Below, piece by piece: positions 1-34,345 of a DNA stretch of 34,345 nt (positions are counted from its first letter, which is position 1; the number at the start of each line of letters is the position of its first letter). The notes under the pieces are model-generated. The model was given only the letters and a program-made list of their open reading frames with translations. It had not been told where the DNA came from and made no database searches. This DNA is from Candidatus Methanoperedentaceae archaeon. Lineage in GTDB: Archaea > Halobacteriota > Methanosarcinia > Methanosarcinales > Methanoperedenaceae. The stretch covers positions 1-34,345 of the forward strand of contig PQAS01000013.1 of NCBI GenBank assembly GCA_003104905.1, read 5' to 3'. Both the position numbers and the translations under genes were made by a program.

Positions 1-2
1 TG

Positions 3-41
3 GATTTTAGGATTGTGCCCGATGTTATTGAAAAAATATAA
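3..41 (+). CDS. possible 3' end of a gene entering from the left edge
   Basis: An open plus-strand frame enters from the left edge and ends in TAA with the residues DFRIVPDVIEKI. The charged, aliphatic composition is compatible with the C-terminus of a real protein. Twelve residues are too few to assign a family, so this is only a pointer for someone holding the neighbouring sequence. Confidence 0.2.
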   Translation, partial: DFRIVPDVIEKI

Positions 42-331
42 AAAATAATCAATAAATTTCTGGCGCTTCCCGAAGGCCGGTGCAACCGCAAAAACACAAA
101 AAATATTCCAAAGAACAATGGTTGATAATTCTGCGAAAAACGAAACCGCAGATGAATGCCGATTAACGCAGATTTATTGCACGGGTATAAATCATAGACG
201 GCAGGATGTTTTTGCATGTGGCGCGGTGCTGAATTAGTTCGAATCATACCCACCGCAGAGGTTTGCAAAGGTCGGGCGCGCGGGGTGAGAGCGTAATGGG
301 CGGGTCGGGGGAGCGCGTGCCAGATGACGGA
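42..331. other. gene-free stretch downstream of cas3
   Basis: I see no convincing gene on either strand. The stretch carries a degenerate direct-repeat motif at about 143-178 (ACCGCAGATGAATGCC followed by GATTAACGCAGATTTA), in which the CGCAGAT core appears twice. Similar CGCAGATGAACGC-type motifs are dispersed in many genomes (from memory). From about 190 to 330 it becomes GC-rich. There are no CRISPR repeats and no cas4/cas1/cas2 reading frame downstream of cas3. Confidence 0.4.
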
Positions 332-2551
332 TTATGATTTAAATATTCCCCAAAGAGTTGACTCTTCATCCTTCAAAAGACCTAAGTCCTTATTGTAGTC
401 CACACTGGCGAATTTTATATCTTCATCTGATTCGATTAGATTCTCTTTTCTCAATTTAAGGTATTGACCAATACTAATCGAAACAATATACTTCATTGCT
501 TCAAAATATCTTTTATTTTTTATTTCAGTTGTATATTCAAACTTGAATTGTAAAGGGACAACTTCTACCGATTCAAATAGAGAATTAAATTCTTCTTCAC
601 TACGATTTTCATGGATAAACGGCACTATTCTTTTGAAAAATTTGGGGAAAACTCTACTGACAGTATCAAATTCTTCTTTATCTTTTCCCTGATAACCTTC
701 TTTATAAACTTCATCCACAAGTTTTTGAATAGTATTTTCTTCTAAAATATCCTCACTTCTTAGAAGATCTATTGTTTTTACAACAATTTCCTGATTTTTG
801 TAAACAAATTTATCTTTTTCAGATCCTTTTTCGAAGATATAAACGGGACTAATTTTTTTCTTTTCCCATCCTTTCCTATTGACACGGCCAAATCTTTGGA
901 TTAATGCATCGATGGGAGCTGGTTCTGAGTATAATACGTCATAATCTATGTCGAGAGACACTTCTATAGCTTGTGTACCAACAAGAAGATCTAATTTTTT
1001 CAAACTTTTTTCAATTTCTTCTCTATCCCTTAGTATAAAACGCCCATGAATTAATTTGCTTTTTTCTACTTCTTTAGAAAGCACTTTGTATGCCTTTTGA
1101 GCCTGAGAAACTGTATTACATACAATCAAAACTTTTTTATTACCCTCTATATCCGTTCTAATTTTGTCTAAATTATCAAAAATTCCTTCTGGTAAAACTG
1201 TAACTTTATGTCTGGTAAACTCTTTTAACTCTTCTTCAGATAAGGCTATTTCATTTGAAATATTAAGTTCCTGCTCAAACATCTTTTTAATAAAACTTGG
1301 AAGGGTTGCAGACATTATTAGAAAATTCGAATTATAATCTTCTTTTAAGATTTTTAATATTTCAATAAGTAGAGCAGTTGTATGAGCATCATATGCATGA
1401 ATCTCATCTAATATGAAAAGACTGTTCGCCATTTCAGAAAGTTGTTGTTCAAAACCTTTCACGCCAAAAAAGGCTTTAAGAATCTGAAATGGTGTTAAAA
1501 TCTTATAAGGTCTATAAATTTTCTTTGTTATATCTTTAATTTCTTTAGCCTTATCTCTTGACGTAACATAATCCTCTTCATTTGAAAATGTCTTATATAA
1601 GAAATATGCAGCTTTTCCATGTTGAATGCCTACAAGTTCAGTATTTTGAAAATCCTCTTGAAGGCGCTTATACATTGCATTAATACTGGCTGTATAGGGT
1701 AGTAAATAAAAGACTCTCTTAGATCTTTTTTGGTTTTGGTTAGCATGACTCCAAAAAAGAGATGCTTCAGTTTTTCCACTTCCTGTAGGCGAAATTAAAA
1801 ATGCATCACCTTTGGTTTCCAAAGCTATTTCTTGAATCTTTCTTAATTTTGGAAAACGATAAATCGACCTCATATCTTGTATGCCATCTAAAATTTCATA
1901 TTTACCTCCAGAAGAAAGGTGGTCACAGGCTGTTAGGAATCCTTTAAGAAAGATTCCATATTTCCCGTGTAAAGGTGTTAATTCATCATCTTCAATGTTA
2001 ATACAATAAGGCAAAACAACAGTTTTATAAACATCCTGTAATGATTCGATATCTGGAGAGGTAAAATTTACTATTTCAGTCCCTAAATAATGTTTACTGA
2101 AATAAGGTATTTCACCAAAAAGATCTATCAATTCTTGAATATTCGCCTTTATCTCTTCCAATTTTTGTTCATAGCGCTCTTTTCCTACAGGGCTAGGATA
2201 AGTCTGATATTTCTCCCTGATTTCAAGAGCATCTTTATGATGGGTTATTATTGCCATTCCTGTTGCATCATTGAAAAGTTTATTTTCGAATTTTAAAAAT
2301 GATATAAAGCCTGCCGAAAGTATTTCATGACGATAATCCCATTTACTTTTATTTTTGAATATATTCTGGAATCCAACAGCACCTTTTCCAAAATCGTGTA
2401 AGAAAACTGCATAAAAAAGATGTTCCCAAAAATTAGGGATTCCGCACATTTTTGGAATTTCTGGATAGGCTTCTCTAAGGCTCTTAAACACCTTAAGAGC
2501 ATTTTCAGTATGTTCGAATAGTGTTTCATCAGCTTTTGCAAGAAGAGTCAA
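332..2551 (-). CDS. cas3: CRISPR-associated helicase-nuclease Cas3 (HD + DExH), subtype I-B
   Basis: Cas3 is recruited to the Cascade R-loop, nicks the displaced DNA strand with its HD nuclease and unwinds and degrades it with its SF2 helicase. At 739 residues it has both domains. The HD part shows H52-D53 (FLHDFGKG), H75 (YRHE), H104-H105 (ITHH) and a conserved D210-H211. The helicase shows Walker A PTGSGKT (255-261), DEIH at 382-385, SAT at 414-416, and a C-terminal QRFGRVNRKG motif VI. All expected catalytic motifs are present, so it should be active. The start is TTG with AAGGTG upstream (about 2557-2562), 12 bases past the cas5 stop, so it is the last gene of the cas8-cas7-cas5-cas3 operon. 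No cas1/2/4 follows it in the window. Confidence 0.95.
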   Translation of the reverse strand: MTLLAKADETLFEHTENALKVFKSLREAYPEIPKMCGIPNFWEHLFYAVFLHDFGKGAVGFQNIFKNKSKWDYRHEILSAGFISFLKFENKLFNDATGMAIITHHKDALEIREKYQTYPSPVGKERYEQKLEEIKANIQELIDLFGEIPYFSKHYLGTEIVNFTSPDIESLQDVYKTVVLPYCINIEDDELTPLHGKYGIFLKGFLTACDHLSSGGKYEILDGIQDMRSIYRFPKLRKIQEIALETKGDAFLISPTGSGKTEASLFWSHANQNQKRSKRVFYLLPYTASINAMYKRLQEDFQNTELVGIQHGKAAYFLYKTFSNEEDYVTSRDKAKEIKDITKKIYRPYKILTPFQILKAFFGVKGFEQQLSEMANSLFILDEIHAYDAHTTALLIEILKILKEDYNSNFLIMSATLPSFIKKMFEQELNISNEIALSEEELKEFTRHKVTVLPEGIFDNLDKIRTDIEGNKKVLIVCNTVSQAQKAYKVLSKEVEKSKLIHGRFILRDREEIEKSLKKLDLLVGTQAIEVSLDIDYDVLYSEPAPIDALIQRFGRVNRKGWEKKKISPVYIFEKGSEKDKFVYKNQEIVVKTIDLLRSEDILEENTIQKLVDEVYKEGYQGKDKEEFDTVSRVFPKFFKRIVPFIHENRSEEEFNSLFESVEVVPLQFKFEYTTEIKNKRYFEAMKYIVSISIGQYLKLRKENLIESDEDIKFASVDYNKDLGLLKDEESTLWGIFKS

Positions 2552-2563
2552 ACTCTACACCTT

Positions 2564-3190
2564 TTACTTATGGAACCAGACAGCCCAATCCTTTTCTTCA
2601 TCATAGAAACATTTTTCGCTATATTTATAAAAAACGTCCATTAGAAGGTAAGGTTTTACGCCAATTGCCTTACGAGGAATAGTATCAGTAAAATGGGTCG
2701 GCAACGCTTGGACAACGCCATAAGCACCTTTTGTACCAAAAGGCAGAATGGTTTTCCCTAGCTGTATGTTCTCTTTTTCTATTAATTCTACACTTTTGAT
2801 TTCTGATACTTTTGCCAAATCTCCTGAACGCCCTAAAACTAAAGGATAATGAGGTTGCTTGAAATTCTTTTCAAATTCCAATTTATCGAGGTATAAATAG
2901 AGTACAGGTTTGAATAAGAATTCTCTTTTTACGACATTTGATTTTGCGATAAGTCCTAAACTAAGTTCATATATTACTTCAAGATCTATAGCTTTGCTCT
3001 CACTGTCGAATACGTAACCTATAGACACGTCCTTAGGTTGTACCACCTCCCCTTTGGCTGCTGAGATTAAACCGTATACTGTACTCAAAGGTGGAACTGG
3101 AAGAGTAGGCTGGAATCCACTAATAAAACTTGGATATCTAAAGGAGGCAGTCCAGCCTTCTATCTTGACTCTGAGTACTTCCATATTCAT
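2564..3190 (-). CDS. cas5: Cascade subunit Cas5 (Cas5t-like), subtype I-B
   Basis: Cas5 is a RAMP-fold subunit that caps the 5' handle of the crRNA in the Cascade complex and holds the large subunit. The 208-residue protein has the typical N-terminus (VLRVKIEGWTASFRYP), the PVPPLSTVYGLISAA segment and a YPLVLGRSGDLA motif usual for Cas5 (about residues 115-127). The length is ordinary for the family. Its ATG overlaps the cas7 stop by four bases (ATGA), implying translational coupling; an alternative ATG lies two codons inside. In I-B systems with a separate Cas6, Cas5 is not the processing nuclease, which agrees with the cas6 gene at 6410-7147. Confidence 0.92.
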   Translation of the reverse strand: MNMEVLRVKIEGWTASFRYPSFISGFQPTLPVPPLSTVYGLISAAKGEVVQPKDVSIGYVFDSESKAIDLEVIYELSLGLIAKSNVVKREFLFKPVLYLYLDKLEFEKNFKQPHYPLVLGRSGDLAKVSEIKSVELIEKENIQLGKTILPFGTKGAYGVVQALPTHFTDTIPRKAIGVKPYLLMDVFYKYSEKCFYDEEKDWAVWFHK

Positions 3191-4191
3191 CCAATAAGCG
3201 GAGGGATTTTTTCTGTAAAGGATTCTACAATCTCATTTATAGACCCGTAGATGATCTTCTTTCCATCTTGTGGTTTATATTTTTCTACAAGTTTTCTGAT
3301 ATCATCATCTAATTCATCCATGAATCCCTTTCTTCTACCAATGTATATATCAGTTAGGAGATTTTCAGAATAGTCTTTGATGACCTCTTCTAATGCATCA
3401 AGACTTACGATTGCTTCACCATTATCTTCCTTAGCTAAATTCATAAAAATATGATTTCCGCAATCAAGAGCTGCCAACACTAATAATTTTGGGGTAACAT
3501 CCGTAAGATGTGATGACTGTTTTGCACCGCCATTAATGTAAGGCAAAACAGCAATTGTTTCTGTTGCTCTTTTTATCCTCACTTCTTTAGGCATGATCCA
3601 CCTGTTGCCATCTTTTTTTGCTCCAGTCTTTTGAGCAATTTCTTCAAGTTGAGGGTACATGTTTTTGTAACCAGTATTTTCAGTTGAATAAAATACACCA
3701 ATGTTGTCTAAATCAATAGAAAATATTCCCTTCAGAACTGTGGAGTAGAATTGATGCTCATATGGCACTGGGTCTCCTTCGTGGCGTGCCATAACACCAA
3801 AATCATCTGTTGGTATTTGCCCAATAACTGAAACAAGCGGCGAGTTCTTCAAAATTGAACTTCGTGTTACAGTTCCACCATCCTTTTTTTTGAGCGCTCT
3901 CATGTATCCAAAAACATCATCATCCTCATACTCTACTGGATTAGCATTAGTAAATGCAACTTTTTCTTCTCTGGTTATTGGTGACAATTTCCAACCAAAT
4001 CTTTTTTGCATAGTATCCCGCCACCAATACCTTAAAGCCTGCCCAGAAACGTAAGGATAAACTGCTCTGCCTTTTCTAATTGTCTTTACTTTAACTATAT
4101 TTGCTGTTCTTTCGCCAGCATCACTTCCAGCATTATTAAGTGCTGAGTGCGGCGCATCTACGAACATAAAGCCCATTATATTCTTAGTCAT
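3187..4191 (-). CDS. cas7: Cascade backbone subunit Cas7 (Cst2/DevR family), subtype I-B
   Basis: Cas7 forms the helical backbone that coats the crRNA spacer. The protein has the Cst2/DevR N-terminus with conserved APHSALNNAG, a YPYVSGQALRYWWRD segment near residue 55, and a late INGGAKQSSHLTDVTP stretch; these identify the family by eye. I place the start at ATG 4191 (MTKNIMGF, 334 residues). The frame stays open a further 11 codons into cas8, but 4191 has GGAGG about 10 bases upstream and overlaps the cas8 stop by eight bases (ATGACTAA), a normal coupled arrangement. It overlaps cas5 by ATGA. Confidence 0.93.
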   Translation of the reverse strand: MTKNIMGFMFVDAPHSALNNAGSDAGERTANIVKVKTIRKGRAVYPYVSGQALRYWWRDTMQKRFGWKLSPITREEKVAFTNANPVEYEDDDVFGYMRALKKKDGGTVTRSSILKNSPLVSVIGQIPTDDFGVMARHEGDPVPYEHQFYSTVLKGIFSIDLDNIGVFYSTENTGYKNMYPQLEEIAQKTGAKKDGNRWIMPKEVRIKRATETIAVLPYINGGAKQSSHLTDVTPKLLVLAALDCGNHIFMNLAKEDNGEAIVSLDALEEVIKDYSENLLTDIYIGRRKGFMDELDDDIRKLVEKYKPQDGKKIIYGSINEIVESFTEKIPPLIG

Positions 4192-5554
4192 TATTTTTCT
4201 CCTCCATAACTTCTTCTTCAACAATTAATTCAGATAATAATTCTTTCTGCTCAACGAGCCAATCATGAAGATTTTCATACACCCTGAATATCAACAAGTC
4301 TTGAGTTTCTTTCCAACCTAAATATCCATCGGGAAAAAGATCAGTCACAAACTCATCCAGTGTAAAAAGTGCCTTATTAGAACTCTTCTTAACTCTATCC
4401 TTTTCAATAAGCCTTAAAATATTTCTAAGAGTTTCATATTTTTTTGCCTGCTCAAGTTGATTTAATCTTTTTATATTTTGAGTATTTTTTATATATTCTG
4501 ATAATTCATCTCCGACTCTTTTAAGAGTCTCAAGCCTCTTTTTTTCCATCATTCTTACCTCCTTTAAATAGTATGACAAAAGATCCCAGTCACCATAAGC
4601 TGTTTTTTCTTTATGGTCGATAAAAAATCGTGTAATGGATATCCCATTTAAGAGATTATCATAGACTTGATTTATTTTATTCTTATATTCTTCTTCGTCC
4701 TTGACTTTGTTCCAATCCACATATACATAACCTCTTTTTAATATTCGTTTCCAATCTGCATATTTTGGATGCTGTTTAAGATATGCTATAAATCTAAATA
4801 CTGGTGTTGGTAGATTGTAAACATTCAAGTCTGGACCCTGTATAAAGTTAGTGAAATGATACAATGATATCGAAGGTTTTTCATCTTGCCATCTTTCGTC
4901 ATATTTAGTTATGATATTTTGAATGATATGGAACAATGCATTTCTTGGATTTTTGTAATTTTCGTCAAAGCACCCCGTAAAATCCTTCATCAATATTTGC
5001 CTTCTAATATCTTGTATTGCATCTTTTGACCAGAGCCGCATGACTTTGCCTGAGTTAGAATGCAACAGCAGAAGTTTTACACATGAATACATGACAAGAG
5101 GTGAAAACTGAACTGCTAGGGTGCAGGAAGGACAATAATCAGCCCCTGGTTGACCAAAAGGGAAATAATTAATTAATCCACCAGAACCAATTAATGGAAT
5201 TTCAGTTTTTGTCCTAATTACTTTTACATCGCGTCTGCCACAACTAATACAGTTTCCTGAATCATTAATGGGTTCAACTTCTTCTATAAGATTATTTAGG
5301 AATTCTTTTAGTCGGCTTTCTTTGTCTTTTACTGATGGATTTGTTATTGGATTGTTCGGAAATATTGAATATATGCTTTTAGACCAAGCTGAGGTTAAAT
5401 ATAACGGAGTTATATCTTTAGCTATTCTCTTTAAATCTTCTTTATTCAGTTCTTCAGGTTTCCCTTTTTCCACCCATCCGCATATAGCCCATATTCCAGC
5501 ATCAACAAATGGATTTCCAGTGAACTGATAAATGATACTATTATTTAATTTCAT
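4184..5554 (-). CDS. cas8b1: Cascade large subunit Cas8b1 (Cst1 family), subtype I-B Tneap
   Basis: The large subunit recognises the PAM and helps load Cas3. This 456-residue protein starts with the Cst1 hallmark GNPFVDAGIWAICGW (residues 13-27) and carries a zinc-finger-like four-cysteine pattern: C102-x2-C105 and C141-x2-C144. The C-terminal third is charged and helical (KKRLETLKRVGDELSEYI region). Together with Cst2-type Cas7 this marks the Tneap branch of subtype I-B rather than the Cas8b/Csh1 branch. It is the first well-supported gene of the cas8-7-5-3 operon. No clear Shine-Dalgarno precedes its ATG, and the upstream 230 bases hold two doubtful small ORFs. Confidence 0.92.
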   Translation of the reverse strand: MKLNNSIIYQFTGNPFVDAGIWAICGWVEKGKPEELNKEDLKRIAKDITPLYLTSAWSKSIYSIFPNNPITNPSVKDKESRLKEFLNNLIEEVEPINDSGNCISCGRRDVKVIRTKTEIPLIGSGGLINYFPFGQPGADYCPSCTLAVQFSPLVMYSCVKLLLLHSNSGKVMRLWSKDAIQDIRRQILMKDFTGCFDENYKNPRNALFHIIQNIITKYDERWQDEKPSISLYHFTNFIQGPDLNVYNLPTPVFRFIAYLKQHPKYADWKRILKRGYVYVDWNKVKDEEEYKNKINQVYDNLLNGISITRFFIDHKEKTAYGDWDLLSYYLKEVRMMEKKRLETLKRVGDELSEYIKNTQNIKRLNQLEQAKKYETLRNILRLIEKDRVKKSSNKALFTLDEFVTDLFPDGYLGWKETQDLLIFRVYENLHDWLVEQKELLSELIVEEEVMEEKNND

Positions 5555-5565
5555 TTTATCTATTA

Positions 5566-5787
5566 TTAATTCTTAGTTGATAATTCACGCTTTAGGTATC
5601 CTTTTTTAGTTTTAATATTTGGATTATTATATTTAATTCTACCATCGATTCTTGTTTGTTCAAACAATATGTTAAGTGGCAGACTATAAAATAAGTCCAT
5701 TTCGGGATTGAAAAATATTAAGTTGATATAAAAAATGAGCCTGCCAACATAATATTTTAAATAAAAGAATTTTTTGATTTTAATCAC
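5566..5787 (-). CDS. doubtful 73-residue ORF upstream of cas8b1
   Basis: This GTG-initiated frame encodes an AT-rich, lysine-, tyrosine- and phenylalanine-rich peptide (starts MIKIKKFFYLKYY) with a short hydrophobic stretch near residues 12-26. It matches no family I know. Its start overlaps the end of the frame at 5780-5893, and it ends 11 bases before cas8b1. It may simply be open by chance in AT-rich leader DNA. I keep it because its position within the transcript makes it a candidate leader peptide. Confidence 0.25.
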   Translation of the reverse strand: MIKIKKFFYLKYYVGRLIFYINLIFFNPEMDLFYSLPLNILFEQTRIDGRIKYNNPNIKTKKGYLKRELSTKN

Positions 5788-5893
5788 TTAATTCACTTCC
5801 CCTCCCCATCCCCTCCAAAACCAGCAGCGTCATGCCCCCGCTTATCTGAAGAAGCCCCTGCTTCGAGTTTGCATCCTTTTTCTCCACCATCAT
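5780..5893 (-). CDS. small 37-residue ORF directly behind a promoter, cas8 leader
   Basis: The frame begins with tandem ATGs (5893, 5890) and reads MMVEKKDANSKQGLLQISG then GMTLLVLEGMGRGSELSD. It is GC-richer than the surrounding cas DNA. A good archaeal TATA box (minus strand GTTTATAATC at 5925-5916) lies about 25-30 bases upstream, so the transcript could be leaderless and start on this codon. The next GTG frame overlaps its end by eight bases. I recognise no domain. It could be a real small protein, a leader, or a fragment of a decayed gene. Confidence 0.35.
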   Translation of the reverse strand: MMVEKKDANSKQGLLQISGGMTLLVLEGMGRGSELSD

Positions 5894-5915
5894 ATACTCT
5901 TAAAATTAGCTCCAA

Positions 5916-5931
5916 GATTATAAACCTTTTT
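5916..5931 (-). promoter_or_regulatory. archaeal promoter for the cas8-7-5-3 transcript
   Basis: On the minus strand an A-rich BRE-like run is followed by GGTTTATAATC, a good TATA-box match. The predicted transcription start (about 25 bases downstream) falls near 5893-5897, essentially on the ATG of the 37-residue frame. It is the best promoter candidate between cas6 and cas8b1 and suggests that cas8-cas3 can be transcribed independently of cas6. Confidence 0.45.
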
Positions 5932-6060
5932 GGAGCGCGGTGAAACTATTCTTGTCACATCTCTCATTTTGTGAAAATAACCAATACATGTACAGCTATT
6001 GATTTCATGCAACCGATGATCATACAGAAAACTCCGCCATCGGCGGCGCGTCCCCGAGGT

Positions 6061-6077
6061 CTGGGGTCGCACCCCAG
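6061..6077. repeat. GC-rich perfect hairpin palindrome
   Basis: CTGGGGT-CGC-ACCCCAG forms a perfect 7-bp GC-rich stem with a three-base loop, set within a GC-rich patch (about 6041-6083) in otherwise AT-rich DNA. It lies about 40 bases downstream of the broken nucleotidyltransferase gene, so it may act as a transcript end or processing structure, or be the remnant of a mobile or REP-like element. Confidence 0.5.
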
Positions 6078-6118
6078 CGCCGTAAAGCTGAAAAAGACAA
6101 AACGCTTTAATGGTACGC

Positions 6119-6423
6119 TCAACCTGTGATCTCTATTCCTTCCTTCAGCGCCTGGCTAACGATGCTGACCTGCTTCCTGAGATCATTGAATTCTTCAGGG
6201 GTATAGCACAGAAAATCAACCCAGTCCAAATCCAAATAGAACCGCACAGGTCTTTTCAGGGCGCTTTTCCCTTCAAATTCCCTGCTGACTAAATCAAGTC
6301 GATATCGCTATCCTCACCCTCATCTCCCCGCGCAAAAGATCCAAAAAGAATTGCTTTTTCCACAATGTGTTTTCTAATGAACATTTTAAGCTCACTCAAA
6401 ATTTCAATTCTATCTTTGTCCAT
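6119..6423 (-). pseudogene. frameshifted MNT-type nucleotidyltransferase (minimal NTase, antitoxin-like)
   Basis: Minimal nucleotidyltransferases (MNT) usually pair with HEPN proteins in toxin-antitoxin modules. The first 44 residues (from ATG 6423) contain the family signature: ILFGSFARG, then DSDIDLI, which supplies the paired metal-binding aspartates. A TAG at 6291-6289 follows directly. In the adjacent frame the protein continues VSREFEGKSALKRP, then DLDWVDFLCYTPEEF, and ends EGIEITG before TGA at 6121-6119. Restoring one base (ATT-TA-GTC to ATT-GTA-GTC) gives one continuous protein of about 101 residues, the normal size. The start overlaps the cas6 3' end by 14 bases. No HEPN partner follows. 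An assembly error of one base cannot be excluded. Confidence 0.8.
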
Positions 6424-7147
6424 CAGGCTTAACATCCACACACCCGAACCCCATCGCGTTCTTCTCACCAAGACCAGCCTCATAGGCGAACTTCAAAAGC
6501 TCAGGGCTTGCCTGGATTCGCAGGCTCATGAGATTGCAGCGCCTGTAGCCTTCTGATATTTTGATACGCTTTGGCTTGATGTCCGCAGTCTCAATTATAT
6601 CGAAATGATCAACGGGTGCTTTACCATAATATTCATTGAATCGTTCCACCAGATTCCTGTGGAGGTTCTCGTAGAACTTTGGCTCAGTCGGGTAAAGATC
6701 TATCTCACGAAGGTCTTCATTCTCCTTTCTCATGGTCTTAACATATATGGGCGAAAGGGTTTGGAACCAGCATTCATCACCAAATGAGACCTCTTGCAGT
6801 ATCTCAATGCGCTCGATCGCAAAATCCACCTTACCGCTGGGGCCATCCAGGTAGAATTCCGGTTTCTGGAGAAGCCCTTCGGCAAAACTTTTGATAAATC
6901 TATCGTCGGGTGAAGACAAAATAAAAAAAGCCCTCTCAAAACACAGGCCTGATTTGCCGGGTTTTCTATTCATCAGCATGAGATTTGAAAATGTGTAGAA
7001 TTTAAATCCCTGATGGGCATGTGTCTCATTAGCCAGCTTGATATCCGCATTTGCAAGTTTGAAGTAGAGCATAGAAGCTAAGCCATACTGATAATCGAAA
7101 TTAACAGGCAAGAGTGAAAGGTTTTTAACGGTTATTTTGCTTCTCAA
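6410..7147 (-). CDS. cas6: CRISPR pre-crRNA processing endoribonuclease Cas6
   Basis: Cas6 cuts the CRISPR transcript within each repeat and, in I-B systems, can stay bound to the crRNA 3' end. The 245-residue protein has the double-ferredoxin RAMP layout: an N-terminal region with candidate catalytic histidines H43 and H45 (ETHAHQGFKFYTFS), and the C-terminal glycine-rich loop GLGEKNAMGFGCV (225-237) typical of Cas6. The start is TTG at 7147 with GGAG eight bases upstream; a TATA-like ACTATAAATG sits about 45 bases further out. It is separated from the rest of the cas operon by about 0.85 kb, and its end overlaps the broken MNT gene. Confidence 0.9.
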   Translation of the reverse strand: MRSKITVKNLSLLPVNFDYQYGLASMLYFKLANADIKLANETHAHQGFKFYTFSNLMLMNRKPGKSGLCFERAFFILSSPDDRFIKSFAEGLLQKPEFYLDGPSGKVDFAIERIEILQEVSFGDECWFQTLSPIYVKTMRKENEDLREIDLYPTEPKFYENLHRNLVERFNEYYGKAPVDHFDIIETADIKPKRIKISEGYRRCNLMSLRIQASPELLKFAYEAGLGEKNAMGFGCVDVKPDGQR

Positions 7148-7254
7148 TTTAAATTCTCCATTTTATTTGAATTATTTCAATCCCTTATCATTTATAGTTG
7201 TATAGTTGTACTTTTTGTTTCTGTTGCTCCAAAAAACATACACCACATATCTGG

Positions 7255-7268
7255 AAAAGGATTTAAAC
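7255..7268 (+). promoter_or_regulatory. archaeal promoter of the flavoprotein-macrodomain operon
   Basis: AAAAGG (BRE-like) followed by ATTTAAAC at 7261-7268 is a good BRE/TATA pair. Transcription would begin near 7290, giving a leader of about 15 bases that contains GGGGTG just before the TTG start at 7305. cas6 diverges from the same 157-bp intergenic region. Confidence 0.5.
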
Positions 7269-7304
7269 CAATAAGCAAATACTTTCATTAAATGGGGTGT
7301 TCAA

Positions 7305-8726
7305 TTGAAAAAGTATGATCTTATCGTAATTGGCACAGGTTCAGGAATGAACTATGTTGGCTCGATCATTGAAATGAATCCTGATTTTAAGGTTGCTGTG
7401 ATCGATAAGGACGAGCCGGGCGGGATATGTCTTACGCGCGGATGCATACCCTCTAAACTCCTGCTCTATCCGGCAGAGCTGATCAGAACTATCGGAACAG
7501 CAGGTAAATTCGGGATCGATGTAACATTGAAAAATATCGATTTCAAATATATTATAGAAAAGATGAGAACAGATATTTCAAAAGACATTGAATCCATCCG
7601 CGAAGGACTATCCAGTGACCCGAAACTTGATTATTATCATGGCACAGCCAAATTCATTTCACCATATACAATGAAAGTTGGCAATGAGACCATTACATCA
7701 AAAATGATCTTTCTCTGTACGGGCTCAAGGACCATCATACCGAAAGTGAAAGGATTGGAGGAAACAGGTTATCTCACAAGTGATACTTTATTGAAATTGT
7801 CCGTTCTGCCGCAATCTCTTGCAATTATCGGAGGTGGATACATAGCGGCTGAGTATGGTCATTTCTTTTCATCAATGGGATCAAAAGTGACGATAATCGG
7901 AAGGAATAACCTGTTCATTCCTGAAGTTGAACCTGAGATTTCAAAACTTGCAAGAAGAGAGATGTCCCGGTTCATGGATATTGTCACAGGTCATGAAGTT
8001 GTGGAAGTACAAAAATCCGGAGATGGAAAGAAGAAGGTGATTGCCACAGCGCAAGGGAAAAAAGTTGATTTTATCGCTGATGAGATCATGGTCGCATCGG
8101 GGCGCGGGCCTGTCAATGACATTCTTCATCCTGATAAAAGCGGGATAAAAACCGATCCGAAAGGATGGATCATAGTAAATGAGTATCTTGAGACAACCCA
8201 GCCGAATATCTGGGCTTTTGGCGACGCAGATGGCAAATATCTCTTCAAGCATGTGGCTAATTATGAATCAAAGATAGTTTTCAATAATGCTATCATGAAA
8301 CAGAAGATCAAAGTCGATTATCATGCAGTCCCTTACGCTGTTTTTTCATATCCTGAAATAGCAGGGGTCGGCATGGGGGAAAAAGATGCTCTTGAAAAAT
8401 ACGGGGCAGAAAACATATTGATAGGTTTTCATAAATATGAAGATACGGCAAAAGGCCAGGCTATGGATGTTAAAGATTATTTTGTGAAAATAATATTTGA
8501 AGAAAGCACAGACAGGATATTGGGCGCCCATATCATAGGTCCGTACGCATCCATCCTCATACAGGAAATAGTGAACCTGATGTATTCAAAAGAACAAAAT
8601 CACGGCTCCATAATCCAGGGGATGCATATCCATCCTGCATTGAGCGAAGTTGTCCAGAAGGCATTTTATTCACTGGTGCCGCCGGAACATTATCATCATA
8701 TGCTTGAGCATATGGGTCTGGATTAA
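7305..8726 (+). CDS. FAD/NAD-dependent class I disulfide oxidoreductase (dihydrolipoamide dehydrogenase-like)
   Basis: This 473-residue flavoprotein has the full pyridine-nucleotide-disulfide oxidoreductase architecture. An N-terminal FAD Rossmann motif (VIGTGSGMNYVG) is followed by the redox-active disulfide C42/C47 in GGICLTRGCIPSK, an NAD-binding motif IGGGYIAAEYG near residues 182-192, and a C-terminal dimerisation domain with the proton-relay pair H443/E448 in HIHPALSE. It should move electrons between NAD(P)H and a disulfide substrate such as lipoamide. No 2-oxoacid dehydrogenase, glycine cleavage or lipoate gene is nearby, so the substrate is open; relatives include mercuric and other disulfide reductases. 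The start is TTG at 7305 with GGGGTG upstream. The macrodomain gene follows after five bases, so they share a transcript. Confidence 0.88.
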   Translation: MKKYDLIVIGTGSGMNYVGSIIEMNPDFKVAVIDKDEPGGICLTRGCIPSKLLLYPAELIRTIGTAGKFGIDVTLKNIDFKYIIEKMRTDISKDIESIREGLSSDPKLDYYHGTAKFISPYTMKVGNETITSKMIFLCTGSRTIIPKVKGLEETGYLTSDTLLKLSVLPQSLAIIGGGYIAAEYGHFFSSMGSKVTIIGRNNLFIPEVEPEISKLARREMSRFMDIVTGHEVVEVQKSGDGKKKVIATAQGKKVDFIADEIMVASGRGPVNDILHPDKSGIKTDPKGWIIVNEYLETTQPNIWAFGDADGKYLFKHVANYESKIVFNNAIMKQKIKVDYHAVPYAVFSYPEIAGVGMGEKDALEKYGAENILIGFHKYEDTAKGQAMDVKDYFVKIIFEESTDRILGAHIIGPYASILIQEIVNLMYSKEQNHGSIIQGMHIHPALSEVVQKAFYSLVPPEHYHHMLEHMGLD

Positions 8727-8731
8727 GATCG

Positions 8732-9301
8732 ATGACTATGATTGGAAATTCCCGAATACATCTCTCACTCGGAGATATCACAGAACAACGAACGGATGCG
8801 ATTGTCAATGCCGCGAATTCCACGCTTATGGGCGGAGGAGGTGTGGATGGCGCAATACACAGAAAAGGCGGCACTGAAATATTGGAAGAATGCAAAATCA
8901 TAAGAAAAACAAAATGGCCTGAAGGTCTTCCTACAGGGGAAGCTGTGGTGACAACAGGAGGGAGACTCAAAGCGAAAATGGTCATACATACGGTAGGCCC
9001 GATATGGAAAGGTGGAAATGAAAGAGAGCCTGAATTGCTTGCCAGTGCTTACAGGAATTGCCTTGCTCTTGCCCTTAAAATGAAAATAAGATCAATATCA
9101 TTTCCATCTATCAGTACAGGAGCTTACGGATATCCGATTGAGAAAGCAAGCAGGATTGCACTTTCGACTGTGTTTGGTTTCGCCAGGGAACATAATGGGA
9201 TCGATGAGGTGCATTTCGTATTGCACAGCCAGCATGATTTGATGATTTATGACGCTGCTTTAAAGGAAGTTGTTCAGACAGGATTTACAGGATTGGATTG
9301 A
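8732..9301 (+). CDS. macrodomain protein, probable ADP-ribose / O-acetyl-ADP-ribose hydrolase (YmdB-like)
   Basis: Macrodomains bind ADP-ribose, and this subgroup removes it from O-acetyl-ADP-ribose or from modified targets. The 189-residue protein is essentially one domain. Key elements are GDIT (14-17), VNAAN (25-29) with the catalytic asparagine, the GGGGVDGAIH loop (34-43) and SISTGAYGYP near 127-136, which binds the distal ribose and phosphates. It begins five bases after the flavoprotein gene; a second in-frame ATG lies two codons inside. The last residues (QTGFTGLD) are encoded by one arm of a perfect inverted repeat, so the natural C-terminus may have been altered by that element. Pairing with a lipoamide-dehydrogenase-like enzyme suggests a redox or lipoyl-linked ADP-ribosylation role (inference). 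Confidence 0.93.
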   Translation: MTMIGNSRIHLSLGDITEQRTDAIVNAANSTLMGGGGVDGAIHRKGGTEILEECKIIRKTKWPEGLPTGEAVVTTGGRLKAKMVIHTVGPIWKGGNEREPELLASAYRNCLALALKMKIRSISFPSISTGAYGYPIEKASRIALSTVFGFAREHNGIDEVHFVLHSQHDLMIYDAALKEVVQTGFTGLD

Positions 9302-9323
9302 AAAGTTATCCTGTAAATCCTGT
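9278..9323. repeat. perfect 16-bp inverted repeat, possible terminator
   Basis: ACAGGATTTACAGGAT at 9278-9293 is exactly complementary to ATCCTGTAAATCCTGT at 9308-9323, with a 14-base loop holding the macrodomain stop codon. Each arm itself contains a tandem ACAGGATT/ACAGGAT repeat. The sequence resembles the dispersed CAGGATTTACAGGATT family seen in several bacterial and archaeal genomes (from memory). It lies between two convergent transcripts and could end both. Confidence 0.7.
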
Positions 9324-9361
9324 TATTCTGTCGTACCTGCAATTTCCAATGAAAATTATTC

Positions 9362-10624
9362 CTACTTTGTGTCCAGAACTTTTTTCGCTTCAAGCCAATT
9401 TAAAATAACATAGGGAAGATATGCAATAGAAGTTCCGATAGAAGCTCCCACTGCACCATATCTCGGAATTAATATCAGGTTTAGGATAATGTTTAAAATC
9501 ATGGAAATTATCGAGTTAAATAATCTTTTTTTAGCCAATCCCTGGTAATCAAGGAACAGATTTAAAAATATTAGAAAAGAACGACTTACCAGGAATATTG
9601 TTAAAATTTGTAAAGGAAGGACCCCCCCTGCATATTTAGCACCATATACAAAAGGGACCAAAAACCCGGAGAATAATATGATACCTATCGTTATGCTTGC
9701 CATAAGCCATGTATTGATTTTCAGTATTTTATAAAATAACTGTTTTAATTCCTCCTTGTTCTCACTATTTATCTTTGCAAAAACAGGCATTGTACCCATT
9801 GCGATCGCAAGACTTATTTGAGGTACCGTATTAACGATATTTTTTCCAATTGCATAGATCCCTACTTCATAATTTGAAGAATATAGTCCAAGCATTACTG
9901 TATCTATTTCAGTTGCTATTACAGATCCAATACTTGTGAAGAATAAAGGAATAGCATATTTAACAATATCCAATACGGATGTTTTATTTGTTGAACGTTC
10001 AATCTTTATATAAAACTTAAAATATAACAGCGATAAACCAATTACAATCGTTAGAAATGAAGCCAGACTAAAGGCATTGACTATATTGATCAAACTTTTT
10101 GAAAATTGAAACAAAAGAATAACAAAACTGAATTTAAATCCAAATTCCAAAACATTGACCACAAAATTATATTTTATTCTATGCAGCCCCCCAAAAGCAG
10201 TTTTCAAATATTCTAAAAATCCCATCGAAAAAATCAGAGGAGCAGAATATTTCAAAAGAATTTCAAATTCAGGGTAGCCAACTAAAACGCTTATTATTCC
10301 GGAACTAAAAAAGACCATAAGCGCAAAAAAAGTACTTATCACCAGTCTTAGCTTAAAACTATTTCTAATTACATTTTTTAATTCGTCTGTGCTGTTATGC
10401 TGTGCGATAAATTTTCCGGAAGCATTAATTCCAAACATTGAAATTAAAAAAATTCCGGAAATAATTGCAAACAGAAAAGACCATAAGCCAAAATCTTCAA
10501 CCCCAAGTATTCTTGCCAGGAATATATTGAGTGCCATAAATAAAACAAAAGATACTCCCTTTGTTGCAAAGCCCCAGAGGGTTTCTTTAATTAATTTATT
10601 CTTTAGAAGATTATAAAGGCTCAT
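9362..10624 (-). CDS. Wzx-like oligosaccharide flippase (MOP superfamily)
   Basis: The 420-residue protein is almost wholly hydrophobic, with about 12 predicted membrane helices, and opens with LIKETLWGFATKGVSFVLFM and FLARILGVEDFGLWSFLF, the classic N-terminus of polysaccharide biosynthesis / Wzx proteins. Such proteins flip lipid-linked oligosaccharides across the cytoplasmic membrane. It starts one base after the stop of the three-domain kinase-like gene and is the last gene of the minus-strand glycan operon (15788 to 9362). The substrate cannot be read from the sequence. Confidence 0.88.
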   Translation of the reverse strand: MSLYNLLKNKLIKETLWGFATKGVSFVLFMALNIFLARILGVEDFGLWSFLFAIISGIFLISMFGINASGKFIAQHNSTDELKNVIRNSFKLRLVISTFFALMVFFSSGIISVLVGYPEFEILLKYSAPLIFSMGFLEYLKTAFGGLHRIKYNFVVNVLEFGFKFSFVILLFQFSKSLINIVNAFSLASFLTIVIGLSLLYFKFYIKIERSTNKTSVLDIVKYAIPLFFTSIGSVIATEIDTVMLGLYSSNYEVGIYAIGKNIVNTVPQISLAIAMGTMPVFAKINSENKEELKQLFYKILKINTWLMASITIGIILFSGFLVPFVYGAKYAGGVLPLQILTIFLVSRSFLIFLNLFLDYQGLAKKRLFNSIISMILNIILNLILIPRYGAVGASIGTSIAYLPYVILNWLEAKKVLDTK

Positions 10625-10625
10625 T

Positions 10626-12629
10626 TTATGTAGAGGGATGTTTGATTGCTAATAAATGTTGGTAATGCATCTCAAATGATTTTATTTTTGATATATCGAA
10701 CATAGCAAATTTTTCGATCAGTTCCTTGTTTTCATTTCCAAAGTAATCACTGATCAACCTTCTCAATAAGATAAATTTATCATAATCTTTGTCGAAAACA
10801 TGTGAATCAGCATAGTCTATAACATATATATTATTTTGATAACAATATATATTATCGGGAGTTAGATCTCCATGTATCAAGACCATTTGATTTTTGTATA
10901 ACAAATCTAAAGAAGTGCAAATTTTTTTATATAGATCAATTATTTCTGAAAAATTGAGTGCTCCTGATCTTATTTGTGTCGCCAGGTTTGGGGCAGTAAT
11001 GAATTCATATCGTATTTGTTCATTTCCTGTGATATTATACTCCGGAAATTTAATAGAAGATTCATTGAAATAATATTTTTGTAAAAAATCTCTCTCCTTT
11101 TCAAATGAATCTTTGTCAGAAAAAGTCTTAATTATGTGATAACTGTCATGGTCTTTATATAACTCTATGGTGCATGGCCAGCTTCCTCCACCGGTTCTCT
11201 TTATCAGGAAATTCTCATCCGGGCATTTCCTCGATGGGAGAAGATCGGTTATTCTTAGAGTGAAACATAGTTTTAAAATTTTCAGGAAAAATCGATCCAT
11301 AACAAAAAAGATTTTCTTGATTGAGTTTATTTTGAATCGCGGCCTGAATAAAAAATATGAGTAAAACAGTGAAAATGCCTCCGCGTCGTTTCTTACTATA
11401 TATTTATTTTTTTTGAGGACTAAAAAGGTGTCGGATCCCTTTTTCAGAGAAGTATTTTTAGAGAAACTCTGGTAAATATATGTATTGGTAAGCTTTATGC
11501 AGGTGAAAATATCGTTTTCATAGGTGTCAATGATTATTGGTTTCAGATAATTTTTGGAATAAATCAACTCTTTCAATAACTTTATTTTCTCCATACTTAT
11601 TTCTTTCTTTCGTTCATAAAGCACATTGTTTGGCGCATCAAGCAGGATAAATAAATCTGGTTTTGGGACAAGAGATATTAATAAAGTCTCCCATATATGA
11701 TTTTTTGAACGGACAATAGAATCATAAAAATATCTGTCAAATAAGATAATTTCTGTATTCCTGTTCAATATGCTTTTCAAATATCTACTATAAAGTTCAA
11801 TAAATATAATAATGTTCTCAAATAAAGCGATCCTCTTGACGGAATCCGTAATAGATCTTTTTGTATCCTTATCTGTATGTTTATATTTGAAATGCCTGTA
11901 AACCCTTATTGGCCACAAATAAAAATCGTGCCAACCCATATAAGTGGTCTTTACATTGAATACGCCGGACAATTCTTTTTCCAGCTCCCTGATCAAAGTG
12001 GTTTTTCCTGCACCGTCTATACCCATAATAACAACAATTAATTTTCTATTTAATTGTCTGAACTTGAAGATCTTCTTTTTGATATGATAAATTGCATAAT
12101 TATATAATTTTTTTCTAATAAGTTTAGATCTTATTTTTTTGGTGTCGTTGATCTCTTCCTGTTTGACGCTAAAATGTTTGAGTTCACTTAATAGGAACGT
12201 TGTTGGTTGAATATTATTTTCCAGATAGGAAAATGTTCTTTTGCTTTTCCATGGAAAAAAGAGATACCCCAAATATCTATCTAAATATATATATTCATCT
12301 CCAAGAACAAAAATGCCATCAGTCTTCATTCTGGAAGATTTCCTTAGTTTCGGAAGTGATAAACTTACAACATTGCAGTAATCCAATCCGTCGACAATAA
12401 AATCAATTTTTATGAAGCTTTGATTGATCGTATCAAAACGAACATATATAAAATGGTTATTATAAGTTGAAGGATTTATCAGTTTGTAATTTGATGGAAA
12501 ATTAATACCAGCAAACTCAGGTTTGGAAATTAGGATATCAACATCCTTATCCTTCAGGGAAATTTCGTGCTTGATAAAAAGTTCCTTGAGATATAATTCG
12601 TTTTTTATTTTATTTAATAACTCCATCAT
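10626..12629 (-). CDS. three-domain protein: NTase-like, thymidylate-kinase-like P-loop kinase, APH/Bud32-like kinase
   Basis: I do not know a named protein with this layout. Residues about 1-160 look like a nucleotidyltransferase fold: KDKDVDILIS gives D29/D31 and KIDFIVD gives D76, the expected third acidic residue. Residues about 195-390 match the thymidylate kinase family: P-loop GIDGAGKTT (203-211), DRYFYD at 298-303, and PDLFILLDAP with a basic lid (YERKKE). Residues about 480-667 resemble small-molecule or LPS kinases: a candidate ATP lysine K501, catalytic HGDLTPDN (586-593) and metal-binding DYAD (605-608). All three active sites look intact. It lies inside the glycosyltransferase operon, two bases after the GT4 stop with GGTG upstream, so it probably phosphorylates or activates a sugar, lipid or glycan intermediate (inference). 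A second ATG follows the first directly. Confidence 0.75.
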   Translation of the reverse strand: MMELLNKIKNELYLKELFIKHEISLKDKDVDILISKPEFAGINFPSNYKLINPSTYNNHFIYVRFDTINQSFIKIDFIVDGLDYCNVVSLSLPKLRKSSRMKTDGIFVLGDEYIYLDRYLGYLFFPWKSKRTFSYLENNIQPTTFLLSELKHFSVKQEEINDTKKIRSKLIRKKLYNYAIYHIKKKIFKFRQLNRKLIVVIMGIDGAGKTTLIRELEKELSGVFNVKTTYMGWHDFYLWPIRVYRHFKYKHTDKDTKRSITDSVKRIALFENIIIFIELYSRYLKSILNRNTEIILFDRYFYDSIVRSKNHIWETLLISLVPKPDLFILLDAPNNVLYERKKEISMEKIKLLKELIYSKNYLKPIIIDTYENDIFTCIKLTNTYIYQSFSKNTSLKKGSDTFLVLKKNKYIVRNDAEAFSLFYSYFLFRPRFKINSIKKIFFVMDRFFLKILKLCFTLRITDLLPSRKCPDENFLIKRTGGGSWPCTIELYKDHDSYHIIKTFSDKDSFEKERDFLQKYYFNESSIKFPEYNITGNEQIRYEFITAPNLATQIRSGALNFSEIIDLYKKICTSLDLLYKNQMVLIHGDLTPDNIYCYQNNIYVIDYADSHVFDKDYDKFILLRRLISDYFGNENKELIEKFAMFDISKIKSFEMHYQHLLAIKHPST

Positions 12630-12631
12630 TT

Positions 12632-13732
12632 CTATTTGTGCACCTGTTCCTTCAAGCTACAATATATTGATTCCAATGTCATTAAGTATTTTTCCAAAGA
12701 ATAATTTCCAGCAGATTTCAAACCATTTTCAATTATTTCTCTCCTCAAATCTTCATTATGATATAGTAATTCTATTTTTTTTGCCAGTTCTTTTTGATTT
12801 TTTGGTTCAAACAAAAAACCGGTTTTAGCGTCTAAAACAACTTCATTTAATCCCTCCACGTTCGAAGAGATAACCGGGACTCCTGTAGCATGGGCTTCCA
12901 GGGCAACAATACCAAAAGGCTCCCAGTGGGATGGAATCACAAAGCAATCAATGATTGAATAGAACCATCTGATATCCGGAATATATCCGAGAAATAAAAT
13001 ATTTCGTTCTAATCCTAATTTATGGGCTAATTTCATATTCTTCTCTTTCTCAGGCCCATTTCCGGTAATTAGCAACTTTATATTTTCAAAGTGTTTCAGT
13101 TCTCCCACGGCAAAAATTAAATCCTGGCATCCCTTTCTTTCTATATGCCTCCCTGCAAAACCAAGAACAAAATCATTATCATTCAGGCCAAGTTTTCTTC
13201 GTTCTTCTTGCCTGTTTGTTTTTTGCGGACTGAAATAATCCAGATCCACAAAATTTAACAAAACTTTTATTTCATCTTCCTTAACTCCTGCATTTTCGAT
13301 AAGCTGTTTCTCTGTTGCTTTTGAAATAGCTATATAAAGATCAACTTTGCCACGTGTTCTTTTGATAAACTGCCTGTACCACCAGCGATTCTGGAAAATA
13401 CTTCCGTGTTCATGAAAAATGAGTATTATATTCTTAAAAAAAAATAATTTTAATAAGTATCCAAAAAACATGGACTTCTGCAAATGACAGTGCAGAATAT
13501 CAATATTATGCTCTTTTACAAGAGTCCGCAATTCAAAAAGGGATGTGATGTTGAATTTAGAAGAACCTGCATGTGAATATACATTGGGGTGATCCACTTC
13601 AACCCGGATTTCATTATTCCTCAGTGAATAACAAAAAATGTTTTTATTGTTTGTCTTCTTTTCAAAAATTCCTTTTATTATTGTCTGGGCACCCCCCATA
13701 CCCAGGTGATCAATAATATGTAGAATTTTCAT
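12632..13732 (-). CDS. GT4-family glycosyltransferase
   Basis: This 366-residue GT-B enzyme has the GT4 N-terminal glycine-rich loop (IIDHLGMGGAQTII, about 6-19), a HEHG segment near 108, GFAGRHIERKG at 191-201 starting the nucleotide-sugar domain, and the EX7E pair E271/E279 in HWEPFGIVALEA. It would transfer a sugar with retention of configuration from a nucleotide donor to a lipid-linked or growing glycan on the cytoplasmic face. It overlaps the upstream GT4 gene by four bases (ATGA). Donor and acceptor cannot be inferred. Confidence 0.9.
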   Translation of the reverse strand: MKILHIIDHLGMGGAQTIIKGIFEKKTNNKNIFCYSLRNNEIRVEVDHPNVYSHAGSSKFNITSLFELRTLVKEHNIDILHCHLQKSMFFGYLLKLFFFKNIILIFHEHGSIFQNRWWYRQFIKRTRGKVDLYIAISKATEKQLIENAGVKEDEIKVLLNFVDLDYFSPQKTNRQEERRKLGLNDNDFVLGFAGRHIERKGCQDLIFAVGELKHFENIKLLITGNGPEKEKNMKLAHKLGLERNILFLGYIPDIRWFYSIIDCFVIPSHWEPFGIVALEAHATGVPVISSNVEGLNEVVLDAKTGFLFEPKNQKELAKKIELLYHNEDLRREIIENGLKSAGNYSLEKYLMTLESIYCSLKEQVHK

Positions 13733-14856
13733 TTCAATATCACATCTTCATAAACCTTCAAATAGGATTCTCCGACCGCTTTCCAATCCATCAACTCAGC
13801 AATTTTCCGGCTCTTCATATTCATCCGCTTTCTTTCGTCCGGATAATCCATAAGCCTGCGAATTGCCTCTACAATCGCATCAGAATCCCCCATCGGCACA
13901 ATGATACCATTTCCATCAACAAGCTCCACTGTCCCGCCGGTATTAGTAACAATAACCGTAAGACCTGATGCCATACCCTCAAGTAAAGCATTGCTCATAC
14001 CTTCATTAAGTGACGGCAGAACAAAAACATCACTTTCTTTATAAATATCGGCTATATTATCGTGGGAAATATAACCTTTAAAATCAACTATATTGGAAAT
14101 ACCAAGATCCTGCGCCAATTTCTTCAACTCTTCTTCTTGATTTCCTTCTCCTACGAGAACCAATTTGATATTTTTATCTCTTAATTTTCCAATAGCTTCG
14201 ATCAAATACTTGATCCCCTTTCTTTCAATCAACCTTGAGACGCATACGATCCTTAGCCCATTTCCATCTTTGGTTCTATTAATATCCGGTCTAAATTCCG
14301 ATACATCAATTCCATTATAAATAACGCTAATTTCCTGATCCGGTGAAGTTAACAAAGCAAGCTCCCTCAATCCTTTACTGTTTGCAATCACTGCCCCTGC
14401 CCTATTCCAGATAGATTTTATGATGGGTTTTAAAAATACGTATTCGAAACCGAATCTTTCATTAAATCCTGGTACATCGGAGCCTCTCAAGGAAACAATA
14501 TACGGGATTTTTTTCCTAAACAAATAGGCAATTGCTCCGCATGGAATACCGAAGAAGGCATGGCAAACGTCATACTCTTTTTCGTCCATCAATTTCTTAA
14601 TAAATTTATTCGCTTTCCAGCTATAGGTAATTATCTCTCGTTGCGTCCAGTAATGAATATCTTTTTTATTAATAGGCAGTTTATAAATGTTAACAGTATC
14701 CCCAATTTTTTCCATTTCAAATGTGTTAGAAGAAGAGGAAGTTACAACATCTACTTCAAGATCCTTATTTGCAAATTCTTTTAATATATATTTACAGGCA
14801 TTGCTCCCGCCTCCTCCAAGCGGAGGATACTCATTATTCAGCATCAGTATTCTCAT
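13729..14856 (-). CDS. GT4-family glycosyltransferase
   Basis: A second retaining GT-B glycosyltransferase of 375 residues. The N-terminal motif NNEYPPLGGGGSNA (7-20) is followed by a VSLRGSDVPG loop, VSRLIERKG (206-214) and EX7E residues E285/E293 in SLNEGMSNALLEGMASG. It overlaps the GT2 gene upstream and the GT4 gene downstream by four bases each, consistent with one tightly coupled operon. It is only distantly similar by eye to the neighbouring GT4, so each probably adds a different sugar. Confidence 0.9.
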   Translation of the reverse strand: MRILMLNNEYPPLGGGGSNACKYILKEFANKDLEVDVVTSSSSNTFEMEKIGDTVNIYKLPINKKDIHYWTQREIITYSWKANKFIKKLMDEKEYDVCHAFFGIPCGAIAYLFRKKIPYIVSLRGSDVPGFNERFGFEYVFLKPIIKSIWNRAGAVIANSKGLRELALLTSPDQEISVIYNGIDVSEFRPDINRTKDGNGLRIVCVSRLIERKGIKYLIEAIGKLRDKNIKLVLVGEGNQEEELKKLAQDLGISNIVDFKGYISHDNIADIYKESDVFVLPSLNEGMSNALLEGMASGLTVIVTNTGGTVELVDGNGIIVPMGDSDAIVEAIRRLMDYPDERKRMNMKSRKIAELMDWKAVGESYLKVYEDVILK

Positions 14857-15788
14857 TCGAAAACCTTTTCAGTCAAATAGTTCTTTCTCTCATTCTGCCC
14901 ATAATAAACCTTGAGCATAATATCCGCGAGAATCCCCGATACTATAAATTGTACACCGATGATTATCATCAAAACAGCCAATAAGAACAGAGGCCTGTCA
15001 GAAAGACTCTTCTCTAAGAACAGCCTCTCAAATCCCAAATATCCGCCTATAAGTGTTCCTGAGATGCCCAGCAGCAGCCCCAATCCTCCAAAAACATGAA
15101 TGGGTCTGACTGAGTATTTCTGCCAGAAGCTTATGACTATCAGGTCAAGGAAACCCTTCCCGATTCTAAGCAAACCATATTTGGTTTTACCGTATTTCCT
15201 GGAGTGGTGTTTAACTTTTTCCTCGCCTATCTTGTAGCCCCTCCACAGCAGCATTGCGGGGATGTACCTGTGGATTTCTCCATACAGATCCAGACCCTTT
15301 ACGCATCCGATCTTGTATGCCCTGAAAGTGCATCCTGAATCATGTATTACCTCACCTGTGGTCATTTTCCTTAGAAAATTCGCAAATTTGGATGTAAATT
15401 TCTTGGAAATAGTGTCTTTTCTATCAGCGCGCCATCCACAAACCACATCATAATCTTCATTCTCGATCTTTTCGACGAGCTTTGGAATATCCGCTGGATC
15501 GTTCTGCAGATCACCATCCATGCTGATAACAATATTCCCCTGAGCAAGGTCAAATCCGGCCTTTAGGGCTGCGGTTTGTCCGAAGTTCTTCCTGAACTTT
15601 ATTATTTTGACCTTATTATCTTTCTCACGAACCTTCAGCATGTTCTTGAAGGTGTTGTCTGTGGAACCATCGTCTATGAAAATGATAATATATTCCCGGT
15701 TCATTTTTTTCAATGTATCGCTCAATTCAGAATGCAGAATCTCTATATTTTCTTCCTCATTGTAAAAAGGAACTACTATGGATATCAT
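14853..15788 (-). CDS. GT2 polyprenyl-phosphate glycosyltransferase (DPM/GtrB/ArnC-like)
   Basis: GT2 enzymes of this group load one sugar onto a polyprenyl or dolichyl phosphate carrier. The 311-residue protein has SIVVPFYNEEENI at the start, IIFIDDGSTDNT with D39/D40, SMDGDLQNDP with D91/D93, and a C-terminal pair of membrane helices (about 230-295) typical of GtrB/ArnC. It is the first gene of the minus-strand glycan operon. The ATG at 15788 follows AAGGTGG at a good distance. The lipid-linked sugar could feed glycans that the Wzx-like protein exports. Confidence 0.9.
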   Translation of the reverse strand: MISIVVPFYNEEENIEILHSELSDTLKKMNREYIIIFIDDGSTDNTFKNMLKVREKDNKVKIIKFRKNFGQTAALKAGFDLAQGNIVISMDGDLQNDPADIPKLVEKIENEDYDVVCGWRADRKDTISKKFTSKFANFLRKMTTGEVIHDSGCTFRAYKIGCVKGLDLYGEIHRYIPAMLLWRGYKIGEEKVKHHSRKYGKTKYGLLRIGKGFLDLIVISFWQKYSVRPIHVFGGLGLLLGISGTLIGGYLGFERLFLEKSLSDRPLFLLAVLMIIIGVQFIVSGILADIMLKVYYGQNERKNYLTEKVFE

Positions 15789-16093
15789 TTAGTGCCACCT
15801 TATGCCAATTTAAAAAATTTTCTATGAACTCCGGGTTCATAATCGTTCAGATTCAAGATCATAAATAACCTGTATAACATTCGTTCTACAATGCGCGTTA
15901 GTATATATATATTTACTCAAACACATAAATAAATAATAATGATGCTACGTATCATGTTGATTATATCAGGCAGATTCGGGCAATATTATCCGGAACAGAA
16001 AAAAAATCTAATGTTATGCAACAGTCTCCTCCTAAAAAATAAATATATATATTTGTATATCAGTTTAACCTAAGATTCCAGCGGTATACTTGA
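15789..16093. promoter_or_regulatory. divergent intergenic region, glycan operon versus DUF1616 gene
   Basis: This AT-rich 305-bp region separates divergent transcripts and contains no gene that I can support. For the plus strand, TAAATATATATATTTG at about 16040-16055 is a TATA box placing transcription start near 16075, shortly before ATG 16094. For the minus strand, TTATTTATG (about 15860-15868) or the longer ATATATATATTTA stretch (about 15902-15914) could serve the GT2 gene at 15788. Confidence 0.4.
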
Positions 16094-16957
16094 ATGAAAA
16101 AAAAATATAAATTTCCTTTAGATTTATTAGTTATGCTCATATGGGCAGTTCTCACTCTTATCTTTGTTAATAATCCTTTTTTGAGTGAGACTTTTATAAC
16201 AGTAGTTTTGGGCATACCTGTGTTCCTATTCATACCGGGGTATGTCCTGCTAGCAGTATTGTTGCCAGGAAAGAATGAGCTCGAAGGAATAGAACGTTTA
16301 GCATTGAGTTTCAGCTTGAGCATATCTTCAGTACCCCTACTTGGTTTATTATTGAATTTTACTTTCAAAACGAGACTTTTAACGATATTACTGACACTTT
16401 GTCTTTTTTCAATAATATTTATTTTCTTTGCCGCAATCAGGCAGGGAAGAATTCCCGAAGATGAAAGATTCTCTTTACCTTTCGATTTGGTTCATAAAAT
16501 TATTATGGAAGAATTCAATGCGTCAAAAGGCAAATCAGAAAAGGTCCTGGCATGGATACTTATTTTGTCGATAGTTATGGCGATTGGACTGATGATTTTT
16601 GTAATAACCACGCCAAAAATAGGTGAAAAATTCACGGAATTTTATATCCTGGGCTCGAATGGGAAAGCTGAAAATTACCCGACACAGTTAAAATATGGTT
16701 CAAATGTTGATGTTCTTGTAGGTGTGATAAATCATGAATATGCCAGGGTGAACTATACAGTAAAAGTGGCACTTGACACACAAATTTTAAGCCAGACCAG
16801 TTTCTACCTGGATAACGGTACCACATGGGAAAATTACATCTCCTTTGTGCCTGACAAAGTAGGCAATGAAATGGAGCTTGAATTCTGGCTTTTCAAAGAT
16901 GATGATTTTGCATCACCTTATCGTGATCTGCACCTGTGGGTGAATGTTAACCAATGA
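16094..16957 (+). CDS. DUF1616-family membrane protein
   Basis: The N-terminal half of this 287-residue protein has about four to five membrane helices with the family's look (VLGIPVFLFIPGYVLLAVLLPG, then a second pair, about residues 10-120), a helix near 155-178, and a C-terminal extracytoplasmic beta-rich domain (about 180-287, with YARVNYTVKVAL and WENYISFVPDKVG). DUF1616 proteins are common in archaea and have no established reaction; the exposed domain suggests a cell-surface or secretion role. The gene overlaps the CPBP protease gene by ATGA and lies beside archaeosortase genes, so involvement in surface-protein maturation is plausible but inferred. Confidence 0.82.
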   Translation: MKKKYKFPLDLLVMLIWAVLTLIFVNNPFLSETFITVVLGIPVFLFIPGYVLLAVLLPGKNELEGIERLALSFSLSISSVPLLGLLLNFTFKTRLLTILLTLCLFSIIFIFFAAIRQGRIPEDERFSLPFDLVHKIIMEEFNASKGKSEKVLAWILILSIVMAIGLMIFVITTPKIGEKFTEFYILGSNGKAENYPTQLKYGSNVDVLVGVINHEYARVNYTVKVALDTQILSQTSFYLDNGTTWENYISFVPDKVGNEMELEFWLFKDDDFASPYRDLHLWVNVNQ

Positions 16958-17706
16958 AAAATGAAATCTATCTTCCGATACTGGGGCTAGCTGTTGGGGA
17001 AATTATGATGTTATCGGGCCATGTGTATATGGGTCTGGTCTTGCACGTAATCAACCTTCAGGCAATCACTCTTGCCCTGATATTTGGCGATCTATCCATA
17101 GAGAAGAAAAACCTGATACAGACTATGTTATTGTTACTCCAGATGCGGATATTGAATCTAGCAATGCCCCAATTCTTTACTACCAAACTGCTCTGGTATC
17201 CTCTTGTGTACGGAGTTATGTTCATATCCATATACTATATAACAAAGCAGCAGAATATCACTTCAAAAGATATCGGTATTGATTTCAATAGATGGTATTT
17301 GTACATACCTCTGGCACTATTGATCGCCGCAGCTATGGCGATGCTTGAGTTTCAAATACTCGATCCGGCTCCTCTAATAACGAATTTAAAAATTCGTAAC
17401 ATTCTCCTGATATCCATTGTGATGTTCATTTTTGTGGCTGCCATAGAAGAACTCATCTTCAGGTCATTATTGCAGACAAGGCTTCAATCTGTGTTTGGTG
17501 CCAATAAAGGACTTTTGCTTGGTGCTGCGCTTTTCGGGATAATGCATTCCGGATATGGCCTTATAAATGAGGTACTATTTGCCACGTTTTTCGGAGCGGT
17601 TCTGGGTTTTATATTCCAGAAAACAAGGAGTTTTCCATTCGTCCTGATAATTCATGGGACCGCAAATGTATTTTTGTTTGGTATACTGCCTATAGTATCA
17701 AAATGA
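16954..17706 (+). CDS. CPBP-family intramembrane metalloprotease (CAAX protease-like)
   Basis: The CPBP/Rce1-like family are membrane-embedded proteases or related enzymes. The 250-residue protein has about eight helices and all family motifs: E165-E166-xxx-R170 (IEELIFRSLL), H198 in FGIMHSGYG, and H234-xxx-N238 (IIHGTANVF). These would bind the catalytic metal. It is translationally coupled to the DUF1616 gene. Its last 17 bases overlap, tail to tail, the small membrane-protein frame at 17690-17923. A role in processing surface proteins near the archaeosortase is a reasonable guess only. Confidence 0.9.
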   Translation: MKNEIYLPILGLAVGEIMMLSGHVYMGLVLHVINLQAITLALIFGDLSIEKKNLIQTMLLLLQMRILNLAMPQFFTTKLLWYPLVYGVMFISIYYITKQQNITSKDIGIDFNRWYLYIPLALLIAAAMAMLEFQILDPAPLITNLKIRNILLISIVMFIFVAAIEELIFRSLLQTRLQSVFGANKGLLLGAALFGIMHSGYGLINEVLFATFFGAVLGFIFQKTRSFPFVLIIHGTANVFLFGILPIVSK

Positions 17707-17923
17707 TCTTTACTATCAGGATAACTGCGATGGTAATAAGAAGAGCGATGGAACAGGTATTAAGTGTACTTGAAGCCCAGCTGTTCCAGTACTTTGAATC
17801 CGATATCAGGAGTGCTATGGAAAGAGAAGCAATTAGCGATAGGGTAGCAATTATCCCGCCTTGATTGATTGTTTCTGCGGAAAATGAAGTTTGTACATTT
17901 GATATGGCAGATATTATACTCGT
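17690..17923 (-). CDS. small two-helix membrane protein with apparent ACG start
   Basis: The minus-strand frame is open from just after a TAG at 17929-17927 to TAG at 17692-17690 and has no ATG, GTG or TTG. Its second codon is ACG (17923-17921), preceded at seven bases by a perfect GGAGGG Shine-Dalgarno (17936-17931). The predicted 77-residue product has a polar N-terminus (SIISAISNVQTSFSAETIN), a helix at about 22-40 (GGIIATLSLIASLSIALLI), a polar linker (SDSKYWNSWASSTLNTC) and a second helix to the C-terminus. This protein-like pattern and the spaced SD argue for a real gene with a non-canonical or mutated (ATG to ACG) start. It follows the EpsI-domain gene by 29 bases and overlaps the CPBP gene end. 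Confidence 0.55.
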   Translation of the reverse strand, partial: TSIISAISNVQTSFSAETINQGGIIATLSLIASLSIALLISDSKYWNSWASSTLNTCSIALLITIAVILIVKIILIL

Positions 17924-17952
17924 GAACTATCCCTCCATATGGGATTATCTAT

Positions 17953-18747
17953 TCAATTCTTTAGTCTGATACCCGCAAAAATGATGCCAATGGGTATAAG
18001 TATTCCCATTGCTATGGCCACTTTGCCTAAATTTCCATAAGTATTCATGATATTTTCTGCTGCTGTAATGTTCTCCTTGCCCACCTGATCATACATAGTT
18101 CTGAATAAATTATCTTCCACAAAACCTGTGATCAAATTATATGTGTCTGTCTCATTTGTGATAACAGGAGAAGTTATACGGATCATGGCAACCGAATCTT
18201 TTGCCCCTAATTTCTTGAACATGAACCAGTAAACCATTATTTGTTTTTGATCTTTTTTACTGTAATCAAGTCTATTAGCGCGCAATTTTGCAAAAAGATT
18301 TGTGGAATCTCCTATTTTGAACTCAGCTGTGCTCTCATTATTTATTTTCCAGCCTGCCCCTTCTACACAAATTCTCTGCTTATGAAAACTTTCTCCAACC
18401 TTGCTATTGATGATGTCCATCCAGACCAGATTCTCATCATTATTTGTATATGTCCTGCTCAGAAGCACATCTGCTTTTAAGAGTTTATAAACTCCATCAG
18501 GATATCTAAAATCAGAACCTTTCCATTCTCCGATCGTTTTTGGAAATGCTGCCACTTCTTCATTATTATTGAAGTCATATGATGTTTTCAGCATCAAGCG
18601 ATTCCCGCTTTCACGCCAGTATTCGGTATCTGCAACGGTATAATCCGAAATATCCTCCTGGGATAGCAATAATATGGAAACATATGAAAGCAGTAATATG
18701 CCTATCATTATTAAAAGATTTTTTTGAACTGCAGCCGTCCGAAACAC
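17953..18747 (-). CDS. EpsI-domain protein associated with exosortase/archaeosortase
   Basis: EpsI-domain proteins are encoded with, or fused to, exosortases; their exact role is unclear. The 264-residue protein has an N-terminal helix (about 10-30), an extracytoplasmic domain with the EpsI hallmarks FPKTIGEWKGSDF (about 69-81), LLSRTYTN, a conserved cysteine in QRICVEGAGWKI, and VYWFMFK, and a C-terminal helix (AIAMGILIPIGIIFAGIRL). The chosen start is GTG 18747 with GGTGG just upstream, which overlaps the archaeosortase end by 37 bases; ATG 18708 (residue 14) is the alternative. Position directly after the archaeosortase supports the assignment. Confidence 0.85.
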   Translation of the reverse strand: MFRTAAVQKNLLIMIGILLLSYVSILLLSQEDISDYTVADTEYWRESGNRLMLKTSYDFNNNEEVAAFPKTIGEWKGSDFRYPDGVYKLLKADVLLSRTYTNNDENLVWMDIINSKVGESFHKQRICVEGAGWKINNESTAEFKIGDSTNLFAKLRANRLDYSKKDQKQIMVYWFMFKKLGAKDSVAMIRITSPVITNETDTYNLITGFVEDNLFRTMYDQVGKENITAAENIMNTYGNLGKVAIAMGILIPIGIIFAGIRLKN

Positions 18748-19526
18748 CTCCCCACCAGGAATAAAGATATCAAGGAAAGGCTGAAAAAAAGAAGACTTGA
18801 GATATCATGGAAATAATTCATTGCAGCCGTCTGTCCATATACAGTTGCAACTGCCAATACTGATGTGATCCTGAGAATATTTCCTGCCATAGCAAGAGGT
18901 ATTGTGAAAGCCAGTATGGTTAACTTCATTGTTCTACTACCTTCCAGAATTAAGGCAAAAAGGGCTCCGATCATTGACAACGATATTATGGAATTTATAC
19001 CGCTGCAGGTAATTCCTACCTCAAATGACCCTTCAGGAATTGTAATGACCAGCCCTTCTAACCTGGCAGGTATTCCGATGAGATTAGCTATATTTGTAGA
19101 AGCAAATGCTGATAAAGTCTGGGCAGGAGATGCTATGATGTCCACAAAAGGAAATGGTATCATAAATAGCAGGAAAAGGAATGGGAATTTGATTTTTTTC
19201 ATGAAATCCCATCCAAACACATATATTATGACACCGGCGAGGGTCAAAATAAAAGATATACCTGACAGGAATCTTATCGTCCATATCCCGCTGATCACCT
19301 GAAGAACTATTCCTGATATAAAAAGCCACAGACCTCCCTGTGATGTTTTCTTTTCAACAGATGCAAGAATATATCTCATATTCCATATCATATATCCTGA
19401 AACGAGAGGTACTATGAATCCATGGGAATAATATTCATTATACATCCACGACTCAATCATCCATCCAATTGTATTATAATAGAAAACTCCTATTATACCT
19501 ATAAATACAATTAAAAGATAATTCAT
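18711..19526 (-). CDS. archaeosortase/exosortase-family transpeptidase
   Basis: These multi-helix membrane enzymes cleave C-terminal sorting signals of surface proteins and attach them to lipid. From ATG 19526 the protein has 271 residues and about eight helices. The catalytic triad is visible: C174 in GITCSGINS, R219 in GNILRITS, and H240 in NYFHDISS. The frame is open up to GTG 19655, 43 codons upstream and inside the GT2 gene. I prefer 19526 because family members begin at the first membrane helix, AAGGTT precedes the ATG, and a TATA box (19566-19573) lies upstream. No PGF-CTERM-like target was recognised in the window; the repeat protein at the right edge ends without one. Confidence 0.88.
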   Translation of the reverse strand: MNYLLIVFIGIIGVFYYNTIGWMIESWMYNEYYSHGFIVPLVSGYMIWNMRYILASVEKKTSQGGLWLFISGIVLQVISGIWTIRFLSGISFILTLAGVIIYVFGWDFMKKIKFPFLFLLFMIPFPFVDIIASPAQTLSAFASTNIANLIGIPARLEGLVITIPEGSFEVGITCSGINSIISLSMIGALFALILEGSRTMKLTILAFTIPLAMAGNILRITSVLAVATVYGQTAAMNYFHDISSLLFFSLSLISLFLVGRCFGRLQFKKIF

Positions 19527-19565
19527 TTCAAGAACCTTTTTTATACCATGTTTAATATGGTTTAT

Positions 19566-19573
19566 TATATAAA
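19566..19573 (-). promoter_or_regulatory. internal TATA box ahead of the archaeosortase gene
   Basis: Minus strand ATTTATATAATA is a strong TATA-like sequence in the short gap between the GT2 stop (19609) and ATG 19526. Predicted initiation near 19543 would leave a leader of about 17 bases containing AAGGTT. It may be a chance match in AT-rich DNA. Confidence 0.35.
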
Positions 19574-19608
19574 TATGTTGGGGGATAATATCTCTAAAAA
19601 TATGTATT

Positions 19609-20514
19609 TTATGGAATTCCTCTGCTTTTTGCATTTTTTGACTTATTGTTTTCACTGATCAACCTTGACACCGAATGCAGTATGATGCCTGTGAAGGCCA
19701 TGAAGACCCCTAATAGTGTCAAAACTATCATGAAAAGCATTGGCCAAAATCTCAAGGTCTCTCCCATAAAAAAATCTTTTAGAATTTCCAATCCAAGCCC
19801 CATGCCAATAATAGTGCACACCATTCCGGGAATTGTCAAATAATACAGCGGCCTGCACAGTTCTATATCTTCAAGCATCCTTACCATGGTCTTAAGAATA
19901 TGGTTCCCATTGTTCTGTGTTGCGCACTCAACACTTGGTTTCACTCCTATCTCTATCTCTTTAACCCTCAATCCGGCATTAGCAGCATCATTTAACATAT
20001 CGTTGCCTGTAGTGTTCCCGTTCGATTTGAATTTGAATGCGGTCAGCGTATGTCTGGCAAATGCCTGAATTCCGCTTTGCGTGTCGGATAATCTTGTATT
20101 AGAATTTAGAACAATATCAAGACTGTATTTCTCTTTGAACTGATAAAAATGTGATTTTTTTCTATTATTCACATGCCAGCTGCCGTTTACAACGTCTGCT
20201 TCTCCTTTGAGTATGGGATTTATGAGGATCGGGATATAATCGGGATTATGCTCACCGTCAAAATCCATAGTTACAATGACTTTCGCTCCATTTCGTCCGA
20301 CATATTCAAAACCGGATTTAAGCGCTGCACCTTTTCCCATTTTCCTGGTATGCCGGATCACTTTTGCTCCGGCAAGTTTTGCCATCTCTCCTGTCCGGTC
20401 AGAGCTTCCATCATCTATTACTATTACATTGTCAACATGTTTCTTTGTCTGAAGTACTATAGTACCGATGTGTACTTCCTTGTTATAAGCCGGTAGAATC
20501 GCTGTTATTGTCAT
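19609..20514 (-). CDS. GT2 glycosyltransferase with C-terminal membrane helices (dolichyl-phosphate sugar synthase-like)
   Basis: The 301-residue protein has the DPM-type GT2 domain: ILPAYNKEVHIG at the start, VIDDGSSDRTGE (D34/D35) and TMDFDGEHNPDYI (D84/D86). Two membrane helices follow, at about residues 222-240 and 252-275. It is likely to transfer a sugar to a polyprenyl phosphate at the membrane. It precedes the archaeosortase gene, and exosortase loci commonly include such glycosyltransferases. The start ATG 20514 has AAGGTT eight bases upstream. Confidence 0.88.
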   Translation of the reverse strand: MTITAILPAYNKEVHIGTIVLQTKKHVDNVIVIDDGSSDRTGEMAKLAGAKVIRHTRKMGKGAALKSGFEYVGRNGAKVIVTMDFDGEHNPDYIPILINPILKGEADVVNGSWHVNNRKKSHFYQFKEKYSLDIVLNSNTRLSDTQSGIQAFARHTLTAFKFKSNGNTTGNDMLNDAANAGLRVKEIEIGVKPSVECATQNNGNHILKTMVRMLEDIELCRPLYYLTIPGMVCTIIGMGLGLEILKDFFMGETLRFWPMLFMIVLTLLGVFMAFTGIILHSVSRLISENNKSKNAKSRGIP

Positions 20515-20968
20515 CTATTGAACCTTCATATGGCAAAAGCTATGCAGAAATATATTTGTCCCAAATTTTAAATTATTATTCTTGAATTTCCTGGTAATAA
20601 TCATTTACTACCACTTCTTTTGTGTTTTTTATCAATTATATACAATACATTGAAGGTATATAAATACGCCTTTAATTATACATTTGAATGTATACTATTA
20701 CCATAATTATGAGCATTTTTTCTATACAATATATTAGATTTTTTGCTTGTGTTTATGCGACCCATAAATCATTCAAATAACATTTAATAATTTAAATATG
20801 TCGACAATTTATTGAGTTTTTTGAGTTAAAAAAGATTCATAATTGTTTTATTTCGTTTTTTAACATCAAAATTGCCTTTGTTTCACATATAACTTAATAA
20901 TAAAGTTTTGATGAGCAATACAGCTAAAAAAATAGATTGTACTGGGAAATAGATTAGAAAAGAAATTC
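20515..20968. promoter_or_regulatory. long AT-rich intergenic region upstream of the GT2-archaeosortase genes
   Basis: No gene is supportable in these 454 bases. For the minus strand a TATA candidate (AAATATATTTCTG, about 20548-20559) lies close to the GT2 start, and a second one (TTTATATA, 20658-20665) would give a 120-base leader. Downstream of the helicase stop the minus strand has T-runs (about 20930-20965) of the kind archaeal RNA polymerase terminates on. A palindrome at 20677-20694 is listed separately. Confidence 0.4.
20677..20694. promoter_or_regulatory. 18-bp perfect palindrome, candidate operator
   Basis: TATACATT-TG-AATGTATA is a perfect inverted repeat. A looser copy (ATACATTGAAGGTATA, 20645-20660) lies about 30 bases away and overlaps the TATA-like sequence at 20658-20665. 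The two could be binding sites for a dimeric regulator of the GT2-archaeosortase transcript. AT-rich DNA makes palindromes more likely by chance. Confidence 0.35.
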
Positions 20969-22159
20969 CTACCGCCATCTGTTCCTATTATGTGGCTGTG
21001 CTTTTCTAATAGGCCTGGTTGGCCTTCTTTCGGGCTTTCTTATTGCAGCTTTCTCAAAAGCAGGCAAACTCTCTTTGGCTATCTCAACATCATTTTCTTT
21101 CAATACTCTGCCAAAATTATCATAGTCGGCTCTTGAAAGGATGTTTATGGCTTTTCCTTGGGCTCCTGCTCTTGCAGTCCTTCCGATCCTGTGGATATAC
21201 TGCTTGCTTTCCCTTGGAATATCATAATTGTAGACGTGGGAAACACCGCGGATATCAAGCCCTCTTGCAGCCACATCCGTGCAAACAAGGACGCAGAATT
21301 TCCCGGTATGGAATCGCTGCATTACATCATTTCGTTTGTACTGGGTCAGACCGCCATGAATAGCAAGAGCATCAATACCTGAAAAGACCAGGTTCTTTGT
21401 AACTTTGTCCGTATTTCTCTTGGTATTGCAAAAAACCATAACAAGATCTGAATTCTCATTCTTTAACAGATGCAATAACAAAGAGAATTTTTGCTCATCT
21501 GCAACATCATAATATGTCTGTATAAGTTTTTTAGGATCAACAAAAGAATCTACAGAAACCTGAAGCGGTTTTTGCATGTAGCGCTTTGAAAGCAGGACAA
21601 CTTCTTTTGTAATGGTTGCCGAAAATAAAAGTGTCTGCCTTTCATCCGGGCATTTTCTAATAATTTTTTCCACATCATCCTTGAATCCCATATCGAACAT
21701 CCGGTCTGCTTCGTCAAGAACGAGTGTTTTTACTTTGCCCAATCTAAGAGTATTTCTTGCGATATGGTCAAGTAACCTGCCTGGTGTTCCTACAACAACG
21801 TCAGCAGTCCTCAATCCCCTGATCTGGGGATTAATACCCACGCCGCCATAGACCGCAATGATTTCCAGGGGTTTGTACTTTGAAAATTTGGTCAAAGCCT
21901 GTGCGACCTGTTCAGCCAGTTCTCTTGTGGGGGTCAGGACCAGCGCCTGGATCCCTCTTCCTTTTTCAGCATTTTTCAGGATACCGGACGCAAATGCAAG
22001 CGTCTTTCCCGATCCTGTTGCAGATCCGGCAATAATATCTTTCCCTGCGATGATCAAAGGAATTGATTTTTCCTGGATTTCACTGGGACTTTCAAACTTC
22101 TCATCCTTTATTGATCTCAAAACAGGCTCACATATGCCCAGAATTTTAAAACTTTCCAT
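20969..22159 (-). CDS. DEAD-box ATP-dependent RNA helicase (RhlE/CsdA-like)
   Basis: The 396-residue protein is a compact DEAD-box helicase that would unwind structured RNA, for instance in ribosome assembly, mRNA turnover or cold adaptation. Motifs in order: Q-motif region ESPSEIQEKSIP, Walker A ATGSGKT (47-53), PTRELAEQ, TPGRLLDH, DEAD at 149-152, SAT at 180-182, CTDVAARGLDI and HRIGRTARAG. The C-terminus is a short basic tail (RRPTRPIRKAQPHNRNRWR) that probably binds RNA. The start MESFKILGI fits the family. A hairpin separates the only Shine-Dalgarno from the start codon. Confidence 0.95.
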   Translation of the reverse strand: MESFKILGICEPVLRSIKDEKFESPSEIQEKSIPLIIAGKDIIAGSATGSGKTLAFASGILKNAEKGRGIQALVLTPTRELAEQVAQALTKFSKYKPLEIIAVYGGVGINPQIRGLRTADVVVGTPGRLLDHIARNTLRLGKVKTLVLDEADRMFDMGFKDDVEKIIRKCPDERQTLLFSATITKEVVLLSKRYMQKPLQVSVDSFVDPKKLIQTYYDVADEQKFSLLLHLLKNENSDLVMVFCNTKRNTDKVTKNLVFSGIDALAIHGGLTQYKRNDVMQRFHTGKFCVLVCTDVAARGLDIRGVSHVYNYDIPRESKQYIHRIGRTARAGAQGKAINILSRADYDNFGRVLKENDVEIAKESLPAFEKAAIRKPERRPTRPIRKAQPHNRNRWR

Positions 22160-22168
22160 AATTTTTAT

Positions 22169-22190
22169 GAAAAAGCGTAATTGCTTTTTC
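22169..22190 (-). promoter_or_regulatory. hairpin in the helicase mRNA leader
   Basis: In the minus-strand transcript GAAAAAGC-AATTAC-GCTTTTTC forms a perfect 8-bp stem with a six-base loop, ending nine bases before ATG 22159. The nearest Shine-Dalgarno-like GAGGTT is at 22201-22196, on the other side of the hairpin. With a TATA box near 22242-22252 the leader would be about 60 bases. Folding would bring the SD close to the start codon, so the structure may tune translation. Confidence 0.5.
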
Positions 22191-22435
22191 TTTCTAACCT
22201 CTTTAATTTATATTTAAAACAATTAAGAGCTACAAACACAACTTTATAAAAGTCAAGATTAATTTTCTGCTTAAGAGTTAACTGCGCTTTTAATGGTGAA
22301 CTCCAATATATAGTTTTGCCTGTAATCCTGGTCGGAACCAAGTTAATTTTATATGGTATCAGAGGTATGTTCTTTATTGCATGAGTGGGAAAGCGACACT
22401 ATTGCATAAAACAGACGTAATTGAGGTGAATTTAA

Positions 22436-22687
22436 ATGAACCGGAATGAAAATCAAGACATGCCGCCCGGACTTGGTTCAAGAGTGGTTGTATCAATAAT
22501 TGTTTTATTCGGATTGTTGATTTTTGCAATAATTTATGTCGCATTTTTCGCTATATCATTCAGTCTTTTTCAGAAGATTGCCGTTATTCTGGTGGCTATA
22601 CTTGCAGCGATCGCAATTCTCGGAGCGATGTGGGCTTCCTGGGGAATTAAGTACGGAAAAGAATGGGGCGAAAAAGGCTGTAAATAG
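22436..22687 (+). CDS. small two-helix membrane protein, unknown function
   Basis: I do not recognise this 83-residue protein. It has a polar N-terminus (MNRNENQDMPPGLG), two strongly hydrophobic helices (about 17-42 and 46-65) and a charged C-terminus (GKEWGEKGCK). The start is well supported: GAGGTG lies seven bases before ATG 22436, and TTTATATGG near 22348-22356 is a plausible TATA box. queH begins three bases after its stop, so the two are cotranscribed. Confidence 0.75.
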   Translation: MNRNENQDMPPGLGSRVVVSIIVLFGLLIFAIIYVAFFAISFSLFQKIAVILVAILAAIAILGAMWASWGIKYGKEWGEKGCK

Positions 22688-22690
22688 ATT

Positions 22691-23230
22691 ATGAAAATTC
22701 TCACCCATGTTTGCTGTGCTCCATGCTTCACATACCCGCACAAAAGAATGCTGGAGGAAGGGCATGATGTAACCGCTTTCTTTTATAATCCCAATATCCA
22801 TCCCTACCAGGAATATAAAAATCGCCTGGTATCTCTGGAAAAATATGTGGAACTAAAAGGAACAAAAGTAATTTACGATAATGATTACAACATAGAAAAC
22901 TACCTGCGCCAGGCACTTGCTGCAGAAGAACGATGCGAATTCTGCTATAAAGAGAGACTTAATAAGACTGCAAAAATTGCAGGACAGCTGGATTTTGATG
23001 CTTTTACGACCACGCTTCTCATTTCTCCATACCAGAAACATGAGGTAATTCTCAAGACAGGGAAAAAAATTGCAGCTGAATCCGGGATAGAGTTCTATTA
23101 TGAGGATTTCAGGGAAGGATACCGGGAATCTCGTGATATATCAAAGACTCTTGAACTTTTTATGCAAAAATATTGCGGATGCATCTTTAGTGAAAAAGAG
23201 CGGTATTTCAGGAAGAAACCGCAGTTTTAA
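22691..23230 (+). CDS. queH: QueH-family epoxyqueuosine reductase (DUF208)
   Basis: QueH reduces epoxyqueuosine to queuosine in tRNA, replacing the cobalamin enzyme QueG, and uses an Fe-S cluster. The 179-residue protein has the family's cysteine layout: C8-C9-x2-C12 (HVCCAPC), C82-x2-C85 (CEFC) and a C-terminal C162-x-C164 (YCGC). It also has FYNPNIHPYQEY and TTTLLISPYQKH, both characteristic of the family. By analogy the CC and CxxC residues ligate the cluster. Archaea usually make archaeosine rather than queuosine, so the actual substrate here is uncertain. Confidence 0.88.
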   Translation: MKILTHVCCAPCFTYPHKRMLEEGHDVTAFFYNPNIHPYQEYKNRLVSLEKYVELKGTKVIYDNDYNIENYLRQALAAEERCEFCYKERLNKTAKIAGQLDFDAFTTTLLISPYQKHEVILKTGKKIAAESGIEFYYEDFREGYRESRDISKTLELFMQKYCGCIFSEKERYFRKKPQF

Positions 23231-23256
23231 TATTTATCAATCCATTACATTGATCC

Positions 23257-24153
23257 ATGAAGATACTTCTGGCTGAGTATGCTGTGGGTGCAGGCATCGA
23301 GGAATTCATGCTAGAGGGAAAAGCTATGCTTCATACTCTTGTGAAAAGTTTCATAGCATGCGGCCATGAGGTAATGTATCCTTCCAGGGGCATAAAACTT
23401 GACGCTGGGAAGGCTGTCATGACGACCGGATTTGAGGGGACGCTCATCGAATTGTCAAAAAAGTGTGATGCTGCTTTAGTTATTGCGCCTGATGAACTTC
23501 TCGGAGATATGACCGAAATAATAGAGAAAAATACACATAATCTCGGCTGCCCTTCCGATTCGATACGTCTTTGTGCAGATAAATTGGAGTGTACTTTAGC
23601 TCTTTCTCATGCGAACATACCAGTTCCTGAAACCATAGGGAAAGGGGAATACGAAGGTGATTTCGTTATAAAACCACGATTTGGATGTGCTTCGGAAGGT
23701 ATACAAAGAAGAAATAAAGGCAAATTGAAAGCGGGTTTTATTGCCACGGAATTCATAGAAGGGGAACACCTGAGTGTAAGTTTGATAACAGGGAAAACAC
23801 AGCTTCCACTTACAGTTAACAGGCAGTTGATCGAAGCAGGGGAGAATTTTTCTTACAAAGGAGGAATAGTTCCCTATCATTGTGAAAGGAATGACGAGAT
23901 AATAGATGTAGCAAAAAGAACCGCCCTGGTACTGGGGTGCCGGGGTTACGCTGGTGTGGATATTGTGCTTGGTGATAAGCCGTATGTAATAGATGTCAAT
24001 CCCAGACCAACATCATCAGTAATAGGTATATCAAGAGTGATGAAGGCTCAAATTGCTGACCTGATATTAAGATCAAGATTCGGGGATCTTCCCGATCATG
24101 TGGAAATAAATGGCAGTTTTACTTTTACTAAAGAGGATCTATCTGGATTTTAA
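23257..24153 (+). CDS. mfnD: ATP-grasp ligase, probable tyramine-L-glutamate ligase of methanofuran synthesis
   Basis: The 298-residue protein is an ATP-grasp enzyme: FVIKPRFGCASEGI (about 132-145) provides the ATP-binding lysine, FIEGEHLSVSLI the grasp strand, and VIDVNPRPTSSVIG (about 248-261) the metal-binding Asn/Asp set. Size, the N-terminus MKILLAEYAVGAGIEEFM and overall pattern resemble archaeal MfnD, which joins tyramine to glutamate when building methanofuran. Methanofuran is needed in methanogens and methane oxidisers. No other mfn gene lies beside it, so the specificity is moderately supported; a different ATP-grasp ligase is possible. No Shine-Dalgarno is evident, but a TATA-like TTTTAATATTTATC lies just upstream, suggesting a nearly leaderless mRNA. 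Its end overlaps the opposite gene by 15 bases. Confidence 0.68.
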   Translation: MKILLAEYAVGAGIEEFMLEGKAMLHTLVKSFIACGHEVMYPSRGIKLDAGKAVMTTGFEGTLIELSKKCDAALVIAPDELLGDMTEIIEKNTHNLGCPSDSIRLCADKLECTLALSHANIPVPETIGKGEYEGDFVIKPRFGCASEGIQRRNKGKLKAGFIATEFIEGEHLSVSLITGKTQLPLTVNRQLIEAGENFSYKGGIVPYHCERNDEIIDVAKRTALVLGCRGYAGVDIVLGDKPYVIDVNPRPTSSVIGISRVMKAQIADLILRSRFGDLPDHVEINGSFTFTKEDLSGF

Positions 24154-25161
24154 TTCAATCCAGAAATAGAACGCTCCCAACAGGGTATTGAACCAGTAGG
24201 ATGCAAGCCTGTAAAGAAGTGTTGCAAGGACGGCCATTTCCACCGGCACGCCGCCATATATGAAAAGTATTGCCATAGTACCGTCAACAATTCCAAGCCC
24301 CCCCGGCAGGAAAAGAGGGAGCCATCCACTTATCATGGATATGGTATATGAAATGATCAATACGCTGATATGAATATGAGTCTCATCTATTGAAAGAAAC
24401 ACCATATAAATTGCAAGTATGTCAAAAATCCATCCCAGGTATGAAAACAGAATTGCTTTTCCCAGGGCTTTCTTATCCTGATGTATATTCTTTAGACCCC
24501 CGTGGAAAGAGTTGATTGATTCATCAACAGCAGTAACATAAGACTTATGATCAAAGCCTTTTTTCACCAGCCCGATAAACGGAGCAAGATATCGAATGGA
24601 TGTATGTACGAACGAAGATAGCTGATCTTTTCTTATATAAAAATAGATTATAAGACCAAAAATCAAGAACGCAAGTCCGATAGAGAATCCCAATCCTGCG
24701 ACCGCCCAGAACCCAAGTTTTATTGCTGGATTGGAGAACAATAACCAGACACCCACCATCCCGATGGTCAGGAATGGGAACATATTAAGCATCCTGACCG
24801 AAACAACGCCTGCAAAACATTCAGCTTTACTTATTCCCGTCTCTTTTCCAAGAAACATGGCCTTAACAGGTTCACCTGCGGTTCCGAATGATGGTGTGAT
24901 ATTGTTGATAAATGTCCCTGCCATATAGAATTTAAATAATTTGTAAAGACTGATCTTTGCAGGTGTCAGGTATCGCCATGTGATAGTGAAAGTTATGATA
25001 TTCAATAAATTGAAGAATACGGCAAGAAGAAGTAAGGGTCTATTGACGTTATTTATTAAATATAAGAATTTTTCAAATCCTATCTCATTCGCGAAAATTG
25101 CGAAAATTATTGCCCCCATTACAATTACGAACAGAATATTTCTAGATTTGAACCTTTCCAT
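24139..25161 (-). CDS. AglD/LPG-synthase-type integral membrane protein (flippase-like domain)
   Basis: The 340-residue protein has about eight helices and the conserved pattern of the UPF0104/AglD family: TWRYLTPAKISLYKLFKFYMAGTFINNITPSFG with the following GEPVKAMFLGKETGISKAECF (residues about 64-115), and a late LPLFLPGGLGIVDG motif. In Haloferax, AglD is needed for N-glycan completion, and bacterial relatives transfer lysine to lipids. The exact substrate here is unknown; the surrounding glycan genes favour a role in lipid-linked sugar metabolism. Confidence 0.87.
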   Translation of the reverse strand: MERFKSRNILFVIVMGAIIFAIFANEIGFEKFLYLINNVNRPLLLLAVFFNLLNIITFTITWRYLTPAKISLYKLFKFYMAGTFINNITPSFGTAGEPVKAMFLGKETGISKAECFAGVVSVRMLNMFPFLTIGMVGVWLLFSNPAIKLGFWAVAGLGFSIGLAFLIFGLIIYFYIRKDQLSSFVHTSIRYLAPFIGLVKKGFDHKSYVTAVDESINSFHGGLKNIHQDKKALGKAILFSYLGWIFDILAIYMVFLSIDETHIHISVLIISYTISMISGWLPLFLPGGLGIVDGTMAILFIYGGVPVEMAVLATLLYRLASYWFNTLLGAFYFWIELKSR

Positions 25162-25209
25162 GAAATCTTACCGATACTTGCTCTCACACTTAATAAGAAT
25201 TGTGTATAT

Positions 25210-25896
25210 TCAGCGATAATAAATTAACGCTCCCAGAGCGTTCACGATCTGGGGCTCATCAGGTACCAGTATTTCTGTCTGGAGGATATCCTCAAGCGCT
25301 GATAACATTCCTTTATTCTTTACTGTTCCCCCGATCAGGACAAGTGTTTGTGCATCAGGTATCATAAACGAGATCCTTCTCGCAAATGCATAATGCATCC
25401 CCGCGATAACTTCTTCAGGAGTGAAACCCGTTACAAGCTGTGAGATCATCTCTGAAAGTGCAAATACCGCGCAAGTGTTATTTATCGCAGGGAGCCGCTT
25501 AGCCCTGCTGTGGAATGAACCCAGTTCTTTTAACTCAATCTTGAAATAATTTGCCACGAACTCAAGAAAAGCGCCTGTGCCTGCGCTGCATTTGTCATTT
25601 ATTATGAAATTATTTCTTTTGACATCGATGACCTTTGTGTCCTGCCCCCCTATATCCACAATCACATCCGCATCAGGAAAGTAATGCCTGACTCCATAGA
25701 TCGCAGCCGTAATCTCTGTTACAGAGGCGCGGTGCGGGGCTGAATTTCGAAAATACCCCGTAGAAATAATATCATTGCCTTCAATTCCTGTTATCAGGTC
25801 TTTCCAATTGTGGGTCCCTGTTATCTGATATTTTATTTCCCCATCTTCAATTGAAACTTTTTTTGCAGCGGTACTGCCCACATCAAGTCCTATCAT
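25210..25896 (-). CDS. BcrA/HgdC-type activator ATPase of a 2-hydroxyacyl-CoA dehydratase-like system
   Basis: This ASKHA-fold ATPase (228 residues) uses ATP hydrolysis to inject a low-potential electron into its partner. Visible motifs are IGLDVGSTAAK (2-12), VDIGGQDTKVI (80-90), and the two cysteines that hold the dimer-bridging [4Fe-4S] cluster: C103 in NDKCSAGTGAFLE and C142 in NTCAVFALSEM. LVLIGGTVKNKGM closes the nucleotide site. It overlaps the partner gene by ATGA, giving a two-gene operon. The protein is a little shorter than the usual 250-270 residues but lacks no motif. Confidence 0.92.
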   Translation of the reverse strand: MIGLDVGSTAAKKVSIEDGEIKYQITGTHNWKDLITGIEGNDIISTGYFRNSAPHRASVTEITAAIYGVRHYFPDADVIVDIGGQDTKVIDVKRNNFIINDKCSAGTGAFLEFVANYFKIELKELGSFHSRAKRLPAINNTCAVFALSEMISQLVTGFTPEEVIAGMHYAFARRISFMIPDAQTLVLIGGTVKNKGMLSALEDILQTEILVPDEPQIVNALGALIYYR

Positions 25897-26837
25897 GTCC
25901 TGTCAAGCGCCTCCCTGAAAGCTTCAAGCCTCAATTTTATCTGCTCAGGCGTTTTACCAGGAAGGTCTCCCTGGATTGTCAGCATGGGATAATCAAGCTT
26001 TGACCTCATAATCTCATCTTCAAGCATGTGATGGCAGGCAAACTGTGTATAATGTATCACTCCGTTGACGTGTCTTTTTTCAAGTTCCTTTTGAAGAAAT
26101 CTTATCCTGAAATCAAGCGGTCGCGCAAAAGTGTAGTCGCAGTAATCACGGGCAATATTATGAATATCAGTACCTGAGTGCCTGAGAAATTCAAAGGGGA
26201 GTTCATCAAATACTATCTGAAGGTGCAGTGATTGGGCAACATCATGGAAATCATGATATATCGGAGGTACCCCAATTAATGCGACCCTGTTATTCATTTC
26301 AACTTTTTGCTCTTTGAGCGAGGAAATGGCTTTCCTGAATACATCAAGATCACCCATCAGGTCGGAAAAAGAGATCATTATACGAAAAACATCCCCTGAA
26401 GAGAGCTTACCTTGTGCCCTTTTTTTGTCAATTTTTTTTCCGATTTCTTTTAATTCCTTTATTTCCCCCGGTTTTTCCGGGGAACCCATTGTTCCCAGAA
26501 AATCAACGAGTTTATACAATTGTGATTCCAGATATTCGTGATCCCCATCGAAAGGGTAAAAGAAAAAATGAGTGGGGACCCCGCTCATTTCAACTTTTTG
26601 CCCATCTACAAGCGCATTATGGCAATCCCCTCCTGCTACTACGATAAGAGAGTCCAGCTTGAGCTCTCTTTTTGAAAGCATCTCCTGCCAGATGGCGGTC
26701 CAGGCGCATAATTTGTTCCTGGGGTATTTTTTTGAGCCGGGGATGACATTATTGACATCAAAAGGCGAACACCTGCACGCAAATATTAATTCCGGTGGGA
26801 CAAGAGCAGTTAAACCAATCTTTTTTTGCACAGGCAT
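25893..26837 (-). CDS. HgdB/BcrC-family dehydratase-like subunit, possibly double-cubane cluster protein
   Basis: The 314-residue protein belongs to the 2-hydroxyglutaryl-CoA dehydratase D-component family (FACRCSPFDVNNVIPG, NKLCAWTAIWQ, VAGGDCHNA, VNGVIHYTQFACHH). Counted from the longer TTG start it has exactly six cysteines: 22, 24, 45, 73, 234 and 269. Only one such subunit is encoded, next to its activator, whereas CoA dehydratases and benzoyl-CoA reductases use two or more. One subunit plus one ATPase matches the layout of double-cubane cluster proteins, where six cysteines would bind an [8Fe-9S] centre (family knowledge; assignment here inferred). I chose ATG 26837 over the preceding TTG. 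Confidence 0.85.
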   Translation of the reverse strand: MPVQKKIGLTALVPPELIFACRCSPFDVNNVIPGSKKYPRNKLCAWTAIWQEMLSKRELKLDSLIVVAGGDCHNALVDGQKVEMSGVPTHFFFYPFDGDHEYLESQLYKLVDFLGTMGSPEKPGEIKELKEIGKKIDKKRAQGKLSSGDVFRIMISFSDLMGDLDVFRKAISSLKEQKVEMNNRVALIGVPPIYHDFHDVAQSLHLQIVFDELPFEFLRHSGTDIHNIARDYCDYTFARPLDFRIRFLQKELEKRHVNGVIHYTQFACHHMLEDEIMRSKLDYPMLTIQGDLPGKTPEQIKLRLEAFREALDRT

Positions 26838-26891
26838 CAAATGTATTCTCAGGTAATTTATATTTTTGTATGATCCACTACTGACCTATTC

Positions 26892-27275
26892 CTATTCAGC
26901 CTTGCGTTGCTTGACTATTATTCGTAACACATGAACACCAATGTAAACACCGATGAGTGTAGCAAGCGAAAAAATGAATGGATTGATCTGTATGACATTG
27001 TTTTTAATATTGAAATTGATAGGCACACTAAGGTTTTGGCTTATCACAACAGGAATAATAAGAGCAATGAACCATCCGGTTGCAAACATACCAATAATTA
27101 TGCCAGCTGTAATAAATAAATGATGTTTAACCACTGGCAAACGTTTTAAACTATTCTTTCTAATTAATGTGAAATAAAAATCTTCAATATGCATCTGTAT
27201 TGCTATTATCAGATATAATAGTCCACTTATTCCCGTACCAGGCATTCCCGCAATCATGCTAATGCCCTTTTTCAT
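26892..27275 (-). CDS. small membrane protein, unknown function
   Basis: The protein (127 residues from ATG 27275, or 129 from GTG 27281) has about three helices: near 10-28, at 55-80 (HLFITAGIIIGMFATGWFIALIIPVVI) and at 102-122 (PFIFSLATLIGVYIGVHVLRIIV), with a polar linker between the last two. No family is recognised. It overlaps the end of the GT2 gene by 17-23 bases in another frame, so it is probably translated from the same mRNA and may assist that membrane glycosyltransferase. Confidence 0.65.
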   Translation of the reverse strand: MKKGISMIAGMPGTGISGLLYLIIAIQMHIEDFYFTLIRKNSLKRLPVVKHHLFITAGIIIGMFATGWFIALIIPVVISQNLSVPINFNIKNNVIQINPFIFSLATLIGVYIGVHVLRIIVKQRKAE

Positions 27276-28284
27276 AGACAAGGAATGTTTTTTTTATCAA
27301 TAGTTCTGTGTATAATGCCTCCAACAGGAAAAAACCATTCACAGTTCGCAAAACAAAAAATGAGGGCAGGCTCATTAGTGCAAGCCATACTTCCTTTCTC
27401 TCAATAGCTTTGAAAAGTACAGGGACTAGCACTACAGGTATATCAATCACGTAACCAATGAGTAAAATAGGACTTGCAAATAGAATAGCAAGAATAGGGA
27501 GAACAAAGAGATATACGATCGAAGCAAACACCGCGTCCCATAATGACACAGCAATAAATGATCTGAGATAAGGTATTTCGAGAATTCCTTTCCAATGGAG
27601 CATTACATTTTGAACAAAACCATGAGACCAGCGGCGCAGCTGTTTACTCATGAAATGATAACTATGGGGCTCTATAGGATAACATACAGCTTCAGGGATA
27701 AAACGCACTTTATAGCCTTTTTCATAAAAACTCCAGGTCAGATCCATATCCTCGGCAAGCGTCCCCTCAGGCCATCCACCATTTTCTTTGAGAATATTTG
27801 TACGGTACATCGAGAAACATCCAGAAGAAATGAGAGGCTTTTCGAAGTAATCCTGAATAGGTTTGTACCATGTGAATGCAAGCAGATATTCTATATATCG
27901 TCCTCTTTCCCATAACGTTATTACGTATCGAGGGATAACGAAGCCACAGGAAGCAGCCAATTTTGGATCATCAAAAGATAAAAGTAGTTTCTCGATAGCA
28001 TCTGGTGCAAGGGTGGTATCTGCATCAATTGCCATTGTAAACTCAGTTTGGACTGTTTTAAGCGCAAAATTCTGAGCTCCGGCTTTTGAGCCCGTATTTG
28101 AAGGAGGTCTTAGAACGGTCACACCCATTGAGCTAGCGATATCACCGGTTCCATCAGTTGAGCAGTCATCAATGATTATTATCTCTTTTGCCTGGACTGT
28201 TTGCATTTTAAGACTGCGAATTGTATCTTCAATACTTACTTTTTCATTGTAAGCAGGGACCATCACCGTTAATTGGCTTGCCAT
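27259..28284 (-). CDS. processive-type GT2 glycosyltransferase (membrane-bound)
   Basis: The 341-residue protein has the full D,D,D,QxxRW set of processive beta-glycosyltransferases: IIIIDDCSTDGTG (D39/D40), AIDADTTLAPDA (D87/D89), LAEDMDLTW (E178/D179) and QLRRW (215-219), followed by helices at about 240-285 and 300-325. It would build or extend a beta-linked polysaccharide, as in hyaluronan or poly-GlcNAc synthases, although many such archaeal proteins have unknown products. A TATA box on the minus strand (CGATATATTTATCAG, about 28346-28360) would place its start about 40 bases before the ATG. Confidence 0.9.
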   Translation of the reverse strand: MASQLTVMVPAYNEKVSIEDTIRSLKMQTVQAKEIIIIDDCSTDGTGDIASSMGVTVLRPPSNTGSKAGAQNFALKTVQTEFTMAIDADTTLAPDAIEKLLLSFDDPKLAASCGFVIPRYVITLWERGRYIEYLLAFTWYKPIQDYFEKPLISSGCFSMYRTNILKENGGWPEGTLAEDMDLTWSFYEKGYKVRFIPEAVCYPIEPHSYHFMSKQLRRWSHGFVQNVMLHWKGILEIPYLRSFIAVSLWDAVFASIVYLFVLPILAILFASPILLIGYVIDIPVVLVPVLFKAIERKEVWLALMSLPSFFVLRTVNGFFLLEALYTELLIKKTFLVYEKGH

Positions 28285-28585
28285 TTCTTTGAGATCGGAT
28301 TTAATTATTTTGTTTTCTTGGTGAGGATTTCAATTACATCAATACTGATAAATATATCGTTAAAAAATTATAATTATAATAGTCATCATAACCATCAAAA
28401 TTCGCCTAGCGTTAATGTCCAGATACTCTTCCTTTTTCTTTCAATTATTGAAACGTTCTCTATAATAAGGGATTCACTAACTCCGTTCTAAATAACGGAG
28501 AACATGCTCACCCATTAACTGCGCGTTTCTTTCAAACCATATTTGCATCAAGATTCCCCCCGGATCTTATAATGCTATGAAATAT
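28285..28585. other. intergenic stretch with a small hairpin
   Basis: No gene is supported here. CTCCGTT-CTAAAT-AACGGAG at 28481-28500 forms a perfect 7-bp stem with a six-base loop, about 85 bases past the 59-residue gene and upstream of the GT2 promoter near 28346-28360. It could end the upstream transcript or be an operator. Confidence 0.4.
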
Positions 28586-28765
28586 CTATAAACTTCTAGG
28601 TTTGATTTCATCCCCGACAAGTTTCTGTATGTCAGGTAATGGTATGTGGTATTCTTTTGATACAACCCTCTCTGCCTTAAGGAGGGCTTTATGTTCCGTT
28701 ATACCCCGATTCATCAGGGTGTTCCTTCTTTTTGATATGGCTGATAAAACGTCGAATATGTCCAT
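28586..28765 (-). CDS. small 59-residue soluble protein, unknown function
   Basis: This frame begins MDIFDVLSAISKRRNTLMNR, contains ALLKAERVVSKEYHIPLPDI and ends VGDEIKPRSL before TAG. An excellent Shine-Dalgarno, AAGGAGG, lies eight bases before the ATG, and codon use is like the neighbours. The product is charged, probably helical, without membrane segments; I recognise no family. It lies 74 bases after the lyase gene on the same strand, and a TATA-like CTTTAAATCC near 28800-28812 offers its own promoter. The frame on the opposite strand (28602-28784) is its shadow. Confidence 0.72.
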   Translation of the reverse strand: MDIFDVLSAISKRRNTLMNRGITEHKALLKAERVVSKEYHIPLPDIQKLVGDEIKPRSL

Positions 28766-28839
28766 TAGTTCAGCCTCCTTATAATAATAATTAAACTTCC
28801 TGGATTTAAAGTTATTTGAAATTATTAATACTTATAATT

Positions 28840-30279
28840 TTAATCAAATCGATTCTTTTTTCCATATGAAATAATGTCATCGATAATTTTCTTATCTATT
28901 GCCCCGGGTTCTGTCATTTTCCCGGCATCAAGGATATCATTCAAATATTTCAATGGGATAATATCCTTTTCAATAAGCACCTGCTTCAGTGATTTATTTT
29001 CAGAAAGAGCTGTTTTCACCAGATGTGCCACCATATCATAACCGATATACGGATTCAACACTGTCGCAAGGGTATGGCTGTTTTCAATTAACTCATTGCA
29101 TCTTTTCTCATCCACGATTATTCCTGACAGGCAATCTTCACGGAACATCCTTATTGTATTCGTCAGGAGTTCAATACTCCATAAAAGGTCAAATGCGATA
29201 AGCGGTGTCATCACATTAAGCTCAAGCTGGCCTGCTTCTGCGGCCATTGCAACAGCATGGTCATTTCCTGCAACCTGGAAACAAACCATATTCACGGCTT
29301 CAGCAATTGAGGGATTGATCTTGCCCGGCATTATGGATGAGCCCGGTTCCACCTCCGGCAGGACAATTTCCGAAATTCCGGTCTTAGGCCCGGAATTAAG
29401 AAGGCGCAGATCATTTGATATCTTGTTTATATCAATAGCAAGCATTCTCAGGGAATTGGAAATATCCACAAAACCGGTCATGCTCCATGACAGCATGATA
29501 CTGTTGCCCGCATGGAATTCAAAGCCTGTAAGCATATTCAACTCCGAAATGACCATTTTCTTGAAATTCGGGTGTGTATTAATACCTGTCCCCACTGCCG
29601 TGCCGCCAATACTGAGTTCAAGCATACTTTTTTCTGAAGTTTTCAGCCGTTCCAGGCTTTTCTCAAGAGATGCTGCATATCCATTGAACACCTGACCGTA
29701 TCTAATGGGCACGGCATCTTCAAGGTGAGTTCTTCCGACTTTGATCACCTGGTCGTATTCCCTTGCTTTCAGATGAAATGCCGCTATGAATTCTTCCATT
29801 TCCTTTTTAAGGGGCAAGAGCGAAAGAAGGACACTAAGCCTTATTGTGGAAGGGATAACATCATTTGAGGATTGCGCCATATTGACATGATTGTTGGGGT
29901 GAAGTTTTGTGTAGTCGCCCGGATCACCACCCAATTTCAATATCGCCGCATTTGCTATAACTTCATTCATATTCATATTAAAAGGAGTGCCTGCGCCTGC
30001 CTGGAAAACATCCAGGATGAACTGGTCGCTAAATCTCCCTTCGATGACATCATCGCATGCCTGGATAATCACATCCCCGATGGTTTCATTTAGAATATTA
30101 AGCTTGATATTGGCTTTTGCGCATGCTTTCTTGATGATGGCGAGTGATTTTATGAAATGAGGATGGGCTTTGATGCCGCTTATCCTGAAATTCTTTGAAG
30201 CGCGTGCTGTAAAAGCGCCGTATAAAACATTATCGGGAACGTGGATTTCTCCGATACTATCTTTCTCTATTCTACTCAT
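28840..30279 (-). CDS. aspartase/fumarase-superfamily lyase, probably aspartate ammonia-lyase
   Basis: Members form homotetramers and add or remove ammonia or water across a fumarate double bond. The 479-residue protein has the three conserved regions: AGAGTPFNMNMNEVIANAA (94-112), the segment around GRTHLEDAVP (182-191) with the active-site TH, and the signature GSSIMPGKINP (313-323) whose mobile loop carries the catalytic serine. Length and N-terminus (VPDNVLYGAFTARA) resemble aspartases and class II fumarases about equally; AGT rather than SGT in the first region leans toward aspartase, but I cannot settle it. AAGGAG lies eight bases before the ATG. uvrA diverges from the same 99-bp spacer. 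Confidence 0.88.
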   Translation of the reverse strand: MSRIEKDSIGEIHVPDNVLYGAFTARASKNFRISGIKAHPHFIKSLAIIKKACAKANIKLNILNETIGDVIIQACDDVIEGRFSDQFILDVFQAGAGTPFNMNMNEVIANAAILKLGGDPGDYTKLHPNNHVNMAQSSNDVIPSTIRLSVLLSLLPLKKEMEEFIAAFHLKAREYDQVIKVGRTHLEDAVPIRYGQVFNGYAASLEKSLERLKTSEKSMLELSIGGTAVGTGINTHPNFKKMVISELNMLTGFEFHAGNSIMLSWSMTGFVDISNSLRMLAIDINKISNDLRLLNSGPKTGISEIVLPEVEPGSSIMPGKINPSIAEAVNMVCFQVAGNDHAVAMAAEAGQLELNVMTPLIAFDLLWSIELLTNTIRMFREDCLSGIIVDEKRCNELIENSHTLATVLNPYIGYDMVAHLVKTALSENKSLKQVLIEKDIIPLKYLNDILDAGKMTEPGAIDKKIIDDIISYGKKNRFD

Positions 30280-30350
30280 TTGAACTCCTTTTGCACTGTA
30301 TAATATTTATTCGGTTAAAATCTTATTGGAATCACCATAATTCTTTAGCC

Positions 30351-30360
30351 TTTTAATGTA
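30351..30360 (+). promoter_or_regulatory. probable uvrA promoter, leaderless
   Basis: TTTTAATGTA sits 20-28 bases before ATG 30379, so transcription would begin on or next to the start codon. No Shine-Dalgarno precedes the ATG, which agrees with a leaderless mRNA. Confidence 0.35.
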
Positions 30361-30378
30361 ATATATTAACATTCCATT

Positions 30379-33195
30379 ATGTCCATAGATAAAATCATAA
30401 TAAAAGGCGCACGCGTACACAACCTTAAAAACATAGACCTGGAACTGCCCAGGAACGAGCTTATTGTCATAACCGGACTTTCGGGTTCGGGAAAATCTTC
30501 ACTCGCTTTTGATACACTTTATGCCGAAGGCCAGCGAAGATACGTTGAATCGCTGTCAGCATATGCCCGCCAGTTCCTGGGACAGATGGATAAGCCTGAT
30601 GTGGAGTATATTGAAGGTCTTTCCCCCGCCATCTCGATCGAACAGAAATCAACGAGCAAGAATCCCCGTTCAACGGTAGGTACCGTTACAGAAATTTATG
30701 ATTATCTGCGTCTTCTTTACGCAAGAATAGGAAAGCAACACTGCCCGAATTGTAAAAGTGAGATAACGCCGCAGACCGTTGAGCAAATAGTAAGCAGGCT
30801 GATGTCTCTTCCTGAAAATACCAAGCTTCATGTTCTTGCTCCCATTGCGAGGCAGAAGAAAGGAGAATATAAACAGATATTTGAGGGTCTTTCACAATCC
30901 GGGTACAGCAGGGTCCGAATAGACGGTAAGATCTATGAACTGGCTCAGGAGATCACTCTTAACAAACAGCAAAAACATGATATCGATGTTATCGTAGACC
31001 GCCTGATAATAAAAAAAGGTATAGAAGAAAGGCTTGCCGATTCTGTGGCAACAGCGCTTCGTGAAGGGAATGGCATCGCAGTGGCGCAGGTGCTTGAAGG
31101 AAAAGAGTTTCTTTTCAGCGAGCATGCAGCATGCGTAAAATGCGGAATCAGTTTTGAGTCCCTGGAACCAAACATGTTCTCATTTAATAGCCCGCGCGGC
31201 GCGTGTCCTTCCTGCCAGGGACTGGGGAGCACGATGGAATTCGATCCTGATCTCATAATCCCGGATAAAAATAAATCCATAACGCAAGGTGCAATAGAAC
31301 CCTGGGGATACGAGCATGGATATTACCGCCAGATGCTCCAGTCTGTTGCGAGACATTATGATTTTTCACTTGATGTACCTTTTTCAGAGCTTAAACCTGA
31401 ACATGTGCAGGTAATTTTGCATGGGAGTATTGAAGCGATACTTTTTAAGTATGTGCCCCGGGACCGGGACGGCCTGTGGGAACACAGGAGCGTTTTTGAA
31501 GGGATAATTCCGCACCTTAATAGAAAATACAGGGAATCGCAATCAGAAGAAGCGCGGGAGAAGATCCAGCAATATATGAGCATCAATCCCTGTACGGTAT
31601 GCAATGGTGAAAGGCTAAAACCATCAAGTCTTGCGGTCACGATCATGGATAGATCCATAATTACCACTACCCGTCTGTCCGTGAAAAAAAGTCTTGAATT
31701 TCTTGAGGGAATATGTTTTTCTGAAAAAGAAAAGATCATATCGAAACCCATAATGAAAGAGCTGCGTTCACGCCTTGGATTCTTAATGGATGTTGGTCTT
31801 GATTATCTGACACTTGACAGGGCCTCAGGAACTCTTTCAGGAGGTGAAAGCCAGAGGATCCGGCTTGCAACACAAATTGGCTCAAGCCTTGTAGGGGTTC
31901 TTTACATCCTTGATGAACCCAGTATCGGTCTCCACCAGAGAGATAACGGGAGGCTTATAAGTATGCTCACGCGGCTTCGCGACCTTGGAAATACGGTAAT
32001 CGTGGTAGAGCACGATGAAGAAATGATACGAAGCGCGGATTTTATCGTGGATATGGGGCCCGGAGCAGGAGTTCATGGCGGAGAAGTCGTGATGACCGGA
32101 AGCCTTGAGGATATTATCAATTGCGATAATTCACTCACGGGTGATTACCTCAGCCACCGCAAACACATAAATGTTCCCTCCCGCCGAAGAAATCCAAAAG
32201 GAAAAATAACAATTGTGGGAGCAGGCGAAAATAACCTGAAACAAATTGATGTTAATATTCCTCTGGGGGTCATGACATGCGTTACAGGTGTCTCAGGGTC
32301 GGGAAAGAGCACTCTAGTCAACGATATTCTATATAAGGCCCTTGCTCAGAAGTTCTATCATTCAAAAGAAAAACCTGGAAAACACAGGGGAATAATCGGC
32401 CTTGAGAATATCGATAAGATCATAATAATCGACCAGTCGCCAATAGGAAGGACACCGCGTTCGAATCCTGCAACCTATACCGGACTTTTTACGCCTATAA
32501 GGGATATTTTTGCAAAACTTCCCTCATCGAAAGCGCGGGGTTACCAGCCCGGGCGTTTCAGCTTTAACCTGAAGGGAGGACGGTGTGAAGCATGCAGCGG
32601 GGACGGGATTATCACAATAGAGATGCATTTCCTTCCTGATGTCTATGTCCCATGCGAAGTCTGCCATGGAAAGCGTTTTAACAGCGAGACGCTTGAGATC
32701 ACATACAAGGGAAAGAATATCGCACAGGTGCTGGACATGACCGTAGAAGAAGCGCTGACTTTCTTTGAAAACATCCCCAAAATAAAACGGCAGCTTGAGA
32801 CACTTTTTGATGTGGGGCTGGGCTATATCAGGCTCGGTCAGCCCGCAACTACTCTTTCAGGCGGTGAAGCGCAGAGGATCAAACTTTCCACAGAGTTGAG
32901 TAAACGAAGCACAGGAATGACTCTCTATATACTGGATGAACCTACCACTGGGCTGCATTTTGCAGATATACAGAAGCTTCTTGATATGCTGTCACGGCTG
33001 GTGGATGCAGGCAACAGCGTGGTGGTTATCGAACACAATCTTGATGTGATAAAAGTTGCCGACCATATAATTGATCTTGGGCCGGAAGGCGGGGATAATG
33101 GGGGTCGGATCATCGCCGAGGGAACGCCTGAGAAGGTGGCAAAGATAGAGGGATCGTACACGGGATATTATTTGAAGAAGGCTTTGCAGGCATGA
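30379..33195 (+). CDS. uvrA: excinuclease ABC subunit A
   Basis: UvrA is the damage-sensing ATPase of nucleotide excision repair; it loads UvrB on DNA, after which UvrC cuts. The 938-residue protein is full length. It has two ABC ATPase modules: Walker A GLSGSGKS (33-40) and GVSGSGKST near 635, with signatures [12 protein letters not shown] and [12 protein letters not shown] and Walker [12 protein letters not shown] and [11 protein letters not shown]. Three cysteine pairs mark zinc modules: CPNC early in the protein, CVKC with CPSC, and CEAC with CEVC. UvrABC is a bacterial system that several methanogenic euryarchaea have acquired; uvrB and uvrC are not in the window. The methyltransferase gene overlaps its end by four bases. 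Confidence 0.98.
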
Positions 33196-33830
33196 AACAA
33201 CAAAACCATATTTTTATGCCGGAAAATCATATGGAGGAATTATATACTTCCGGAAATGCACTGGTGAAGTTCGTTCACAACAACAGATTGCAGCAGATAG
33301 TCAAAATGACTCCTGATAGTACAGGACTTAATATATTAGATGCGGGCTGCGGAGAAGGTCATCTTATTGAAAAATTAAATCAAAAGAACAGCATGAATGC
33401 CTGTTATGGCATCGATATTACGGATGTCGCATTACAAAAAGCCAGAATTCGGTGTCCCTATGCAAAATTTGTCAAATCCGATTTATCGGATATCTCTTTT
33501 GGGGACTGTTTTTTTGACGTGGTTATTTGCACTGAGGTCCTGGAGCATATCTATGAATACAAAAGTGTTCTAAAAGAACTTAAAAGAGTTTTGAAGAACA
33601 ATGGATTATTTCTCATAACATATCCGAATGAAACCGCATGGACGATCAGTCGGTTTTTATTGAGGCGAAAGCCCGTCAAAGTTCCTGACCACGTTAATTC
33701 TTTCAATCCGGAAAAAATGAGTTCTCTGGTTGAAATGACAGTTGTATCTTCAGTTAACCTTCCGTTTGGATTTCCTTTTTTTGCTTCACTTGGAAATTTA
33801 ACAATATTTAAAAAAGCAGAGCAGAATTAA
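33192..33830 (+). CDS. class I SAM-dependent methyltransferase (Methyltransf_11-like)
   Basis: The 212-residue protein has the Rossmann methyltransferase motifs: [16 protein letters not shown] (motif I, about 49-64), [13 protein letters not shown] (acidic end of strand 2), [12 protein letters not shown] and [17 protein letters not shown] (motif IV/V region). The methyl acceptor is not evident; related small enzymes modify quinones, lipids, sugars or proteins. It overlaps uvrA by ATGA and is surely cotranscribed, but a functional link with DNA repair is not implied. Confidence 0.87.
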
Positions 33831-33899
33831 CTGCTCTGAATGTAGAACTCTTTAGATATGGTGTGAAGCTTGAAATCCAGGAAGCATCCACTCAAAGTT

Positions 33900-34345
33900 C
33901 TATTCATCAAAGGAGTAATTCGGCTTCAGTACTTTGTACCGGAATGTATTGGCACCTACAGGATTATCATATGCCATCACTACCATTTCGGGTCTCTTAT
34001 CACCATTAAGATCATAGAGCGCTACTCCTGCGCCCTGTCCTTCCCACCCGACACCAGATCTCTGGACAGCAGTGCTCCAGCCTGTTGCAATTCCGGCAGT
34101 GTTCAGATTCCAGCCTATCTTATATCTGAATGTGTTTGCCCCAACAGGATTATCATACGCCATCAGGATCATTTCAGGTCTATTATATGAATCCACATTC
34201 CCGATAGCAATGCCTGCTCCCTGTCCTTCCCAACCGACTCCTGATATTTCGATTGTATCGCTCCAGCTTGCTGCAATTCCGGCAGTGTCCAGATTCCAGC
34301 CTATTTTGTATCTGAACGTATTGGCACCGGCAGGATTATCATACG
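33900..34345 (-). CDS. FG-GAP/VCBS-like repeat protein, C-terminal part (runs off the right edge)
   Basis: The frame is open from the window edge to its stop at 33900. It encodes two complete 62-residue repeats and a truncated third: YDNPxGANTFRYKIGWNL, then TAGIAxxWS, GVGWEGQGAGxA and RPEM with a hydrophobic strand. The repeat at 33972-34157 has a calcium-loop-like DLNGD; the one at 34158-34343 has diverged there (GNVDSYN). The protein ends 23 residues into the third copy (KVLKPNYSFDE) with no membrane anchor or sorting signal. FG-GAP repeats build beta-propellers on secreted or surface proteins, so this is probably a secreted adhesive or recognition protein. Confidence 0.8.
   Translation of the reverse strand, partial: YDNPAGANTFRYKIGWNLDTAGIAASWSDTIEISGVGWEGQGAGIAIGNVDSYNRPEMILMAYDNPVGANTFRYKIGWNLNTAGIATGWSTAVQRSGVGWEGQGAGVALYDLNGDKRPEMVVMAYDNPVGANTFRYKVLKPNYSFDE
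33972..34343 (-). repeat. 186-bp in-frame tandem repeats
   Basis: The TATGATAATCCTG element recurs at exactly 186-bp spacing (codon starts at 34343, 34157 and 33971), giving two full units and part of a third. About 42 of 62 encoded residues are the same in the two full units by eye. The array continues past the right edge of the window. Confidence 0.8.

What the first reader, a model, noticed from the sequence alone, without database searches (positions are those of the whole stretch)
25210..26837. Minimal two-gene ATP-driven low-potential reductase, candidate double-cubane system
A single HgdB/BcrC-like subunit with exactly six cysteines is fused by ATGA to its activator ATPase with the two cluster cysteines intact. 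A double-cubane [8Fe-9S] cluster needs six cysteine ligands, so the count fits. No CoA-ligase or CoA-transferase gene is nearby, arguing against a CoA-ester dehydratase. The substrate could be small and novel.
Basis: partly seen in the sequence, partly recalled or inferred. Interest (0 to 1): 0.6.

Follow-up and report, generated by a model that had tools for sequence, protein, structure and literature searches.

The report
Single-cubane ATP-driven reductase pair, not double-cubane
Methane-eating Methanoperedens archaea and some of their relatives carry a strictly paired two-gene enzyme that probably uses ATP to push electrons onto a simple iron-sulphur cluster; its sequence argues strongly against the exotic double-cubane cluster that was suggested, but it is a distinct, apparently undescribed branch of that enzyme family.

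Summary
The two genes are real: an HGD-D (HgdB/HadC-like) protein, 314 aa, and its BcrA/HgdC-type activator, 228 aa, overlapping by ATGA. The window is from Ca. Methanoperedens. The double-cubane reading fails. Of the six cysteines only four are invariant in 49 homologues (C21, C44, C72, C268). Three match the HAD-type [4Fe-4S] ligands; the other three [8Fe-9S] ligand positions shared by DCCP and BzdN hold no cysteine. The protein scores 29 bits against the curated double-cubane model (cut-off 350); the same genome's true DCCP, at another locus, scores 503. By tree it is its own 100/100 clade on a very long branch, outside DCCP and outside the beta/gamma subunits of two-subunit enzymes.

It is the only HGD-D protein in several genomes, lacks the N-terminal helix of the CoA-channel bundle, and all 51 carriers among 238 genomes also have the activator, even where the genes are unlinked. 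It is near-universal in Methanoperedenaceae, present in ANME-2a-type and Ethanoperedens-like genomes and one Methanosarcinaceae, absent from ANME-2c. Best explanation: homodimeric, single-cubane, ATP-driven radical enzyme on a small non-CoA metabolite. Substrate unknown.

The parts
25893..26837 (-). HGD-D (HgdB/HadC/DCCP-fold) catalytic protein, 314 aa; ORF extends to a TTG at 26840
   Evidence: PF06050 83 bits; AlphaFold model mean pLDDT 81.4, pTM 0.81; best Foldseek matches HadC 3o3n_B E 2.4e-12, DCCP 6eno E 1.1e-9
25210..25896 (-). Activator ATPase (HgdC/HadI/BcrA-D family), 228 aa, overlaps the first gene by ATGA
   Evidence: TIGR00241 173 bits over the 125 cut-off; PDB 4eht activator of 2-hydroxyisocaproyl-CoA dehydratase E 7e-41
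25893..25896 (-). ATGA stop/start overlap
   Evidence: Sequence; the -4 overlap is in 32 of 45 larger homologous loci counted
26706..26708 (-). Codon of C44, predicted cluster ligand 1 (aligns with NxC-P of DCCP and FAC of HadC)
   Evidence: Invariant 49/49; joint alignment
26622..26624 (-). Codon of C72 (GGDCHNALVDGQ), predicted cluster ligand 2
   Evidence: Invariant 49/49; aligns with ETTC of DCCP and QSC of BzdN
26034..26036 (-). Codon of C268 (QFACHH), predicted cluster ligand 3
   Evidence: Invariant 49/49; aligns with QFC of DCCP and KFC of HadC/BzdN
26775..26777 (-). Codon of C21 (PPELIFAC), family-specific invariant cysteine at a position that is not Cys in the other proteins aligned; fourth ligand or active-site thiol
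   Evidence: Invariant 49/49; alignment
26769..26771 (-). Codon of C23, not conserved (Cys in 5/49)
26139..26141 (-). Codon of C233, not conserved (Cys in 28/49)
25588..25590 (-). Activator C103, cluster cysteine
   Evidence: Invariant 47/47
25471..25473 (-). Activator C142, cluster cysteine
   Evidence: Invariant 47/47
26855..26867 (-). TATA-like AAAAATATAAATT about 20-30 nt before the ATG, compatible with an archaeal promoter and a nearly leaderless message
   Evidence: Read from the sequence; inference only

Best explanation
A two-component, ATP-driven radical enzyme of the BCR/HAD family in which one HGD-D protein, most likely as a homodimer, carries a single site-differentiated [4Fe-4S] cluster per subunit, held by C44, C72 and C268. 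The fourth iron is open to water or substrate, or is approached by the extra invariant cysteine C21. The activator dimer holds its own [4Fe-4S] through C103 and C142, takes an electron from ferredoxin (inferred) and, driven by ATP (inferred from the family), injects it below about -600 mV. The substrate is a small polar molecule without CoA. Because no double cubane is present to store several electrons, I favour one-electron, HAD-like radical elimination or dehydration with recycling of the electron over multi-electron reduction. Shown: gene pair, fold, cysteine pattern, strict co-occurrence, absence of another HGD-D protein in several genomes. Inferred: cluster type, homodimer, electron flow, CoA independence, reaction type.
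For: Fold: closest solved structure is HadC, then the DCCP and BCR subunits. Cysteines: the ligand set keeps the three positions left in HadC and lacks the three extra positions of the double cubane. Activator intact and closest to the HAD activator in the PDB. No other HGD-D protein in G015, G034, G036, G046, G058, G158, so no HGD-D partner subunit exists there. All 51 genomes with the full-length protein, among the 238 of the class, also have the activator orthologue, also where the genes are unlinked on different contigs (G015, G024). CoA: the model starts with a strand at residues 7-9 and has no N-terminal helix; in BzdNO that helix completes the four-helix bundle that helps form the CoA channel (PMC11971306).
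Against: Homodimer, cluster type and reaction are not tested. The three helices of the middle domain are still present, so a CoA-like tail is not excluded. A partner outside PF06050 is possible.
Confidence: 0.6

Rival explanations
1. Double-cubane cluster reductase (DCCP-like): six cysteines hold one [8Fe-9S] cluster that reduces small molecules.
For: Single subunit plus activator, like DCCP and E. coli YjiM/YjiL; six cysteines in this copy; similar fold (DCCP 6eno E 1.1e-9); the C-terminal part matches DCCP best in sequence searches.
Against: Only four cysteines are invariant and three of the six DCC ligand positions have none; double_cubane model 29 of 350 bits; outside the DCCP clade, AU p 0.025 against a joint clade; the genome already has a true DCCP at 503 bits.
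Confidence: 0.05
2. Net ATP-driven reductase: the same single-cubane homodimer, but electrons end up in the product (two successive one-electron transfers), as in benzoyl-CoA reductase.
For: Same protein evidence as the best explanation. On the midpoint-rooted tree the family lies on the side of the branch with catalytic-type subunits (91/98).
Against: In benzoyl-CoA reductase the storage of two electrons is attributed to the double cubane (PMC11971306), which is missing here; the tree position is on a very long branch.
Confidence: 0.25
3. Ordinary CoA-ester dehydratase or aryl-CoA reductase whose partner genes lie elsewhere.
For: Family name; some Methanoperedens genomes (G021) hold many other HGD-D proteins.
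Against: Several genomes have no other HGD-D protein; no N-terminal helix of the CoA bundle; no CoA ligase or transferase recognised nearby; not in the two-subunit clades.
Confidence: 0.08
4. Not a metabolic enzyme but a maturation or repair factor (an ATP-driven one-electron donor for another metalloprotein or cofactor).
For: Near-universal in Methanoperedenaceae with varying gene neighbours, which suits housekeeping; activator-type ATPases also serve in cofactor activation in methanogens (own knowledge of methanogenesis marker 15, not tested).
Against: Absent from ANME-2c and nearly all Methanosarcinaceae, which share MCR and most cofactors; no partner suggested by the neighbourhood.
Confidence: 0.12

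Closest known systems
2-Hydroxyisocaproyl-CoA dehydratase HadBC + activator HadI (and HgdAB/HgdC)
   Same: Fold (best Foldseek match HadC), three-cysteine single-cubane ligand set, activator family
   Different: One HGD-D protein instead of two subunits; 314 aa, no N-terminal helix; extra invariant C21; no CoA-handling genes nearby; separate deep clade
Double-cubane cluster protein DCCP/DCCP-R (6eno, 7yyl; E. coli YjiM/YjiL)
   Same: Single HGD-D protein with one activator; shared fold; C-terminal sequence similarity
   Different: Lacks three of the six [8Fe-9S] ligand positions, about 100 residues shorter, outside the DCCP clade, 29 bits against the 350-bit model
Class I benzoyl-CoA reductases BzdNOPQ, MbdNOPQ, BcrABCD
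   Same: Fold and ATP-driven activator; BzdO also has a three-cysteine [4Fe-4S]
   Different: Those have two different HGD-D subunits, a CoA substrate, and in BzdN a double cubane
Methanogenesis marker 15 (Mmp15)
   Same: Activator-type ATPase domain
   Different: Window activator scores 77 bits against a cut-off of 456; the carriers have a separate longer activator-type protein as well, probably Mmp15 (identity inferred)
TudS thiouridine desulfidase
   Same: Distant relative; reported as one domain of the family with a [4Fe-5S] cluster (PMC11971306)
   Different: One domain only; not aligned here

Membership tests
BCR/HAD superfamily (HGD-D protein with CoA_E_activ activator) | PF06050 over its cut-off, with the HAD/BCR fold | tested here: met
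   83 bits against 28.4; Foldseek to HadC, DCCP, BCR
BCR/HAD superfamily (HGD-D protein with CoA_E_activ activator) | Cognate activator ATPase with two cluster cysteines | tested here: met
   173 bits against 125; C103 and C142 invariant
Double-cubane cluster protein (DCCP) | Six cysteine ligands for [8Fe-9S] at the positions shared by DCCP and BzdN | tested here: not met
   Only 3 of 6 positions hold Cys in the family; ligand positions inferred from cysteines common to the two proteins with a solved double cubane
Double-cubane cluster protein (DCCP) | NCBIfam NF040772 over its cut-off | tested here: not met
   29 of 350 bits
Double-cubane cluster protein (DCCP) | Falls in the DCCP clade | tested here: not met
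   Own clade 100/100; joint clade disfavoured, AU p 0.025, long branch
Double-cubane cluster protein (DCCP) | One double cubane per monomer of a homodimer | not testable with these tools
   Needs protein
Two-subunit 2-hydroxyacyl-CoA dehydratase / class I BCR | Two different HGD-D subunits | tested here: not met
   Only HGD-D protein in G015, G034, G036, G046, G058, G158
Two-subunit 2-hydroxyacyl-CoA dehydratase / class I BCR | CoA-binding channel with complete four-helix bundle | tested here: inconclusive
   N-terminal helix missing in the model, three middle helices present
Two-subunit 2-hydroxyacyl-CoA dehydratase / class I BCR | Three-cysteine [4Fe-4S] ligand set | tested here: met
   C44, C72, C268 at the aligned positions; the cluster itself was not tested
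Methanogenesis marker 15 | TIGR03286 over its cut-off | tested here: not met
   77 of 456 bits

The most novel reading that the evidence does not exclude
A new class within the BCR/HAD family: a homodimeric, CoA-independent, single-[4Fe-4S] radical enzyme with a fourth invariant cysteine at the active site, doing an undescribed reaction in the core metabolism of ANME-2a/b and ANME-2d methanotrophs and thermophilic ethane oxidisers.
Probability: 0.4. Interest if true: 0.65.

Novelty: new variant of a known kind. Interest (0 to 1): 0.42.

Why it matters
The members of this family with an assigned ATP-driven function that I know of use CoA esters and two different HGD-D subunits, and the single-subunit DCCPs carry a double cubane. 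A single-subunit, single-cubane version would separate ATP-driven electron injection from both features. The BzdNO study (PMC11971306) names restriction to CoA esters as the current limit of enzymatic Birch reduction. The narrow distribution, near-universal in Methanoperedenaceae, points to a function particular to some anaerobic alkane oxidisers that no paper found here describes. It also gives a clear correction: counting cysteines in one sequence is not enough to call a double cubane.

Tried and rejected
Double cubane: rejected by cysteine conservation, ligand alignment, curated model and tree. Function from neighbours: 48 loci compared, no gene travels with the pair; neighbours differ between lineages, many of them convergent or ordinary housekeeping genes. 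Aromatic degradation: one survey of ANME genomes found CoA ligases but no BCR (PMC10581246), and the pair occurs in genomes with no other HGD-D protein. The large ANME comparative study does not mention activase, BadF or CoA reductase (PMC9012536). IMG/VR: no homologue. The all-genome scan found only Methanoperedens-type records, but it uses short exact patterns and missed the 55-60% relatives of other families, so absence outside the phylum is not shown. A profile-profile alignment against DCCPs misaligned the N-terminal half; the joint MAFFT alignment was used instead. The two original DCCP papers (PMC9351452, PMC5866592) are not held, so ligand positions rest on the alignment and on the BzdNO paper.

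Full report
On the minus strand at 25893-26837 (TTG possible at 26840) lies a 314-aa HGD-D protein, followed by a 228-aa activator at 25210-25896; the two share ATGA. Pfam and NCBIfam place them as HGD-D (83 bits) and CoA_E_activ (173 bits, cut-off 125). The window belongs to a Ca. Methanoperedens genome: the nearest named records are Methanoperedens MAGs at 72-93% identity.

The count of six cysteines is right, but it does not survive comparison. Among 49 distinct homologues, C21, C44, C72 and C268 (314-aa numbering; one search prints them one higher) are invariant, while C23 is Cys in 5 and C233 in 28. I aligned the family with DCCPs (including the sequence of 6eno), BzdN, MbdN, HadC and archaeal two-subunit proteins. 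BzdN and DCCP both have solved [8Fe-9S] clusters, in BzdN with the six further irons held by cysteines (PMC11971306). They share six cysteine positions in the alignment: before YxPEE, NxC-P, ETTC/QSC, EExC-G, NCAC/AC and QFC. I take these as the six ligands, by inference, because the original DCCP papers are not held. The window family keeps the second, third and sixth (C44, C72, C268), the three that HadC also keeps. The other three positions are T or A, L or P (DELP), and a gap. C21 is an additional, family-specific invariant cysteine. The curated double-cubane model gives 29 bits against a cut-off of 350.

The same genome has a genuine DCCP at another locus (L081, G000 contig C57): 503 bits to the double-cubane model and 407 bits to 6eno. 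The window pair is therefore not that genome's double-cubane system.

Structure. AlphaFold from 29 sequences gave mean pLDDT 81.4 and pTM 0.81, with low confidence at 43-45 around ligand C44. Foldseek against the PDB returned only this family below E 0.001: HadC first (E 2.4e-12, TM 0.76 by query length), then MbdN, DCCP (E 1.1e-9 for 6eno, TM 0.76) and others. The model begins with a strand and lacks the N-terminal helix. In BzdNO that helix completes a four-helix bundle that helps form the CoA channel. This argues, without proving, that the substrate is not a CoA ester.

Tree. With 72 sequences the family is one clade at 100/100 on a branch of 2.4 changes per site. It lies outside the DCCP clade (100/94) and outside the group of HadC/BzdN-type subunits. 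On the midpoint-rooted drawing it falls on the side of the alpha-type catalytic subunits at 91/98. Forcing it together with DCCPs costs 14.5 log units, AU p 0.025.

Distribution and linkage. Among 238 genomes of the class, the full-length protein is in 51 and the orthologous activator in 52. All 51 have both, and the extra one (G025) has a partial activator in an 81%-complete genome. Carriers: 32 of 34 Methanoperedenaceae genomes; 16 of family f2; 2 genomes of family f4; and one of family f5 (G158, one genome of the family taken to be Methanosarcinaceae). Family f3 has none. Two f2 genomes carry the target of a probe I recall as ANME-2a-647, and six of nine f3 genomes that of ANME-2c-760; reversed control patterns gave nothing. 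The probe sequences are from memory; one hit of each kind was checked and lies in an archaeal SSU rRNA. The closed f4 genome, 1,922,745 bases, matches the 1.92 Mb reported for Ca. Ethanoperedens (PMC7175092). So the pair marks ANME-2d, ANME-2a-type and Ethanoperedens-like archaea, but not ANME-2c. In the wider phylum sample no other full-length member was found. In G015 and G024 the two genes are on different contigs and both are kept, which is good evidence that they work together. In G015, G034, G036, G046, G058 and G158 this is the only HGD-D protein of the genome, so no second HGD-D subunit can be involved there. The ATGA overlap is in 32 of 45 larger homologous loci counted.

Function. 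Neighbours give no clue: across 48 loci no gene travels with the pair. I commit to an ATP-driven radical enzyme with one [4Fe-4S] per subunit. The activator passes an electron to the cluster held by C44, C72 and C268; the fourth iron, near invariant polar residues (D27-x-N29-N30, H73, H269, H270) and perhaps C21, binds a small polar substrate. In the BzdNO work the double cubane is proposed to store the electrons for reduction, while HAD enzymes, which have only single cubanes, do a formally redox-neutral elimination. The absence of a double cubane therefore tips me towards elimination or dehydration with a recycled electron. The substrate is unknown.

Verdict: the gene pair is real and unusual, the double-cubane claim is contradicted by sequence, and what remains is a distinct single-cubane branch of the BCR/HAD family restricted, as far as could be searched, to part of the Methanosarcinales.

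Noticed in passing
L081 (G000:C57:60000-79000), 2140-16938: The same genome's true DCCP (8740-10116, 503 bits) and activator sit among a CooS-type CO dehydrogenase, two divergent nitrogenase-like (NifDK/NifEN-like, all below curated cut-offs) proteins and several ABC transporters with substrate-binding proteins. A better place to look for a double-cubane system, possibly with nitrogenase-like chemistry.
   Followed up: partly
L207 (G158:C1:3194000-3212000), 2436-10227: In the only family-f5 genome with the pair, it lies directly behind a large P-loop-like protein, a PglZ-like protein and a HerA-like ATPase, resembling a defence island; suggests horizontal arrival. Identities judged by eye.
   Followed up: no
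window 22691-23230: QueH (epoxyqueuosine reductase, 199 bits) in an archaeon; archaea normally make archaeosine rather than queuosine.
   Followed up: no
window 23257-24153: ATP-grasp ligase resembling MfnD (tyramine-glutamate ligase) but far below the family cut-off (132 of 400 bits).
   Followed up: no
G021 contigs C30 and C36 (loci L175, L176, L178-L182): This Methanoperedens genome has nine HGD-D matches, several of them adjacent pairs like BCR subunits, unlike its relatives; may degrade aromatics.
   Followed up: no
window 332-7147: A CRISPR-Cas type I gene set (Cas3-like helicase, Cas5/Cas7-like and Cas6-like ORFs, judged by eye) on the minus strand.
   Followed up: no
window 18711-19655: Exosortase/archaeosortase-like membrane protein amid glycosyltransferases (judged by eye).
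   Followed up: no
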